DNA from: Bacteroidota bacterium
Lineage (GTDB): Bacteria; Bacteroidota; Bacteroidia; Palsa-965
DNA length: 64,000 nucleotides
Assembly (NCBI GenBank): GCA_020402865.1
Contig: JADBYT010000010.1
Coordinates: 62,001 to 126,000 of the forward strand
Direction: 5' to 3'
In this document: piece by piece, positions 1 to 64,000 of the stretch
How positions within the stretch are numbered: the stretch's first letter is position 1
Layout of the letters: every line of letters begins with the position of its first letter
Program-made: the position numbers and the translations under genes
Notes under the pieces: model-generated
Told to the model about the DNA's origin: nothing
The model's database searches: none
The model's input: the letters and a program-made list of their open reading frames with translations, nothing else

Positions 1-1
1 C

Positions 2-346
2 GATGCGAACGGCGATGGCAGCCGCGAATACATTTTCACGCACGGAAAACGCCTGCAGGTATTCGACCAAAGCAAAAAACTCATGCTTAATCAGAGTTTC
101 GACGGCCAACTCAATGGCCGGGCACAGGTATTCAATTTCGGAAACAGCAATGTGCGTATTGTAGTGAACAGTCAGCAAACAGCACGCTTACACCTTATTC
201 ATAATTCCGGTGCCGAATCAGCCGGAAGCCCGGTTACGGGGCAGACCCCTTGCAGCATTGGCCGACTTAACAGCACCACCACCTACACGCTGGTATGCGG
301 CGCAAACGGGCGCTACATCTGCGCATGGCCGGTAAACATTGACTAA
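2..346 (+). CDS. C-terminal end of a secreted repeat protein (partial)
   Basis: The reading frame is open from the first bases of the window and ends at a TAA, so only the last 114 residues are present. The visible start is DANGDGSREYIFTHG, which resembles the Asp-rich calcium-binding loop of FG-GAP/VCBS-type beta-propeller repeats ('D.NGDG..E'). The rest is Ser/Thr/Asn-rich and beta-like, with two cysteines, as is common for exported proteins. No C-terminal sorting domain is recognisable. The first in-frame ATG, at position 83, is internal. Function is unknown; the propeller assignment rests on one loop. Confidence 0.6.
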   Translation, partial: DANGDGSREYIFTHGKRLQVFDQSKKLMLNQSFDGQLNGRAQVFNFGNSNVRIVVNSQQTARLHLIHNSGAESAGSPVTGQTPCSIGRLNSTTTYTLVCGANGRYICAWPVNID

Positions 347-417
347 ACTTGATGTTGTTACAGATAAAACGAACACATCGCTTTTTAGTTAAGCTGGCTC
401 ACAACGCCCTATTTAAC

Positions 418-425
418 TATCTTTG
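418..425 (+). promoter_or_regulatory. Bacteroidota -7 element TATCTTTG
   Basis: An exact match to TAnnTTTG lies 23 nt before the ATG of the OmpA-family gene. No convincing TTG -33 element is seen at 19-21 nt upstream. Confidence 0.45.
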
Positions 426-448
426 CCACACTTAACCAAACCTAAGTT

Positions 449-2983
449 ATGAAACGCACTACAGCATTCCTTCTGCTGCTGCTTGGTCTGTTGCCTTTTA
501 CGGTAAATGCCCAGCAGGATTTCATAGGCTACACCGCTACCAATTATGCCGGTGTAAACGGTATCGACCTGAACCCTGCTTCAATTGCCGACAGCCGTTT
601 CAAAGTTGACATTATGCTTACCGGTGTCAGCTTTGGTCTTAGCAACAATTACATTGGTCTTCGCAAAACAGCGTTCGACAACCGTGTGGGGCCGCTGCTT
701 CCGCCCGACAGCACCAGCGCATTCCCCAACTTTGAGGATTCGCTCTTTACCGATCGTTATTTGTTTCGCCGCACGGGCGATTACAATAAATCGGTTTATT
801 TCAGCAACCGTGTGCACCTTCCGTCATTCATGATTACACTGAATGAGAAAAATGCACTGGCTTTCACCGGAAGCATCCGCACCTATCTCAATGTAGATGG
901 TGTAGGTGAACCGCTTGCCGAACTGGCCTACTCCGGTCTGGAAAACAGCCAGAACTGGTTGCAGCGCATCGAAAACAAACAACTCAGCATCCAGTACATG
1001 ACCTGGGCGGAGTTTGGTGTAACCTGGGGCCACACACTGGTTGATCAGAAACAGCACTTCATGAAAATTGGTGTGCGCCCGAAATTGTTGCTTGGTCTTG
1101 GCTCGGCTTATTTCTTTGCCGACAACCTGCAATATCTCGTACAGAACGATTCGACACTTACCTTCTTCCGTTCTGAAATCCGTTACAGCCACTCCGACAA
1201 TTTTGAATTCCCCGATGGCCAGCAGCCCAACTACCGACTTAACTTCAACAGCCCCGGCATTGGTCTCGATCTTGGTTTTGTATATGAATGGCGACCCGAT
1301 TATCAGAAGTACAAGTACGACATGGACGGCGAAACCGATTTGTGGATGCGCCATAAAAACAAATACAAGCTCCGCGTAGGTGCATCGCTCACCGATCTGG
1401 GTTCAATTAAATTCCAGAAAGGCGAATTTGCAAACGACTTTATTGCCGATGTAAATTCGTGGAATGTAAACAACCTTGAGTTCGATTCAATTCCCATCCG
1501 CGCATTTGACGATACACTGCGCAACCGTTTCGGAGCGGGCTCGACCACAAATTCTGCCGGCGACTACCGCATGAATCTGCCGCTGGCATTCAGCTTCCAG
1601 ATTGACTATAACATCTGGAAAGATTTTTATGTGAACCTTACTCCGTTCTACGCATTCCAGTTCCGTAAAAATGCCGAGAAAGTGCATGAGCTTTCACGCA
1701 TCAGCCTCTCGCCGCGCTGGGATCATAAATGGTTCGGCGTATGGGTACCGATGACTTTTGATCAGCACCGCAACTTCAACATTGGTACCGGTGTAAGACT
1801 TGGGCCGCTGGTGCTGGGTACCACCAACCTCAGTCCGTTTATCATTAAGAAAGGCGAACACGGCAATAAAATTTTGTACGGTGCGGATTTCTATATGGCG
1901 CTGAAAGTACCCATCCACTACAAAGCCGTTCGCGACCGCGATAAGGATAAGGTATCTGACAAAAAAGACAAGTGCGTAGATGTACCCGGCGTATGGGAAT
2001 TCCTCGGATGCCCCGACCGAGATGGCGACCACGTGCAGGATTCGGAAGATATTTGCCCCGATGAGCCCGGCCTGAAACAACTTAATGGTTGTCCTGACAA
2101 AGACGGCGACGGCATTACCGACAAACAGGATGCCTGCCCGGATGATGCCGGTCCGCAAGAGTTTAACGGTTGCCCGGATAAAGACGGCGACAAAATCATC
2201 GACAAAGAAGATGATTGTCCCGAAGAAGCCGGCCTGCCCGAATTTAAAGGCTGCCCGGATAAAGACGGCGACGGTGTAATGGACAAACTCGATCTGTGCC
2301 CTGAGAAAGCAGGTCCGGTTGATAACGAAGGCTGCCCCGAAATTCGTTTGCACCTCGTAAACATTGCAGGTCAGAGCATGAACTCTGTACGTCAGGCCAA
2401 AGACGGTTCGTTTACATTCGAATCACTGCCGGCTGACTCTGTATGCGTGTTCCGTCTCGACGGTGAGAATACACAAGGCACCAACGATGTACGTGTAATT
2501 GTAAACGGCAATTCAAAACGTGCCATCCGCAGCCTGAGCGACGGCCTGTTCCGTTTTGATATTCCGAAGCCGGTGAAAAACAACCTCAAGCCCATGGAAG
2601 TGCCTGATGTAGTTGTTCAGCTCACCCAGCAGGAAGCCGAAATCCTCAAGAAAGCATTCGATAACCTCGAGTTCGAAAGCGGTAAAGACATCATCCGCGC
2701 TACTTCTTACGCATCGCTCGACGAACTTGCCGAACTGCTCAAGAAGAAGCCGAACTGGAAGCTGAAGATTTCGGGCCACACCGATAACGTGGGCAAACCC
2801 GCCGCCAACCTCAAACTGTCTGAGAAACGCGCCAAAGCCGTTAAAGCCTATCTGATGAAGAAAGGCGTTTCGGAGTCGCAACTCAAGACTGAGTGGTTTG
2901 GCCAGACACGTCCCATTGCGCCCAACACCACGCCGGAAGGCCGTCAGCGCAACCGTCGCGTGGAAATGCTCATCATTGAATAA
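449..2983 (+). CDS. OmpA-family outer-membrane protein with TSP3 calcium repeats
   Basis: This 844-residue exported protein begins with a signal peptide (MKRTTAFLLLLLGLLPFTVNAQ, cleaved near residue 21). Residues about 25-490 form an outer-membrane barrel-like region of the DUF5723 type. Residues about 495-630 contain five or six thrombospondin type 3 repeats (DKDGDGxxDxxDxCP pattern), expected to bind calcium and form a stiff stalk. Residues about 738-844 are an OmpA peptidoglycan-binding domain with the hallmark SGHTDNVG and RRVEMLI segments. The family anchors the outer membrane to the cell wall. It stands alone, with a -7 element upstream and a strong terminator downstream. The domain assignment is firm; the barrel identity is less so. 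Confidence 0.88.
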   Translation: MKRTTAFLLLLLGLLPFTVNAQQDFIGYTATNYAGVNGIDLNPASIADSRFKVDIMLTGVSFGLSNNYIGLRKTAFDNRVGPLLPPDSTSAFPNFEDSLFTDRYLFRRTGDYNKSVYFSNRVHLPSFMITLNEKNALAFTGSIRTYLNVDGVGEPLAELAYSGLENSQNWLQRIENKQLSIQYMTWAEFGVTWGHTLVDQKQHFMKIGVRPKLLLGLGSAYFFADNLQYLVQNDSTLTFFRSEIRYSHSDNFEFPDGQQPNYRLNFNSPGIGLDLGFVYEWRPDYQKYKYDMDGETDLWMRHKNKYKLRVGASLTDLGSIKFQKGEFANDFIADVNSWNVNNLEFDSIPIRAFDDTLRNRFGAGSTTNSAGDYRMNLPLAFSFQIDYNIWKDFYVNLTPFYAFQFRKNAEKVHELSRISLSPRWDHKWFGVWVPMTFDQHRNFNIGTGVRLGPLVLGTTNLSPFIIKKGEHGNKILYGADFYMALKVPIHYKAVRDRDKDKVSDKKDKCVDVPGVWEFLGCPDRDGDHVQDSEDICPDEPGLKQLNGCPDKDGDGITDKQDACPDDAGPQEFNGCPDKDGDKIIDKEDDCPEEAGLPEFKGCPDKDGDGVMDKLDLCPEKAGPVDNEGCPEIRLHLVNIAGQSMNSVRQAKDGSFTFESLPADSVCVFRLDGENTQGTNDVRVIVNGNSKRAIRSLSDGLFRFDIPKPVKNNLKPMEVPDVVVQLTQQEAEILKKAFDNLEFESGKDIIRATSYASLDELAELLKKKPNWKLKISGHTDNVGKPAANLKLSEKRAKAVKAYLMKKGVSESQLKTEWFGQTRPIAPNTTPEGRQRNRRVEMLIIE

Positions 2984-3005
2984 GCATCTCACCAGTTAAC
3001 ACAAC

Positions 3006-3043
3006 TACAAACTGCGGGCAATATGTCCGCAGTTTGTATTTTT
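3006..3043 (+). terminator. Rho-independent terminator of the OmpA-family gene
   Basis: A perfect 12-bp stem (3006-3017 with 3027-3038) and a 9-nt loop are followed by five T residues. It lies 23 nt after the stop codon. Confidence 0.9.
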
Positions 3044-3083
3044 AGCTGGTTCATCTTATCGTTCCCACAACAAGCTCATCAGC

Positions 3084-3641
3084 ATGATTCACATCATTCA
3101 ATTCGGAAGCACCAAAACACCGCACATCGCGGAAATGGTTATTCAATGCGGCTTTCAGACGCACATCACCGACTGGCGCGAATTTTCGCAAAGCGATTTG
3201 CGTGATGCGAAAGCAGTAATTTTCAGTGGTTCGCCTACCTTCCTTACCGAAGTGGATCATGCACCGTATCACGAAAAATTTGGCTGGGCGAAAGAAGGGA
3301 AACTGCCTGTGCTGGGCATTTGCTTTGGCCATCAGGTCATGGGCATTTTGCATGGCGCAAAAATTTATCGCGGCCCGGCCGTGCGCACTTCTGTTCCCAT
3401 CCGCATTGTAAAACAGGATCAGCTTTTCAAAGGCCTTGGCGAACATACAATCATGGCCGAAGATCACACCGAAGGCATCACGCTGCCCTCGTCGTTCATT
3501 CATCTCGCCTCTTCGGCCGATTATCTGATTGAAGCCATGCGCCATCCGGTACTGCCGCTGTTTGGTGTGCAGTTTCATCCGGAAGTGAGCGGGGAAATTG
3601 GATTGAAGCTGTTCAGGAATTTCTTTTCCGTAGTACAGTAA
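3084..3641 (+). CDS. Class I glutamine amidotransferase-like protein
   Basis: This 185-residue protein is a stand-alone class I glutamine amidotransferase domain, close in size to the GATase half of GMP synthase. The nucleophile elbow is GICFGHQ with Cys80. The catalytic His165 and Glu167 lie in FHPEVS, so the triad is complete. Such domains release ammonia from glutamine for a partner synthetase. No synthetase or other partner is encoded beside it, so its acceptor is unknown. It could also be a gamma-glutamyl peptidase of the same fold. It is a single-gene unit between two opposite-facing neighbours. Confidence 0.82.
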   Translation: MIHIIQFGSTKTPHIAEMVIQCGFQTHITDWREFSQSDLRDAKAVIFSGSPTFLTEVDHAPYHEKFGWAKEGKLPVLGICFGHQVMGILHGAKIYRGPAVRTSVPIRIVKQDQLFKGLGEHTIMAEDHTEGITLPSSFIHLASSADYLIEAMRHPVLPLFGVQFHPEVSGEIGLKLFRNFFSVVQ

Positions 3642-3659
3642 TACCGCGCAAACCTATTA

Positions 3660-3812
3660 CTAGTTGAATAATCCGGTGAATAATCCAATCACCAACTCTG
3701 AAAGATCGGCAATTGAAAAACGGCGGCCCTCCTCTTTATACATAAGAGAAATACCGTAGCCAACCACCGCCAGAAAAAGTATAACCGGAATTATCCAAAG
3801 CAAGTGATACAT
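3660..3812 (-). CDS. Small single-pass membrane protein (50 aa)
   Basis: This 50-residue frame starts MYHLLWIIPVILFLAVVGYG and has one strong N-terminal membrane helix, a short KEEGRR cytoplasmic-type stretch and a hydrophobic C-terminal segment. It begins 15 nt after the stop codon of the His/Ser-rich membrane protein and reads in the same direction, so the two are probably co-transcribed. An overlapping ATG 7 nt upstream is in another frame. There is no recognised family. Support is the membrane helix and the operon-like position. Confidence 0.5.
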   Translation of the reverse strand: MYHLLWIIPVILFLAVVGYGISLMYKEEGRRFSIADLSELVIGLFTGLFN

Positions 3813-3827
3813 GATACATTTATATAA

Positions 3828-4169
3828 TTAATCACCACTGCTGCTCCCGCTATCGCTGCTAAAGGATGAGGAGTCGCTGCTGAACGACGATGTATCGCTG
3901 CCACTCCACGAGGAATTGCTGTCGGTGCCGCTCCACGAGGAATTTGAATCGTGCTGATTGAAATGTGTGTGATTGGAATGCGAATGATTGTGTGAGTGAT
4001 CGGACAAGTGGGAATGCGGGGGATGATGATATGAAGAAGCATCCATGAAACTGTTATCCGTATTGCTTTGCTGCGACGTATGACCAGTGTTGCGGCCAAA
4101 CAAATTCGGTTTAATGAAGATCCAGAAGAAAAGGATAACGACAATGATTACGACAGGCGCCATACGCAT
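3828..4169 (-). CDS. Membrane-anchored His/Ser-rich low-complexity protein
   Basis: This 113-residue protein has an N-terminal membrane helix (about residues 4-20, MAPVVIIVVILFFWIF) followed by a hydrophilic tail. Residues about 47-74 are very rich in histidine (HHPPHSH, HSHNHSHSNHTH). Residues about 75-113 are nearly all Ser, Asp and Gly, with two near-identical SNSSWSG blocks. Such His clusters commonly bind transition metals, but nothing here shows a metal function. It is divergent from the SpmAB-like gene and shares a unit with the 50-residue protein downstream. An alternative frame over the same DNA (3791-4144) lacks any such organisation. Confidence 0.6.
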   Translation of the reverse strand: MRMAPVVIIVVILFFWIFIKPNLFGRNTGHTSQQSNTDNSFMDASSYHHPPHSHLSDHSHNHSHSNHTHFNQHDSNSSWSGTDSNSSWSGSDTSSFSSDSSSFSSDSGSSSGD

Positions 4170-4287
4170 CGAAATGTAGAGGTTAGTAGTTCAAAAATAC
4201 AGTTTAGCCTTAATAAACACAATGCAGTGTTAATACTTTAACGTGCCTTCACAACCGGCAGCGGCGGCTTTGTGCTACTTTGGCCGT

Positions 4288-5517
4288 ATGCTGCTCAATT
4301 ACATCTGGCTTTTCCTGTTTCTCATTGGCTTTGTGGTGGCGCTGGTGCGTTTGTTTGTATTTGGTGAAACAGGCGTGTTTGGCGAACTCACCACCGGACT
4401 TTTCGACGGAGCCAAAACGGCGTTTGAAATTGCGCTGGGCCTTACGGGTGTAATGACGCTCTGGCTGGGATTGATGCGCATCGGCGAACAGGCCGGAGCC
4501 ATTGGCTTTATGGCGCGCATCACTTCACCGTTTTTCAGCAGGTTGTTTCCGGGTGTGCCCAGGCAGGATGCCGCCATGGGGCATATTCTGATGAATTTTT
4601 CGGCCAACATGCTTGGGCTTGATAATGCGGCCACGCCGTCGGGGCTTAAAGCCATGCAGCGGCTGCAGGAAATAAATCCGCAAAAAGACACCGCCAGCGA
4701 TGCGCAGATTATGTTTCTGGTGATAAACACCTCAAGCCTTACGCTTATTCCGGTGAGCATTCTCGCCTACCGCGCACAGGCCGGCGCAGCCAATCCGGCC
4801 GATGTGTTTATGCCCATTCTGCTGGCTACGTATGTATCCACACTCACAGGCATTCTGCTCTGCATGTTTCGCCAGCGCATTCGCCCCGATGCCGTGCTGC
4901 TGGGCTGGCTTGGCGCACTTACATTGATGGTGGTCGGCCTTGTAGCCATGCTTTACGGCCAGCCGCGCGAAGTGATTGAAAAATACACCTCGGTGGTGGG
5001 CAACGGCCTGCTCATAAGCATCATTATTGCTTTTCTGCTGGCGGGCTGGCGGGCGCGGCTCAATTTGTTTGAAGTGTTTGTGGAAGGCGCCAAAGACGGA
5101 TTCAAAACAGCTGTAAGCATCATTCCTTATTTAGTAGCCATGCTGGTGGCCGTGAGCATATTCCGCGCCTCGGGTGCCATGAAACTCATGGAAAACGGAC
5201 TGCTGGCCCTCGTACACAGCATGGGTGGCGACGGAGGTTTTGTGCCCTCGCTGCCCACTGCATTTATGAAACCGCTCAGCGGAAGCGGCGCCCGCTCCAT
5301 GATGGTGGAAACCATGAAAATATACGGCCCCGACAGCCTGCCCGGCCGCATCTCCTGCATCATGCAGGGCGCTGCAGACACTACACTTTACATCGTGGCT
5401 GTTTACTTTGGCGCTGCCGGTGTAACCAAAACCCGCTATGCAGTAGCATTCGGCCTGCTTACTGATCTGGCGGGCATTGTAGCCGCAATTTTTGCCGGGT
5501 ATTTGTTTTTTGCATAG
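4288..5517 (+). CDS. SpmA/SpmB-type fusion, nucleoside-recognition (Gate) membrane protein
   Basis: This 409-residue polytopic membrane protein fuses two nucleoside-recognition (Gate) domains that are separate spore maturation proteins SpmA and SpmB in Bacillus. The first half carries GLTGVMTLWLGLMRIGEQAG and the NMLGLDNAATPSGLKAM motif typical of SpmA. The second half carries FKTAVSIIPYLVAMLVA and the SGSGARSMM segment typical of SpmB. Homologous fusions are common in non-spore-forming Bacteroidota, where the substrate is unknown. I chose ATG 4288; an upstream ATG at 4243 would add 15 unlikely residues. A near-match to the -7 element (TACTTTG, one base short) lies at 4276-4282. Confidence 0.82.
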   Translation: MLLNYIWLFLFLIGFVVALVRLFVFGETGVFGELTTGLFDGAKTAFEIALGLTGVMTLWLGLMRIGEQAGAIGFMARITSPFFSRLFPGVPRQDAAMGHILMNFSANMLGLDNAATPSGLKAMQRLQEINPQKDTASDAQIMFLVINTSSLTLIPVSILAYRAQAGAANPADVFMPILLATYVSTLTGILLCMFRQRIRPDAVLLGWLGALTLMVVGLVAMLYGQPREVIEKYTSVVGNGLLISIIIAFLLAGWRARLNLFEVFVEGAKDGFKTAVSIIPYLVAMLVAVSIFRASGAMKLMENGLLALVHSMGGDGGFVPSLPTAFMKPLSGSGARSMMVETMKIYGPDSLPGRISCIMQGAADTTLYIVAVYFGAAGVTKTRYAVAFGLLTDLAGIVAAIFAGYLFFA

Positions 5518-5719
5518 TTGTAACGATGGTTTGGATAAGCTCCACCAACATTGAGAAATTTACCCTGCCAAGACATTCGTTTACACCATTTAAAAACAGC
5601 TTTTTACGTGTAAAAAACATGTAATTCAGCCCGCATTTTCAAAAAACGCGGACATTTAAAATAGCCTGCTTTAGGATACAATTTTTGATTTACGGATTAT
5701 CATTTTTCATTTTCAATTA

Positions 5720-5727
5720 TACATTTG
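5720..5727 (+). promoter_or_regulatory. Bacteroidota -7 element TACATTTG
   Basis: An exact TAnnTTTG lies 23 nt before the ATG of the three-gene lipoprotein operon, in an AT-rich 230-bp intergenic space. No convincing -33 element is seen. Confidence 0.45.
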
Positions 5728-5750
5728 CGCTGAACCAAAAACCAATACAC

Positions 5751-6251
5751 ATGACGAACCAGAAATTTTTCGGAGCGGCGCTGTTGGGTGCTGCGTTGCT
5801 GCTTGGCAGCTGCACAAAAGAAACAAATGTAGCTGTACAGCCTGCAATGAATGATTACAAGCAACGCACGGCGCTGGAAGTAATTGAAGCGGCATCGCCC
5901 GAATACTTCCGTGAGCTGCAGGATGCGGCAAACAACAATCGCGGACCGATTGTAAAAACCGTGCCGGGGGTGTTTGTACCGGGTCAGGGATTCCCCACTA
6001 TTACTTACAACAACCGTTGTGTAGGGACACAAGGTGTATGTGGTGTAATTATTATCGGTGATCGAAGCGGCGATAATTCGCTTAATGTAATTCCGAGCGA
6101 CCTGATCTCCGTGGCTGCCGATGTAAGTGCAAGCACCGGCGAAGACGCCCTGATTCTCAATGAACCGTCGCCGGTTATTCGTCTCATTCGCGGATTCCGT
6201 GATATTTCGAGCGATGCAGGCGGATTCACGTTTACGTTTGATGAACTGTAA
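5751..6251 (+). CDS. Uncharacterised lipoprotein
   Basis: This 166-residue protein starts MTNQKFFGAALLGAALLLGSC, a type II signal sequence with lipobox LGSC giving Cys20 or so as the lipidated residue. The mature part is polar, with a Gly/Pro-rich centre and two cysteines around NNRCVGTQGVCG that could form a disulfide. No family is recognised. I chose ATG 5751 because it gives the signal peptide; the frame is open further upstream. It is the first gene of a tight operon with the two lipoproteins that follow (3-nt gap, then a 4-nt overlap). Confidence 0.7.
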   Translation: MTNQKFFGAALLGAALLLGSCTKETNVAVQPAMNDYKQRTALEVIEAASPEYFRELQDAANNNRGPIVKTVPGVFVPGQGFPTITYNNRCVGTQGVCGVIIIGDRSGDNSLNVIPSDLISVAADVSASTGEDALILNEPSPVIRLIRGFRDISSDAGGFTFTFDEL

Positions 6252-6254
6252 TGT

Positions 6255-7505
6255 ATGAGAGGAACCGGACTCTTTTCATGGGGGCTGTTGTTTGCCGCCG
6301 CGCTGCTTTGCAGTTGCGGCGGCGGCAGCAGTGCCGTAAAATTTACGCAAACCGGTCATACCGCTGTTGATGAATCGGCTCTCATTATCCGCAGCCAGCC
6401 GCAACATATTGCAGCCACAGGGCCCGATCAAATTGCCTTTGTATCGTCGGGCACACTTGGCGTGTACAATTGCAGCAGCGGAAAAATGGTACGTAGTTTT
6501 TCTTCGGCCGATTCGCTGAATACCGCATTACGAAAAATTTCCTGGCCGTTTGATTCGGCGCGCGGTATTGTGTATCTGCCTCCCGACACAGCCACAACAC
6601 TAACAGGCGACGATTTATTCAAACCATTTTTTGGTGTGGAAGCGTTTGACTACAGCAACGGTACGTTTTACATTGTGTATAAAATCAGTATCGACTGGCA
6701 TTACCGCACACTCGAACTTGCGGCAGCATCCTTGTTCGGAAGTGCGGGCGATGCCGCCGAACAAACAAAAAAACTTTTACAAACACCCGGACTCACCGCC
6801 GAAAACTTTCAGTCGTTCGGCAATGCCCAGTTTCTGATTGAAACCGATACTGCTTTTCAGATTCGCCGCATCCGCTACATCAACGAGCAGGATACTGTAC
6901 GCAAAACCAAAGGTTATGCATTTTGCAGCCTTGCACTTGGCTTTACCGTGCATCAGAATACTATTTACGGCACAGCATACGATTATCCGTTACTCTTTAC
7001 ACTGCCCGAAACGCAACAAATTACGGCTGCCGACAGCCTGCTGCTTGCCGCACAACTTGGCATGAACGAAAGCATAGGCTGGAAACAGGTTGCCCTTCGT
7101 ACATCAGACATCCCCGGCTATTTATCCGACATACGCGAACACACGCGGCACCGCCTCGCATTTGGAAAGTCTGGCAATGAATTACTGCTGCAAACTGCAG
7201 CCGGCTGGTATTTGCTGCCGGAGAAAAAACTGTTTTCGCCTCAACCGGAGTACAGCAAAAAGGAAAAACTTTTTGCCGATTTCGATGTACAGGAAAATTT
7301 CTTGTTATACAGTGTGTACAGAGAAGAAGTGAAGGCCGACACCGCTATACAGTTTCGCATTTACGATGCAGAGGCCGGGAAACTTGTGTTTACAAAAGCG
7401 ATGAACTGCGGTGCGTATTTTGGTAAACATGCAAACACGTATTACTTCATCAACCGCAGCGGTGAGCAGTATTTTATTGATACCTATCAACTTTCCATAC
7501 AATGA
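6255..7505 (+). CDS. Uncharacterised lipoprotein, possibly beta-propeller
   Basis: This 416-residue protein has a type II signal sequence ending in LLCSC followed by a Gly/Ser linker. The remainder is a series of short beta-rich segments with aromatic and Asp turns (for example DYSNGTFYIVYK and FDVQENFLLYSVY), which suggests a beta-propeller like the 6-bladed propeller lipoproteins of Bacteroidota. No signature motif proves this. It follows the preceding lipoprotein gene by 3 nt. Its stop overlaps the start of the thioredoxin-like lipoprotein gene (ATGA), so the three are translated from one message. Confidence 0.7.
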   Translation: MRGTGLFSWGLLFAAALLCSCGGGSSAVKFTQTGHTAVDESALIIRSQPQHIAATGPDQIAFVSSGTLGVYNCSSGKMVRSFSSADSLNTALRKISWPFDSARGIVYLPPDTATTLTGDDLFKPFFGVEAFDYSNGTFYIVYKISIDWHYRTLELAAASLFGSAGDAAEQTKKLLQTPGLTAENFQSFGNAQFLIETDTAFQIRRIRYINEQDTVRKTKGYAFCSLALGFTVHQNTIYGTAYDYPLLFTLPETQQITAADSLLLAAQLGMNESIGWKQVALRTSDIPGYLSDIREHTRHRLAFGKSGNELLLQTAAGWYLLPEKKLFSPQPEYSKKEKLFADFDVQENFLLYSVYREEVKADTAIQFRIYDAEAGKLVFTKAMNCGAYFGKHANTYYFINRSGEQYFIDTYQLSIQ

Positions 7506-7993
7506 GAATGCTGCTGATACTGATTCCGGCACTGCTCTGGGGTTGCCACCAAGCTGTGAAAAAACAGGAAGCCACAACGCCTGAAATAAACACACTGCAG
7601 CAATGGCTCAACACACAGCCACGAAGCAAACATACACTCGTGTTTGCCATGAATGCCAACGACTGCATTCCGTGCATGCGCATATTCAGTCAGTTTTTCC
7701 GCCGGCAAAGCATGCGCAATACCGATACCGTGCAACTTGTAGCGTTGTTTAACGAGGTGCGCAGTATTGAGCGCCCGGCCATACTTGAATCGGTATTTCA
7801 GCAAACCGATACAGCCCATGTAAAAATTTTGTGGAACACAACGCTGTTTACCGACGCGATTGCGCAGGTAAAAGAAGGCAAAGGTGTTTCGGCGTTGCTG
7901 GTGTATGATGAACAGCGGACACTGAAGTTTGCACGATTCGGGAAAACGCTTACCGGACTTGAGCCTGAGCTGGCTGCATTCAGAGAAAAGTAG
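7502..7993 (+). CDS. Thioredoxin-like lipoprotein with CxxC
   Basis: This 163-residue protein begins MRMLLILIPALLWGC, a lipoprotein signal with lipobox LWGC. After a linker comes a thioredoxin-like strand and active-site region, LVFAMNANDCIPCMRIF, with Cys55 and Cys58 in a CxxC arrangement. The rest (NTTLFTDAIAQVKEGKGVSALLVYD) fits the later part of a thioredoxin fold, although a clear cis-Pro is not obvious. A periplasmic redox role towards the partner lipoproteins is inference. Its start overlaps the previous stop by 4 nt. It converges with the glucosaminidase gene, whose stop lies 6 nt away. Confidence 0.7.
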   Translation: MRMLLILIPALLWGCHQAVKKQEATTPEINTLQQWLNTQPRSKHTLVFAMNANDCIPCMRIFSQFFRRQSMRNTDTVQLVALFNEVRSIERPAILESVFQQTDTAHVKILWNTTLFTDAIAQVKEGKGVSALLVYDEQRTLKFARFGKTLTGLEPELAAFREK

Positions 7994-7999
7994 CGACAG

Positions 8000-8929
8000 C
8001 TATCTTTTGCGTCGCAGCAGAATTACATCGCCCGTTTTTACGGTTGCACCGGGCTTGAGGTTGTTGAGCTTGTAAAGCGCACTGATTTTTACGCCATACT
8101 GCTGTGCAATCTGATGCAGGGTTTCGTCGGGCTTTACGGTATGCGAAATTTCGCTGCGCGATTTTTTGCGTTTGGGCTGCAGGTAAATCATCTGCCCCGG
8201 CTTGAGCACGGCGTTTTTATCGAGTTCGTTGTATTTGTAAAGCTGCCACACTTCGAGGCCGAGTTCCTGCGCAAGTTTGTAAAAGGTATCGCCTTTTTTC
8301 ACCACCACACATTTCACATCGTTGTTGCGCAAAATTTCGCGGCCGCTTGCGGTGGCCGAAACGGTATGCGGCTTCGGCTGCGACTGCACGATAACCGAGG
8401 GCAAAGGCTGCTGCACATCAAACTCATAAAGCTTGTTGCGTTCGATAATGTCGATGAGACGATCGGCATATTTAGGATCTGTGGCGTAGCCGGCTTCTTT
8501 CAGTCCGCGTGCCCAGCCTTTGTAGTCGGTAGTTTTGAGTTCAAACAACGCTGCATACCGTTTGCGCGTGCTGAGAAAATTGGAGTGATCCTGATACGAG
8601 TCGTAAACCGATTTGTATTTGCGGAAGCACTCATTCTTCTCATCGTCGTCCTGAATGTAGGTTTCGCCTGTCCACTCGGTATGGCATTTAATACCAAAAT
8701 GGTTATTGGCATACACAGCCAGGGCGCTGTTTCCGTTATCACTTTCAAGCATGCCCTGCGCCAGCGTAATACTTGCTGGCACCCGCGAGAGCTGCATTTC
8801 ACGCACCGCATCGTCCTTGTAGCGCGAAATATAGTCGGCAGGCATCAGCTTCCGCTCCGATGGCTGTGCAAAGCCGCGAAATGAAAGCAGGAGAATAAAA
8901 AGAATGAGCCGGCTCGGTACAAGGCGCAT
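8000..8929 (-). CDS. Glucosaminidase-family peptidoglycan hydrolase with two LysM domains
   Basis: This 309-residue exported protein has a signal peptide ending RGFAQ. A glucosaminidase (GH73-type) domain follows at about residues 30-170, with SRVPASITLAQGMLESDNGNS carrying the likely catalytic Glu and the NNHFGIKC and SYQDHSNFL segments of the family. Two LysM modules close the protein (about residues 205-252 and 262-309), each starting with a KKGDTFYKLA or KPDETLHQIA motif. It should cut glycan strands in the periplasm, for remodelling or daughter-cell separation. Its first 45 codons and 5' flank are duplicated just upstream (see the repeat at 9206-9419). The assignment is firm. Confidence 0.9.
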   Translation of the reverse strand: MRLVPSRLILFILLLSFRGFAQPSERKLMPADYISRYKDDAVREMQLSRVPASITLAQGMLESDNGNSALAVYANNHFGIKCHTEWTGETYIQDDDEKNECFRKYKSVYDSYQDHSNFLSTRKRYAALFELKTTDYKGWARGLKEAGYATDPKYADRLIDIIERNKLYEFDVQQPLPSVIVQSQPKPHTVSATASGREILRNNDVKCVVVKKGDTFYKLAQELGLEVWQLYKYNELDKNAVLKPGQMIYLQPKRKKSRSEISHTVKPDETLHQIAQQYGVKISALYKLNNLKPGATVKTGDVILLRRKR

Positions 8930-9159
8930 GCTACAAAACTATGCGGAGCCGGGGTGTGCAAATGGGTGGGGGAAGGCGGGATTTTAACAGGGGGGTGTTG
9001 ATAGTGGAAGTGCAATTTTCATACGCACTGATTTCTCCTTCCTTTTCCGAAAATTATGAGCCTATCAATTCAAGTTGATTGATTTAACCCAAATAACTAA
9101 TTCCGAAATCTTAGCACGAATATTTGAAATTGCTTCAGAGTCATTTTCAAAAATAATTA

Positions 9160-9333
9160 TCACTTCAAACAAACAATCAACACCTGATCCAAAAAGCGTT
9201 CAACAATTTCACGTACCGCATCATCCTTGTAACGCGAAATATAATGGGCAGTCAACAACTTCCGCTCAGAAGGCTGTGCAAAGCCGCGAAGTGAAAGCAG
9301 AAACAGAATAAGCCGACTCGGTTCAAGGCGCAT
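9160..9333 (-). pseudogene. Truncated duplicate of the glucosaminidase 5' end
   Basis: This 57-codon frame begins MRLEPSRLILFLLSLRGFAQ and continues PSERKLLTAHYISRYKDDAV, a clear copy of the first 44 or so residues of the neighbouring glucosaminidase. Two codons have been lost from the signal peptide and several residues have changed. After REI the similarity stops and unrelated sequence runs to a stop, so no catalytic or LysM part remains. The reading frame is still intact in the copied portion, which suggests a fairly recent event. It is probably non-functional. Confidence 0.75.
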
Positions 9334-9419
9334 GCTACAAAACTATGCTGAGCCGGGGTGTGCAAATGAAGGTGGGGGAAAGCGGGATTTTAACAGGGGG
9401 GATTAGTTGATATGTGAAT
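9206..9419. repeat. Direct duplicate of 8796-9009 (about 214 bp)
   Basis: This segment matches 8796-9009 in the same orientation at roughly nine bases in ten, with a few small gaps. It covers the glucosaminidase start region and its upstream flank, including the G-run 'aacagggggg'. The two copies are separated by about 196 bp (9010-9205) in which I see no gene. The second copy abuts the AT-rich orphan gene. Confidence 0.85.
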
Positions 9420-9429
9420 ATTGCCCGCT

Positions 9430-10293
9430 CTAACCCACAAGAGCTAACTTCTTTCTATACTCAATTTTAATTTCCCCGTCTTCCAAGCCAACTAATAAAT
9501 CATTATTAACCAACTCAAGTCTATTAATATGAATGCGATCATTAGCAGGTACTTTATCTTTTAATTCAGGAACTATTGTTTTGATAAAAAAAATCTGTTT
9601 CGTATTGGGATTATAGACAAAGTCAGAGATGTCAAAAGTTTTTTGTTGTACATTAAACGTACCTGTTATCGAATATTGACCAGCGTGAATAACTACCTCT
9701 TCTTTACCTTTTTTCCCATTAGGGTATTGATAACTATTTATCCAATACCCATCTAAAAACCGGTGATTAAAAAGTAAATTTTGAGATGCCTCCAACTGCT
9801 CGATTTTCAAATGCAATTCATCACTTAACATCTTCTCTTTCAAATACTGACTTTTAACCTTTTTGACTTCTTCAAAAGTCTCGGACTCTTTATTGATGAG
9901 CTCAGTCAATTCAGTCACTTTTCTATTAAGTTGTTGTTTAAGAGAAAAATATTTATCTATCCCTATATACGCATCTTGAAGAATTTTTAATCGTCTTTTT
10001 TCACCCCATTTTGTTGTCCACGCATGAAAAGCACGAATCCAGTTCTTGACTATTGGATTCAACAATACGTAACCGATAGCACAAAAAAATGGGATCAAGA
10101 ATCCATTATAGGGATTTATTGTTTTTTCAATAAAATCAATCAATGAATAGTAGCCTGCACTATTTATATCGTTGCTGTCAAACCAGAACAAACCAACAAT
10201 TATTCGCCAGTTAGCGATAAGCCAAGATGCTAAAAAAGAGAAAATCAGGGGGTTCGCTACTCTTTCTCTAATACTATCAAGAACATCTTTCAT
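9430..10293 (-). CDS. Orphan AT-rich membrane/coiled-coil protein
   Basis: This 287-residue protein is encoded in DNA visibly richer in A+T than its neighbours. It starts MKDVLDSIRERVANPLIFSF, has two membrane segments (about residues 16-37 and 64-83), a basic stretch (KWGEKRRLK), then a long coiled coil of Lys/Glu/Leu (about residues 105-170). The C-terminal 100 residues look like a small beta domain containing DGYWINSYQYPNGKKG. I do not recognise a named family. The composition, the duplicated DNA next to it and the AT-rich 80 bp upstream point to acquisition by transfer. A membrane effector role would be a guess. Confidence 0.7.
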   Translation of the reverse strand: MKDVLDSIRERVANPLIFSFLASWLIANWRIIVGLFWFDSNDINSAGYYSLIDFIEKTINPYNGFLIPFFCAIGYVLLNPIVKNWIRAFHAWTTKWGEKRRLKILQDAYIGIDKYFSLKQQLNRKVTELTELINKESETFEEVKKVKSQYLKEKMLSDELHLKIEQLEASQNLLFNHRFLDGYWINSYQYPNGKKGKEEVVIHAGQYSITGTFNVQQKTFDISDFVYNPNTKQIFFIKTIVPELKDKVPANDRIHINRLELVNNDLLVGLEDGEIKIEYRKKLALVG

Positions 10294-10373
10294 TTTTCGC
10301 TAATATTTTTTTTCTAAAATATAAATAATCCATAACAATAAAAATAATTCAATTATAATACACTACAATATCC

Positions 10374-11243
10374 TTAGATCTGACTATCCCGCCCCGAACA
10401 CACTATCAATACATCACGCCCCAACTCTCCCTCCCCCACCATCGCATTCACCCCAAACAACATCTTCCCCACATACTGCAAATCCGCATTAATCCCCCAC
10501 ACCGCCGAAACCTCCCTGCAAAACACCTCCAGCTCCGCATCCGCCTGTGCATACCCGCCAAACGTAAACCGCTCCTCCAGCTCCCACTGCGCCGCATCCG
10601 GGTAAGGCCGCAACAACCCGCCCACCCGCTCCCTGATGCGCACCGAATCATTCACCACTGCAATGCCGGTTACACGCTGATGTGGTTTTGCAGCTGCTGC
10701 TAACCCCGCCAGTGTGCCGCCGGTGCCTGTAGCGCATACAATGTGTGCATACTTGTATGCTTCGGGCGGAAGCGCGTGGGCAAAACCTTTTACGGCAAGT
10801 GCATTAGTGCCGCCTTCGGGCACACTGTAAAATGCACCGAAGCGTTGCTTAAGTTCGCTGTGATACCCGGCATCGTAGCGGCGGCGGTATTCGCTGCGGC
10901 TTACAAAATATAACTGCATGCCACACGAAGCTGCAAAGCGCAATACATCGTTAGCATCCGCATGCAACTCATCGCCGCGAATGATGCCCGTGGCCGGAAT
11001 ACCCGCTTCGGCCGCAGCTGCTGCGGTGGCGGCAATGTGATTGGAATATGCGCCGCCAAACGTGAGCAAGGGTAAACCAAGCTGCTGCGCTTCCAGCACA
11101 TTGTAATAAAGTTTGTAATACTTGTTGCCGCCATAGCGCGCATGCACCAGATCCATACGCAGCAGTGCCACCTCCATGTCAGAAGGCCAGCCGGGAAGCG
11201 GTTGTACAACTTGCAGCGGCGCAGCAGGCGGCAGTTTAAGCAT
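10374..11243 (-). CDS. PLP-dependent ACC deaminase / D-cysteine desulfhydrase family protein
   Basis: This 289-residue protein belongs to the tryptophan-synthase-beta (fold II) PLP enzymes of the 1-aminocyclopropane-1-carboxylate deaminase/D-cysteine desulfhydrase group. The PLP lysine sits in GGNKYYKL, followed by the FGGAYSNHIAATAAAA loop. The phosphate-binding Gly-rich loop is CATGTGGTLAGL. The family deaminates small D-amino acids or ACC; which substrate applies here cannot be read from the sequence. Length is slightly short for the family. I chose ATG 11243 because the conserved region begins just after it; the frame also has an ATG at 11318. It lies downstream of dabB on the same strand, but 154 nt away. 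Confidence 0.8.
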   Translation of the reverse strand: MLKLPPAAPLQVVQPLPGWPSDMEVALLRMDLVHARYGGNKYYKLYYNVLEAQQLGLPLLTFGGAYSNHIAATAAAAAEAGIPATGIIRGDELHADANDVLRFAASCGMQLYFVSRSEYRRRYDAGYHSELKQRFGAFYSVPEGGTNALAVKGFAHALPPEAYKYAHIVCATGTGGTLAGLAAAAKPHQRVTGIAVVNDSVRIRERVGGLLRPYPDAAQWELEERFTFGGYAQADAELEVFCREVSAVWGINADLQYVGKMLFGVNAMVGEGELGRDVLIVCSGRDSQI

Positions 11244-11397
11244 GCACAAAGATGCGAATTCCCTGCGGTGAATAACAGTAAAGCCAAACGCAGCCGGCGG
11301 CACACTGTTGGCAAACATGACCCTTATCCGGATTCTGTGCCGCCGAACTGCGATACTGTGCGGGGAACACAGCAGGCCTCTTTCCCCCGGGAAAAAA

Positions 11398-13263
11398 CTA
11401 AGACGATTTGTAGGCCACTTCGTGATACGTTTTTACATGCGGCCCGAGGAAAATGCGCGCATAATAACGTACCAGCGTAATACCATCAATCACAAAACAT
11501 AAGGAAGCTATTACGGCAAGCAGCACCTGACTGGTGTGGATATGACTGAACAACAAATCTTCGCCAATGAAAGTGCTGGTAATGGGAAAGCCCGACATAC
11601 CCAAACAGGCCATTAAAAACACAAGTGCAATTTTGGGATGCTCCCAGGCGTGACCATAAAAATGATTCAGGTCGGCTTTCTCAAACAACGAAAGCCGGCG
11701 CAACGCCAGATAACCAACCAGTCCGGAAATACCCACACCGCTCAGATAGAGCATGAGATGCGAAAAACTAAAATGCTCATTGAACGAAACGGCCAGCGCC
11801 ATCCAGCAATGATTCATTACAATAAGTATCCAGCCAAGCATAATATTGCGGCGTTCTGCAAAGGCTTTGAGCACCATAAACAAAGCCACCACAGCCAGCA
11901 CAATGGGTAAATTATGCTGGATGTAATGCGGCAGTTTATCGTCGGCAAGGTGCAGCAGCCAGCCAAGCATGTAAAGCGGAATGAAAAGCAGCATAAGATT
12001 TTTTACGCTTATACGATTCATCCATTTCCCGGCACGGCGCAAGGGCTCCCAGATAATGCGCTGTAAAAACGAATCGAGGTTCCACTCCTTAAGGCAAAGC
12101 ATGTAATACGTGTATTCAATTTTGCGGGGCAACGTATCTTCAAATGTATGCTCGCGCGGCTTGAAGTTGTAAAACTGCTCGCGGATGAGATAGCTTACTA
12201 CCGATGGCGACACCAGCAACTGATAGGTGCGCAAAAATGCATTGCCCGCAAAATGAATAAGCGCAAGTGTTTCCAGCCCTGCCGCCACTTCAATAAAAAT
12301 GAGTCCGATTTGTGCTGCAGAAGCATAGGCAATCTGACTTTTTACCGACGACTGCACACGCGCCACGCCCGATGCTATGAAGCTGGTTACGGCCCCAAGC
12401 ACACCAATTAAAATACGCACCGAAAACTGATGCTCCCAAAACGGGAAGGTGCGTAAAAGCAAAAACACACCCATGTGTACAGCCAGCGAACCGTAAAAAA
12501 TAGCCGACGATGGCGTCGGCCCCTCCATAGCACGAGGCAGCCACGAGGTAAACGGCAACTGCGCCGATTTTGCTGCTGCTGCAATAAGAATGGTTATTGA
12601 CAGGGCAAAGCCAACCCACGATTGTGTGGTGAGTAAATGATGTACCTGATCGTAATTACTAAGCCGCTGAAAAGTGATGTTCTCGTGAAAGAGATGATGA
12701 CTGATCCACATGGCAAGAATCAAACCCACATCACCAATACGATACACCGAAAAAACCTTCATGGCATTTTTCACCGGCAAATACCTGTCGCGGTAAAATG
12801 CAATGAGCAGGAACGATGAAATACCAAGCACTTCCCAGCCGATAAACAAAGTTTCGAGATTACCTGAAAATACAACCAGGTTGTAACCGGTGAAGAAAAA
12901 TAAAATGGTATTGAAGTAGCGGCGGTATCCCGGTTCACGATGCAGGTAGTAACGGCTGTAACGTGTAACCATAGTGGCAAGCAACGATCCTGCCAGCAGA
13001 TAAACAACTGTCACTTTATCGAAACAAAAATCGAGAAAGAACTCATAATCGGTGGAACGATAGAGTGAAATGTCTTTCAGATTAAGTGTAGGATGGCCGT
13101 TAAACAACCAGTACACCACGAACATCAGCGCACTGAGCAGGTGAATGCCCGTTGTACCAAAAGCGACTGCAGAAATGAGCGATTCGCGGCCGCGCGGCAA
13201 AACCAGACTTACCAGAAAACCGGCAAGTGGCAGAAGGATAAACAAATGAAGCAGGTGATCCAT
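11398..13263 (-). CDS. dabB: DabB: proton-channel (NuoL-like) subunit of DAB inorganic carbon transporter
   Basis: This 621-residue polytopic membrane protein is of the proton-conducting NADH dehydrogenase subunit family (NuoL/MrpA-like). It keeps the conserved Glu144 in LFIGWEVLGISSFLL and Lys232 in AAAAKSAQLPFTSWLP, residues of the proton path. Because it starts 1 nt after the DUF2309 gene stop and no other complex I gene is present, it is best read as DabB, which couples cation influx to the cytoplasmic DabA subunit. It is the last gene of the SulP-porin-dabA-dabB unit. The C-terminal 150 residues, with several extra hydrophobic helices, make it longer than many DabB proteins. Confidence 0.85.
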   Translation of the reverse strand: MDHLLHLFILLPLAGFLVSLVLPRGRESLISAVAFGTTGIHLLSALMFVVYWLFNGHPTLNLKDISLYRSTDYEFFLDFCFDKVTVVYLLAGSLLATMVTRYSRYYLHREPGYRRYFNTILFFFTGYNLVVFSGNLETLFIGWEVLGISSFLLIAFYRDRYLPVKNAMKVFSVYRIGDVGLILAMWISHHLFHENITFQRLSNYDQVHHLLTTQSWVGFALSITILIAAAAKSAQLPFTSWLPRAMEGPTPSSAIFYGSLAVHMGVFLLLRTFPFWEHQFSVRILIGVLGAVTSFIASGVARVQSSVKSQIAYASAAQIGLIFIEVAAGLETLALIHFAGNAFLRTYQLLVSPSVVSYLIREQFYNFKPREHTFEDTLPRKIEYTYYMLCLKEWNLDSFLQRIIWEPLRRAGKWMNRISVKNLMLLFIPLYMLGWLLHLADDKLPHYIQHNLPIVLAVVALFMVLKAFAERRNIMLGWILIVMNHCWMALAVSFNEHFSFSHLMLYLSGVGISGLVGYLALRRLSLFEKADLNHFYGHAWEHPKIALVFLMACLGMSGFPITSTFIGEDLLFSHIHTSQVLLAVIASLCFVIDGITLVRYYARIFLGPHVKTYHEVAYKSS

Positions 13264-13264
13264 A

Positions 13265-15769
13265 TCAATTTAAATTTTGCAGCATATACACAGGGAAATT
13301 ATCAGCATGCTGTTCGAGCAGCAATTCGAGATTGCGTACTGGAAGCGAAGGCATGGAATCGAGACTGAGCGGTACAAACGTTTCGTTTTTGAAAATGTAA
13401 AACGAACGTGTGAGCGGATGCACAGCCACAAGATGCACCCAGTTGTTTGCAAACCATTGATAGGTGTCGGCATTCTGGCTGATAGCTTTAAGCACAACAT
13501 CCGGAAAATGTTCCACGATGACCAGAAGCCGTACCGGATCATGTACCTCAATCATTTGCGAAGGCAGGCCGGGACGAAGATCGCCGTCGATACCATTGGC
13601 TACGCCAATAAGCCCCATTACATTGTGTGGAAGTTTTGTACCAGCGCCGAGTTTTTGATTATCAACCCGCGAAAAATAGTATTCGAGGTTAATACCACCA
13701 CATACCGGCGCTACTGCCTTAAGAATATTGAACAGGTAATTTCCTTCCGGGTCGATCTGATAATTGTATGAATTGAGAAAGGAGCGCCGGTCGAGAAAAA
13801 GTCCGCGGGTAAGGCTTCGCCGGCCAACCACGCAAAGCGCATTTGTGGCGTGGTTAAGTTCAGGGCGCGGCTCGAAAAGTGAAACCGATCTGAGGCGCAT
13901 CTGTTCGTGCACTTTATGCGGTGGCATCTTTTTGTTTACCAATTCGAAGCGACGGGCACGCTCTTTTGCGTTGGCATCGAGTGCTTTTTCAAACACGAGG
14001 AGATTTTGCTGATGCAACTGCGTCTGTGCAGGCGAAAGTTGTTCTTCGTCGTAAAACAAAGTTTCGTCGCGCGTGGTGTCATGTAAGCCACCCACAAAAC
14101 GGGTATGCGCCGGAATATGGATACCGAGAAGCTCAAGTCCTTCGCGCACTTTTGGGTGGTTGGCCATGAAGCAGAACACACGTGCATTTACCGAACCCGG
14201 CCTTCCCGAACATGCACCGCAGTCGTAGGCTGCATAGTGCGGATTATTGATACTGCTTGAGCCGTGTCCTACCACATACACTAACGGCGAAAAATTGTCA
14301 ATCAGTCCGATGCTTCGCAACTGAGCTTCCACTCGCTGAATCATTTCGGGCACAGTAAAGCCTACCTGCAAACCATGCTCATGATGTTCGGGGTGCGTAC
14401 ACTCTACGGTAAGCTGCGAGAACTGATCCATGTGCCGCAGCGATGAAGCTGCCGCAGCCGTCATACGCGGCCTGAATAAACTCACAAACAACTGCAATGC
14501 CGACCAGAAGCCAAGCGTTTGCGAAATGAGCCAGCCCGGCAGTAGTCGGTGAGTGTGCCGTGTAAAGTGAATTTCCTTTTTACGTGTTTGTGCTGCGCCG
14601 TTTTCCTTGATCAGAAATTTTGGTGTAACCGGGGCCGGACAAAGCTTGGTGGTAAACTTGCCATGATCGGGCTGATAGAAAAACTCCACACCAAAGAAGC
14701 CCGGTGTGCCAAATGTTTCGCAGGCCGGCTCTTGCTGTTCAATGTAACGCCGCAGCGAACACTCGCGATCGTCGATACAAAATACAGCCTGAAACTTACG
14801 CTCAGCCGGCTTATCGGGCGCCACAGCAGGCAACGATTTTATTCCACCAAGCACTTTCCGGTAATACGTCCACTCCAGCGCCTCCTGCCACATGCTGAGC
14901 ACTTCGCCGGCCTCGGTTTGAGGAACAGAAGCAAACAAATCAGGCAGCGGATTATCGAGTCCGGTGGCCACAGGAGCCCACACCACGCCAAATTCCTGAT
15001 CGAGACAATCAATCTCCAGCAAAAGCTCGAGCACAATTAAATCGTGTAGTGTGATTGGTTTGCGGTCGATAAGTGTTTCGGGCTGCAGTTCAATTGCGGC
15101 CACCATGCCCGACCAGCCCTGATGCGCAAACTGCTGATCAAACAAATAACGTTCGTAATACGCTGCATCACCCACCACAATTTTCAAAAGATGCGCAAGT
15201 CCGCAATGTCCTTCGAGCAGCATGCTGCGTACTCGTGCTGTGGAAAAGAAACTGGTAAAACTGCTCTTTTCCAGAATGCGCAATGAACTAAGCAATCCTT
15301 TTTCATGCACCGGGAAATTGTGAATGGCAATACCTTGATCGAGATAGCTGCAGAGAATGCGAAACAAACGCGGATGTACACGCGAATCGAGATCAAGGCG
15401 ATACACATCGCGCCAGCGGCTTCGCAATTGCCCGATACGTGCGCATACATTAGTCTCGTAATGCTTTTCAAGCATGCAATGCATCCACCTGTCAAGCTCA
15501 CCCGAACCTTTCCGGGCAAGCAGCACATCCTCCAATACACTGTGATCAATTTCACCGGCCTGATAATAATTCCTGTATTCGGCTACCGACAACGAGGTTT
15601 TGTAGCCAAACACAGCTTCAGCCTGACGCAATGCTTCATCAAACGGCAAATGCTGAAATGCATGAAGTGTATTGTGGTGAATAAAATCTTTAAGCGGTGC
15701 CTGCGCAGGCAGGTAATGACTAAGTCTGTGCAGCACTTTGTGTTCATTAAAATCGCTCTGCTTTTTCAT
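13265..15769 (-). CDS. dabA: DabA (DUF2309): zinc subunit of DAB inorganic carbon transporter
   Basis: This 834-residue cytoplasmic protein is a DUF2309 member. In the characterised DAB complexes DabA binds zinc in a beta-carbonic-anhydrase-like site and is thought to hydrate CO2 to bicarbonate as protons flow through DabB. The expected ligands are present: Cys331 and Asp333 in AVFCIDDREC, His502 in VVGHGSSS and Cys517 in YDCGACSG. Their spacing matches the known site, so it looks active. The N-terminal LSHYLPAQAPLKDFIHHNTL is typical of the family. The gene begins 29 nt after the porin stop and ends 1 nt before dabB. Confidence 0.92.
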   Translation of the reverse strand: MKKQSDFNEHKVLHRLSHYLPAQAPLKDFIHHNTLHAFQHLPFDEALRQAEAVFGYKTSLSVAEYRNYYQAGEIDHSVLEDVLLARKGSGELDRWMHCMLEKHYETNVCARIGQLRSRWRDVYRLDLDSRVHPRLFRILCSYLDQGIAIHNFPVHEKGLLSSLRILEKSSFTSFFSTARVRSMLLEGHCGLAHLLKIVVGDAAYYERYLFDQQFAHQGWSGMVAAIELQPETLIDRKPITLHDLIVLELLLEIDCLDQEFGVVWAPVATGLDNPLPDLFASVPQTEAGEVLSMWQEALEWTYYRKVLGGIKSLPAVAPDKPAERKFQAVFCIDDRECSLRRYIEQQEPACETFGTPGFFGVEFFYQPDHGKFTTKLCPAPVTPKFLIKENGAAQTRKKEIHFTRHTHRLLPGWLISQTLGFWSALQLFVSLFRPRMTAAAASSLRHMDQFSQLTVECTHPEHHEHGLQVGFTVPEMIQRVEAQLRSIGLIDNFSPLVYVVGHGSSSINNPHYAAYDCGACSGRPGSVNARVFCFMANHPKVREGLELLGIHIPAHTRFVGGLHDTTRDETLFYDEEQLSPAQTQLHQQNLLVFEKALDANAKERARRFELVNKKMPPHKVHEQMRLRSVSLFEPRPELNHATNALCVVGRRSLTRGLFLDRRSFLNSYNYQIDPEGNYLFNILKAVAPVCGGINLEYYFSRVDNQKLGAGTKLPHNVMGLIGVANGIDGDLRPGLPSQMIEVHDPVRLLVIVEHFPDVVLKAISQNADTYQWFANNWVHLVAVHPLTRSFYIFKNETFVPLSLDSMPSLPVRNLELLLEQHADNFPVYMLQNLN

Positions 15770-15798
15770 CAGATTATCCCTTTCTTTTGCTTCATTCG

Positions 15799-17136
15799 TT
15801 AAATTAAAATCTGATACTGGATATAATACATCCCTTTGCGCAATGCACTGCCGGTAGCGGGTTCGCCGGCGGCATTGAGCGCAAATACCGGACGGCTCTG
15901 ATAGTTGAGATTGAGCTTGGCATTGTGTCCGTTGATCAGCCAGTTTACTCCACCTTCAAATACATTTACCGGTTGTTTGAACGCATCCCATTTTGCACTA
16001 AACACCGAAACCACCAGCTGGAGTTTTCCGTGACTGGCTGTAAACTTTGCCGGGAGTAAAAATCCGCTTTGCACATAAACAGCCGAACCCGTGCCCGCCA
16101 TCGGAAATGCATCACCAAAGCCTGACACCGTTTTACTACCGGCCTCAAGCCCGTTGGCCACATTAAACACCCCTACATTGCGGTAGTAGCCGGGCCCGAA
16201 ATCGTAATGAAAGTAGCCGCCATACACAGTTAATGCGGTTCCGGTTTCTTTATTCAATGGAAGATCAAGAAATACATCGGCGGCGAACAAAGCCATCGGG
16301 TGCGTAAGTACAGCTCCTTCCGAATTGCGGTAGCGCATCATATCAGGCTGATAAACCATCCCTGCTCCGATATTAAACACTTTCTTTTTACCCAGATAAC
16401 ACCCGGTAGTATAAGGAGTAACATTAGTTTCCTTATCAAAAAACTGATACTGCACATAAGTCTGCTCCTGCAAACGCGCCGGAGCCGGATTATAATATGC
16501 ACGCGAAGCCAGCGATGTATCGGAAACAGAAAAACCATTCATGGTTTCAATCGCAAAAGGCTTACTGAGGACAAATCGGTAATCAATACGTCCTATCTTA
16601 CCTTTTGAATAAACAGAAAGTTTCCGGAGAAACTGATCCGTTACATCATTGGTAGCCTGCTCAAACAACGGTGCATCCGACATCAGGAATAAAGCCACCG
16701 AAGGCGATGCATAACGACCAAGTCCGCTCCAGCCGGTAAGCCCGGCACCAATACTGAGGTAATTTGGCAACACTTCATATTCGGTAACCAGATCATGAAA
16801 GAAAGCGCCCGATTTGCGTGCCGAAAGCGAATTGAAATTATTAATACCAAACTGTGAATACACAAACACCCGTGGAGCAATTTTCCCAAACAACTGCATC
16901 CTGAACCGGCGTATCCCGATATCAAATACATCGCTCTGCCTTTTACCGAAAAAGGTACTGCCCGGATTGTTCTGATTGTAGCGCACCCAGGTTTGCAAAC
17001 ACACGGTTGATTTAAGGTATAACGAGCTATCAGCACTGAGATACATCGCAAGACCATCTTTGGTTCGCTTCGTATTCTGTGCAGGCAACAAGAGGTGTAT
17101 AATTACTGCGCTGAGCAACAAAAGAATTTTTCTCAT
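15799..17136 (-). CDS. Outer-membrane porin-like protein in the DAB operon
   Basis: This 445-residue protein has a signal peptide (MRKILLLLSAVIIHLLLPAQ) and a long series of amphipathic beta strands with Tyr/Phe girdles and short Asn/Gly turns. It ends in an aromatic-hydrophobic strand, MYYIQYQILI, as outer-membrane barrels do. It resembles phosphate-selective-type porins (OprO/P group) of Bacteroidota. It lies 11 nt after the SulP gene and 29 nt before dabA, so an outer-membrane route for anions such as bicarbonate is a reasonable inference. The barrel call is sound; the substrate is not shown. Confidence 0.75.
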   Translation of the reverse strand: MRKILLLLSAVIIHLLLPAQNTKRTKDGLAMYLSADSSLYLKSTVCLQTWVRYNQNNPGSTFFGKRQSDVFDIGIRRFRMQLFGKIAPRVFVYSQFGINNFNSLSARKSGAFFHDLVTEYEVLPNYLSIGAGLTGWSGLGRYASPSVALFLMSDAPLFEQATNDVTDQFLRKLSVYSKGKIGRIDYRFVLSKPFAIETMNGFSVSDTSLASRAYYNPAPARLQEQTYVQYQFFDKETNVTPYTTGCYLGKKKVFNIGAGMVYQPDMMRYRNSEGAVLTHPMALFAADVFLDLPLNKETGTALTVYGGYFHYDFGPGYYRNVGVFNVANGLEAGSKTVSGFGDAFPMAGTGSAVYVQSGFLLPAKFTASHGKLQLVVSVFSAKWDAFKQPVNVFEGGVNWLINGHNAKLNLNYQSRPVFALNAAGEPATGSALRKGMYYIQYQILI

Positions 17137-17147
17137 AGCTGCCCGAA

Positions 17148-18749
17148 TTAATTCAATACCGAAATACGTGTAGCAGTAGGCTCGGCCGACATGGCTTTCA
17201 TTCCTTCAAGGCCGAGAATGGAAAATGAACCGCCTTCCGCTTCTACATCATCTTTGATGGTTTGAATAGTTTTAAGAGTGGTATGATCAACCATTTTCAC
17301 CCTCGAAAAATCAACCGTAACATCACCTTCAACCGGAATTTCCATCAATGCTTTTTTCAATCCGAGCAAATTGGTAAACACTGCCGAACCTTTAATACGC
17401 ACGATATAAGTCCTTCCATCGGGCTGCAATACTTCGAAATCGGAGCGGAACATATTGCGTAAACCGGCACCATTTACGAGATGAATAATGAACTTGATAA
17501 GTACACCGGAAAAAACACCGATGAGCAAATCGGTGGCAAGTGTGAGCACGAGGGTGCTGATGAAAATTAAAAACTGTTCTTTGCCGATGTGCCAGGTATG
17601 AATGAATTCGCGCGGGTGAGCCAGCCTGAAGCCTACAAAAATGAGCATGGCTGCAAGTGCGGCATTGGGAATCATTTCGATGAGCGGCACGGCAGCAATA
17701 AGGAAGATGAGCAGAAACAGGCCGTGAAAAAAATTGGCCCAGCGCGTGCGCGCACCATTGGCCACGTTGGCCGAACTGCGGGCCACTTCCGAAATCATGG
17801 GCAAACCGCCAAGTACAGCCGAAAGGGTGTTGCCAAGGCCCACTGCTACCAGATCGCGGTTGGTGTCTGACTTGCGTTTGAACGGATCAAGTCCGTCTAT
17901 TGCTTTGACTGTAAGCAACGATTCGATGCTGCCGATGAGCGCAAACAAGATTACATATTGTACAAATGCTCCGGGGTGTGCGGTGATGGCAGAGAAATCA
18001 ACGTTGAACCCGATTTTATCAAACAGGCTGCCCACTTTTACCAGCGCGTAGGCTGGCTCGTCGGTTTTAAAATTCATGAGTATGCCAAGCGGAATAGCAA
18101 TACCGAGTACCAGCAGCGGCACCGGAATTTTCTTCACCAGCGGATGTTTGATTGCCGAAAGCCCAAAGAGAATACTTAGCCCGAGCAGACCAATTATTTC
18201 GATATGCCAGTTGGCATGTGCAATGCTTTCGGGAATCATGGCAAACAATTCGAGCGGCTCTTTTCCTTTAAGCAGCGAGGGATCAATACCCAGCAACGTA
18301 TGCACCTGCTTGGAAATAATAATGAGTCCGATGGCTGCCAGCATACCGTGAATGGCTGCGGCCGGAAAAAAATCGGAAAGTTTGCCAAAGCGCAGAAAGC
18401 CAAAAACAATTTGCAGCAAACCGGCTACTAGAATTGCCGCCAGCGCCATTTTCCAGCCATTTTCGCCTCCGCCGAAAGCAGCCACAGCACCTGAGCAAAT
18501 AACAATAAGCCCCGCAGCCGGCCCTTTAATGGTGAGTTTTGACCCGGCCACCAGACTTACTATTACTCCGCCGATAATGGCTGTGAGCAATCCCATTACT
18601 GGAGGGAAATCGCTGGCTTTGGCAATTCCTAAACTAAGCGGCATGGCAATAAGAAATACCAGAAAGCCACTGAGCGCATCGCGCGTGAAATTTTCTTTTA
18701 AGCCCGCCAGCCCGTCTTTGGGCAGCAGTTTCTTATTTAACTGATTCAT
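17148..18749 (-). CDS. SulP-family anion transporter with STAS domain
   Basis: This 533-residue protein is a SulP (SLC26-like) transporter. The membrane part (about residues 25-410) carries the family segments FLVFLIAMPLSLGIA and GLLTAIIGGVIVSLVAGS, and a later GNTLSAVLGGLPMISEVARSS. A STAS domain occupies about residues 435-533, with TVDFSRVKMVDHTTLKTI. SulP proteins move sulfate, bicarbonate or other anions. As the first gene of a unit containing dabA and dabB, bicarbonate is the likeliest substrate, but sulfate cannot be excluded. It is followed after 11 nt by the porin gene. Confidence 0.88.
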   Translation of the reverse strand: MNQLNKKLLPKDGLAGLKENFTRDALSGFLVFLIAMPLSLGIAKASDFPPVMGLLTAIIGGVIVSLVAGSKLTIKGPAAGLIVICSGAVAAFGGGENGWKMALAAILVAGLLQIVFGFLRFGKLSDFFPAAAIHGMLAAIGLIIISKQVHTLLGIDPSLLKGKEPLELFAMIPESIAHANWHIEIIGLLGLSILFGLSAIKHPLVKKIPVPLLVLGIAIPLGILMNFKTDEPAYALVKVGSLFDKIGFNVDFSAITAHPGAFVQYVILFALIGSIESLLTVKAIDGLDPFKRKSDTNRDLVAVGLGNTLSAVLGGLPMISEVARSSANVANGARTRWANFFHGLFLLIFLIAAVPLIEMIPNAALAAMLIFVGFRLAHPREFIHTWHIGKEQFLIFISTLVLTLATDLLIGVFSGVLIKFIIHLVNGAGLRNMFRSDFEVLQPDGRTYIVRIKGSAVFTNLLGLKKALMEIPVEGDVTVDFSRVKMVDHTTLKTIQTIKDDVEAEGGSFSILGLEGMKAMSAEPTATRISVLN

Positions 18750-18863
18750 AAAAATCGGATGAATGATGTTTTCGGTTAACTCACTTCAGAAAGAGGTTGT
18801 ACCGGTGTGCGACACGTTTAACCGGCATGCACCGGCAGTGGCACTTAATTTTTCAGGCACAAC

Positions 18864-18895
18864 AAAAAGCCCTGCCGCAAAAAATGCAGCAAGGC
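18864..18895 (-). terminator. Terminator of the small exported protein gene
   Basis: On the minus strand a 10-bp stem with two G-U pairs (18895-18886 with 18878-18869) and a 7-nt loop are followed by five T residues. It lies just after the stop at 18913 and before the SulP operon start. Confidence 0.75.
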
Positions 18896-18912
18896 CACGA
18901 AAACATCAGAAA

Positions 18913-19269
18913 TCAAATACGGAAATTCTGCTGCGCCACAAAAAGCGGAACGGCACCTGCCGTTATCTCATTGCGGCATACCCATGCAACCGGAGTGTGC
19001 GGTGCCGGTGCTAAAAGCAGATAAAAAAGTTCGAGCACCGGAAGCGTTTGTACAGCTTCGAGATGCTCTTCGTTTTCATAATCCTCGGTATCGGTCAGAA
19101 ATTCAAAACCACCATTGGTATTCGTCTGACTGTGTGCGGCATTGAAGCCGTTTTGCTTTAACTGCGGCAGTTTTGAAACCTGTGCCGCAGAAAGCTGAAC
19201 CTGAAGCGCGCAGAAAAGCAGCAGCAGTATTGCTGCAAGACTTCTTTGTATTAATCCGTGCATCTTCAT
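18913..19269 (-). CDS. Small exported protein of unknown function
   Basis: This 118-residue protein starts MKMHGLIQRSLAAILLLLFC and has a signal peptide ending near LSAAQ. The mature part is acidic (TDTEDYENEEHLEA), followed by a hydrophobic stretch (VLELFYLLLAPAP) and a C-terminus with no motif. It has its own -7 element upstream and its own terminator. No family is recognised. I chose ATG 19269; a second ATG at 19263 is possible, and a longer frame from 19296 would start upstream of the promoter element. Confidence 0.55.
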   Translation of the reverse strand: MKMHGLIQRSLAAILLLLFCALQVQLSAAQVSKLPQLKQNGFNAAHSQTNTNGGFEFLTDTEDYENEEHLEAVQTLPVLELFYLLLAPAPHTPVAWVCRNEITAGAVPLFVAQQNFRI

Positions 19270-19274
19270 CAGAG

Positions 19275-19282
19275 CAAAAGTA
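19275..19282 (-). promoter_or_regulatory. -7 element TACTTTTG (minus strand)
   Basis: An exact TAnnTTTG on the minus strand lies 5 nt before the ATG at 19269. If used, the transcript would start at or next to the start codon. Confidence 0.45.
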
Positions 19283-19439
19283 AATGGTTTTTCCAAACAA
19301 GTTGTACGCTAACCAACACCGAAATGTTAAACTTTTCTCATTTCTCAGCCCTACCGGGCGGTTTGACTGAGGTTTGTAATGAGTCTCAGGCACGTCCACT
19401 CCATAAATTTTCCATATTTTCGCGCCTTCATCCGAACTC

Positions 19440-21014
19440 ATGCAGCGAAGTTTCGTCACCAACTTAGTCATTCTCCTTTTCCTGAACCTGCTTATAAAGC
19501 CGTTCTGGATTCTGGTTATTGAACCAAATGTGCAGAATGAAGTGGGCAACGCTGCTTACGGCGAGTACTTTGCGCTGTTTAACTTTTCGTTTCTGCTCAA
19601 CATCCTGCTTGATGTAGGCATTACCAATTTCAACAACAAGAATATTGCCCAGAACAGCCACCTGCTTACCAAGCATTTCTCGGCGCTGTTTGTGCTTAAG
19701 CTGGCGCTTGCAGTACTTTATATTATTGCCACTATTGTGGTCGGACTAATTATCGGATACGATACGCGGCTGCTCAAACTGCTGCTGATGCTGGGCTTTA
19801 ACCAGTTTCTGATTTCGATGGTGCTTTACCTGCGCTCGAATTTGCAGGGGCTGCATTTGTTTAAGACGGATGCGTTGATTTCGGTGCTCGACAGGGTGCT
19901 GATGATTGCCATTGTGGGAACGATGCTGTGGACCAACCTGTTTCCGCGCCGGGTGGATATTATGGACTTTGTGTATGCGCAAACGGTGGGCTACCTGATT
20001 ACGGCTGCGGTGGCGTTTTTTGCGGTGGCGCGGCATACGCATACCGTTAAACTGCGGTGGAGCCGGCCGTTTTCGGTAATGATTCTGCGCAAGAGCTTTC
20101 CGTTTGCGGTGCTGGTGCTGCTGATGACCTTTTACAACCGTATCGACTCGGTAATGCTTGAGCGTATGCTGCCGCAGGGCGATGCGGTGAAGGCCGAACG
20201 CCTGAAAGTGCTGCGCGATCCTGATCTGGTGCTTAACGAGGCCGAAAAGCGGGAACGCGATGCACTGGCCGACGAACTCGAACATTCGGGACCGGAGCAG
20301 GCCGGTATTTACGCCAAAGCCTATCGCCTGCTTGATGCCACCAACATGATTGCCTACCTGTTTTCGGTGCTGCTGCTGCCCATGTTCTCGCGCATGCTCA
20401 AGTTCCGCGAATCGGTGGAGCCGCTGGTGAAGCTTTCATTTACCCTGCTCATTACCCCGGCCGTGGTGATTGCCGTAGGATGTGCCTTTTACCGCGAGAA
20501 CCTGATGGGCATGCTTTATGGCACTGAACATCTGGGCGATGTGACTTTTGTGTTCAGTGTGCTGATGAGTTGTTTTGTAGCCATTTCCACTACCTATATT
20601 TTCGGCACACTGCTTACGGCCAATGGCAATTTGCGACAATTAAACGTGGTGGCGCTTTCGGGCATGATCTTCAACGTTGGCATGAACTACCTGTTTATCA
20701 AACACTTCCAGATGGAAGCACGGGGCACGGCCATTTCCAGCCTTGCCACACAAGTGCTTACAGCTGTGGCTCAGGTACTTATTGTGCAACGCTGGTTTAA
20801 ATTCCGCGTAAACTGGCGGCTGCTTACCACACTGGTGGTTTATACAGCGGGGGTCATTGCCATTGCACAGGTTTGTCACACCTACCTGATGCAGCCGGGC
20901 AAATCAGGCTGGATTTTAGGATTTATCGTAATGACCGGCACTTCGCTGGCCTGGGCATTTGCCACAAGGCTGATCAGCGTGAAGGGGATGTTCCGGATAA
21001 TGAAATACGGATAA
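19440..21014 (+). CDS. Oligosaccharide flippase / polysaccharide biosynthesis membrane protein
   Basis: This 524-residue protein has about a dozen hydrophobic helices and is of the MATE/MVF (Wzx-like) superfamily that flips lipid-linked sugars across the inner membrane. Family-like segments include NFSFLLNILLDVGITNFNN and FAVLVLLMTFYNRIDSVMLE. A charged stretch of about 35 residues (RDPDLVLNEAEKRERDALAD) between two helices is longer than usual. It is followed by a terminator and then by two Wzz-like genes and a ligase/polymerase gene on the same strand, which fits surface polysaccharide export. Confidence 0.83.
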   Translation: MQRSFVTNLVILLFLNLLIKPFWILVIEPNVQNEVGNAAYGEYFALFNFSFLLNILLDVGITNFNNKNIAQNSHLLTKHFSALFVLKLALAVLYIIATIVVGLIIGYDTRLLKLLLMLGFNQFLISMVLYLRSNLQGLHLFKTDALISVLDRVLMIAIVGTMLWTNLFPRRVDIMDFVYAQTVGYLITAAVAFFAVARHTHTVKLRWSRPFSVMILRKSFPFAVLVLLMTFYNRIDSVMLERMLPQGDAVKAERLKVLRDPDLVLNEAEKRERDALADELEHSGPEQAGIYAKAYRLLDATNMIAYLFSVLLLPMFSRMLKFRESVEPLVKLSFTLLITPAVVIAVGCAFYRENLMGMLYGTEHLGDVTFVFSVLMSCFVAISTTYIFGTLLTANGNLRQLNVVALSGMIFNVGMNYLFIKHFQMEARGTAISSLATQVLTAVAQVLIVQRWFKFRVNWRLLTTLVVYTAGVIAIAQVCHTYLMQPGKSGWILGFIVMTGTSLAWAFATRLISVKGMFRIMKYG

Positions 21015-21047
21015 TCTTTTTGGGGGATGTGGCAATAAATTGCCTTG

Positions 21048-21090
21048 AAAACCGTTTAGCGGCCTTTTGAAGGGCTGGCAACGGTTTTTT
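21048..21090 (+). terminator. Terminator-like hairpin after the flippase gene
   Basis: A 9-bp outer stem (21048-21056 with 21080-21088) encloses a further partly paired loop and ends in a T-rich run. It separates the flippase from the following Wzz-like genes. Confidence 0.65.
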
Positions 21091-21092
21091 GT

Positions 21093-21100
21093 TACTTTTG
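21093..21100 (+). promoter_or_regulatory. -7 element TACTTTTG
   Basis: An exact TAnnTTTG directly follows the hairpin. A TTTG at 21066-21069 lies 23 nt upstream, slightly further than the usual 19-21. The first Wzz-like ATG is 75 nt downstream. Confidence 0.5.
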
Positions 21101-21175
21101 CCCCTGCCCGAAGCGGGGTGTCCCCATACCACTTTGCCGGAGGCGCACACACATCAGGAAACACAACTTTCGTTC

Positions 21176-22204
21176 ATGACAACCCGAAGCAACGAAAATT
21201 CATTCAATTCAGCCAGTCTGCTCGACTTTCTCTGGCGCTGGCGGAAACCGTTAATTATCATTGGCATTGCAGCAGCAGCCTTGTCATCGGTGGTATCACT
21301 CATGATCCGCGAAAAATTCAAATCGTCGGTGATCATGTTCCCTGTACAATCGAACTCCATTTCAAAGGCCCTTCTTACGGAAGACGTAACCGGCAAACAG
21401 GACGTACTTCAGTTTGGTGAAGAAGAGCAGGCCGAGCAAATGATGCAGATTCTGAATTCAGACGAAATCCGTTCTGCCATCTGCAAGAAATACAACCTGA
21501 TGGAGCATTACCGGATTGACACGGCCGACAAGTACAAAAACACCCGTTTGTATGAGATGTATAACGATAACATTTCGTTCAAGCGCACGGAGTTTATGTC
21601 GGTTAAAGTGGAAGTGCTGGATGAAGACCGTGTAATGGCTGCGGCTATTGCCAACGACATTGCGGCGCTGCTCGACTCCACTAAAACACGTATGCAGCGC
21701 GACCGTGCCGGCCAGGCTTTCCGTATTGTGGAGGCTGAATACCTTTCGAAAAAAGCGGAAGTGGAAGGCATGCAGGATTCGCTGGCCAAGCTGAACAAAG
21801 CAGGTGTATATGACTACGAATCACAATCGGAAGTAACCAGTGAGCAGTATGCCATTGCCCTTGCCAAAGGCGATCAGCGTGCGCTTGCCTCACTGCGCGA
21901 ACAGCTTAACATCATTGCCTCATACGGTTCGGCTTATATGTCGATTCGTGAAAACCTCTATATCCAGCGCCAGCAGCTTAACCTGCTCAAAACAAAGTAC
22001 GAGGAGGCCAAAGTGGATAACGAACAATCGCTTACCTATAAGTTTATCGTAAACAAAGCCTTCCCGGCCGAACGTAAATCGTATCCGGTACGTTGGCTTA
22101 TTGTGGCGGTAAGCACAGTAACAACTTTAATTTTCGGTGTACTGGGACTTATTCTTTTCGATAATATCCAACGCATCCGAAAGCAAACTCAACAACCTTC
22201 CTGA
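21176..22204 (+). CDS. Wzz-like chain-length determinant protein 1
   Basis: This 342-residue inner-membrane protein has two membrane helices, one near residues 20-45 and one near the C-terminus (WLIVAVSTVTTLIFGVLGLILF), with a long periplasmic helical region between. The helix is preceded by the typical SYPVRW segment. This is the polysaccharide co-polymerase (Wzz) layout without a cytoplasmic kinase. Such proteins set polymer length together with Wzy. ATG 21176 was chosen over an upstream ATG at 21089, which lies in the promoter element. The second Wzz-like gene begins 7 nt after its stop. Confidence 0.8.
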   Translation: MTTRSNENSFNSASLLDFLWRWRKPLIIIGIAAAALSSVVSLMIREKFKSSVIMFPVQSNSISKALLTEDVTGKQDVLQFGEEEQAEQMMQILNSDEIRSAICKKYNLMEHYRIDTADKYKNTRLYEMYNDNISFKRTEFMSVKVEVLDEDRVMAAAIANDIAALLDSTKTRMQRDRAGQAFRIVEAEYLSKKAEVEGMQDSLAKLNKAGVYDYESQSEVTSEQYAIALAKGDQRALASLREQLNIIASYGSAYMSIRENLYIQRQQLNLLKTKYEEAKVDNEQSLTYKFIVNKAFPAERKSYPVRWLIVAVSTVTTLIFGVLGLILFDNIQRIRKQTQQPS

Positions 22205-22211
22205 TCCAAAA

Positions 22212-23156
22212 ATGTCAGACCTTTTCGAGCAATCCGGCCTGCTACAGATAGCCCGTAAGCGTTTTTTGCACCTTAGCATTATTGGTGCTCTGGCAGCCGT
22301 ATGCAGCTTTGTTTTTTCGGGAGAAACATTTATCAAACCACGCTATAAATCAATGGCGGTGGTTTATCCGGTAAATATTATCCCTTATTCAAGCGAAACT
22401 CCTTCGGAGCAATTGCTGCAATTGTTCAACTCTACCGATGTGCGCCAGATGATGGTACGGCGTTTTAATCTTTCGAAAGCCTATTCTATTGATACCACTG
22501 TAAAGGCCGGGAAAGCCCGTTTGCTGGCTGCTTACGATGAAAACGTAGAAGTGCGTAAAACAGAATTTGAATCGGTACAGATTTACATTTACGATACCAA
22601 TCCCGATTCGGCCTGTGCAATGGTGAAGGCGCTGATCGGGTTTGTAAATGTGAAAGCACGCAGCCTGCAGCGCGAAAAAACACAGGAAGTAGTAAACATT
22701 TTTAAAGGTCAGTTGCTGCAAAAGCAGATGCAGATTGACACGATGGAAAAAGAAATGCAGTTGCTGCGCGAAAACTACGGCCTGCTCGATTATAAAGGAC
22801 AGGCGCGCGAGGTAACACGCGGCATTCTTAAAAACGACGGCCGCAATGCCAAGGCTGATACGCTTTACAACAACCTGCGCCGCAAAGGCGGTGATCTGCT
22901 CTGGTATAGCGACCAGCTTGCACAGCTTCGCAAAGATTATGGTAATGTACGCTCCGAATACGACCGCGCACTGAGCGACCTTACCAAAGAGCTCACCTAT
23001 TCAAACGTGGTGGCCTCGCCCTACCCGGCCGATTCGAAATCCTATCCCGTGCGCTGGCTCATTGTGGTTGTAACCACCTGCTCGGCACTTTTCTTCGGCT
23101 TCCTGCTTTTTCTATTGCTCGATAAAAAAACAAAAGCACCCGCGCATGCAGCCTGA
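22212..23156 (+). CDS. Wzz-like chain-length determinant protein 2
   Basis: This 314-residue protein has the same layout as the preceding gene product: an N-terminal membrane helix (LSIIGALAAVCSFVFSG), a periplasmic coiled region with QLLQLFNSTDVRQMM, and a C-terminal SYPVRWLIVVVTTCSALFFG helix. The shared SYPVRW segment and general alignment show that the two are paralogues that arose by duplication. ATG 22212 was preferred to an in-frame ATG at 22137 that would overlap the previous gene. The next gene, a ligase/polymerase, starts 11 nt before its stop. Confidence 0.78.
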   Translation: MSDLFEQSGLLQIARKRFLHLSIIGALAAVCSFVFSGETFIKPRYKSMAVVYPVNIIPYSSETPSEQLLQLFNSTDVRQMMVRRFNLSKAYSIDTTVKAGKARLLAAYDENVEVRKTEFESVQIYIYDTNPDSACAMVKALIGFVNVKARSLQREKTQEVVNIFKGQLLQKQMQIDTMEKEMQLLRENYGLLDYKGQAREVTRGILKNDGRNAKADTLYNNLRRKGGDLLWYSDQLAQLRKDYGNVRSEYDRALSDLTKELTYSNVVASPYPADSKSYPVRWLIVVVTTCSALFFGFLLFLLLDKKTKAPAHAA

Positions 23157-24615
23157 TACACACATAGCCAACAAGCGCACGCTCTGGTGGGTGTATGGCT
23201 GGTGTGCCATTTTTCTGGCGGCCAATACGGTTTGCATGCTCAATGAATTTTACTGGCTAAACCTGCTTCCGGCGGTATTACTGGTGGCCGCTCTGGCCAT
23301 TTTTGCACTCGATAAACTGCTCCTGATCTGCGTGTTTCTTACGCCGCTTTCGGTTGTGCTGGCCGATCAGGATATCCGTATCGGGCTTAGCTTGCCGGTA
23401 GAGCCTTTGCTGGCGGGCATTCTCATGCTCATGCTGCTGAAGTTTATACAGCAGGGCAAATTCGACCGGCGTTTCCTTGTGCATCCGGTTACAATGGCCA
23501 TATTGTTTAATCTGGCTTGGATTGCGGTAACCACTATGACCAGTGAAATGCCGCTTGTATCGCTCAAATTTTTCATTGCCCGCCTGTGGTTTGTGGTGCC
23601 GTTTTACTTTCTTGGTGTGCAGCTGTTCCGCAACATGAGCAATGTGCGCCGTTTTCTCTGGCTCTATATTCTGCCTTTTACCATTGTTATCGGCTACACC
23701 ATTTTCAACCACTCGCTCTACGGCTTCGATCAGGATTCCGCACACTGGGTAATGTCGCCCTTCTACAACGACCACACCGCATACGGCGCGGCGCTGGCCA
23801 TGTTTTATCCGGCCATCATTGCATTTACCATGAGCCGCCGCTACGGAATTAACCTGCGCATTATTGCCGGGCTGCTGCTGCTCATTTTCACTACGGCACT
23901 TGTATTCTCCTATACCCGCGCAGCGTGGGTGAGCCTTATCGGTGCGCTCTTTCTGTTTATTATTCTGCGCCTGCGCATCCGGTTTATATACATTGCAGGT
24001 GTAGTCATTACGGCCATTGCCATTCTGCTTTTTTCGTGGACGGATATTGTAATGAAGCTCGAAAAAAACAGGCAGGACACTTCCGATGATCTGGCCGAGC
24101 ACATTGAATCCATTTCCAACATTTCTACCGACGCGTCCAACCTCGAACGCCTCAACCGCTGGAGTTCGGCCATGCGCATGTTCGATGAGCGTCCGTTCTT
24201 CGGCTGGGGACCGGGCACATACAGTTTTCAGTATGCTCCGTTTCAGCTTTCGGGCGAAAAAACAATCATCAGCACCAACGCCGGCGACCTCGGTAATGCA
24301 CACAGCGAATACATCGGCCCGCTTTGCGAAAGCGGTGTGTTCGGACTTTTGTCGATGCTGGGTGTGGTGATTACAATAATATGGACCGGCTGGCGGCTTT
24401 ACCACCGCATGCAGCCCGGCGAAATGCGTTCGGTGCTGCTGGCTGTGCTGCTGGGGCTGGTTACGTATTTCATTCACGGCACGCTCAACAACTTTCTGGA
24501 TACCGACAAAGCGGCCATTCCGTTCTGGGCCTTTGCAGCCATGCTGGTGGCAGCTGATATTTGGCTGGTGCCTGAGAAAAAAGAGAATGAGGTTTCGGAA
24601 ACCGATGCCCGTTAG
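23146..24615 (+). CDS. O-antigen ligase / polymerase family protein 1
   Basis: This 489-residue protein with about 11-12 membrane helices is of the Wzy_C (WaaL/Wzy) family. The large periplasmic loop contains the family region RPFFGWGPGTYSFQYAPFQ and NAHSEYIG, with the conserved His and Arg/Glu positions. An earlier motif is SPFYNDHTAYGAALA. It either polymerises repeat units or ligates glycan to a lipid. It overlaps the second Wzz-like gene by 11 nt and forms one unit with both. A clear paralogue lies at 38842-40320. Its stop overlaps that of the convergent phosphatase gene by 4 nt. Confidence 0.85.
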   Translation: MQPDTHIANKRTLWWVYGWCAIFLAANTVCMLNEFYWLNLLPAVLLVAALAIFALDKLLLICVFLTPLSVVLADQDIRIGLSLPVEPLLAGILMLMLLKFIQQGKFDRRFLVHPVTMAILFNLAWIAVTTMTSEMPLVSLKFFIARLWFVVPFYFLGVQLFRNMSNVRRFLWLYILPFTIVIGYTIFNHSLYGFDQDSAHWVMSPFYNDHTAYGAALAMFYPAIIAFTMSRRYGINLRIIAGLLLLIFTTALVFSYTRAAWVSLIGALFLFIILRLRIRFIYIAGVVITAIAILLFSWTDIVMKLEKNRQDTSDDLAEHIESISNISTDASNLERLNRWSSAMRMFDERPFFGWGPGTYSFQYAPFQLSGEKTIISTNAGDLGNAHSEYIGPLCESGVFGLLSMLGVVITIIWTGWRLYHRMQPGEMRSVLLAVLLGLVTYFIHGTLNNFLDTDKAAIPFWAFAAMLVAADIWLVPEKKENEVSETDAR

Positions 24616-25850
24616 TGCAATCTGCAGGTAAACAGCGCAATATCATCTACGTAGTTCAGATGCTCCTTGTGCGCTTCAATCTGATTGAGCAGCATGGCAT
24701 TGAAATCTTTGGGCGTTAGCTCGTGCTCCTCCCATGCAAGGTACTGCAGACGTTCTATACCAAATTCTTCACCAGCCTCGTTTGTTTGCTCCACCAGCCC
24801 GTCAGTATAGCAGCACAGCATGGAGTTAGGACTGATGTTGAGAATACCTTCTTTCACTTTACTCAACTCATCAACCATGCCCAGACCGGTGCAGCCAATG
24901 GTAAGCTGCGTAACACCGTCGGACGCGATGAGAATGGGCGGATTGTGCCCGGCGTTGATGTAGTGCATTACGCGTGTAACCAGGTTGTACTTGGCTACAA
25001 ACAGCGTAATGAAACGATCGCCTTTGGCACTGTGGTTTACTTTGGTATTGAGTTCGCGCACAAGCTCGGTAAGATCAGGCATATACTGAAGCAGCACGCG
25101 GATATTTGCCTGAAAGTTTGACATAAGCAACGCGGCCGGCACGCCTTTTCCCGACACGTCGGCTACGCAAAGCGCCACCTCGTTTTCGTTGATGCGCACA
25201 AAATCGTAGTAATCGCCGCCAACCTGAAGGTGGGGCAAATACACGGCATTCATATCAAACTGCTCGTCGTTGGGAAGCTCTTCGGGAAAAAGCTGGCGCT
25301 GTACTTCCCAGGCCAGTTCGAGTTCGCGGCGCATGGTAGCCTGCCGGATATTGTCTTTGGCGAGCTTCTTGTTTTCAATGGCTACCACGATAATGTTGGT
25401 AAGCGTTTGCACAAAAGGCAAATGCTTGATGGCCGCACTCATTCCGCTTTCATCCTCATCAATATCACCCACCAGCACATAAGCCAGCGGCAGCGATTTA
25501 TGGTAAACCGGAATAATGATTTCGAACGAACGTTCAAGCGGATGCGCGGCAATGTCGATGGTACGTATATCGGTAATACCGGCAAATTCGCTGGCCACAT
25601 CAATATCGGCAAACGAATTATCAACCCCGAACTGAAGCAGGCAACGCCAGCCCTGTCCGTCGAAACTGAACAGCACCAGTTTGCCGATGTTCAGATTATC
25701 ACGCACAATTGACTCGAACGTGGTGAGCAGTTCGGAGGTTGAAACGTTGTTGTTGATGGAGTTGGTAACTTCAAGCAGCGCATTAAGTTTAAAATCCTTA
25801 ATACGCTTGGCGCTGAGCCCAACACTGCCTCTGCTGTTCTTTACCATCAT
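24612..25850 (-). CDS. SpoIIE/RsbU-type PP2C phosphatase with GAF-like domain
   Basis: This 412-residue protein has a GAF-like sensory domain at about residues 25-170 and a PP2C-type (SpoIIE/RsbU) phosphatase domain at about residues 190-412. A linker helix containing ELAWEVQRQLFPEELP joins them. Metal-binding Asp residues appear in VGGDYYDF and ADVSGKG, and the late DD of NYVDDIALFTCR completes the site. Family members dephosphorylate anti-sigma antagonist proteins in partner-switching pathways. No STAS antagonist or anti-sigma kinase lies nearby, apart from the STAS domain of the SulP transporter, so the target is unknown. Confidence 0.85.
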   Translation of the reverse strand: MMVKNSRGSVGLSAKRIKDFKLNALLEVTNSINNNVSTSELLTTFESIVRDNLNIGKLVLFSFDGQGWRCLLQFGVDNSFADIDVASEFAGITDIRTIDIAAHPLERSFEIIIPVYHKSLPLAYVLVGDIDEDESGMSAAIKHLPFVQTLTNIIVVAIENKKLAKDNIRQATMRRELELAWEVQRQLFPEELPNDEQFDMNAVYLPHLQVGGDYYDFVRINENEVALCVADVSGKGVPAALLMSNFQANIRVLLQYMPDLTELVRELNTKVNHSAKGDRFITLFVAKYNLVTRVMHYINAGHNPPILIASDGVTQLTIGCTGLGMVDELSKVKEGILNISPNSMLCCYTDGLVEQTNEAGEEFGIERLQYLAWEEHELTPKDFNAMLLNQIEAHKEHLNYVDDIALFTCRLH

Positions 25851-25948
25851 GCTAAATTTACCAGCTTCTGAGCAGGGGAGATGCTAAAATTAGACAAATA
25901 CCTGAGTTTAACCGACAAATGGCCGGAATAAATTCAGAAAAGGCCGGA

Positions 25949-26887
25949 TTACAGTCCGGCTTTGCGGAATTTCTCAATCCACCCCGGCAGCTGGCGCATG
26001 CTGGCCATTTCGCGCAGGCGCTGCCGCGAATCGTCGCTCGGCGAGCCAAACTGCACGGAACCGGCTGGAATATCTTTTGTTACACCCGACTGTGCCATAA
26101 CCACGGCTCCGTCGTTTATCACCAGATCGCTGGCAATGCCCACCTGGCCCCAGAGTGTAACACGGTTGCCAATGCGGCACACACCGGCAATGCCCACCTG
26201 CGCAGCCAGCAAACACATTTCGCCGATTACCGTATCGTGGCCGATATGCACCTGATTGTCGAGCTTAGTATGGCGGCCAATTACGGTGTCGCCGGTAACA
26301 CCGGCATCAATGGTGCAGCCTGCGCCAATTTCCACGTGATCGTGAATGACCACGCGGCCGCAGGTTTGCAGTTTCTCGAAATGATCAGCGCGTTTTTTAT
26401 AGTAGAACGCATGCCCGCCAATGATGGCGCCTGCATGGATAATTACATCGTTGCCGATTACAACATTATCGTAAAGCACCACGCCCGGCATAAGCACACA
26501 GTTGCGGCCTACGGTTACCTTGTTGCCAATGTACACGCCCGGATGCAGCACGGTGCCCTCGCCCACTACTGCGGTATCGCTTACGGGTTTGAGCGAGTAG
26601 CTGAGCGGCTGAAAATGACGCACCAGCGTGTTGAAGGCGGTAAACGGCTCGTCGCAGAAAATAAGCCCCTTGCCTTCGGGCGCATCTACTTTTTTGTTGA
26701 TGAGCACAGTGGTGGCTGCGCTGCTCAATGCTTTGTCGTAATACTTGGGATGATCGACAAACATGAGGTCGCCGTGTTCAACCATGTGTACTTCGTTGAG
26801 ACCGGTAACGGGCAAATTGGCCGGGCCGGCATACTCGGCGCTGAGCAGTGCGGCCACATCGGCCAGGGTGTGCGGTGTAATTTTCAT
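25949..26887 (-). CDS. LpxD-like left-handed beta-helix acyltransferase (second copy)
   Basis: This 312-residue protein resembles UDP-3-O-acylglucosamine N-acyltransferase (LpxD). It has an N-terminal uridine-binding-like domain (about residues 1-95) and a left-handed beta-helix of hexapeptide repeats, with VHIGHDTVIGEM carrying the equivalent of the catalytic His. It is shorter than the LpxD encoded in the lipid A operon at 33028-34065, and lies apart from it. It may acylate a different nucleotide sugar or serve as an alternative LpxD; the sequence does not decide. It is transcribed alone. Confidence 0.72.
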   Translation of the reverse strand: MKITPHTLADVAALLSAEYAGPANLPVTGLNEVHMVEHGDLMFVDHPKYYDKALSSAATTVLINKKVDAPEGKGLIFCDEPFTAFNTLVRHFQPLSYSLKPVSDTAVVGEGTVLHPGVYIGNKVTVGRNCVLMPGVVLYDNVVIGNDVIIHAGAIIGGHAFYYKKRADHFEKLQTCGRVVIHDHVEIGAGCTIDAGVTGDTVIGRHTKLDNQVHIGHDTVIGEMCLLAAQVGIAGVCRIGNRVTLWGQVGIASDLVINDGAVVMAQSGVTKDIPAGSVQFGSPSDDSRQRLREMASMRQLPGWIEKFRKAGL

Positions 26888-27177
26888 TGCAGGTAAAGGT
26901 ACGAAGCCGGAAGGTTTGAACGGAGGGAAAGCGGTATGAATTTATAGCCCGGGCTGAACGGAAAGCCTGAGCCTGTATAGATGCTGTTTTGTGGCAAATG
27001 CCGGCGAAGCCTTGCAGTGAAGACCGGAGCGAACGGAATTTTGGAATTCAGGCGGGCCGCTCCCAGCCTCCGATTCCCGGATCTGCACGATGGATGATGC
27101 AGGGCGGAGATTGAGGACAAAAAGCACAAAATAACAAACCCACCCCAAAATGCCAGCCAGGCCACATGCGCCGTTTC

Positions 27178-27195
27178 GCAAGTCTGGAGACTTGC
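27178..27195. repeat. Dispersed palindrome, copy 1 (core AAGTCTGGAGACTT)
   Basis: This is a perfect 8-bp stem around GG. The same core recurs at 27274-27297 and 30594-30617 with different but complementary outer arms. It is followed at 27205-27250 by a second shared segment, GCGAAAAGTTT then ATCACCTGCGGCGAT, which also follows the copy at 30594. Confidence 0.75.
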
Positions 27196-27273
27196 TTCAT
27201 TTTAGCGAAAAGTTTCTATCACCTGCGGCGATGTAAACTTTTTGCAGCATAATGCTGCTGCGCAGGCTTGGTG

Positions 27274-27297
27274 TTGTCAAGTCTGGAGACTTGACAA
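27274..27297. repeat. Dispersed palindrome, copy 2
   Basis: A perfect 11-bp stem with outer arms TTGTC/GACAA surrounds the AAGTCTGGAGACTT core. Confidence 0.75.
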
Positions 27298-27302
27298 AAT
27301 GT

Positions 27303-27343
27303 TGCGCCCGGTTTGGTTGCCTTTGGCAACTAAACCGGGCGCA
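27303..27343. repeat. Long hairpin, 19-bp stem with TTT loop
   Basis: Outer 12-bp stem 27303-27314 pairs with 27332-27343. One G-U pair and a 6-bp inner stem (27316-27321 with 27325-27330) close on a TTT loop. There is no T-run after it, so it is not a standard terminator. Confidence 0.75.
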
Positions 27344-27374
27344 GCCGGGGGGCAGCTGGGGCAGCTGGTTTTCT

Positions 27375-27389
27375 ATCGCCTGCGGCGAT
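27375..27389. repeat. Short palindrome ATCGCCTGCGGCGAT
   Basis: This 6-bp stem with a TGC loop is identical to the core of the 40-bp tandem repeat at 30631-30750 and near-identical to 27219-27233. Confidence 0.7.
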
Positions 27390-27406
27390 GAGAACTATTG
27401 TTGCAT

Positions 27407-27437
27407 AAAAAAATCCGGCTTGTGGCCGGACTTTTTT
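27407..27437 (-). terminator. Terminator after efp (usable on both strands)
   Basis: The stem TCCGGC/GCCGGA (27414-27419 with 27425-27430) is flanked by an A-run on one side and a T-run on the other. It lies 20 nt beyond the efp stop. Confidence 0.8.
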
Positions 27438-27455
27438 ATGCGGGGTGCGACGCAA

Positions 27456-28019
27456 TTATTGTTTTACACGCTCCACATACGCGCCGGTGCGGGTGTCGAT
27501 GCGGATCATGTCGCCTTCTGAGCAGAAGAGCGGCACACGTACTTCTGCGCCGGTTTCTACTGTAGCGGGCTTGAGGGTGTTTGTGGCGGTATCGCCTTTG
27601 AGGCCGGGCTCAGTGTAGGTGATGAGGAGTTCCACATGGTTGGGTGCTTCGGCCGAAATGGGCTGTTCGCTTTCAAACCATACTTTTACGTCCATACCTT
27701 CCTTGAGGAATTCGAGGCCGCTGGTAATCATGTCTTTGGGCAGATAAATTTGCTCAAAGGTGTCTTTATCCATGAGGACAATATTATTGTCTTCGGGGTA
27801 AATGAACTGGAGGTTGCGATATTCTACATACACAATCTCAACGCCTTCGCCGGAGCGGAAACGGTTTTCTACGAGTTTTCCGTTGCTGAGCACGCGCATT
27901 TTGCCCTGATAAAAAGCACGAAGGTTGCCGGGCGTTCTGTGCTGCCATTCTACAACCTGAACGAGTTCGCCATTGTAGCGGAGGAACGTACCGAGGCTTA
28001 CATCACCGGTATCTGCCAT
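27456..28019 (-). CDS. efp: Translation elongation factor P
   Basis: This 187-residue protein has the normal EF-P length and three beta-barrel domains. Domain I starts MADTGDVSLGTFLRYNGELV, and the C-terminal domain ends in RIDTRTGAYVERVKQ, the family signature. EF-P relieves ribosome stalling at polyproline. The tip loop of domain I reads HRTPGNLRAF, so the position modified as Lys34 in E. coli is not Lys or Arg but appears to be Asn. This subtype is seen in other Bacteroidota. A -7 element lies 43 nt upstream and a terminator follows the stop. Confidence 0.93.
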   Translation of the reverse strand: MADTGDVSLGTFLRYNGELVQVVEWQHRTPGNLRAFYQGKMRVLSNGKLVENRFRSGEGVEIVYVEYRNLQFIYPEDNNIVLMDKDTFEQIYLPKDMITSGLEFLKEGMDVKVWFESEQPISAEAPNHVELLITYTEPGLKGDTATNTLKPATVETGAEVRVPLFCSEGDMIRIDTRTGAYVERVKQ

Positions 28020-28062
28020 TGTAATTGAGTTTAATCAGTTGAACGTTAATAGGAATGAGGCG

Positions 28063-28070
28063 CAAAGATA
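28063..28070 (-). promoter_or_regulatory. -7 element TATCTTTG upstream of efp
   Basis: An exact TAnnTTTG on the minus strand lies 43 nt before the efp ATG and just after the DinB-like gene stop at 28082. Confidence 0.45.
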
Positions 28071-28081
28071 GCAAAATAGGG

Positions 28082-28537
28082 CTATTTCCATTCCCAGAGT
28101 TTATAGCTTTTCACCTTATCAAATGGCAGCTTGCCTGTTTTGAGGTAAAGCAGTATTTGTCCGCGGTGATGCGCCTCGTGTGCGCAGGCGTAAGCCAGAA
28201 ACAAAGCCGGACCTTGTTTGTAGCCTTTGAGTGTGCCTGTTTTTTCGGCAGTTTCGAGCTGTACGGCCAGCAAATTGCCTGTTTCAGTGAGGAAACCGGC
28301 TATTTCGGAAGCATTTACAGTTTCGGCATGGGGCGGTGTGATGCTTTTGCCGGTAGCCGGGGCAATTACTTCGAGCCAGGCTTTGCGTATCATGCCCAGA
28401 TGGCGGAACTGTGAAGCCACGGTTTTTCCGCGGGCCGTTTGCCGGTACTCAAGTTGTTGCTGGGTGAGTTCGTGCAGCAGGAAAAGCGTGTGGCGGCAGT
28501 TTATGCGCCAGGCATCGGTAAGTGGCGTGGCAGCCAT
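28082..28537 (-). CDS. DinB-like four-helix protein
   Basis: This 151-residue all-helical protein fits the DinB/YfiT-like metal-binding superfamily. A histidine-rich helix near the end, YACAHEAHHRGQILLYLK, carries the typical HxxxH-type ligands; a further His lies in SQFRHLGMI. Family members include metal-dependent thiol transferases, but most are uncharacterised. It begins 2 nt after the stop of the ABC ATPase gene and so is probably co-transcribed. The function is unknown. Confidence 0.72.
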   Translation of the reverse strand: MAATPLTDAWRINCRHTLFLLHELTQQQLEYRQTARGKTVASQFRHLGMIRKAWLEVIAPATGKSITPPHAETVNASEIAGFLTETGNLLAVQLETAEKTGTLKGYKQGPALFLAYACAHEAHHRGQILLYLKTGKLPFDKVKSYKLWEWK

Positions 28538-28539
28538 GT

Positions 28540-29154
28540 TTACACGTGTTTAAATTGTTCGATGCCCAGTTCGGCGGTGCAGAAAAAATGCTCGGCCTGC
28601 TGGCGGTTGGAGCATACAATTACGGTGCGGTTGCCGATATGTGCTGTAACCAGCTGCGCATACCATTGCATGGCGGCCTGATCGAGGTTGGCGCAGGGCT
28701 CGTCGAGCAGCAGCAGGGGCGTATCGGCAAGAATGGCCAGTGTAAGCCGCGCGCGTTGTTTCATGCCTGATGAATAGTGGCGTATGGCTTTGTGTGCGGC
28801 GTGGCTGAGGCCCGAAAGTTTGAGCACATCGGCATTGGAAAGCTGTGCGCGCCAGGGCTTGAACTTTTGCTGAAACGCAATGCTCTCGGCCAGCGTAAAT
28901 TCTTCCATGAGTTCGAGGTAGGGCGCGGCCATGCTCAGGTGGCGGTACACACTGGCCTCGTCGGTATTTTGCCGCTGCACCCTGCCTTCGCTGGGCAAAA
29001 GGTTGCCGGCAATTACCTGAAGCAGTGTAGATTTTCCGGAGCCGTTGCCGCCGGTAAGCACGGTGTGCGAGCCTCCGGCAAATGTGTAATTCACATTGCG
29101 GAAAATCCACTCGCGGTTAAACCTGCGCCCAACGGCCTGCAACTCAATTTGCAT
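28540..29154 (-). CDS. ABC transporter ATP-binding protein
   Basis: This 204-residue protein is a complete but compact ABC ATPase. The Walker A motif is GGNGSGKST (residues about 34-42), the signature is HYSSGMKQR and Walker B is PLLLLDEPCANLD. The small size and IFRNVNYTF start resemble the CcmA group of haem-exporter ATPases. No permease gene is adjacent, so the partner must be encoded elsewhere. The DinB-like gene follows 2 nt downstream. Confidence 0.87.
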   Translation of the reverse strand: MQIELQAVGRRFNREWIFRNVNYTFAGGSHTVLTGGNGSGKSTLLQVIAGNLLPSEGRVQRQNTDEASVYRHLSMAAPYLELMEEFTLAESIAFQQKFKPWRAQLSNADVLKLSGLSHAAHKAIRHYSSGMKQRARLTLAILADTPLLLLDEPCANLDQAAMQWYAQLVTAHIGNRTVIVCSNRQQAEHFFCTAELGIEQFKHV

Positions 29155-29180
29155 ACGCAGGCGAAGGTAAGCAGGATCAG

Positions 29181-29732
29181 TTAATTCGTAAACAATCCCT
29201 TTTGCTGAATGCGCCCGATGAGCACCGGCAGAAACAACGCGGCCACGCGCTCCCCCTCACTCAGTTTATCGTGCGGCCCGCTTATTTCCCAGTCTTCAAA
29301 CCGGTTGTGAATGCGCGTAGAAATCTGGCAACGCCCGGCTTCGGCGTTAAAATTCCAGTTGTCCCAGCTTTGACCGTAAAATGTTTCAATACGCATCATC
29401 TTCAATGAATCGCCGCTAAGCTGCCAGCGTGTCCACGATCCGGGCATCTGTGTTTCGAGATAAAACCGCTGACTGCCCATCGTAAACTGCCAGTGATTGA
29501 AATGATCTTTGAAATACGTTTCAATCAGTACTTCTTTCCCCTCGCTAATGTAACGCCATGAGTTGGGATCGTTCTTAAACCCGATTTCAAACTCCCCTTT
29601 TTTATCGCCTATTTCCACGTCCCAGCGCTCCACATGGCCATTGAGCCAGGTTTGCACGCGGGCAGGAGCCGGATTGCTGCTTTGAAAAAGAAAGGGGAAA
29701 ATAAGAAGTACGAAAAACGTATAGTGGCGCAT
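29181..29732 (-). CDS. Exported protein built of about six 22-residue Trp repeats
   Basis: This 183-residue protein has a signal peptide (MRHYTFFVLLIFPFLFQSS). The mature part is a run of about six repeats of 21-24 residues, each with a Trp-x(2)-Trp-like opening and a strand carrying alternating hydrophobics. Examples are HFNHWQFTMGSQRFYLETQM, SWTRWQLSGDSLKMMRIETF and SWDNWNFNAEAGRCQISTRI. This suggests a small beta-solenoid or barrel. No family is recognised. ATG 29732 was chosen because a longer frame from 29759 runs into the T-run of the preceding terminator. Confidence 0.6.
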   Translation of the reverse strand: MRHYTFFVLLIFPFLFQSSNPAPARVQTWLNGHVERWDVEIGDKKGEFEIGFKNDPNSWRYISEGKEVLIETYFKDHFNHWQFTMGSQRFYLETQMPGSWTRWQLSGDSLKMMRIETFYGQSWDNWNFNAEAGRCQISTRIHNRFEDWEISGPHDKLSEGERVAALFLPVLIGRIQQKGLFTN

Positions 29733-29750
29733 GCGAGTTAATTTCCCTCT

Positions 29751-29792
29751 AAAATACAAAGATGAGGCCAGCTTTTCAGGGGTGGCCTCATC
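29751..29792 (-). terminator. Terminator of the lipoprotein gene at 29810
   Basis: A perfect 10-bp stem (29792-29783 with 29770-29761 on the minus strand) with a 12-nt loop is followed by TTTGTATTTT. Confidence 0.85.
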
Positions 29793-29809
29793 TTCTCGGG
29801 TTGTGTGTG

Positions 29810-30430
29810 TTAGTATTTCTCGGTAAACACCTGCACTTCAATATCGGTAAATACACCGTTGGCAATTTCCGAACCTTTATCGCCCATGTAGCCGGTTAAT
29901 TTTCCGCTCACTTTGCCGGAGGCAATAGCTTTTTTGGCGTCCACATTTTCCCATTTGGTGATTTCAACCGTAAACGGCGAGGGCGCATTTTTCAAGCCGT
30001 TGCCCAGCATTACGGAGTTTTTCGAATCGCCGTCGGGGCTGCCGGTGAGCAGGATTTCGAGGTTTTTCTGAGGCACTACGCCCGTTTTACCATCGAAATT
30101 ATTGATGACGATATTGAGCTGACGGGTGTCTTTTTCATCAACCGACCTGAAGGTAATCATGGCATGCGGATAGGGCTTATTAAACATGCTGTTGCCACCG
30201 GCATAATAGAGGTGCGAGTTGAAAAAACCGGCTCCGCTCCACGGTGTGCCGCCGAGGGTGCAGGTAAATTCTGCTTTTTTCTTTTCCGGACTGGCTGTTG
30301 CCGGCTTTGAGTCGGTAATTGCCGGTGGTCCGGTAACGGAATCAGTAAGTGATGTATCGCCGTTTGATGAACAGGCCGTGAAACCGGCAAGAAGAGCTGT
30401 TAAAAGGGATATGCGAAGTGTGGCGCGCAT
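29810..30430 (-). CDS. Uncharacterised lipoprotein
   Basis: This 206-residue protein starts MRATLRISLLTALLAGFTAC, with lipobox FTAC and Cys20 as the lipidated residue. A Ser/Thr/Pro/Lys linker follows (about residues 21-50). A beta-rich domain of about 150 residues begins at FTCTLGGTPWSGAGFF. This kind of domain, in which a small-molecule- or metal-like 'T..G..W' opening is followed by a long sandwich, is frequent in Bacteroidota lipoproteins of unknown role. It has its own -7 element (22 nt upstream) and terminator. Function is unknown. Confidence 0.7.
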   Translation of the reverse strand: MRATLRISLLTALLAGFTACSSNGDTSLTDSVTGPPAITDSKPATASPEKKKAEFTCTLGGTPWSGAGFFNSHLYYAGGNSMFNKPYPHAMITFRSVDEKDTRQLNIVINNFDGKTGVVPQKNLEILLTGSPDGDSKNSVMLGNGLKNAPSPFTVEITKWENVDAKKAIASGKVSGKLTGYMGDKGSEIANGVFTDIEVQVFTEKY

Positions 30431-30452
30431 GGGTTAACAATTTGGTACCATG

Positions 30453-30460
30453 CAAATATA
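30453..30460 (-). promoter_or_regulatory. -7 element TATATTTG (minus strand)
   Basis: An exact TAnnTTTG lies 22 nt before the lipoprotein ATG at 30430. Confidence 0.5.
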
Positions 30461-30593
30461 AAAGCAGGATGGTAAACGAACGGGATATAAATAATGGGGG
30501 TGTGAGAGGTTTTGGAGTGAGTTTATGGGGGGGATGCGGGGATTTATCAGAGCCTGTTAGTTTTTTTTGGGGGGGGATGTGCTATGGGTAGTA

Positions 30594-30617
30594 TTCGCAA
30601 GTCTGGAGACTTGCGAA
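30594..30617. repeat. Dispersed palindrome, copy 3
   Basis: A perfect 11-bp stem with outer arms TTCGC/GCGAA surrounds the AAGTCTGGAGACTT core shared with 27178 and 27274. It is followed after 5 nt by TTAGCGAAAAGTT, as copy 1 is. Confidence 0.75.
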
Positions 30618-30630
30618 AGATTAGCGAAAA

Positions 30631-30780
30631 GTTATTATCGCCTGCGGCGATATAAACTTTCCGCAGCGTTGTTATTATCGCCTGCGGCGATATAAACTTT
30701 CCGCAGCGTTGTTATTATCGCCTGCGGCGATATAAACTTTCCGCAGCGTTGTGTTATCGCCTGCGGCGATGTAAACTTTT
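30631..30780. repeat. Tandem repeat: three identical 40-bp units plus a partial fourth
   Basis: Units run 30631-30670, 30671-30710 and 30711-30750 without a single difference, and a diverged partial copy covers 30751-30780. Each unit contains ATCGCCTGCGGCGAT inside a larger imperfect inverted repeat (AAAGTT/AAACTTT). The array lies in the 372-bp gene-free space after lpxA (30431-30802), which otherwise holds the palindrome at 30594 and a G-rich stretch. Confidence 0.9.
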
Positions 30781-30802
30781 GACCGCGGACTTTGCCCGCT
30801 GT

Positions 30803-31579
30803 TTATACAAGGCCGCGGATGATGCCGTCTTTCGAGTTGCGGATAAACGTAAGTATCTGCTCTTTCTCCGCCGATTCCGGTGCTTCCTTCTCTATTACCG
30901 AAACCGCATTCGACACATTCAGCCCTTTCACATACAGCGTGCGGTAAACATCTTCAATGGCCAATATACTTTCGCGGCTGAATCCGCGACGACTTAATCC
31001 GATACTATTCACGCCCACATAAGCCAGCGGCTCACGGGCAGCTTTTACAAACGGCGGCACGTTTTTGCGCACGCCTGTTTGTCCGCCAATAAACGAATGC
31101 GCACCAATACGCACAAACTGCCCCACCCCCACATAACCTTCCAGTATGGCCCAGTCTTCGATGGTTACGTGGCCGGAGAGATTGACCGAATTGGCAAGTA
31201 TTACATGATTACCCACCATACTGTCGTGCCCCACATGCACGTAGGCCATGAGCAGACAGTTGCTGCCGATTACGGTTTTGTATTTGTCAACCGTGCCTCG
31301 GTTCAGCGTTACGCATTCGCGAATGGTGGTGTTGTCGCCTATTTCGGTTGTGGTTTTCTCGCCTGCAAATTTCAGATCCTGCGGAATGGCGCTGATTACC
31401 GCACCGGGAAAGATGCGGCAGTTTTTGCCAATGCGTGCACCGTCCATAATTGTGGCGTTTGGCCCTATCCAGGAGCCTTCGCCAATTTCCACATCGCCCT
31501 GTATGTAGGCGAAAGGTTCAACGGTTACACCGGCTGCCAGTTTAGCATCGGGATGAATGTAGGCGAGCGGAGAAATCAT
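30803..31579 (-). CDS. lpxA: LpxA: UDP-N-acetylglucosamine 3-O-acyltransferase
   Basis: This 258-residue protein has the standard LpxA length. A left-handed beta-helix of hexapeptide repeats fills the first 185 residues, with the catalytic-His segment MAYVHVGHDSMVGN. The C-terminal helical domain begins with GVNSIGLSRRGFS, the LpxA hallmark. It transfers a 3-hydroxyacyl chain from ACP to UDP-GlcNAc, the first step of lipid A synthesis, in the cytoplasm. Its start overlaps the stop of the lpxC/fabZ gene by 4 nt, giving the order lpxD-lpxC/fabZ-lpxA. Confidence 0.95.
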   Translation of the reverse strand: MISPLAYIHPDAKLAAGVTVEPFAYIQGDVEIGEGSWIGPNATIMDGARIGKNCRIFPGAVISAIPQDLKFAGEKTTTEIGDNTTIRECVTLNRGTVDKYKTVIGSNCLLMAYVHVGHDSMVGNHVILANSVNLSGHVTIEDWAILEGYVGVGQFVRIGAHSFIGGQTGVRKNVPPFVKAAREPLAYVGVNSIGLSRRGFSRESILAIEDVYRTLYVKGLNVSNAVSVIEKEAPESAEKEQILTFIRNSKDGIIRGLV

Positions 31580-33006
31580 ACACCGGCGGGTTGAGCTTCT
31601 TTCTTTTCAAGGCCGCGCACTTTCACAATCTGTGCAAGCATGTCGGCTTCGGCCACTACTTTGTTGTTTACATACGTAGTGCCTTTCATGTGGCAGAGTC
31701 CGCGACGGATCGGGTCAATCAGTTCGAGCCTGAACACGCACGAATCGCCGGGCACCACTTTCTGCTTAAACTTCACGCCTTCCATTTTGAGGAAATACGT
31801 TTGATAGTTTTCCGGATCGGGCACGGTTTTCAAACAAAGCACGCCACCGGTTTGCGCCATGGCTTCCACCAGCAGCACGCCCGGCATAATCGGCTCGTCG
31901 GGAAAATGGCCTTGTGTCCAGAACTCAGTCATGGTAATGTTTTTCACACCCACCACATGCGTTTCGCTGATCTCGGTAATCTTATCAACCATGAGGAAGG
32001 GCTGACGATGCGGAAGAATTTTCATGATCTCACGCACATCAAAAATAGCCGGTGCCTGCGGATCAAAATTCGGTTCTGCTTTTTTGCTGCGCTCTTTCTT
32101 CACCAGCGCCTTGAGCTTGCGGGCAAAGTCCACATTGCCGGCGTGGCCCGGACGTGCGGCCAGAATATGCACTTTCATGTGTACACCCACCAGCGCCAGA
32201 TCGCCCACAATGTCGAGCAGTTTGTGGCGGGCGGGCTCGTTGTAGTAATGCAGCTGCGTATTGTTGAGTACGCCACGGCCTTTTACTTCCACATCGGGCT
32301 TGTTGAATACTTTGCGCAGGTGGTCGAGTTTTTCATCAGGCAGTTCGCGATCCACCAGCACAATGGCATTGTCCAGATCACCGCCTTTAATAAGATTATG
32401 CTGCAGCAGCGCCTCAAGTTCGTGAATGAACACAAACGTGCGGCAGCGGGCTATGTTCTCGTTAAACTCGCTCAGCTTGTACATCGAGGCGTGCTGCGTA
32501 CCGAGGATTTCGCTGTTGTAATCAACCATTACCGTTACGCGGAATTCATCCTGCGGCACGGCCAGCATTTCCACCTTCTTTACCGGATCTTCGTAGGTGA
32601 GGTTTTCCTTCAGCTCGAAGTAATAACGTTCTGCATCCTGTTCCACAAAGCCCACGGCTTCGAGCGCCTGCACAAACGGCCATGCGCTTCCGTCGATAAT
32701 GGGTACTTCGGGTCCGTCAATATCCATGAGCACGTTATCGAGGTCGCAACCCATAAGAGCGGCCAGTGCATGCTCCACGGTGCTTACGCGGCCACCGTTT
32801 TTCTCAAGCGTGGTGCCGCGTGCGGTGTCGGTTACATTGTCCACATCAGCCTCAATAACCGGTTGTCCGGGAAGGTCGATGCGGCGGAATTTAAAGCCGT
32901 GATTTTCGGGGGCGGGATGAAAGGTGAGGTTTACGGGTTTTCCGGTGTGTAAACCTACGCCCGAAACGGTGCATGATGCCTGCAGTGTGCGTTGCTTAAT
33001 GCTCAT
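31576..33006 (-). CDS. lpxC/fabZ: LpxC-FabZ bifunctional fusion
   Basis: This 476-residue protein joins two enzymes. Residues about 1-300 are LpxC, the zinc UDP-3-O-acyl-GlcNAc deacetylase, with ligand motifs VEHALAAL and HKLLDIVGDLALVG. Residues about 325-476 are FabZ, the 3-hydroxyacyl-ACP dehydratase, with LPHRQPFLMVDK and the catalytic His and Glu in HFPDEPIMPGVLLVEAMAQ. The fusion is typical of Bacteroidota and places lipid A commitment and fatty-acid dehydration, which compete for hydroxyacyl-ACP, in one polypeptide. It follows lpxD by 21 nt and overlaps lpxA by 4 nt. Confidence 0.96.
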   Translation of the reverse strand: MSIKQRTLQASCTVSGVGLHTGKPVNLTFHPAPENHGFKFRRIDLPGQPVIEADVDNVTDTARGTTLEKNGGRVSTVEHALAALMGCDLDNVLMDIDGPEVPIIDGSAWPFVQALEAVGFVEQDAERYYFELKENLTYEDPVKKVEMLAVPQDEFRVTVMVDYNSEILGTQHASMYKLSEFNENIARCRTFVFIHELEALLQHNLIKGGDLDNAIVLVDRELPDEKLDHLRKVFNKPDVEVKGRGVLNNTQLHYYNEPARHKLLDIVGDLALVGVHMKVHILAARPGHAGNVDFARKLKALVKKERSKKAEPNFDPQAPAIFDVREIMKILPHRQPFLMVDKITEISETHVVGVKNITMTEFWTQGHFPDEPIMPGVLLVEAMAQTGGVLCLKTVPDPENYQTYFLKMEGVKFKQKVVPGDSCVFRLELIDPIRRGLCHMKGTTYVNNKVVAEADMLAQIVKVRGLEKKEAQPAGV

Positions 33007-33027
33007 GAAGTATAGTGTGAGAGGCTG

Positions 33028-34065
33028 TTATTTTCCGTTGAGGTTGAGAAGCTTTTCAATGGCTTTTACTTTGTCGCTGAGCGCGGGCAGCCCGCGGAAA
33101 AGCACATACGAACGTTTGTAATCGCCGATGCCGAAAGCGGGTGAGCCCTGCATAATTTCGTTATCGGCAATGTGTGCGCCAATGCCCGACTGTGCGGCAA
33201 TTTTAACACCGTTGCCAATGTTGAGGTGGCCCACAATGCCCACCTGCCCGCCAATCATGCAATTTGCGCCTATCCTGGTGCTTCCCGCCACGCCGGTTTG
33301 TGCGGCGATTACGGTGTTTTCACCAATTTCCACGTTGTGGGCAATCTGTATGAGGTTGTCGAGCTTTACGCCGCGACGGATAATTGTAGAGCCGAGTGTG
33401 GCGCGGTCAACCGTAGTGTTGGCGCCTATCTCCACGTTGTCTTCAATAACCACATTGCCAATGTGCGGTACTTTCTGGTAGTTGTTGGTGCTGTTGGGCT
33501 GAAAGCCGAATCCGTCGCCGCCGATGATGGCACCGGCCTGAATGATGCAGTCGTTGCCCACCACACAGTCGTGATAAATGCGCACGCCGCTGTGCAGCAA
33601 GGTATTGTTGCCAATACGTGCGGCTTCGCCCACAAATACATGGGCGTGTATGCGGGCATTATCGCCAATTACGGCATGGTCGCTGATTACGGCCAGCGGC
33701 CCGATGTACACGTTGTTGCCAATTTTGGCCGAGCCCGACACTACTGCCGAAGCATCCACGCCCGTTTTGCTGAAACGGAACTGGTTGTAAGCATCCAGCA
33801 ATTGGGCAAACGCCTGGCGGGCATCGGCCACACGAATCAGCGTAAGCGTTTCGGGCAGGGTCTGTTCGGGCGTAAAATCGGCGTTTACAATGGCAATGGT
33901 GGCGCGGGTGGTGTAGATATGCTGCGCATACAACGGGTTCGAGAGAAAAGTAATGGAACCCGGCTCGCCCTCTTCAATTTTGGCGAGTTTGGAAACGGCT
34001 GCACCGGCATCACCTTCTACAGTGCCACCGGTAAGTGCCGCAATTTGTTCGGCTTTAAATTGCAT
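33028..34065 (-). CDS. lpxD: LpxD: UDP-3-O-acylglucosamine N-acyltransferase
   Basis: This 345-residue protein has normal LpxD length. The N-terminal domain ([14 protein letters not shown], residues 1-100) is the uridine-binding part. The left-handed beta-helix follows, with [11 protein letters not shown] carrying the catalytic His and [20 protein letters not shown] near the end. A short C-terminal helix closes it. It adds the N-linked acyl chain in lipid A synthesis. It is the first gene of the lpxD-lpxC/fabZ-lpxA unit, with a -7 element 5 nt before its ATG. Confidence 0.95.
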
Positions 34066-34070
34066 CGCCC

Positions 34071-34078
34071 CAAAAATA
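34071..34078 (-). promoter_or_regulatory. -7 element TATTTTTG directly before lpxD
   Basis: An exact TAnnTTTG ends 5 nt before the lpxD ATG, so the transcript would have almost no leader. The lpxD start is well supported by the conserved N-terminus. Confidence 0.55.
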
Positions 34079-34082
34079 CGAG

Positions 34083-34120
34083 AAAAACCGGTTGGAAAAC
34101 ATGCATTTCAGGCCGGTTTT
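34083..34120 (-). terminator. Terminator of the T9SS cargo gene at 34159
   Basis: On the minus strand an 8-bp AAAACCGG/CCGGTTTT stem with a 21-nt loop ends in TTTTTC. It lies between the stop at 34159 and the lpxD promoter element. Confidence 0.65.
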
Positions 34121-34158
34121 CGCACCCTTCGCGCAGCCTTTTGATACGTTTCCGCCCC

Positions 34159-35124
34159 TCAGCGTTGCAGCACGAGTTTCTGCCGGGCAACTCCATCCGG
34201 CGTTTCCAGTTCGAGCAGGTAGATGCCTCCGGGCAAATCACTCACTTCAATTTCCGAGCGGCCTTGTATGCGCTGCCCGTACAGAAGCTGGCCGGCGAGT
34301 GTGTATATGCGTAATGTGGAAGGTGTGCCGGAGCCTGGCTCGACGATGAAATTTGTTGTGGCCGGATTGGGGTAAGTACGGAAATAATCCGTTTCAACCA
34401 CATCAACACCAACAAACACAGAAGCATTCAAACTGCAAGGCCCCGAAATTGCGGGTAATGTATCAAAAATATCTCCGAACCATGGACTGATATACATTTC
34501 GTCGCGGTAAAACCACGTCGTATCATTATTCCCTGCACATATCAACCAAGAATCAGTGGATGGCAATCCTGTTCCGATTCGGTTTAAAAAACTGTTCGCA
34601 CTACCCACCGACTCAATCCACAAAAACCGGTAACCACCAAATGGAGAAATACTTCTTAAATAAATACTTTTCAACGTCGTATTCCACGCCACATAAGGCT
34701 TAACAGTATCTACCACAAGTGTATAGTAAGTTTGCGAACCCGTAATATCATACCCAAATACGTTAAACACCGTATCACCCTGCTGTACAGCAATATCTAC
34801 CAACAATGAAGGCAGGGTGTCCTGGGCATTAATCCACCATGTTTTACCAGTTGTGTCTGTACGGTAGCAACCCGCGTAAGCTGTAAATGGTGTTGATGAA
34901 GTATGTATGAACAGTTTTGAATATTGCTCTCCGGAAATCAGCGTATCGCTGGCAAGTGAATCTGTTTGATAATATGAATATTCTATATACCAATTGCCAG
35001 GGGCGGAAGATACATACCGGTAAAGTTGCCAGTGGGCGCTTGAATCAGGTAGCGGGCGATAATTCTGGCTCGCTGCAATTACAGGAGCAAGGATGAGCAG
35101 GATAATAAGCAGCCGTTTAATCAT
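34159..35124 (-). CDS. T9SS cargo protein with C-terminal sorting domain
   Basis: This 321-residue protein has a signal peptide (MIKRLLIILLILAPVIAASQ). The middle 220 residues are beta-rich, with no family I recognise. Residues about 245-321 form a type A T9SS sorting domain: YPNPATTNFIVEP, then STLRIYTLAGQLLYG, then DLPGGIYLLELETPDG and a final KLVLQR. It should be exported across the outer membrane and attached to the surface or released. It is a single-gene unit downstream of a separate operon. Confidence 0.85.
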   Translation of the reverse strand: MIKRLLIILLILAPVIAASQNYRPLPDSSAHWQLYRYVSSAPGNWYIEYSYYQTDSLASDTLISGEQYSKLFIHTSSTPFTAYAGCYRTDTTGKTWWINAQDTLPSLLVDIAVQQGDTVFNVFGYDITGSQTYYTLVVDTVKPYVAWNTTLKSIYLRSISPFGGYRFLWIESVGSANSFLNRIGTGLPSTDSWLICAGNNDTTWFYRDEMYISPWFGDIFDTLPAISGPCSLNASVFVGVDVVETDYFRTYPNPATTNFIVEPGSGTPSTLRIYTLAGQLLYGQRIQGRSEIEVSDLPGGIYLLELETPDGVARQKLVLQR

Positions 35125-35200
35125 TAACTAATGATGTAATTAACTTTAGGGTGATATCAACATACTTAAAGTTACATAATTAGACCTTTCCAAAAAAATA

Positions 35201-36343
35201 TTACTTCTCCCCCAAGTATTCCCTTACCGAAACCGGAACGTTAAGCTCTTTCACACCCGCCACACTATCCGCATAATACCGGTAATACAACTCACCGAGA
35301 TGCGGAAACTCCTCATACACATGATCGGGCGCAGCACCCATTTTTTGCTGTGCAGCTGACGGCGATAATTGCCACTCGCTGCTCAACCGCATGAGCGATG
35401 GTTCCATGAAACTGATGTACAGCAATTCCATAAACGTGTGGTCTTGTGTTTTCGAATAGTCGAGATCGTCTTTCAGCGTGTTGCGGTATTTATCGAGATT
35501 GCGCTGAAACGCATTGCGCCAAGCCGTAAATTTATCATTGCTCAGCATTCCGTTTACAGCGGTATTGGGCACAAACAAACCTGCAATATGTATTTCATGG
35601 CACCAGAGGCATTTTGCAGGCTTACCGGCTTCGCCTAAATGTTTGGGCGAACCAGCTATTAAATTGCCTTTTGCATCATATACCGAAAACCGCAACTGCC
35701 CGTTGGGCATAATGTCGAATGCCTCGAAAACATTGGCGCTGAAAGTCCCCTTCTCCAAATCGCCCTCGCTTTCCACAGCCAGAAAAGCAAAATTGAGGAC
35801 ATCGCTGGTATCACCATTAAACTCCACCAGCCGGTGATGCGCGGCAACTGCTGAACGCGTTACGCCAAACTGCAATGGTTTTTCGAGTTGGTGTTTTTTA
35901 ATAAACGCATTCAGCGTTTTTTCGGCTCCGGTTATGGCATAATAATTTTCAGAAACTCCAATCAGCAAGACTACAAACCTTGATAAATCAATGCTCCCGG
36001 CTTTTCGGTATTCTTCGCCTGTTTTTATTTTCGTGATAATGGAATCGAGCACAGTTAATGCCGGTGCCGAAAAACCAAGCTGCGAAAGATCAAGCACAAA
36101 GCCAAGCGAATCGTTAACCGGAATGGCTTTATCGAAACTTCCTTGAGGCAAATTTGCACCGAGAAATGAAAATGTCCAGCGCAAGCCTTCGCGTACCTGG
36201 GCCCAATGTTCATCAGGATAAGCCTTCATCCATTTCAAACGCAGGGTATGATCAGGCACTGATGCGTTGGATACAGGCTGCGCACAATGCACAGCAGCAG
36301 CAACCACACAAAGCAACATAAAAGCCAGATACCTGTTTTTCAT
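35201..36343 (-). CDS. Exported protein with one CxxCH haem-binding motif
   Basis: This 380-residue exported protein has a signal sequence ending near VVAAAVHCAQ; the Cys there could be a weak lipobox or simply precede a signal peptidase I site. A single c-type haem motif, CLWCH, lies at residues 245-249, followed by EIHIAGLF. No second motif is present. The rest is helical, with no family I can name. Its start overlaps the GT87 stop by 4 nt (ATGA), making it the last gene of a five-gene polysaccharide operon, an odd place for a putative cytochrome. The haem motif could be coincidental. Confidence 0.65.
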   Translation of the reverse strand: MKNRYLAFMLLCVVAAAVHCAQPVSNASVPDHTLRLKWMKAYPDEHWAQVREGLRWTFSFLGANLPQGSFDKAIPVNDSLGFVLDLSQLGFSAPALTVLDSIITKIKTGEEYRKAGSIDLSRFVVLLIGVSENYYAITGAEKTLNAFIKKHQLEKPLQFGVTRSAVAAHHRLVEFNGDTSDVLNFAFLAVESEGDLEKGTFSANVFEAFDIMPNGQLRFSVYDAKGNLIAGSPKHLGEAGKPAKCLWCHEIHIAGLFVPNTAVNGMLSNDKFTAWRNAFQRNLDKYRNTLKDDLDYSKTQDHTFMELLYISFMEPSLMRLSSEWQLSPSAAQQKMGAAPDHVYEEFPHLGELYYRYYADSVAGVKELNVPVSVREYLGEK

Positions 36344-37920
36344 TTCAGCTGATGAAACGGAAATTTACTGCGCGGCATTGCGTAAAGGTGATATAACCCT
36401 GCCCCGCGACCTGCATCGCTCATAAAAATAACAGAATCGTTGCGACAAACAATATTTTTAAACAATACATTACCCGGCCCTGCATACTCAGGTTTTGCTG
36501 GTAATTTCACCTCACAGTGTGCTGCGGCTGCAAGCGGGAGAGTAATCTTTTCTTTACCCGCTTTGTTGTAAACAGTAGCTCGAAGTGCATTGCCTTCAAT
36601 CATATAATCAGTTACATAATGCTGAGAAATTGTGCGGCTGAAATAAGCAAACTGCGGACCACTGTGCGGTAAAAAGACTTTGACAATTTGCACAGCGGCA
36701 AAACTCAACAACAGCAATGCAGCTACCGCATTCATGCGCACACCGCGCTCAGGGCGGGCAGCAGTAAGGGCAAACAGCAGCACAAGCGCATAAAGTTTGA
36801 AATGCTGTAATGCAACCGGTGCGTGTTCAAACATACGGGGCGGAACCGCACAAATAATCAGCAACAAAAGCATTTGCATAACCGGTGCTGCTCCGCGGCG
36901 ATGCAAGATGAAAAACGGCGGCAAAATGAGCAGCGAATAGGTAGAGAAATAGCCCGAACCGAGAAACAAAAACAACAGCAGCAATACAAACGCCCCGGTT
37001 TCGCCAGACTTCTGAATACCGCTTCTGAAAAGCGCAACAGCCAGCAATGGCAGTAAAACCGCCAGATTAATAAGCACAATTATTGCCGGCGAAATTGTAA
37101 AAACAGGATTCGGATTGAGCACAGCATCATACTGCCCCAGATGCCGCAACAACACGATAAGCCCGTGATAACTGGCCGAATACGGATCATTAATATATCC
37201 GTCTGCAATACGCGGAAGCAAATGCAAATAATACATTTCAAACACCTCCGTGCCATAAAGCCCAATCGCTATTCCGGTAATAGCTGCGTACACTGCCAGA
37301 AAAGACCAAAACACATTCCACTGCCTGCGCACCAGAAAGTAAAGAAGCGCCACTACGGGCGTAACTTTCAAAATCACAGCCAGTGCCAGCCATAAGCCGG
37401 TAAGTATAGCTCGTCCACGCAAATTCGCCAGCCAGGCCGCAATAAGCAACGATGCGATAAACAAGTAAGTTTGACCGAAAGCAATATTCTGATAAAGCGG
37501 ATAAGCCATTGCTGCCAGCAACAGCATACTGCGCGGAAAGCTCAGTGCCGCATACTGCCGGAGCAGCCTGTAAAGCATAAACGCGAAACAGCAAACGCCC
37601 AGCACATTAAATATACCACGCGCCAGGAAAGGATCAGGCACATAGCTGAATGGTTTATAAAACAAGGGCGTTTGCGGTGGAACCGTAGTATGATTCAGAA
37701 ACAAATCCTTCCCGCCGGCCATACTCACCGCTTCATTAAACCGATGCACATCATACACCAAACGGTAATCGCTTTTTTGCATGAGTGCCGCGCCGTAGTA
37801 GTAGTTACCAAAATCGGAAAGTGGTTTATGGTAACAGTAATATACTGCCGCCAGCCCGAGCAGCAGCACACAGAGCGGAAGCAGAACAGCGGTATTGTTT
37901 TCTTTCTTTTCCTGAATCAT
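36340..37920 (-). CDS. GT87-family (DUF2029) membrane glycosyltransferase
   Basis: This 526-residue protein has about 10-12 membrane helices and matches the glycosyltransferase 87/DUF2029 pattern of polyprenol-phosphate-dependent mannosyltransferases. An early periplasmic loop follows the first helix (KPLSDFGNYYYGAALM), with a YDVHRFN segment, and TPLFYKPFSYVPDPFLARGI follows. Such enzymes use a lipid-linked sugar to extend or decorate an envelope glycan. It overlaps both neighbours by 4 nt. Its donor and acceptor are unknown. Confidence 0.75.
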   Translation of the reverse strand: MIQEKKENNTAVLLPLCVLLLGLAAVYYCYHKPLSDFGNYYYGAALMQKSDYRLVYDVHRFNEAVSMAGGKDLFLNHTTVPPQTPLFYKPFSYVPDPFLARGIFNVLGVCCFAFMLYRLLRQYAALSFPRSMLLLAAMAYPLYQNIAFGQTYLFIASLLIAAWLANLRGRAILTGLWLALAVILKVTPVVALLYFLVRRQWNVFWSFLAVYAAITGIAIGLYGTEVFEMYYLHLLPRIADGYINDPYSASYHGLIVLLRHLGQYDAVLNPNPVFTISPAIIVLINLAVLLPLLAVALFRSGIQKSGETGAFVLLLLFLFLGSGYFSTYSLLILPPFFILHRRGAAPVMQMLLLLIICAVPPRMFEHAPVALQHFKLYALVLLFALTAARPERGVRMNAVAALLLLSFAAVQIVKVFLPHSGPQFAYFSRTISQHYVTDYMIEGNALRATVYNKAGKEKITLPLAAAAHCEVKLPAKPEYAGPGNVLFKNIVCRNDSVIFMSDAGRGAGLYHLYAMPRSKFPFHQLK

Positions 37921-38891
37921 TGTGTGATGCGGCTGTACCAGTAATGAAAAACGGGCGGCGTGAAACGTTTGAGCACCCGCTTTACCCGCGCACGAAAAGG
38001 CTGCTTTGACATGATGCGGAACAATGTTTCTGTTTCTGCCGTTGAAAGTGGTGTATGCGTGTGCAGCATGTGTTCAGACAAACTGAAATAGCCCAGCGCT
38101 GCAAGCATGATGGCTGTAGATAACGGCTGTATTACGGATTCATCATTTGCAGGAATATACACGGCATCGCCACCTGTTCCAATACGCGGCGATTCGCTTA
38201 CCCGTCCGGCAGTAATACGGTTCAGTGAATCGTGCACGTCTGTGTATATGCGCAAATCAACCAGCATATACCCGCAGTTTCGCATCCACAGGTCAATATC
38301 CGTAAAACAGGGTTGCCCCTCATACACCGGCACGAACATCACTTCGGTGAAAACAATGCCTACCTGCTTACGCTGCAGTAAACCGGCAGCACCGTGCAGA
38401 ATGCGCAGTTCACTGCCCTGCGTATCGAGTTTAAGAAAGTCGATGTAACTGATATTGGCCGAAGCCGCAAAATTATCAAGTGTTTCGGCCTGTACTTCTG
38501 CTTCTGCCACCCGCTCCATACTTTTCACCCACTTCGCACTATCTTTCATCCGGCCGGTGTAGCGGCGCATATTCTCAGGGGCTGACCGAAGCAGCGAACT
38601 CATACTGGGATGAAGTGCCTGATGAAATTGGGCTTTGCCTGTTTTATCGGAAAGCGCAATATCAAAAACAGCTGAATTCCGGAACGGAGCCGAAGCATAC
38701 TGCTTTCGCAGTGTATCCACCGATTGTGTATCGGGCTCAAACGCATACATATTCATATATGCATGCAGCTGCGGCATAAGCGTAAAGCCGTTTCGCGCCC
38801 CGGCATCCACCACGATCAGCGAACGGCCGTCCAGCAATGTATCAAGTTGCGACCACGCCATAATTCTTTTCAGGATTACGGGTTTGCTCAT
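37917..38891 (-). CDS. FkbM-family methyltransferase
   Basis: This 324-residue protein has an FkbM-type SAM-dependent methyltransferase domain. The SAM-binding opening is LIVVDAGARNGFT, followed by YAFEPDTQSVDTL and FDIALSDKTGKAQF, and later FLKLDTQGSELRILHGA. FkbM enzymes O-methylate sugars or polyketides; here a surface sugar is likely from context. The start is uncertain: ATG 38891 overlaps the preceding ligase gene by 50 nt, ATG 38861 by 20 nt. Its stop overlaps the GT87 start by 4 nt. Confidence 0.82.
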   Translation of the reverse strand: MSKPVILKRIMAWSQLDTLLDGRSLIVVDAGARNGFTLMPQLHAYMNMYAFEPDTQSVDTLRKQYASAPFRNSAVFDIALSDKTGKAQFHQALHPSMSSLLRSAPENMRRYTGRMKDSAKWVKSMERVAEAEVQAETLDNFAASANISYIDFLKLDTQGSELRILHGAAGLLQRKQVGIVFTEVMFVPVYEGQPCFTDIDLWMRNCGYMLVDLRIYTDVHDSLNRITAGRVSESPRIGTGGDAVYIPANDESVIQPLSTAIMLAALGYFSLSEHMLHTHTPLSTAETETLFRIMSKQPFRARVKRVLKRFTPPVFHYWYSRITQ

Positions 38892-40320
38892 CCACGAACA
38901 CAATCACAGCCATACTGAAAAATACGAGTGAGGCCATTTTATCATCTTCCATAAATCCATTGAAAATACCATGTACGAAATAGGTAAAAAACCCAAGCAA
39001 TGCGGCCAGCAGTATTTTCCGGTGCCGCGAAACAATATTACGGCGAAGCACATTCAACCCTTTCATTACAACCCCCACAAACAACGCAATATGAAGCAGC
39101 AGCCCCACCCAGCCTGCCTCGGCAAAAAACGCCAGATAATCAGAATGCGCATGTCCTTTGGTGCCACTAAATGTACTGGTATATGTCATGTCTTCGCGCA
39201 ACTGAAACAGACCGTAATAATACTTATATGTACGGGGGCCGTAGCCAAACACCGGCTTATCAAACCCCATACGTATGGCGCATTTCCAGCGGTTGATACG
39301 TTCTTTATTCGATGCGTCGGTTTCGAAATTGGTAATCGATTTCAAATGCTGCCCCACATCATCACCAGGCTTTCCGCTAACAGCTTCTCTTGTGGCAATT
39401 TTTTCATAAATCCAGTCGCTGGTCAGAACCGTAATGCCGCCAGCCAACAGAAGCAGCAACAGGAAAACAAACCCCGTAGTACGCAGTTTTACCAGCACCA
39501 GCAAGCCCAGCGAGGCCGCAAGACTAAGCCATGCCGCACGCGAGTATGATAAAAATTCAACAATGAGCAGTGCGATAAGCACACATACCCAGATGTATTT
39601 TCCCTGCCGCGTTTCGCCTTCTTCTCTTTTAGTAAGCGCCTGTAAAGCCACAAAGGGAATCACAAATGCAAGGCAGGCTCCAAATACGGTATGATCGTTG
39701 TAAAATGGCTTAGGCATGTGGTAGGCCGTGCGGGGTGAAAAACCCAACTGACCATGACTGATAAGCGTAACAATAATCGGGAATATCATTCCCAGCAGGT
39801 AAAGAATATAAAATTTCTCGGGCTTCTTTTCGCTGCGCATCCATTGCAGCGCAAGGAAGAAAAACACACCTGCATAACACGATCGTATAAATGTATATTT
39901 TAACGAAACCAGCTTCAACTCACTGGTTATGGTGCAGGCGGCAAGCCAGAGCAGTTCGAACATCAGCAGCCTGCTTACAGCATTATTCCACAAATCTTTC
40001 CGTAATCCGGCAAAACCGGCTGATGTAGCCACCAGCAGAATCATCAGCAGCCCGATCATAGGCTCAGTGGGCAACTGTATCTCGGTTTCCTCCATGAGTG
40101 CCACACCTACCGAAAGCGGCACCATAAAAAATAAGAGTTTGATTAACTGCTGACGATGCAACAGAAAAAAACCGAGTACAAAAGCTATAAATCCTAAAAA
40201 AAGCGAGGTATAAATCCACACATATCGCCCCGTAGCTATCGAATACATCGAAACTGCGCTCAGCAATATGCAGATTGCGAAAGCCCAGTATTCAAATCGA
40301 ATGGCGCGAAGCTGTTTCAA
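38842..40320 (-). CDS. O-antigen ligase / polymerase family protein 2
   Basis: This 492-residue polytopic protein is a paralogue of the ligase/polymerase at 23146-24615. Matching segments include KPFYNDHTVFGACLAF, KPVFGYGPRTYKYYYGLFQL, GHAHSDYLAFFAEAG and TYFVHGIFNGFMEDDK. The Wzy_C periplasmic loop with its conserved His is intact. It lies 3 nt after the Wzz-like gene and overlaps the FkbM gene, so it acts in the second polysaccharide module. Whether it polymerises or ligates cannot be told from the sequence. Confidence 0.85.
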   Translation of the reverse strand: MKQLRAIRFEYWAFAICILLSAVSMYSIATGRYVWIYTSLFLGFIAFVLGFFLLHRQQLIKLLFFMVPLSVGVALMEETEIQLPTEPMIGLLMILLVATSAGFAGLRKDLWNNAVSRLLMFELLWLAACTITSELKLVSLKYTFIRSCYAGVFFFLALQWMRSEKKPEKFYILYLLGMIFPIIVTLISHGQLGFSPRTAYHMPKPFYNDHTVFGACLAFVIPFVALQALTKREEGETRQGKYIWVCVLIALLIVEFLSYSRAAWLSLAASLGLLVLVKLRTTGFVFLLLLLLAGGITVLTSDWIYEKIATREAVSGKPGDDVGQHLKSITNFETDASNKERINRWKCAIRMGFDKPVFGYGPRTYKYYYGLFQLREDMTYTSTFSGTKGHAHSDYLAFFAEAGWVGLLLHIALFVGVVMKGLNVLRRNIVSRHRKILLAALLGFFTYFVHGIFNGFMEDDKMASLVFFSMAVIVFVDEQTRNPEKNYGVVAT

Positions 40321-40323
40321 GAT

Positions 40324-41244
40324 CTAATCGCGTTTGCGGATTTTGAGAAGCACATAACGGCCATAGAGCATTGCCAGAATCATAAACAACGAACCAAAGA
40401 AGCCGATTGCAATATTAAATCCTTTAAGCGGATAGCTTGGTTCATAGATCGGATAGGCCGGATCAATATTGTAAAATCCGGGAATGGGGCGGGCAGATGT
40501 ATTGCGTGCTGTTTCGTATTTTGTACGCATATCATTTAGCTGCGCATTCTCGTAAATAAAACGTTGAGTAAGTATTTCCTTTTGCGTACTTGATGAATTG
40601 CTGTTGCCGTTAATAACCAGATTCTCCAGCAGCGGATAATTACCGTGCTCGTCTTTACGCAAATCGCCAATCATACGGGCCAGGCTGTCAACCACCTGTT
40701 GTTTGGCCACGTATTCTTTCCTGAACGCTTCTTCAGCAAGACGTGTATTTACCCTGTACATTTCCTGACGCATTCGTCCGCTGCATTCTACAATATAATT
40801 TACAATTCTGGCCGAAAACTTCGGATCGTAGGTTTCGGCTTCAATTACAATTGACATAATGTTTGTGCGGTTGGCAAAAATGCGCTGCCGGTACTTATTC
40901 GTAAGTTTCTGCGGCCAGATATATTCCGAAGTATCAATTTTGAAATACGTCACCAGATCAAATTTCTTTACCACCGAATCTTTCAGTTTTTCGGAGTTGA
41001 GAATTTGCAGCATACGATCGGCCTCAGTATCATACCCAAGTTTAGGATCATCAACTGTTTTTTCAAGTGAAATATCGTAGGGTATAAAAAATGATGCTTT
41101 TGCCCGGTAACGTTCTTTCATAAACATTGTCGCCACAAAAGCCAGCACCGAACAACACAACACCGTTATTGCAATTAGCTTCCAATAACGAAAATACATG
41201 GCGAGAACGGACGAGTGAACTCGCTCTTCTTCAAATACATTCAT
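40324..41244 (-). CDS. Wzz-like chain-length determinant protein 3
   Basis: This 306-residue inner-membrane protein has an N-terminal helix (LIAITVLCCSVLAFVATMF), a long periplasmic helical domain with ILNSEKLKDSVVKKFDL, and a C-terminal helix beginning after SYPLKGFNIAIGFFGSL. It is the polysaccharide co-polymerase type without a kinase domain and is a paralogue of the two proteins at 21176-23156. It heads a five-gene operon: Wzz, ligase, FkbM, GT87 and the CxxCH protein. Confidence 0.8.
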   Translation of the reverse strand: MNVFEEERVHSSVLAMYFRYWKLIAITVLCCSVLAFVATMFMKERYRAKASFFIPYDISLEKTVDDPKLGYDTEADRMLQILNSEKLKDSVVKKFDLVTYFKIDTSEYIWPQKLTNKYRQRIFANRTNIMSIVIEAETYDPKFSARIVNYIVECSGRMRQEMYRVNTRLAEEAFRKEYVAKQQVVDSLARMIGDLRKDEHGNYPLLENLVINGNSNSSSTQKEILTQRFIYENAQLNDMRTKYETARNTSARPIPGFYNIDPAYPIYEPSYPLKGFNIAIGFFGSLFMILAMLYGRYVLLKIRKRD

Positions 41245-41389
41245 AAGTAGGGTAATTATTTGTCAATGATAGCTATTTTTCAGCATTCATAGGAACTTTA
41301 GCCGCAGAGATCGTACTGGTTAGCGGGTATTTTTGCCTGATATTGATGGATTGTTCGGCAATAATCGTGGTTAAGCCGGGCAATTGCTC

Positions 41390-41397
41390 TAAATTTG
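41390..41397 (+). promoter_or_regulatory. -7 element TAAATTTG
   Basis: An exact TAnnTTTG lies 20 nt before the ATG at 41418, in the divergent space shared with the Wzz-like gene at 41244. Confidence 0.5.
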
Positions 41398-41417
41398 AAC
41401 CGCTAATCCATTACCCC

Positions 41418-43562
41418 ATGACAAAATGTTTACCTGCCATCTTACTGGGCTTTTTTGCTCTTTTTTCCTTTACGTCTAAATGCCAGGCACAGGCACCTTC
41501 GGCACCTCACATTATTTATGGAGCCAGTCCGTTTCAGGATTCGCTCTGGGGAATTGATACCACTTCGTGGACGGTAGTTCATCGTGTTGCTCCTTCTATT
41601 CCTTCTTTTACCATCACAGGAATTACCGGAATGGCCTACGACCCGACCACCTATCAAACCTACGCCATCCTGAAACTCTCAGCAGTAAGCGGCCGCGTGC
41701 TGGCTACCATTAATCCGGTTACCGGGGTATGCAGTTTTATCGGAAACCTTGGCGATAATTTTTCATCCATCACCTTTCGTGCCGACGGGCAATTGCTGGG
41801 CGCCACCGGTGACGGTGCTACGGTACCGGAAGCATTGTATCTGATTGACAAAAACACGGCCTCCAAAACACTGCTGTATGCAATGGGTAATGGTGCCGAC
41901 GGCGAAGTGATTCTTTACAACCGCGCTGATGATTTCATTTATCACTGGTCTGGAAACGGTACTGTGGTGTTTGAAAAAATGGCCGCTACAAATGTAGCCT
42001 ACACACCCGTGAACATTCCGATTACCGGAACACCTGGAGGCGAAACATTCGGCACCATGTACGTTGCCCCCACCAAGTTTATTAACTCAAGCATCAACAG
42101 CACCTTTGCACGGGTAAGCACTTCGGGTGTTTACTCACCCTCCATTGCATCACTGCCTGATGATCTTCGCGGAATAGTAATGCCGCCGAGCTTTGTACAA
42201 AGCACTGATTCAATTTGTGAGCGTGTGGATACGATGTTTGTGGGCATGGGTAATCTTCAGCTTTTCGATTTAGCAACCTTTCACTGGGGCGATGCCACAC
42301 AAACAACCGAAGCGGCTACAGCCTCAGGCTCATGGCACATTTACAACACACCCGGCTCGTACACAGTGCATGTAGTACTGGATAATGGTGTAGCTGCCGA
42401 CACAGCATTTCAGTTTACTGTTGTGGTGAAAAATGCACCGGTGGTTTCTCTTTCAGGCAATGCTGCGGTTTGTCCAAACAGTACCACCACACTCACCGGC
42501 TCATCGGGCGGGAGCAGCCAGTGGTATTATAACGGAGTGGCGCTTTCATCGGCTACAACCAACAGTATTACTGTAGCCGCACCGGGCGTGTACAACATGA
42601 TCAAAACCGACCTCAACGGCTGTGCCGACTCCGCTTCTGTGGGAATTGCCGTAATTAATGTAACCAACCCAACAGTAAACATCGGCAACGATACTGCTTT
42701 CTGCGACAGCGGTACACTTGATGCAGGAAACGCAGGCGCAGCATTTGCATGGAGCACCGGTGATACCACGCAAACAGCACTCATAACTGCAAGCGCAAGC
42801 ATATCGGTGCTGGTTACAGACAGCAATGGCTGTGCGGGATCGGACACGGTAAACATTACGGTTAATGCGCTGCCCAATTTCAGTATCAGTGCAAACACCA
42901 CAGCCTGCGATACCTTTACGATTGCCACCAACGCCACATCAGGCAATTTTCTGTGGAGCGATAATTCAACCGGCAATACATTGCTTGTGGATACCACCGG
43001 CCTCTACTACCTTACCATCACAGATAACAACGGCTGCTCGAATACCGACAGTACATTTATCACCATCAACAACAGCCCGGTGGTAACACTTACTACCATC
43101 AGTGCCTCAAGCACAGATACTGTTTGCCAAAGTGATTCTAATGTAATTCTTGTGGGTACTCCGTCTGGCGGAATATACAGCGGAACATCAGTTATTGGAA
43201 ACCAGTTTGATCCGTCATTTGGTCCAGGAACCTATACATTAACCTATTCCTATACCGACAGCGCCGGCTGTTCTGGAACGTCTTCCGTTACTATTATAGT
43301 CGAAATATGTTCAGGCATTGGTTTTACCGAAAACAACACCGCTTCGTTTGTAATTATGCCAAATCCAAGTCAGGGCATTTTCACCGTACAACTCAGTCAA
43401 ACCAATACCACAATTGAAGTAACCGATGTGCTTGGCAATCTCGTGTACAGCACGCGTGAAACCAATCAGGGCCTTGTACCAATCAATCTCGAAAACCAGC
43501 CGGCTGGCATGTACTTTGTACGCATAGGCAATTCCGTTCAGAAAGTGTTGATTGAAAAATAA
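41418..43562 (+). CDS. Large T9SS cargo protein with PKD/Ig-like repeats
   Basis: This 714-residue exported protein has a signal peptide (MTKCLPAILLGFFALFSFTS). Residues about 30-270 look like a beta-propeller. Residues about 290-630 contain a PKD-like domain followed by repeated Ig-like modules of about 75 residues with DLNGC, DSNGC and DNNGC sequences, as in SprB-type adhesins. Residues about 650-714 are a T9SS sorting domain (PNPSQGIFTVQL, then ITDVLGN-like TDVLGNLVYS, and AGMYFVRIG). A surface adhesin or matrix role is likely. ATG 41418 gives the signal peptide; the frame has an ATG at 41343 that lies upstream of the -7 element. Confidence 0.87.
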   Translation: MTKCLPAILLGFFALFSFTSKCQAQAPSAPHIIYGASPFQDSLWGIDTTSWTVVHRVAPSIPSFTITGITGMAYDPTTYQTYAILKLSAVSGRVLATINPVTGVCSFIGNLGDNFSSITFRADGQLLGATGDGATVPEALYLIDKNTASKTLLYAMGNGADGEVILYNRADDFIYHWSGNGTVVFEKMAATNVAYTPVNIPITGTPGGETFGTMYVAPTKFINSSINSTFARVSTSGVYSPSIASLPDDLRGIVMPPSFVQSTDSICERVDTMFVGMGNLQLFDLATFHWGDATQTTEAATASGSWHIYNTPGSYTVHVVLDNGVAADTAFQFTVVVKNAPVVSLSGNAAVCPNSTTTLTGSSGGSSQWYYNGVALSSATTNSITVAAPGVYNMIKTDLNGCADSASVGIAVINVTNPTVNIGNDTAFCDSGTLDAGNAGAAFAWSTGDTTQTALITASASISVLVTDSNGCAGSDTVNITVNALPNFSISANTTACDTFTIATNATSGNFLWSDNSTGNTLLVDTTGLYYLTITDNNGCSNTDSTFITINNSPVVTLTTISASSTDTVCQSDSNVILVGTPSGGIYSGTSVIGNQFDPSFGPGTYTLTYSYTDSAGCSGTSSVTIIVEICSGIGFTENNTASFVIMPNPSQGIFTVQLSQTNTTIEVTDVLGNLVYSTRETNQGLVPINLENQPAGMYFVRIGNSVQKVLIEK

Positions 43563-43581
43563 AACACAAATCCATACCTGC

Positions 43582-43616
43582 ACGACCCGGCCGAAAATCT
43601 GCCGGGTCGTTTTTTT
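43582..43616 (+). terminator. Rho-independent terminator of the large T9SS gene
   Basis: A perfect 10-bp GC-rich stem (43582-43591 with 43601-43610) with a 9-nt loop is followed by six further T residues, 20 nt after the stop. Confidence 0.92.
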
Positions 43617-43678
43617 GCAGGTATAGTAGCACTGCACGGCCATTTAACGGGAAACTATCTGCGGAAAAAATTTTCCAT

Positions 43679-43686
43679 TACATTTG
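43679..43686 (+). promoter_or_regulatory. -7 element TACATTTG directly before the start codon
   Basis: An exact TAnnTTTG ends 4 nt before the ATG at 43691. No other in-frame ATG lies nearby, so the message may be leaderless. Confidence 0.5.
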
Positions 43687-43690
43687 AAAC

Positions 43691-45712
43691 ATGTCGCTAC
43701 CTGTTCCTGCGTTTACCATAGCGCGCATACTCACATCGGTACTGTTGTTTTTCACCATCTGGTGCGCGAAACTCAATTATACCTTCAGCGATTCGCAGCT
43801 TACGTTACTTACTTCCCAGTCGATTGCGCAGCACGGCAGTATCAATTTATACCGCTATAAAGTTTCTTCCACACCTGAGCAGTTTGCAAACGGGACTTGG
43901 AAATATACCAACCGCCAGCGCAACGAAACCATTTATTATTCTTATCCGCTGGGCAGCGCATTTATCAGTGTGCCTGTGGTGGCGGCAGCCAATGTATTCG
44001 GGCTCGACATGAGCATTGCGGCGCATGATGCGTGGCTGCAAACGTGGCTGGCCGCGATTACGGCAGTATTCATTTTTCTGCTTACTCACCGGCTGCTTGC
44101 GTTGCTTACTGGTGAAATGATTGCTTTTACAGTAGCCGTATTCTTTGCCTTCGGCACTGCGTATATGAGCAGTGTGGGTACGGCACTGTGGAGTTTCAAC
44201 TACGAAATTATTGCCGTACTGCTGTTGGTACACATCATTGTAAAAGCCGAACTGAATGGCCTTGAAAAAGTGCGGCCAGCCCTACTGGCTACACTCGTAT
44301 TTATGGCCTGGATCTGCCGGCCTTCGGCAATCGGACTGGCGGCATTAGTTACAGCATGGGTATTCTGGCGCAGCCGCAAAAACATATTTGTATATGCCGG
44401 TGTGCTGCTGGCCTGGTTCCTGCTTTTTGTCCTTATTTCTGAGCGCACGTTCGAATTGTTTGTACCTCCTTACTATAATCCGTTTTTCTGGACAAGCTAT
44501 TCGTTTGCAAATTCCTCCATCACCACACGACTGTTGGCAATGCTTTTCAGTCCGGCGCGGGGATTGTTTGTATTTACGCCGGTTCTGCTCTTTGCCTTTG
44601 GCGGACTATTCAATGCATCGTTGCGAAAAAACCGTTTCTATCTGGCGGCCGCAGGCTGGCTACTGCTTCAGGTTGTACTGGCGGCCACACAGCGGAACTG
44701 GTGGGGCGGCTGGTGTTTTGGGCCCCGCCTGCTTACCGATGCCTTGCCACCACTGGCTGTAATGCTGGCATTAACCATACACGAATGGCAACTACAGGGT
44801 AAACTCAGGCGCTTTATTCCCGGTCTGGCCGTGTTTGGATTTTTTAGCGTATTTATTCATACCGCACAGGGCATGTATAACCCGCAAACACTGCTCTGGA
44901 ACAATTCGCCAAATATTGATGATATGCCCGGTTACTATATCTGGAACTGGAAACACAGCCAGCTTTTTGCCAGCGAAACCGGCAATAAAATAAAGCAACG
45001 TGAAATTGAACTCGGCGGGGAACTGGATCCGTATCTGAAACTTATCAAACCCGGCAGCCACGTGCTTTTCGGTGAGCCTGACAATATCACGCGAAATATT
45101 TTCGAGCGGTGGAATTATTCATCCGATACAAAATTCCACAATAATCTGTACAGCATTGAAAGTGCCGGAATTGATACATTCTGGATTACACCGAAAAACT
45201 ACGAGCAAATACGCAGTATGGATTATTACAGCATCTTGCAGCCACAAAACCAGCCCACGCTTGGAAAATGGCTTCAGGCGCATACCACGGAAACCATTCT
45301 GCTCAGCATTCGCGACGAAGGCATGAACAGCCTTTCAGAAGAAACAAAAGCATACCTGAAAAGCATCGGCGCATCGCCCGACAGTTTGAAGTTCAGACAG
45401 GGCTACACGCTTATCATCAGACAGGGGAAATTAGCTGCCGAAAAATTCGAGCAAAACGACTCTGCTGCTGTCAACCTTCAAACCGGCGCATACCATGTAG
45501 CTCTGCGTTCGTGCGGCAACAACAGCGGAAACTGGTCGGTGATTAAAGTAAACGGCACCGAACACTCGCTCAATGCCCGCGGATTTAATGCGGTGGTTGT
45601 GGATGAAAAAGGTAAAGTCATTCAGTCAACCCGTTTCGATACGCATGCCTATGATGCGCAGGAGCAAAAAGTATTTGCAGTTACACGAAACGTGAATCAG
45701 AAACGGAAATAA
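43691..45712 (+). CDS. Polytopic membrane glycosyltransferase-like protein (GT39/ArnT-like layout)
   Basis: This 673-residue protein has about 10-12 membrane helices in the first 390 residues and a large soluble C-terminal domain (about 400-673). The first extracytoplasmic loop has FSDSQLTLLTSQSIAQHG and YSYPLGSAF, resembling the catalytic loop of polyprenol-phosphate-dependent (GT-C) enzymes. A family-specific motif is not certain, and it may belong to an uncharacterised GT-C group. The soluble tail contains a small beta domain. It overlaps the convergent MBOAT gene by 16 nt at the stop codons. Confidence 0.68.
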   Translation: MSLPVPAFTIARILTSVLLFFTIWCAKLNYTFSDSQLTLLTSQSIAQHGSINLYRYKVSSTPEQFANGTWKYTNRQRNETIYYSYPLGSAFISVPVVAAANVFGLDMSIAAHDAWLQTWLAAITAVFIFLLTHRLLALLTGEMIAFTVAVFFAFGTAYMSSVGTALWSFNYEIIAVLLLVHIIVKAELNGLEKVRPALLATLVFMAWICRPSAIGLAALVTAWVFWRSRKNIFVYAGVLLAWFLLFVLISERTFELFVPPYYNPFFWTSYSFANSSITTRLLAMLFSPARGLFVFTPVLLFAFGGLFNASLRKNRFYLAAAGWLLLQVVLAATQRNWWGGWCFGPRLLTDALPPLAVMLALTIHEWQLQGKLRRFIPGLAVFGFFSVFIHTAQGMYNPQTLLWNNSPNIDDMPGYYIWNWKHSQLFASETGNKIKQREIELGGELDPYLKLIKPGSHVLFGEPDNITRNIFERWNYSSDTKFHNNLYSIESAGIDTFWITPKNYEQIRSMDYYSILQPQNQPTLGKWLQAHTTETILLSIRDEGMNSLSEETKAYLKSIGASPDSLKFRQGYTLIIRQGKLAAEKFEQNDSAAVNLQTGAYHVALRSCGNNSGNWSVIKVNGTEHSLNARGFNAVVVDEKGKVIQSTRFDTHAYDAQEQKVFAVTRNVNQKRK

Positions 45713-47103
45713 ACAAACGTATTGTAATTTACCGAAGCACTGTAACTCAGCGAAAGCACAAACAAAACCGCGCTGATCAGTGCAAGTGAAATATGTCCGG
45801 CCGAAGAGGGATAACCTGTAAACACCGTATCCTGCACACGTTTTGTAAACGGCGTGCAGGCAAAAAACGAAAAGCAAACTGCAGCTGCAAAAGGCAGCCA
45901 GAATTCGGTGCGGGGCCAGTGTGAAAGAGTGGCCGAATTAAACCCGAACAAGGCCTGCTGAAACTGAAGCATTTTATCCAAGTCCTGAATAAAGAATAAC
46001 GACATGGAATAAGACACGGCTGCAATTGTAAACACAACTCCCAAAACACGCGGCATCCGAAATTTCACCACACGCTCACCAATAATCAGCAAGCCGTGAA
46101 ATACGCCCCAGAGCAGGAAATTCCAGTGCGCACCATGCCACAATCCGCTTACCAGAAACACAATTCCCAGATTCCGGTAGGTAATCCATTTTCCTCCACG
46201 GCTTCCGCCCAGCGGGATATAGAGGTAATTACGCATCCAGGCCGTGAGCGTCATGTGCCAGCGTTTCCAAAACTCCGTAATATTTGGCGAAAGCAGCGGG
46301 TTATTGAAGTTTTCAGGTAACCTGAATCCGAAAATCCGCCCCAGCCCCAGCGCAATATCCGTATAACCCGAAAAATCAAAATACATTCTGAAAAAGCAGG
46401 CCAGCAGCGCCAGCCAGGCACTTCCCGCACCAAGCGTATGAAAATCAATCCCGGTAAGTGTGTAGTCGGTATAATACAACGCCAGCTGATCAGCAATAAG
46501 CACTTTTTTCCCCAGACCAATGCAAAGCCTGTAAAATCCGCCAAGTCTGTTTTCGAGTGTTTCCTGCGCACTTCTTTCCTGAAGCTGCGAAGCTATTTCG
46601 CCGTATCGGATAATAGGCCCGGCAAGTAGTTTGGGGAAAAGCAGAATGTAAAGCAGATAATCACCGAAACGGTTCAGCGGCTGTTGTTCGCGCCGGTAAA
46701 CATCAAGCAGATAGGTAATTGTTTCGAACGTATAAAACGAAATTCCGAGTGGTAATGCAACAAGCAGCAACGCTTCATCCTGTGCAGTAACTGTGCCGCC
46801 AAAAAGCGATACAAAAAACAGCCGGTATTTAAACCAGCCCAGCAGCGAAAGATTCATGCACAGGGAAACAGCCAGCACAACTTTTCGCCGCACGCCTTCC
46901 TGCCGTGCCATGATGCGTACCAGCACAAAATCGAAAAATGTAGTGGCTACCAGTACAAAAACAAAAACCGGCTCACACCAGGCATAAAAAAACAAACTGG
47001 CAGCAAGCAAAAGCGCATTTTTAAACTTGCGGTCAGCAATGCCGTATAGCAGCAGAAACAGCGGCAGAAAGACGGTAAGAAAAAGCGCCTTGTGAAAATC
47101 CAT
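45697..47103 (-). CDS. MBOAT-family O-acyltransferase (AlgI-like)
   Basis: This 468-residue polytopic membrane protein is of the MBOAT family, AlgI/DltB group. The family core is present: YFDFSGYTDIALGLGRIFGF, NFNNPLLSPNITEFWKRWH with the conserved Trp-Lys-Arg-Trp-His, and VSGLWHGAHWNFLLWG with the catalytic His. It moves acyl (usually acetyl) groups across the membrane for polysaccharide O-acylation. It begins 1 nt after the stop of the AlgJ-like gene, its expected partner. ATG 47103 was chosen over 47130, which lies inside the upstream gene. Confidence 0.92.
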   Translation of the reverse strand: MDFHKALFLTVFLPLFLLLYGIADRKFKNALLLAASLFFYAWCEPVFVFVLVATTFFDFVLVRIMARQEGVRRKVVLAVSLCMNLSLLGWFKYRLFFVSLFGGTVTAQDEALLLVALPLGISFYTFETITYLLDVYRREQQPLNRFGDYLLYILLFPKLLAGPIIRYGEIASQLQERSAQETLENRLGGFYRLCIGLGKKVLIADQLALYYTDYTLTGIDFHTLGAGSAWLALLACFFRMYFDFSGYTDIALGLGRIFGFRLPENFNNPLLSPNITEFWKRWHMTLTAWMRNYLYIPLGGSRGGKWITYRNLGIVFLVSGLWHGAHWNFLLWGVFHGLLIIGERVVKFRMPRVLGVVFTIAAVSYSMSLFFIQDLDKMLQFQQALFGFNSATLSHWPRTEFWLPFAAAVCFSFFACTPFTKRVQDTVFTGYPSSAGHISLALISAVLFVLSLSYSASVNYNTFVYFRF

Positions 47104-47104
47104 G

Positions 47105-48487
47105 CTACTTCTTTTTCTTTTGTTCGTCAATCATAAACCGCGCATCAAGATAAAGCATTGAATCGGCTGCAATACCTTTCTGCTTTGCTTTCTCCGCTAC
47201 TGTAGCATACCAGTCGGGGTTGCCTCTGATGGCCATCATCATCTTCGCCACATCGGGCGGAATAGTTTTTGCAAAAGCAGGCGAAAGTCCTTTCGGTTTT
47301 TCTTTTTCAGCAATTTGCGGAAGCGCGGGTGCGGCCTGCAGCTGTGCATACACCTGCTCAATAAATCCCCAGCCGAATTCATCAAGGTTGGCATCCGTAC
47401 AATAAATCACCACCACGTCATGTGCCAGCGCCTGCCTGAGTGCATCTGCCTCAATCACCTTTCGCTGTGCACCACCAAACGGATGCCAGTCGCGGTTGTA
47501 ATAAAAGAAATCAGTCTGGCTGTACACCGTACCATTGAAACGGCCCGGATCATGTGTCCAGAAATAACTGTCGCCAATAGCAAGCAGCGAAGGCTTTTCG
47601 GTGCTTTTTGCCTCCTCAAAATGATATACCGGATAAGCCATTGGAAAACCTTCTGGCTCGAAAAGCAGATTCATCCCGCGCCCCACATCGCTGTCCACGA
47701 GATTTACCGAATCGCCAAACACGATCCGGTCAACCACCAAAGGCGCCAGCACTGTACCACGCAAATGCCCGAGACGGCGGCTCACGCTGTCGGCTACAAA
47801 CGTGGCGGCATAGGTGCTCCAGTGTATGCCACATTTCGGAAACAGCGGATACCGCGAAGTCTGCCGCCATTGCTCAAACCAGTTTCTCCCGTCGATAAAC
47901 TCAATGCCCCGCTTACGGAATTGCGCAACGTAGGTGTCGTAATTACGTATCGTTTTACGCTTGCGCAATTCAGGCTCTTCACGTATAAAAGAATTGAAAA
48001 ACGACGCTTTGCCCGGCGCCATCACAATCAGCAGCGTGGTACCCCGTGCCGCCAGCTTTTGCTGTACTTCCAGCAGCATTCCGGCCTGACGTTTAATTTT
48101 TTCTTCACCCACAAAATCTTTTCCCGTCCACGCATCAATGTAGGTCTGGTCAAACAGATAACCTTCCTTCCCCACAATCACCGCATTGGTATAGGAATGA
48201 TTCCACCACGAATAACCAATCTGATTGTGCAGCCGCAACAACGTATTTCTGTATCCGAAATTTTGATTGAGCCATTCGCCCTTTTGTTGCTGAAACGAGC
48301 CTGCAAACCACCCGGTATCCGTAAACTCCGGATTTTCGGCTACACGCGGCGAGTACCCGTCAAGCTCACGCTCCTCACTCAGATGCAGCCAGCGCTGCAG
48401 GCCGGGCAAACTAAGCAGCAGAAAAAGTAAGATTGCTAAAAGTCTCAGCAATCGTTTAGGCGGCGCTTGGGCATTTTCAGATTTCAT
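47105..48487 (-). CDS. AlgJ/AlgX-like SGNH-fold acetyltransferase partner
   Basis: This 460-residue protein has an N-terminal membrane anchor (LLRLLAILLFLLLSLPGL) and a periplasmic AlgX/AlgJ-type domain. Characteristic segments are GKEGYLFDQTYIDAW, LLIVMAPGKASFF, CGIHWSTYAA with the catalytic His and LLAIGDSYFW with the Ser nucleophile. These proteins take acetyl groups delivered by an MBOAT partner and transfer them to the polysaccharide. The MBOAT gene follows 1 nt downstream, so the pair is one functional unit. It is divergent from the radical SAM cluster. Confidence 0.87.
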   Translation of the reverse strand: MKSENAQAPPKRLLRLLAILLFLLLSLPGLQRWLHLSEERELDGYSPRVAENPEFTDTGWFAGSFQQQKGEWLNQNFGYRNTLLRLHNQIGYSWWNHSYTNAVIVGKEGYLFDQTYIDAWTGKDFVGEEKIKRQAGMLLEVQQKLAARGTTLLIVMAPGKASFFNSFIREEPELRKRKTIRNYDTYVAQFRKRGIEFIDGRNWFEQWRQTSRYPLFPKCGIHWSTYAATFVADSVSRRLGHLRGTVLAPLVVDRIVFGDSVNLVDSDVGRGMNLLFEPEGFPMAYPVYHFEEAKSTEKPSLLAIGDSYFWTHDPGRFNGTVYSQTDFFYYNRDWHPFGGAQRKVIEADALRQALAHDVVVIYCTDANLDEFGWGFIEQVYAQLQAAPALPQIAEKEKPKGLSPAFAKTIPPDVAKMMMAIRGNPDWYATVAEKAKQKGIAADSMLYLDARFMIDEQKKKK

Positions 48488-48593
48488 GTTCAGATAACAG
48501 GGGTGGCGGTAAAGTAATTAGCGAATTTGCAGAAAGTAACGGATATTTGAGAGCCTGTTTGCATTTTATGCAGGCAAAAACCAAGCTATTTTT

Positions 48594-50090
48594 GTGAACG
48601 TATTACTTTTCAACCCGCTTGCAACGCCCACCAAACCTCGCATTCCGAACAGTGTACTGCAGGTTGCCTCGTCAATTGACCACAGCCACCAGTGGCAGAT
48701 TGTGGACGGCAACATTGATCAGGATCCCTGGCCGGTAATCCGCAAACACCTGCAAACAGGGAAATTCAGCTATTTTGCCTCTACCGTAATGCCCGGCCCG
48801 CAACTCCGGCAGGCCATTCCCATATCAAAAGCCATCCGAAACGAATTCCCCGGTATTACCATAATCTGGGGCGGATACTTCCCGTCAAACCATCCGAAAC
48901 CGGTGCTTGAAAGCGGCTTTGTAGATTATATTGTAAATGGCCCCGGCGACAGGGCTTTTCCTCAACTCCTCAATTATCTTGAACACGGCGGCGATCTTGA
49001 TGCAATTCCCAATCTGATATACCGCCGCAACGAAAAAATAACGCATACCCGGAAAGACGAAATCTACGATCAGGATACGCTGCCGCCATTTCCGTATGAA
49101 AAACTAAACGCACAATACCCGATGAGCCGGTATCTGGCCAAAACGTATCTCGGCTCAAAAACCATTGCCTATCACAGCAGCTTTGGTTGTCCGTTTACCT
49201 GCTCGTTTTGCGCAGTTGTACCTATCTATAACGCACGATGGAAAGGTAAATCAGCCGAATTGATATACAAGGATATTAGTTTTTTGCGCGAAAAATTTGG
49301 TGGCAATGCGGTGGAATTTCACGACAATAATTTCTTCGTTTCGGAAAAACGCACTGCCGAATTTGCCAAGCTCGTTATGAACGACAATATCGTATGGTGG
49401 GGCGAGGGGCGAATTGATACCATTGACCGCTACAAGGATGAAACGCTTGAACTGATGAGGAAGTCAGGGTGCAAAATGATTTTCTTCGGCGCCGAAACAG
49501 GCAATGATTCCATGCTGAAGAAAATGGACAAAGGCGGCACACAAACACGCGAGCAGATTTTGCGCTTTGCCAAACGCCTGCGCAAATTCGATATCATTCC
49601 CGAATACTCATTCGTACTCGGCTTTCCGGCCGATACGGAAGAAGAAGTAAACCAACTCATCGAGCAGGACATTGCCTTCATCCGCGAAATAAAAGAAGCC
49701 AATCCCGATACGGAAGTAATTATTTACGTCTATTCGCCGGTGCCTACCGAAGACAGCGAACTGTTTAAAAAAGTATCAGCCACCGGTTTCCGTTTTCCGG
49801 AAAAACTGGAAGACTGGATTAATGCAGAATGGGAGAATTTCGATTTGCGCAAAAATCCGCTCACACCATGGCTGAAGCCCTACATGATTGATAAAATACG
49901 TCATTTTGAAACGGTGCTGAACGGCTATTACCCTACCGTTTCTGATGTACGCCTGAACAACTGGCAGCGCAAAACAATACGTACACTTAGTGCGCTGCGC
50001 TATAAGCTCAAGGTATATCGCCATCCCTACGAAATAAAAGTGCTTCAGAAAATGTGGAAATACCGTCAACCTGAAACCGAAGGATTTTGA
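48594..50090 (+). CDS. B12-binding-type radical SAM protein 1
   Basis: This 498-residue protein has an N-terminal cobalamin-binding-like Rossmann domain (about residues 1-165) and a radical SAM domain (about 190-410) with C199, C203 and C206 in FGCPFTCSFC. It has no DxHxxG cobalamin-His motif, like several BchE-type enzymes. A second feature is MIFFGAETGNDSMLKKMDKG. The start is a GTG, which gives the usual MNVLLFNPLA opening; no ATG lies near. It begins a six-gene unit and its TGA overlaps the next ATG by one base. Substrate unknown. Confidence 0.86.
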   Translation: MNVLLFNPLATPTKPRIPNSVLQVASSIDHSHQWQIVDGNIDQDPWPVIRKHLQTGKFSYFASTVMPGPQLRQAIPISKAIRNEFPGITIIWGGYFPSNHPKPVLESGFVDYIVNGPGDRAFPQLLNYLEHGGDLDAIPNLIYRRNEKITHTRKDEIYDQDTLPPFPYEKLNAQYPMSRYLAKTYLGSKTIAYHSSFGCPFTCSFCAVVPIYNARWKGKSAELIYKDISFLREKFGGNAVEFHDNNFFVSEKRTAEFAKLVMNDNIVWWGEGRIDTIDRYKDETLELMRKSGCKMIFFGAETGNDSMLKKMDKGGTQTREQILRFAKRLRKFDIIPEYSFVLGFPADTEEEVNQLIEQDIAFIREIKEANPDTEVIIYVYSPVPTEDSELFKKVSATGFRFPEKLEDWINAEWENFDLRKNPLTPWLKPYMIDKIRHFETVLNGYYPTVSDVRLNNWQRKTIRTLSALRYKLKVYRHPYEIKVLQKMWKYRQPETEGF

Positions 50091-50788
50091 TGGATGCGTT
50101 TCAACGATTGTTTGCCAGTTACGTTACCAAACCGCTGCTCAGGCGCCGGCTTCGATATACTTCGCACTATACATTCGGAAATCTGAATCTCGAAATTGCC
50201 CCGGGGGTGTTTCATCCGCGCTACTTTTTTAGTTCCGAATACCTTGCCGAATTTACACAGCGACTTGATCTGACAGGGAAAACAGTAGCCGAGCCCTGCA
50301 CCGGCAGCGGACTCATCGGGCTGATTGCACGGGAAAAAGGTGCTCATGTGAGCTGTTCGGATATTGATGAACGGGCAGTAAATTGTGCCGCAAAAAATCA
50401 CACACTCAATACTAAACATTTTCCCGAAACCGGCTCCTGGCGGGTTTTTCATTCTGATCTGTTCGAAAAATATCCGCCGCAGCTGCGTTTTGATGTAATT
50501 CTTGTAAATCCCCCCTATTTTTTTAAACCACAGGAAAAACCCGAACAACTTGCCTGGAATTGTGGAAGTGAGGGCGAGTTTTTTGAAAAATTGTTTCTGC
50601 AGCTCCCCGCCCGCCTGCGTAAGAACTCACAAGTATTCATCATTCTGGCCGAAAACTGCGAAATTGATCGAATAATTAAAATTGCTGGGAAATACGGCTT
50701 TAGCCTGAATCGGGTAGAAGAACGCAAAATCAAATGGGAAAAAAACTATATTTTCGTAGCTGAGCATAGAACCAAAACCCATGAATGA
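50090..50788 (+). CDS. SAM methyltransferase with NPPY motif
   Basis: This 232-residue protein is a class I SAM-dependent methyltransferase. The SAM site is VAEPCTGSGLIGLIA, followed by VSCSDIDERAVNCAA and a catalytic VNPPYFF at N140-Y143. The NPPY signature is typical of enzymes that methylate an amide or exocyclic amine nitrogen (PrmC/HemK and N6-adenine groups). It lies between a radical SAM gene (1-base overlap) and a nucleotidyltransferase gene (8-nt overlap), so the substrate may be something other than release factor or DNA. The ATG at 50090 was preferred to a TTG one codon earlier. Confidence 0.85.
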   Translation: MDAFQRLFASYVTKPLLRRRLRYTSHYTFGNLNLEIAPGVFHPRYFFSSEYLAEFTQRLDLTGKTVAEPCTGSGLIGLIAREKGAHVSCSDIDERAVNCAAKNHTLNTKHFPETGSWRVFHSDLFEKYPPQLRFDVILVNPPYFFKPQEKPEQLAWNCGSEGEFFEKLFLQLPARLRKNSQVFIILAENCEIDRIIKIAGKYGFSLNRVEERKIKWEKNYIFVAEHRTKTHE

Positions 50789-51704
50789 GTTGCAGAAATC
50801 CATTCTGCGTACACTCGCGTATTACGATGTTTTCCGGTTTCCGCTGAAAGATTACGAACTGCTTACGTTCGGCACTTTCACCGGAACCAAAGACGATTTA
50901 CAGCGCGAATTGAATGCATTGCTTATTACCGGCATTGTACGTGAAATGCGTGGCTATTATTTTCTTGCCGATACCTGCACTTCACATGTGGAAGCCCGCG
51001 AAGTAAATCAGATCCGGGCCGATGCCGCACTAAAAAAGGTAAAACGTTTCAGCACACTCATTTCCCGCTTCCCGTTTATTGAAGCCGTTTGTATTTCAGG
51101 TTCATTCTCCAAAGGCGTACTCGACCGCTACGGCGATGTGGATTATTTCCTCATTGCAAAACCCGGGCGGCTCTGGATTGCACGCACATTACTTATCCTT
51201 TTCAAAAAAATATTCCTTTTCAATTCGCGCAGGTATTTTTGCATCAATTATCTGATCGACAGCAACTCGCTCGAAATTCCGGATAAAAATATTTTCACCG
51301 CCACCGAAATCCTCACGCTTATACCCATGTCGGGCGGAAAAATGTACGCTGCATTTATCCGGCAGAATACCTGGGCCAAAAGCTATTTACCCAACCGGCT
51401 TTTACATACTGCAAATACTATTCCGGCCACCGCCCCCAAAGGAATACTGTCGCGCCTGATTCAGTTTCTGCTTAAAGGAAAGGTTGGTGACTCGATTGAC
51501 GAATTCTGTTTTCGCATTACCTACAACCGTTGGAAGAAAAAGTTCCCGCACCTGAAAGAAGAAGAGTTTGAGCTTAATCTGCGTTCGCGCCGCAATGTAT
51601 CCAAACATCACCCGCGCGGCTTCCAGTACAGGGTACTAAGCACCTACCGGCAAAAACTTAACCACCTGATGGTAGAGGATGAACCCAAACTGGTTGTGGC
51701 CTGA
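50781..51704 (+). CDS. Nucleotidyltransferase-fold protein with N-terminal winged helix
   Basis: This 307-residue protein starts with a winged-helix-like region (LRTLAYYDVFRFPLKDYELL, residues about 8-75). A DNA polymerase beta-type nucleotidyltransferase core follows: ISGSFSKG with Gly107-Ser108, then DRYGDVDYF with Asp119 and Asp121. These are the GS and DxD positions of an active site. The third acidic residue is not certain. Relatives occur with radical SAM genes in other envelope clusters, where they are uncharacterised. It overlaps the methyltransferase gene by 8 nt and is followed by a 42-nt gap. Confidence 0.78.
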   Translation: MNELQKSILRTLAYYDVFRFPLKDYELLTFGTFTGTKDDLQRELNALLITGIVREMRGYYFLADTCTSHVEAREVNQIRADAALKKVKRFSTLISRFPFIEAVCISGSFSKGVLDRYGDVDYFLIAKPGRLWIARTLLILFKKIFLFNSRRYFCINYLIDSNSLEIPDKNIFTATEILTLIPMSGGKMYAAFIRQNTWAKSYLPNRLLHTANTIPATAPKGILSRLIQFLLKGKVGDSIDEFCFRITYNRWKKKFPHLKEEEFELNLRSRRNVSKHHPRGFQYRVLSTYRQKLNHLMVEDEPKLVVA

Positions 51705-51746
51705 AAGCCTAAATCTGAGTAAATAACCTGTGCAGCATCGCCATAC

Positions 51747-53207
51747 GTGAAGTTACTTTTTACACATTCGTACTTTCTGCGTTTCGATCCCAAACAATGG
51801 GAAACAGCCACACCTTACCCTCCCCTGGCTACCTTGTATGCCGCGGCTTACCTGCGCCAGAACGGGCATCATGTACTGCTGCATGATGTGCAGTTTGAAG
51901 AAACTCCCGATGCCGTTGAACACACACTTGCCGCAGAAAAACCGGATGTGCTGGTTATTTACGACGACGGCTTCAATTACCTTACCAAAATGTGCCTCAC
52001 CAACATGCGCGAGGCCGCCTGGAAAATGCAGCAGCTGGCTAAAAAATACGGCTGCAAAGTCATCGTTTCAAGTTCCGATTCTACCGACCACGCAGAAAGC
52101 TACCTCAAGCACGGTGCCGATTTTATTATTGCCGGTGAAGCCGAACAAACGCTGCTTGAACTCATCACCGCGCTTGATAAAAACGAGCCCACGCAACATA
52201 TCAAAGGACTCATCTACCTCGATGGCGAACTGCAACGTACAGCCAAACGCGAAGTAATCCGCGACCTCGACACTCTTCCCCTGCCTGCGTGGGATCTCGT
52301 AAACATTACACCCTACCGCGAAATGTGGCTCAAAAACCACGGCTACTTTTCGCTCAACATGGTTACCACACGCGGCTGTCCGTACAAATGCAACTGGTGC
52401 GCCAAACCTATTTACGGCAACCGATACAACACGCACTCGCCCGAAAATATTGCGGGCATGATTGAGCAGCTGCAGCAAAAATTCGGCTTCACTCACATCT
52501 GGTTTGCCGATGATATTTTTGGCCTTAAACCCGGATGGCTGCGCGATTTCAGCGCCGCCGTGCTGCAACGCAAACTAAAATTCAGTTACAAAATTCAGTC
52601 GCGCGCCGATTTGCTTTTGCAGGAAGACAACATCCGCCACCTTGCTGCCTCCGGCTGTGATATGGTGTGGATGGGCGCCGAAAGCGGATCGCAGAAAATT
52701 CTCGATGCCATGGACAAAGGCACAAAGGTGGAACAGATACACGAAGCCACCCGGCTGCTCAAAAAACACGGCATCAAACCCGCATTCTTCCTGCAGTTCG
52801 GCTATCCGGGCGAAACGATGGACGATATTAAAAAAACCATCGCTATGGTAAACGAACTTTTGCCTTACGACATCGGCATCTCCGTTTCCTATCCCCTGCC
52901 CGGCACCGAATTTTACGAACGCGTAAAAGCCGAACTAAAACACAAAACAAACTGGACAGACAGCGATGAGCTTGCACTCATGTTCAGCAACACCTATCAG
53001 CCCGCGTTTTACAAGCAGCTGCACCGTTATGTGCACAAGTCGTACCGCAAACACCAGTCGCTGCATCTGCTTCGGGCGCCTGTAAAAAGTTTGCGCAGCC
53101 GTGCAGGCTTGCGGCGCATGCTGGCACTGCCATACTATCACTTCTCGGCACTGGCCGAAAAACGCAAACTCATAAGCACCGAACCCGATGCAGCACGCAG
53201 CCTTTAA
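51747..53207 (+). CDS. B12-binding-type radical SAM protein 2
   Basis: This 486-residue protein has an N-terminal cobalamin-binding-like domain (about residues 1-150) and a radical SAM core with C211, C215 and C218 in RGCPYKCNWC. FADDIFGLKPGW and WMGAESGSQKILDAMDKG are further family segments, and GYPGETMDDI follows. It lacks a DxHxxG motif. The start is GTG, giving MKLLFTHSYF. It is a paralogue of the third radical SAM protein of the cluster. The gene for a methyltransferase begins 20 nt before its stop. Confidence 0.87.
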   Translation: MKLLFTHSYFLRFDPKQWETATPYPPLATLYAAAYLRQNGHHVLLHDVQFEETPDAVEHTLAAEKPDVLVIYDDGFNYLTKMCLTNMREAAWKMQQLAKKYGCKVIVSSSDSTDHAESYLKHGADFIIAGEAEQTLLELITALDKNEPTQHIKGLIYLDGELQRTAKREVIRDLDTLPLPAWDLVNITPYREMWLKNHGYFSLNMVTTRGCPYKCNWCAKPIYGNRYNTHSPENIAGMIEQLQQKFGFTHIWFADDIFGLKPGWLRDFSAAVLQRKLKFSYKIQSRADLLLQEDNIRHLAASGCDMVWMGAESGSQKILDAMDKGTKVEQIHEATRLLKKHGIKPAFFLQFGYPGETMDDIKKTIAMVNELLPYDIGISVSYPLPGTEFYERVKAELKHKTNWTDSDELALMFSNTYQPAFYKQLHRYVHKSYRKHQSLHLLRAPVKSLRSRAGLRRMLALPYYHFSALAEKRKLISTEPDAARSL

Positions 53208-53973
53208 CGAGTATGCGCCGCTGTATGATGCGCATTTTACGCACAGCAAAACCGGCATGGCACAACGCAACCGCGTGTACAGCCTGCTCGCGCGTGAATT
53301 GAAAAAAGACTGCACCGTGCTCGAACTCAACTGCGGCACCGGACAGGATGCACACTGGCTTGCCCGGCAAGGCTGCACCGTGTTTGCTACCGATGCGGCC
53401 GAAGGCATGGTACACACAGCACGCACCAAAAATGCTGCGGAAAAAAATGTATCGGTAAGCATGGCCGATTTACGCATGCCCGAACAACTCCCGCAACAGC
53501 AGGTCGATCTGGTGTTTTCAAACTTCGGCGGGCTCAACTGCCTCTCGCCCGATGAACTCAGACAGCTTGCGCCCGCACTTGCCAAACGGCTGACACCTGA
53601 CGGAAAAGCAGTACTGGTAGTAATGGGGCGTGGCTGCTGGTGGGAAAGATTCTACTTCCTGCTCAAGCGCGATGCGCGCCGCACACGCCGCAACAGCAAA
53701 ACAGCAGTAAAAGCCATAATCGAAGGCCGAGAAGTAAACACGTGGTATTACACCCCGCGAGAATTTGCCTCATTCTTCCAGCCTCACTTCCGAATTAAAA
53801 ATGCGGCCGCGGTGGGCCTGTTTGTTCCACCTTCATACCTCGACCCGTTTTTTGCACGCAAAAGCTTCTTATTTTCAATACTTGCTGCCCTCGACCGTTT
53901 GCTTGCGCGCGGCAGCTGGTGCGCCAATGCAGCCGATCATTTTCTCATTACACTTGAACCAAGCGACGTATGA
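53188..53973 (+). CDS. Class I SAM methyltransferase (UbiE/BioC-like)
   Basis: This 261-residue protein is a class I methyltransferase. The SAM-binding stretch is VLELNCGTGQDAHWLARQG, with an Asp-containing second strand, VFATDAAEGMVHTA, and a FSNFGGLNCLSPDELRQL post-motif region. This resembles the UbiE/BioC group, which methylates carbon or oxygen of small molecules. It overlaps the previous radical SAM gene by 20 nt and the next one by 4 nt (ATGA), so the three are translationally coupled. Substrate unknown. Confidence 0.84.
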   Translation: MQHAAFNEYAPLYDAHFTHSKTGMAQRNRVYSLLARELKKDCTVLELNCGTGQDAHWLARQGCTVFATDAAEGMVHTARTKNAAEKNVSVSMADLRMPEQLPQQQVDLVFSNFGGLNCLSPDELRQLAPALAKRLTPDGKAVLVVMGRGCWWERFYFLLKRDARRTRRNSKTAVKAIIEGREVNTWYYTPREFASFFQPHFRIKNAAAVGLFVPPSYLDPFFARKSFLFSILAALDRLLARGSWCANAADHFLITLEPSDV

Positions 53974-55340
53974 AAGTACTGCTCACTCATGGCTACTTTC
54001 TGGCCGATGACCCTAAGGAACAGGCCATCATGAAACCGTATGTACCGCTGGGCATTCTGTACATCTCGGCCTGGCTCGAAAAACACGGTATTGAAAATGA
54101 AGTATTCGACAGCACCTTTCAAACTTTCGAACTTCAGCTAAATAAAATACGCAGCTTCCGGCCCGATGTAATTGCCGTGTACACCAACCTCATGACCAAA
54201 CTCAATGTACTTCGGTTGGTGAATGCAGTGAAAAACGATGCGCAGCTCAAACACATTCCCGTGGTGCTTGGTGGTCCCGAAGTGCGCAACCACGCCGAAA
54301 AATTTCTCACCCACGGCGCCGACCTGCTGGTGGTGGGCGAAGGCGAGGAAACCATGCTTGAGGTGGTAAAAGCCATTGGCGAAACAAAAGAAATTCCGCT
54401 GCATATTGATGGCACTGCCGTGTGGCACAACGGTGCGCTGAAAATGAATGCCGAACGCAAACTCGTGCGCAACATCGACGAGCTTCCGTTTCCAAACCGC
54501 CACAAGGTTGATCTGCATCTTTACCTCAATGCGTGGAAAGAACGGCATGGCTACAGCATGGTATCGGTAAGCACCATGCGCGGTTGCCCTTACACCTGCA
54601 AGTGGTGCAGCCGCGCCGTGTATGGCGGCACTTACCGGCGCAGAAGTCCTGCGCTGGTGGTGGATGAACTCGAAAGCATTCAGCAAAACTACAAGCCCGA
54701 TAAAATCTGGTTTGTGGACGATGTGTTTACCATCAGCCACAAATGGCTCAAGGAATTTGCCGACGAAATTGAACGCCGCCAGCTCAGGGTAAGCTACGAA
54801 ATCATTTCCCGCGCCGATCGCATGAACGAAGAAGTAATTGAACTTCTGCGCCAGAGCGGCTGTTTCCGTGTGTGGATCGGCGCCGAAAGCGGCTCGCAGC
54901 GTATCATTGATGCAATGGATCGCCGGGTTGATGTGCAGCAGGTGCGCAACATGATTAAGCTGAGCCGCAAACAAGGCATCGAAGCCGGCACCTTCATCAT
55001 GCTCGGCTATCCCGGCGAAACCCGCGCAGATATTAAGGAAACCATCCGCCACCTTGTAGAGTCGGCACCCGATCAGTACACCATCACCATTGCCTATCCC
55101 ATTAAAGGCACACGGCTGTACGAGGAAGTGGAAGATAAATTCACCACCACACTCAACTGGGCACAATCCACCGACCGCGAAATCGACTTCCGGCGCACTT
55201 ACAGCCGCAAGTATTACGAGTATGCCGTGCGCTGGGTGTACAATGCCGTGGGCGCCTCACGTACACAAAATCCGCTGCGCAAAATGTATCTCACCGGCAA
55301 AGGCGTGTTCGCGCAGCTGCTCATGCAGTGGAATGCGTAA
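53970..55340 (+). CDS. B12-binding-type radical SAM protein 3
   Basis: This 456-residue protein has an N-terminal cobalamin-binding-like domain (about residues 1-140) with HIPVVLGGPEVRNHAEKFL and LVVGEGEETML. The radical SAM core follows, with C206, C210 and C213 in RGCPYTCKWC, and VWIGAESGSQRIIDAMDRR and LGYPGETRADIKETI further on. It is a paralogue of the protein at 51747. It ends the six-gene unit, with 219 bp of gene-free DNA after it in which I see no clear terminator. Substrate unknown. Confidence 0.87.
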   Translation: MKVLLTHGYFLADDPKEQAIMKPYVPLGILYISAWLEKHGIENEVFDSTFQTFELQLNKIRSFRPDVIAVYTNLMTKLNVLRLVNAVKNDAQLKHIPVVLGGPEVRNHAEKFLTHGADLLVVGEGEETMLEVVKAIGETKEIPLHIDGTAVWHNGALKMNAERKLVRNIDELPFPNRHKVDLHLYLNAWKERHGYSMVSVSTMRGCPYTCKWCSRAVYGGTYRRRSPALVVDELESIQQNYKPDKIWFVDDVFTISHKWLKEFADEIERRQLRVSYEIISRADRMNEEVIELLRQSGCFRVWIGAESGSQRIIDAMDRRVDVQQVRNMIKLSRKQGIEAGTFIMLGYPGETRADIKETIRHLVESAPDQYTITIAYPIKGTRLYEEVEDKFTTTLNWAQSTDREIDFRRTYSRKYYEYAVRWVYNAVGASRTQNPLRKMYLTGKGVFAQLLMQWNA

Positions 55341-55559
55341 GAGCTTTTTCAGCTTGCCGGCTGCCAGCAATATCTCCGTATATATAAATGAAAATTGAGG
55401 TGGAGCGAACCTGATGGTGCGTTAAAAAACCGTTGGCTCCCGTCTTCCATTACAAGTCCTCAGTAGTTTTTACCCGAAACACGTTATAAACCTTCCGGGC
55501 TTTCCATTGCAGCCGGGGCTGGAAAATCAATTCACCTGTGCAACAAAAATAGCGTCAAC

Positions 55560-56780
55560 TTACTCCACCTTAAATTTCCTCAACACATAAATCATCCACA
55601 CCAAAGCCGCCACACAAAACAACGCAGATGCAAAGTAAGGTGCGCCGGGAAGATTTGTACTGATCGTGCCGTCGGTAAACCATGCAAAGAGCGTAGTCAT
55701 AAGCACCGGACCAATCATTGCCGTTAAACTCATTACGCTTGTAATAAATCCCTGCAATTCGCCCTGCTCATCTTTACCCACTTTCTTCGAAAGAATACCC
55801 TGAATAGTAGGCCCGGCCAAACCACCAAACGCAAGGGGCACCACACAGGCAAACATCCAGAAACTACTGTTTGCCATACCCGCAATGAACATACCCAGTC
55901 CGTACATCGAAATTCCGATAAGAATGGAACGGCGGTTACCTAACTTAGGAATAAGCACACGGCTTAATCCGCCCTGCACCAAAGCAACCATTATCCCCAC
56001 AAAGGCAAGCGAAAGCCCGATCATGCCCGGCTCCCAGCCCAAACGGTATTCGGTGTAAAAATTCCAAACCGATTGCAACGACTGCCCGGCCATGTTGATA
56101 AGGAAAAACGCCACACCCATGCGCAGCACAAGCGGATAACGAGCCAATGAAATCAATGCGCCTACCGGATTTGCGCGCTTCCAGCTAAACTTGCGCCGGT
56201 TCTCGGGCAGCAACGATTCAGGAATAACCAGAAAACCGTACAACGCATTAAGCAGTGAAAGCCCGGCGGCTACAAAAAACGGCACACGTTCACCTAAACC
56301 TGCAAGCCAGCCGCCAATTGCAGGCCCGGCAATAAACCCAAGACCAAACGCCGCACCAATCAGTCCGAAATTCTGTTCGCGCTTATCTTCCGGGCTTATG
56401 TCAGCTATGTAAGCACTTGCCACGGTAAAGCTTGCACCCGTTACCCCTGCAATCAACCGCCCCAGAAACAGCCACCACACCGTAGGCGCAAAACCCAGCA
56501 AGAGGTAATCAAGACCAAAGCCAAGCAATGACATCAGCAGCACCGGGCGGCGGCCAAAACGGTCGCTGAGACTTCCCAGCAGCGGCGAAAACAAAAACTG
56601 CATGGCCGCATACACCAGCGCCAGCACACCGCCCCATTGCGCAGCCTCGTTAGCTTCCAGACCGGTCATTTTTTCAAGCAGACCCGGTAAAACCGGAATA
56701 ATTATGCCCAATCCCATCACATCCACAAAAATTGTGATGAAGATAAAAAGCAGGGCCTGCTTGCTTTGACGTGGATTCAT
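55560..56780 (-). CDS. MFS transporter, TetA(B)-like drug:proton antiporter group
   Basis: This 406-residue protein has 12 membrane helices of the major facilitator superfamily, Tet/TCR group. The loop 2-3 motif A is GSLSDRFGRRPVLL and motif C-like residues are in GLGFIAGPAIGGWLAG. Such antiporters export small compounds, sometimes tetracycline, but most are of unknown substrate, so resistance should not be assumed. It begins 9 nt after the stop of the HD hydrolase gene and is probably co-transcribed with it. Confidence 0.85.
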   Translation of the reverse strand: MNPRQSKQALLFIFITIFVDVMGLGIIIPVLPGLLEKMTGLEANEAAQWGGVLALVYAAMQFLFSPLLGSLSDRFGRRPVLLMSLLGFGLDYLLLGFAPTVWWLFLGRLIAGVTGASFTVASAYIADISPEDKREQNFGLIGAAFGLGFIAGPAIGGWLAGLGERVPFFVAAGLSLLNALYGFLVIPESLLPENRRKFSWKRANPVGALISLARYPLVLRMGVAFFLINMAGQSLQSVWNFYTEYRLGWEPGMIGLSLAFVGIMVALVQGGLSRVLIPKLGNRRSILIGISMYGLGMFIAGMANSSFWMFACVVPLAFGGLAGPTIQGILSKKVGKDEQGELQGFITSVMSLTAMIGPVLMTTLFAWFTDGTISTNLPGAPYFASALFCVAALVWMIYVLRKFKVE

Positions 56781-56789
56781 TAAGCGCGG

Positions 56790-58037
56790 TTATTTAGTAG
56801 TGCGTAATGATTTGGGATAGCACAGGAAATATTTTTTCACCGGCTTAGACAGCACAGAAATATTGAAAATATCCGCAGCTTCGGCAATATCCATTATCTG
56901 CCCGTTCTTGAACTTAATATTGATACTTATATTCTCGTCGCTGCTGTAGGCATTATTCTGCACCGCACCGGTAAACACATAGTACGGCATTTCAGCTTTT
57001 GAAATATTAAATTGCTTTGTGGCCTTTTCATACAAATTCTCTACATACGACCCATCAAAAGGCTTGTTCTGCAATTCCACCGCATAAAGCTGGCGGTTTA
57101 CCATCTGGCTGCATAACTGCGAGAGAATCTTATCCTTGTGTTTTGCCCACACTTTTATCGACGACATAATGTCGTAATCATCAAGCTCGGCAAAAGCTTC
57201 CAGCACTTCGGGCTGCTTTACAAATGATGATTTGGTGATGCGGCTGTGCAGAAACACACTCAGCGAAGGTGTGCAAAAAAGCTCCTCGCCGCTCATGGCA
57301 AGTTCTTTGGCCCGCTTCAAAATATTCACCAGCAAGTGCTCGGCGCTGAGCACAGTTTTGTGTAAATACACCTGCCAGTACATGAGCCTGCGTGCAATGA
57401 TGAATTTCTCAATACTGTAAATGCCTTTGTCTTCCACCACCAGCTCATCATCCACCACATCCAGCATTTTCACAATACGATCGCTGCTTACAATACCTTC
57501 CGACACGCCGGTGAAAAAACTATCGCGGCGCAGATAATCAAGCCTGTCCATATCAAGCTGACTTGATACCAGCTGATGCAGGAATTTCTTCTGATACTTG
57601 TTGCGGAAGATTTTAATGGCAAGGGTGAGTCTGCCTTCAAACACATCATTCAGCCTGTCCATAATCAGCCCCGAAACATCTTCGTGCGTTACATTATGCA
57701 CAATGCTTGTTTCAAGCGCATGCGAAAACGGACCGTGCCCGATATCATGCAGGAGAATGGCGATGTACGCGGCTTCAGCTTCTTCGTCGGTAATGACGGT
57801 GCCTTTGCTGCGTATTTCGCTTATGGCCTCTACCATAAGGTGCATGGCACCCATAGCATGATGAAAACGGGTGTGCAGCGCGCCGGGATACACAAGATTG
57901 GTAAGCCCCAACTGGCGGATGCGGCGCAAACGCTGAAAGTAGGGATGCTCAATCAGGCGGAATGTAAGATCGGTGGGCACGGTTACAAAACCATAAACCG
58001 GATCGTTAAAAATCTTGCCCTTAACACTGCGTTTCAT
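56790..58037 (-). CDS. HD-domain phosphohydrolase (dNTPase-like)
   Basis: This 415-residue protein has an N-terminal HD domain (about residues 50-180), with the metal ligands in TRFHHAMGAMHL and ILLHDIGHGPFSHALE. The starting region (VYGFVTVPTDLTFRLIEHPYFQRLRRI) is typical of the SAMHD1/dGTPase-like group. The remaining C-terminal part is mostly helical. It probably hydrolyses a nucleotide; which one cannot be read off. It is divergent from the haem A synthase gene and shares its transcript with the MFS gene. Confidence 0.85.
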   Translation of the reverse strand: MKRSVKGKIFNDPVYGFVTVPTDLTFRLIEHPYFQRLRRIRQLGLTNLVYPGALHTRFHHAMGAMHLMVEAISEIRSKGTVITDEEAEAAYIAILLHDIGHGPFSHALETSIVHNVTHEDVSGLIMDRLNDVFEGRLTLAIKIFRNKYQKKFLHQLVSSQLDMDRLDYLRRDSFFTGVSEGIVSSDRIVKMLDVVDDELVVEDKGIYSIEKFIIARRLMYWQVYLHKTVLSAEHLLVNILKRAKELAMSGEELFCTPSLSVFLHSRITKSSFVKQPEVLEAFAELDDYDIMSSIKVWAKHKDKILSQLCSQMVNRQLYAVELQNKPFDGSYVENLYEKATKQFNISKAEMPYYVFTGAVQNNAYSSDENISINIKFKNGQIMDIAEAADIFNISVLSKPVKKYFLCYPKSLRTTK

Positions 58038-58102
58038 ACGGAAGCCGTAAAAATAGCTGATTTATGTCTGTTTTTTAACCATTCAGCGCCCGCAGAGATA
58101 CG

Positions 58103-58110
58103 TATTTTTG
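58103..58110 (+). promoter_or_regulatory. -7 element TATTTTTG directly before the haem A synthase
   Basis: An exact TAnnTTTG ends 8 nt before the ATG at 58119. The divergent HD gene has a near-match (TATTTTTA) about 15 nt upstream of its own start, so back-to-back promoters are likely. Confidence 0.5.
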
Positions 58111-58118
58111 TACCCGAA

Positions 58119-59171
58119 ATGATGCAGCCGCCTGACTCAACCGCCAAACGCGACCGATTGCTGCTCCGCGCCGGTCTGGTTACACTTGTTTTACTTTACC
58201 TTGTAATCGTAGCCGGCTCGGTAGTACGCGCCACCGGTTCAGGCATGGGTTGCCCCGACTGGCCCAAGTGTTTTGGCTTCTACATTCCGCCCACCGACAG
58301 TAACCTTGTGGCCTATCATCCGGGCAAAGACTATAAAAAAGGCCACATGGTGATTGTAAATGATACGCTTTGGCGCGCACCGGCTGATTTTACCGGAAGC
58401 ACATCATTCAACCGCAGCCAGTGGGAAAAATACCCCACGCACAATTACGCCAAATTCAACGCCCTGCACACCTGGGTCGAATACATCAATCGCCTCATCG
58501 GTGCGCTTAGTGGTTTTGGCATGCTCATCATGCTGGCCATCGCCCTCACACGTTTCAGACGCGATAAGGGAACTGTGCTCTGGCTGCTGCTGGGCATGGT
58601 GGTGCTGGGCTACATTGCATGGCTGGGCAAAGTAGTGGTTGACAATAATCTCGCGCCGCTGAAAATCACCATGCACATGATGAGCGCGCTGGCCATTGTG
58701 GCCATTGTGCTGGTGGTAAACAACCGCCTGCGCAAACAGGTGTATGCACAAACGCCAGCCGTTACCGGCAATCTGGTTATGTACGGACTGGTGTTTCTGC
58801 TAGCCTTAACGCTTGCACAGATTATTGCCGGCACACAGGTGCGGCAGGAAGTAGATACGCTCTACAAACTTACCGGCAACACCGGCCGCGATACCTGGAC
58901 TTCGCAACTCAGCGGCACCTACAGCATTCATCAGCTGCTGGCGTTGCTTGTGGTGGCGCTCAACGGCATGCTTTACTGGATGCTTCGCCGCCTTGCATCA
59001 CTCAAACGCGGTGCTGCAGCAATTATCCTGCTGCTGCTTGCCGAATATGCCATAGGCGTAATTCTGCACCGCGCAGGCATTCCCGCCAGCCTGCAACCAT
59101 TGCACGTGGTTATAGCCACGGTGGTGTTTGGATTGCAGTTTTGGTTGTTGCTGCGGATGAAAAGGAAATAG
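58119..59171 (+). CDS. ctaA: COX15/CtaA-family haem A synthase
   Basis: This 350-residue polytopic membrane protein is a COX15/CtaA-family protein, which converts haem O to haem A for aa3-type cytochrome oxidases. Family features are VVRATGSGMGCPDWPKCFG near the N-terminus and haem-ligand histidines in ALHTWVEYINRLIG, KITMHMMSALAI, SIHQLLALLVV and PLHVVIATVVFGLQF. A frame extends upstream to 57576, but that part is antisense to the HD gene and has no family similarity. ATG 58119 (or 58122) gives the normal N-terminus. It is a single-gene unit, convergent with the carboxypeptidase gene. Confidence 0.92.
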   Translation: MMQPPDSTAKRDRLLLRAGLVTLVLLYLVIVAGSVVRATGSGMGCPDWPKCFGFYIPPTDSNLVAYHPGKDYKKGHMVIVNDTLWRAPADFTGSTSFNRSQWEKYPTHNYAKFNALHTWVEYINRLIGALSGFGMLIMLAIALTRFRRDKGTVLWLLLGMVVLGYIAWLGKVVVDNNLAPLKITMHMMSALAIVAIVLVVNNRLRKQVYAQTPAVTGNLVMYGLVFLLALTLAQIIAGTQVRQEVDTLYKLTGNTGRDTWTSQLSGTYSIHQLLALLVVALNGMLYWMLRRLASLKRGAAAIILLLLAEYAIGVILHRAGIPASLQPLHVVIATVVFGLQFWLLLRMKRK

Positions 59172-59194
59172 CAGTAACCGAAAAACCGTAATAA

Positions 59195-61579
59195 CTACCG
59201 CACCACCTGCATCCGCTTCGTTTCCGAAACCACACCATTCACCTGCAACCGGTAAAAATACACGCCCTGCATAAGTTGCGCTGTATTTATACGTACAGCC
59301 TGTGTGCCTGCATTTACCGGCATACTCATGGCAAGCTGTCCCACACTGTTGTAAATTTCAAGCACACCGTTCTGCTGCAAATTACCGGTATTGATATACG
59401 TGTAATTATCGGCCGGATTAGGCATGTTTTGTGAGAGTGTGGCGACCTGCATTTCTGGCATTCCTACAGAGGCGGTATCAATTACTTCCACCAGCAAATC
59501 ATCAAAGAAAAATCCGTCGTATTCCACGCCAAAGTCGGCGCGGAGGCGGAAGCGAAGAAGAATTTGCTGACCCAAATAATCATCAAGCGGCATCTGCTCT
59601 TTTACCCAGCCGCTTTGGAAACCAGTCCACGCCGCATTGCCGTTGTCGATGTTATTGTTGTTGGTGGTATAACGGCCGCAAAGTGCAGTCCACGAAGCAC
59701 CGCCATCGGTTGAAACCTGCGCTTGCGCGTAATCGTAGCCCGGCTCAATTTCAAAGCGGGTGTAGAAGGTGAGGTTTGCACTTATTGACGTAGTAAGATC
59801 AAGTGCACTCACTGTAGTTAGTCGTGAGTTGGCGCCGGGCGGATAATTTCCGTTGGGGCTGTCGGTTATGCACGACGGCGCCGACCAGAACTGTGAAGTG
59901 GTGGTGTTCCAGCCGCCGCTGGCCGTCCAGCCGGTAATGGAACTTCCGCTGTTGGCAAGCAATATGGTGGTGGTGCCGTAAATTTTGGTCAGCGTATCGC
60001 TCCACGTAAAATTGCCATTGCTGATGGAAAGAATGTAAGTGATAGATGTTCCCTGCGGCGTGGCGGCATTGAGTGTATAGGAAATAGAATCCTGCACTGT
60101 TTGCAGCAGCGAAATACCATTGTACGTGCGGGCCGGGCCGGTTGCAGTCATCCACGGCGAAAGCGGTGTAATGCTTACCGTATAAACCGGCGTAGTGTCA
60201 AGTCCGAGCCGTTGAAAATCGTAGTGCAGATAGCCTGAAGTCTGGCGCAGGTAACGGTCGCCGCGATCGTGTGCAATGCCATAAGCCAGCAGTAAACGAG
60301 CAGCATACAAGTCCATCGGAATATTCAGCTTGCAGATGTCGATAATGCGGTTCTGCGCCGGCCAGAAACCATCGGCCTGATCGCCGGCTTCGGGTGTCAT
60401 CGCCATAATCTTGGGCTTGGTGCTTTGTTCGCCATACATCCAGTCGTCGGAATTTCCGTTGGCCGTGTAGCCTACAGTCTGATCGGCGGTCCCAAACGCA
60501 TAATTATTATCGGCGGTAAGCAAAGCTCCCCAGGTCGAAAACAAGGCCGAATCGGGCGTAAATGTCTGGTATTCGTAGCCCCACGGACAAATAAGCAGAT
60601 TGCTGTAGGTATGATAATTAAGTGCGATGCGAAACTGATGCGCATTGGCAAACTGCCGCATCAATTGTGTCTCCGCTTCTGAGAACGCCGAAGCCCCACG
60701 GTAGGTATCATCACTTGAAACAGGTGAAGATCCGTTATTATCATAACCCCAATTATAACCGTAATTACGGTTTAGGTCAATTCCGTAGGTTCCATCACCA
60801 TTATCAAACCTGTTTTTCCGCCACATACCACCTCCCTGAGGGTTATTCGTTTCATTATAGATATATCCGTCGGGATTTACACAGGGCACAAAATACAATT
60901 CTGTATTATTGAGCAGGTACTGAATTTCGGGATTTGAATTGTAGTTTTCGAGCAGATAATACATATACAGAATAAGCTGCGAAACACCCGCCGGTTCTCG
61001 CGCATGGTGAGCGGCCGAATAAAGCATTTCGGGTTCCGGCTCATCAGCAGAAGCATTATCAGACAGTTTAAGCCAGTACACATAACGCCCTTCTGCCGTT
61101 GTTAAATTGCTGTCGATAGGAGCACGCGCCTTTACCAGATTGGGATAAAGCGTGGCCATATTATCGAGGTGCCAGAGAATTTCGTTGTAGGTAAAAAAGC
61201 CCCCCATTGAGCCAAGCGTAAAATTGGCTGGGGTAGGATACACCACAGGTGCAGTGCAGTTTACGGCCTGTGTGTTTGCTGAAGCTGCCGCCAGACGCTG
61301 CGGATCGTTTTGTGCAATGTAATGTTGCTGCACATCGGCAATAAGCACATCAAAACTTAGCCCGAGCTGCTGCACACGCGCAAGCTCCTGCCGCGAAAGA
61401 TCAGTAGTAAATGAATAGCCCTGCTTAATCTCGCCATGATCCACACAAATACCGGCCTGTGCCAGTTTCAGCAAGCCATCGGAACCGGTGTAAATCCGCA
61501 CCCGCGACCATTCAGGCTGTTGTGCAAAAGAGGTAATGGAAAACGTAAAAAAGAAGATCAGCAGGCGCAGGTGTTTCAT
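59195..61579 (-). CDS. T9SS-exported M14 zinc carboxypeptidase
   Basis: This 794-residue exported protein has a signal peptide (MKHLRLLIFFFTFSITSFAQ). An M14 carboxypeptidase domain (about residues 130-410) carries the zinc ligands His192 and Glu195 in HHAREP and His323 in NYHTYS, with the catalytic Glu397 in TPEAGD, so it appears active. A beta-rich jelly-roll-type region (about 510-720) follows, and a T9SS sorting domain ends the protein (MPNPADNYTYIN, then GVYFYRLQVNG). It would act on extracellular peptides or peptidoglycan. ATG 61579 gives the signal peptide; a longer frame starts at 61684. Confidence 0.9.
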   Translation of the reverse strand: MKHLRLLIFFFTFSITSFAQQPEWSRVRIYTGSDGLLKLAQAGICVDHGEIKQGYSFTTDLSRQELARVQQLGLSFDVLIADVQQHYIAQNDPQRLAAASANTQAVNCTAPVVYPTPANFTLGSMGGFFTYNEILWHLDNMATLYPNLVKARAPIDSNLTTAEGRYVYWLKLSDNASADEPEPEMLYSAAHHAREPAGVSQLILYMYYLLENYNSNPEIQYLLNNTELYFVPCVNPDGYIYNETNNPQGGGMWRKNRFDNGDGTYGIDLNRNYGYNWGYDNNGSSPVSSDDTYRGASAFSEAETQLMRQFANAHQFRIALNYHTYSNLLICPWGYEYQTFTPDSALFSTWGALLTADNNYAFGTADQTVGYTANGNSDDWMYGEQSTKPKIMAMTPEAGDQADGFWPAQNRIIDICKLNIPMDLYAARLLLAYGIAHDRGDRYLRQTSGYLHYDFQRLGLDTTPVYTVSITPLSPWMTATGPARTYNGISLLQTVQDSISYTLNAATPQGTSITYILSISNGNFTWSDTLTKIYGTTTILLANSGSSITGWTASGGWNTTTSQFWSAPSCITDSPNGNYPPGANSRLTTVSALDLTTSISANLTFYTRFEIEPGYDYAQAQVSTDGGASWTALCGRYTTNNNNIDNGNAAWTGFQSGWVKEQMPLDDYLGQQILLRFRLRADFGVEYDGFFFDDLLVEVIDTASVGMPEMQVATLSQNMPNPADNYTYINTGNLQQNGVLEIYNSVGQLAMSMPVNAGTQAVRINTAQLMQGVYFYRLQVNGVVSETKRMQVVR

Positions 61580-61733
61580 TGCAGTAAAAAGTTCGTTTGC
61601 GATAAAGATAAACAGAACCTTTTGCGCAGAAAACCTCTTTCTTCGCACAAAATCAGCCAGATACTGTAAAAAACAGGATTTCAACCGGTTTTACCAACCC
61701 GCCACTTCACTCCAAAACAGAAAACAGCAATGG

Positions 61734-62234
61734 TTATTTGTTATGGAGGTCAAGCTGCGTACCCCGGCATTTCTTACTGCCGCAGAAACAAGCGTATTTC
61801 TTCAATACTTTTTTGGTAATCTTGCCTTCGTAAATCAGCATGTAATCGTAAAATAATTCCTCGTCCTGCTTTATTTTTTTCTTCGCATAAATAAACACAC
61901 GCCCTTTTTTCTCTAGCGCTTCGCAGTTGGGCGCGCAGCTGTGATTAATGAAACGGGCTTCACTGCCATTCACATTCCCGTCAATTACACGATTTCCCTC
62001 AATACTGAAAAACATGGTGTGCGAGTGATCGCCCTTGTCTTCAAAACGGTCATCAGCTTCATCCCACGAAATAATTTCACCGGTGTATTCAATAATTTTT
62101 TTGCCCTTTTTAATGTTTTTGGCAGCAAAAACACCACGTCCGTGCACTTTTGATTCCTTCACGTAGTATTTGGGCTTCTTGGCTTCTTTCATTGGTTTGA
62201 ATTGAGGAGTTGCAAATTTAGCATAATCTGTCAA
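61734..62234 (-). CDS. SET-domain protein-lysine methyltransferase-like protein
   Basis: This 166-residue protein is almost entirely a SET domain with a post-SET cysteine cluster. SAM-binding and catalytic motifs are complete: VHGRGVFAAKNIKKG, RFINHSCAPNC, and DEELFYDYMLI with the catalytic Tyr. The post-SET CFCGSKKCRG is present and, with the Cys of NHSCAPNC, would bind zinc. SET proteins methylate lysines, mainly in eukaryotic histones; bacterial ones have been shown to modify basic chromatin-like proteins. A Lys-rich N-terminal region precedes the domain. A second ATG at 62192 is possible. No partner is adjacent. Confidence 0.87.
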   Translation of the reverse strand: MTDYAKFATPQFKPMKEAKKPKYYVKESKVHGRGVFAAKNIKKGKKIIEYTGEIISWDEADDRFEDKGDHSHTMFFSIEGNRVIDGNVNGSEARFINHSCAPNCEALEKKGRVFIYAKKKIKQDEELFYDYMLIYEGKITKKVLKKYACFCGSKKCRGTQLDLHNK

Positions 62235-62260
62235 ATCTCGGCTCCGCTCGATTTGACAGA
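62227..62260. repeat. Palindrome with TCTGTCAAATC arms
   Basis: A perfect 11-bp stem (62227-62237 with 62250-62260) has a 12-nt loop. A related but imperfect copy, loop reversed, lies at 62398-62430 over the stop of the FAD gene. Confidence 0.7.
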
Positions 62261-62362
62261 TGGCTTACGTCGTTTTTATGAATTTAAATTGGCGCTGCGC
62301 TTGATTGTGGGGACGCTTCGCCGGACTTAACGGATGATGAATGTTTTTTGTCTGAATGTATT

Positions 62363-62385
62363 GCGCCATCAATAAATGATGGCGT
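62363..62385. terminator. Hairpin CGCCATCA/TGATGGCG
   Basis: An 8-bp perfect stem (62364-62371 with 62377-62384) and a 5-nt loop, extended by a G-U pair, sit in the gene-free space between the SET and FAD genes. It is not followed by a clear T-run, so the terminator role is tentative. Confidence 0.35.
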
Positions 62386-62425
62386 AAAGAAACAGCCCTG
62401 TCAAATCGGGCGGAGCCGAAATTCG

Positions 62426-63790
62426 TCAGGTGCAAAGTGTTTCCGCCAATGCAGCTGCCTGCGCACGAATTTCAGGTACCGCCGTAATTTCCCAGAGCAC
62501 ACCGCGAATCATGGGGCCGAGCGCGAAGAGGCCGGATTGTTCATTTCCGGCTGCATCAATAAGCTGTCCGGTTTCGGTGGCATGAAGGCCAAGCGCGGAG
62601 CGGTCGTAGGCAAGCATTCCGGCTGCAGCCATTTGCTTCACCAGCGCATTGCCTTCGCTCAGCCATTTGGATGAAGGGCCGGTGCAGTTTATCACTTTAG
62701 CGGCTTCAATTGTTTGCCGTGTGTCTTTACCGCGAGGTTTCCACTGCGCAGTAATTAAATCGCCTTTTGCCTCAAGTGACGTGATGCGGCCAGCTGCTAC
62801 AGTAAGTTGCCCGCGCGCAATGCACTCGTACACCACAGCCGCCGTGGCAGGCGGCAAACGGTGACGGGCCACACCCCAGATGTGACGTACGTGTTGCATA
62901 AAATCATTACGCCATGCATCGTTGCCTTGCAGCCAGAGTTTTTGCAGCCAGGGGCGCAGACTGTCGGTAACGGCTGTCCAGCCAATACCCCGCTTTTCGG
63001 CCTCGCGGAGCTGCCCGCGGAAGATGCGCAGTTGTGTGCCAAGATCAGCTGCGGCCAGCATTTGTTCGCCAAAAGGCAGCCAGGGCATTTGCGGCGGCTG
63101 ATGCTGTGCCGGTAAAAAACCATGCGGCGACACCGATAAAATTTTACCACGGTGCCCGCGGCTGTGAAGCTCGCACACAAGATCGGCCATGGTGAGGCCG
63201 GAGCCGATGAGCAGCACAGTGGCCGCTGCATCCAGCCCGTGAAATGTATCGTAGTGCCAGGGATTTTTTTCGTACGCCGCATGCGAAACTACTGTGGCAG
63301 CCGCAGCAGGCGGCGCAGGCAGCAAATTGCCGCAGGCCAGCACCAGATGCGTGCCATGTAATTCGCCGCCTGCAGATAGTGTGCAGCGTACACCGGAATC
63401 CGTGTACTGCGCGGCCGTAATTTCAGCGGTTAGCAGTTGCAGCCGCCCGTTGCTTTCGTGCACGGCCTGCTGCAAACGTTGCGCAAGGTACTCGCCGAAA
63501 TACACACGCGGCACAAAATCGTTGGCCGATACCGTGCGGCCGGTGGAAAGCAGATAATCGTGAAAATCGTTGGGTACATCGGCAAAGCACGAAAGCTGCT
63601 TTACACGCACATTGAGCAGATGATGCTGTTTGTTGTGCGCGCCGTAGGCAAGACCACCGCCAAACGAACCGCTGCGCTCGGCAAGGGTAATTTTAAATTT
63701 CTTCTGCACATCGCTTCGCAGGAGATGCAGCGCCAGCAATGTGCCTGAGGTACCGCCTCCGGCAATAATCAGGTGTGCAGTACCGCTCAT
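62426..63790 (-). CDS. FAD/NAD(P)-binding protein
   Basis: This 454-residue protein is a two-dinucleotide-binding-domain flavoprotein of the NAD_binding_9 kind. The FAD site is LIIAGGGTSGTLLALHLL at the N-terminus, with a second dinucleotide loop, VLLIGSGLTMADLVCEL, in the middle. A conserved LNVRVKQLSCF segment and a later INCTGPSSKW are family-like. Such proteins act as oxygenase- or hydroxylase-like enzymes of unknown substrate. Its start overlaps the gldD stop by 3 bases (ATGA), so the two are co-transcribed. Its stop lies inside a palindromic repeat. Confidence 0.8.
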   Translation of the reverse strand: MSGTAHLIIAGGGTSGTLLALHLLRSDVQKKFKITLAERSGSFGGGLAYGAHNKQHHLLNVRVKQLSCFADVPNDFHDYLLSTGRTVSANDFVPRVYFGEYLAQRLQQAVHESNGRLQLLTAEITAAQYTDSGVRCTLSAGGELHGTHLVLACGNLLPAPPAAAATVVSHAAYEKNPWHYDTFHGLDAAATVLLIGSGLTMADLVCELHSRGHRGKILSVSPHGFLPAQHQPPQMPWLPFGEQMLAAADLGTQLRIFRGQLREAEKRGIGWTAVTDSLRPWLQKLWLQGNDAWRNDFMQHVRHIWGVARHRLPPATAAVVYECIARGQLTVAAGRITSLEAKGDLITAQWKPRGKDTRQTIEAAKVINCTGPSSKWLSEGNALVKQMAAAGMLAYDRSALGLHATETGQLIDAAGNEQSGLFALGPMIRGVLWEITAVPEIRAQAAALAETLCT

Positions 63791-63999
63791 TTCCTTTTCC
63801 TCTCTGCTTCGGCCGCCGGCTGAGGCTTTGCAGGTATTTCACCGCCTTTGGGCAGCGATACATCTTTCCACTTCAGCGTTTGCGTAATATGCTCCACATC
63901 CTGGCGGATAAAATCAAGCACCGGCTTAAGCGAATCTTTATTGGGCACCGCCATAAAATAAAGCGAGCCGCGAATGAAATGTTTCGTGCTGTCGGTTAA
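63787..63999 (-). CDS. gldD: GldD, gliding-motility lipoprotein (C-terminal part)
   Basis: The minus-strand frame enters from the right edge and ends at TGA 63787, giving the last 70 residues. It reads LTDSTKHFIRGSLYFMAVPN followed by KDSLKPVLDFIRQDVEHI, which matches the C-terminal region of GldD, a lipoprotein needed for gliding and type IX secretion in Bacteroidota. A polar tail rich in Pro, Ala, Glu and Lys follows. The signal peptide and lipobox lie outside the window. The stop overlaps the FAD gene start. The assignment is from recognition of this region only. Confidence 0.78.
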   Translation of the reverse strand, partial: LTDSTKHFIRGSLYFMAVPNKDSLKPVLDFIRQDVEHITQTLKWKDVSLPKGGEIPAKPQPAAEAERKRK

Positions 64000-64000
64000 A

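Follow-up and report, generated by a model that had tools for sequence, protein, structure and literature searches.

A nucleotidyltransferase and radical SAM gene module of Bacteroidota associated with surface polysaccharide loci

Six genes lie close together on the plus strand at positions 48594 to 55340 of the 64,000-nucleotide stretch of DNA from a Bacteroidota bacterium analyzed here, which we call the window. The first gene, R1 (48594 to 50090), encodes a class-1 cobalamin-type radical SAM protein according to Pfam and NCBIfam searches, and it is followed by M1 (50090 to 50788), a PrmC/MTS-type methyltransferase with an NPPY motif whose start is an ATG, with a TTG at 50087. NT (50781 to 51704) carries a GSxSKG...DxD motif and is predicted to combine a winged helix with a pol-beta-type nucleotidyltransferase domain, and after it come R2 (51747 to 53207), another class-1 cobalamin-type radical SAM protein, M2 (53188 to 53973), a Methyltransf_25-type methyltransferase, and R3 (53970 to 55340), a paralog of R2. 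An earlier note on this DNA, made from the sequence alone, had placed all six open reading frames correctly, with overlaps of 1, 8, 20, and 4 nt and one gap of 42 nt. Its description of two unlike methyltransferases agrees with Pfam, which assigns the NPPY-containing M1 to an MTS/PrmC-like family and M2 to Methyltransf_25, both being class I enzymes, and the paralogy it had claimed for R2 and R3 is clear from a BLAST score of approximately 311 bits, versus 61 bits between R1 and R2. R1 is distant from both of the other radical SAM proteins by BLAST. An Rfam search of the window found no riboswitch and no other Rfam element. A role in anti-phage defense was considered and rejected, with PADLOC returning generic methyltransferase and radical SAM matches alone (mad2 at 52 to 57 bits and PDC-M51A at 31 to 55 bits) and none for NT.

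The Pfam Radical_SAM domain was found in R1, R2, and R3, and the CxxxCxxC motif that the earlier note had reported in all three is invariant in 15 R1, 32 R2, and 24 R3 sequences. The cobalamin-binding-like N-terminal domain it had also described is recognized by the Pfam B12-binding model above cut-off in R2 (35.8 bits) and R3 (57.0 bits), while R1 is borderline, with 31.0 bits against a cut-off of 32.1 in the first Pfam search and 33.2 bits in the genome search. Each protein has the same order of domains, with a Rossmann B12-type domain at the N terminus and the radical SAM barrel after it. Absence of a DxHxxG motif is normal in class-1 cobalamin radical SAM enzymes (PMC13331322). A profile search found seven B12-binding domains in the window genome, three of them in the six-gene run, which makes the use of cobalamin by this organism plausible. 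We describe R1, R2, and R3 as putative cobalamin binders on the basis of sequence and fold only; AprD4 has a cobalamin-type domain yet is not known to need cobalamin, so the domain alone is no proof.

None of the three reached the cut-off of a named NCBIfam family, their best scores being 109 bits for R1, 140 for R2, and 160 for R3 versus cut-offs of 481 to 600. R2 and R3 share their superfamily and domain order with the BchE, HpnJ, HpnR, PhpK, and ladderane-cluster families, but since they score 95 to 160 bits against cut-offs of 360 to 650 they are not members of them. R1 is 41% to 67% identical to 14 relatives. The predicted model of R2 (mean pLDDT 82) matches class-1 enzymes over its full length, the best structural match being AprD4, which acts on an aminosugar (Z 25.0), followed by MgmA (23.2), OxsB (23.2), and TsrM (22.9).

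NT has no match in Pfam or NCBIfam. Its earlier designation as a GS...DxD nucleotidyltransferase fits the conservation of the GSxSKG...DxD motif, in which G107, S110, K111, D119, and D121 are invariant in 43 of 43 relatives. An AlphaFold2 model (pLDDT 94) places a winged helix at residues 1 to 68, followed by the predicted nucleotidyltransferase domain. Residues 79 to 285 match ANT(4') moderately (Z 8.2, 114 aligned positions, rmsd 3.1), and the Foldseek matches listed for the model were of the ANT/MNT type, also moderate, with E values of 0.015 to 0.1. The winged helix could also mean that NT has a regulatory role.

A scan of GTDB species genomes for NT gave 46 loci, to which a second genome collection added more, and the gene order around NT was read by means of a profile model for each of the six families. 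Sixty-three loci had enough downstream sequence, counting the window and with some genomes possibly present in both collections. In 48 of these 63 loci the gene directly 3' of NT, on its own strand, is R2. Both R2 and M2 are near NT in 49, and R2 and M2 together with either R1 or R3 in 44, while the full set of six is found in 10 and an NT relative with no R2 nearby in another 10. Gene order, which the earlier note had singled out for comparison across Bacteroidota genomes, is conserved, but a complete set of six genes is one version of the unit.

Stronger evidence comes from a phyletic census of 247 genomes of the Bacteroidota phylum that are at least 90% complete. NT was found in 19 of these, and the genomes with R2 are precisely those 19, with both genes on the same contig and always within approximately 6 kb; with the two genes adjacent in most cases, NT is genetically tied to R2. 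The carriers span 18 genera and 11 families. With strict cut-offs, 12 of the NT-R2 genomes have R1 and 3 have R3, and neither occurs in any other of the 247. Identical sets of 19 in 247 would have a chance probability of approximately 1e-28 if genomes were independent, which they are not. Divergence is correlated between NT and R2 (r 0.67), R2 and M2 (0.58), R1 and M1 (0.68), and R2 and R3 (0.85), with 0 of 2000 permutations as high, and part of this correlation comes from the shared ancestry of the hosts. Among the named genomes in which the GTDB scan found NT are Roseivirga, Flavobacterium jejuense, F. haoranii, Aureispira, several Ignavibacteria, and a MAG of the Thermoanaerobaculales. Gene order in the 63 loci and the census together define a core of NT and its obligate partner R2, usually with the near-core M2, a second module headed by R1 in which M1 mostly follows R1 directly, and R3 as an optional member. 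The idea in the earlier note that the six genes work together thus holds for a unit, given the conserved order, identical phyletic sets, and correlated divergence, but not for a fixed set of six.

Several loci depart from this pattern. NT without a recognized R2 nearby occurs at L020, L032, L044, L049, L053, L056, L059, L076, L079, and L080, some of which have a weak M2-like gene, and these homologs perhaps represent a divergent subfamily of NT whose partner is a different protein. At L099 (G002:C17; also L003) R2 appears to be divided between two reading frames that overlap, and R3 is incomplete, which would reflect either a recent break or an assembly error. The Thermoanaerobaculales MAG (L054) has NT, R2, R3, R1, and M2 together, along with a gene of the GT4 type and one for a SPASM radical SAM protein; this occurrence in another phylum reflects either inter-phylum transfer or a binning error.

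The module has genes for surface polysaccharides in its surroundings. In the window a tight run of five genes on the minus strand (35201 to 41244) encodes a Wzz-like chain-length protein (40324 to 41244), a Wzy_C O-antigen ligase/polymerase (38842 to 40320), an FkbM methyltransferase (37917 to 38903), a GT87 glycosyltransferase (36340 to 37920), and a CxWCH protein with an N-terminal signal-like stretch (35201 to 36343). A pair of MBOAT and AlgX-like O-acetylation genes lies between this run and R1, and lipid A genes are found at 30803 to 34065. The earlier note had stated that no scaffold or carrier gene was visible, and in doing so overlooked the minus-strand run, whose homologs adjoin the module elsewhere. 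The Wzz-like protein is 46% identical to the product of L041:6739-7677, which adjoins R1 and passes the Pfam Wzz cut-off, and a Wzy_C homolog also adjoins R1 at L041, where the Wzz and Wzy_C genes are on the opposite strand. An FkbM homolog is directly upstream of R1 in L019, GT87 homologs are upstream of R1 in L015-L018 and L025, and homologs of the CxWCH protein accompany GT87 upstream of R1. In L025 the order is GT87, a Wzx-like protein with approximately 9 TM segments, the CxWCH protein, FkbM, and R1, with overlaps or near-contact throughout. Altogether, Wzx, Wzz, Wzy, GT87, or FkbM genes are next to the module in L015-L019, L025, and L041.

A Pfam survey of 144 non-redundant operon neighbors in other genomes found 19 GT4, 8 GT87, 6 Wzy_C, 5 GT9, and 5 GDSL matches, as well as 4 GT2, 4 ABC transporters, 4 epimerases, and 3 FkbM methyltransferases. 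For comparison, the entire 4.9-Mb window genome has 25 GT4 (PF00534) matches, a background of one genome and one family. Scans of single loci also revealed PMT_2-like enzymes, a polysaccharide deacetylase, a Polysacc_synt flippase, and a SPASM radical SAM protein. Bacteroidota commonly have polysaccharide genes; the neighboring genes differ among genomes, and some loci have ordinary housekeeping neighbors.

The earlier guess of an envelope product gains support on its sugar side, since glycosyltransferases, Wzy, Wzz, Wzx-like flippases, and FkbM adjoin the module across genomes and a run of their homologs is present in the window. Because the module travels with surface-polysaccharide genes, it probably serves to make or modify a cell-surface building block that is sugar-like and unusual. 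More specifically, the six genes may be an enzyme cassette for producing or altering such a building block in a surface polysaccharide of the Wzx/Wzy type, similar to an O-antigen or a capsule, a proposal that we regard as about evenly balanced and that draws on the linkage and co-occurrence of NT and R2, their intact motifs, and the linkage to polysaccharide assembly. The same cassette might instead make an envelope lipid or lipid head group through radical chemistry like that of hopanoids, ladderanes, or tetraethers, with no glycan residue involved. Against the ladderane-cluster radical SAM model R3 reaches 147 bits, and against HpnJ 139 bits, and the lipid A genes are nearby, but these scores are far under the respective cut-offs of 360 and 578, and the 25 top Pfam families among the 144 neighbors include no acyl carrier, ketosynthase, or prenyl family, so that we consider a lipid product improbable. 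Less probable still, and in our view quite unlikely, is that NT is a LicD-like phosphotransferase passing an amino-alcohol phosphate, perhaps methylated, to a glycan, with the other enzymes of the cassette supplying that group. Glycans are substrates of LicD-type enzymes, and a methylated amine could come from the two methyltransferases, but the NT motif is of the GSxSKG...DxD type with no LicD Pfam match, and the structural matches listed for NT are of the ANT/MNT type, with LicD absent among them. Phosphorylcholine transfer to glycans is the subject of PMC11982090.

If the cassette does tailor a surface glycan, NT would attach a nucleotide to a sugar-like precursor, which would thereby be activated or gain a handle that the radical enzymes can use. 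We propose this nucleotide-handle step tentatively and by analogy, the precedent being fosfomycin synthesis, in which a cytidylyl group is the handle on which Fom3 acts (PMC8158854). R2 (and R3) and R1 would then carry out radical C-C bond chemistry on the building block, either C-methylation or rearrangement, M1 and M2 would perform ordinary N- or O-methylation, and the neighboring glycosyltransferases, flippase, and Wzy enzymes would bring the building block into the glycan. In the Fom1/Fom3 system transient cytidylylation is followed by cobalamin radical SAM C-methylation, and the module resembles it in having a nucleotidyltransferase with a cobalamin-type radical SAM partner. It differs from that system in that NT is predicted to be of the pol-beta/ANT type, in that the module has two methyltransferases besides its two or three radical SAM proteins, and in its context of polysaccharide rather than phosphonate genes.

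The residue below the cobalt may bear on which radical reaction is to be expected. It lies in the loop after strand 3 and is Asn186 in OxsB, Arg69 in TsrM, and Trp76 in TokK (PMC13331322), and Trp75 in CysS (PMC12846815). In remote profile alignments Asn77 of R2 (32 of 32 sequences) and Asn73 of R3 (23 of 24) align with OxsB Asn186, while R1 has Met66 at this position (15 of 15). Among 26 module-free Bacteroidota genomes, one had a clear class-1 relative, which is too few to give a background for the cobalt-side Asn. Since an Asn is also found at this site in the non-methylating OxsB, plain C-methylation by R2 and R3 should not be assumed, and the alignment hints that they are perhaps not methylases. 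R2 and R3 might accordingly be read as rearranging or redox enzymes, similar to OxsB or AprD4, acting on a sugar or a nucleotide-bound sugar, with methylation carried out by R1 at most. OxsB, which contracts a ring in oxetanocin synthesis, and AprD4, an aminosugar diol dehydratase, are among the nearest folds to R2 and share the class-1 fold over its whole length, but so do the methylases MgmA and TsrM equally well; OxsB and AprD4 are approximately 18% to 19% identical to R2 and have other genomic contexts. The cobalt-side alignments are remote, the methylases compared were TokK, CysS, and TsrM, and whether the residue predicts reaction type is described as an open question in the review that lists it (PMC13331322). 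We therefore view rearranging or redox roles for R2 and R3 as possible but doubtful. Rather speculative is a combined scheme in which NT tags a sugar with a nucleotide and R2 and R3 rearrange or ring-contract rather than methylate it, which would give a new class of branched or contracted surface-polysaccharide sugar.

The protein classes involved are all known. The earlier note knew of no pathway with this set, and we found no published pathway with the radical SAM, nucleotidyltransferase, and methyltransferase combination in open-access full text, and the same literature did not yield the conserved combination, the NT-R2 pair, or the tie to polysaccharide loci. Wzx/Wzy-dependent O-antigen and capsule loci of Bacteroidota have Wzz, Wzy_C, GT4, GT87, FkbM, and flippase-like neighbors in common with the module, but we did not find the cassette described there in open-access papers. 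Most of what is known of cobalamin-type radical SAM enzymes comes from antibiotics, hopanoids, chlorophyll, and RiPPs. The cassette is placed in polysaccharide loci of many Bacteroidota families, and a role in glycan tailoring, if true, would add bacterial surface glycans to the range of radical C-C bond chemistry; if the ring-contraction or rearrangement reading were true, this phylum would make glycan building blocks by a radical route. The exact co-occurrence of NT and R2 in this sample leads to a short, testable question, namely whether the product of NT is the substrate of R2.

The CxWCH family, found beside GT87 genes in polysaccharide loci, has one heme-c-like C-[LIM]-W-C-H motif and includes the window protein (35201 to 36343, minus strand), L015:4512-5648, L017:5490-6626, L025:4272-5456, and L036:19222-20493. 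It has no Pfam or NCBIfam match, and neither the CxWCH protein nor the Wzx-like protein had a useful match in sequence searches of the PDB. A further radical SAM/SPASM protein is encoded near the module in four loci (L026:5112-6194, L022:6396-7478, L033:19444-20532, and L054:12246-13538). Beside the MBOAT/AlgX pair in the window, a plus-strand gene at 43691 to 45712 encodes a multi-span membrane protein of 673 aa that ends in an ILEI (FAM3-like) domain and looks like a putative GT-C-type enzyme with a lectin-like tail.
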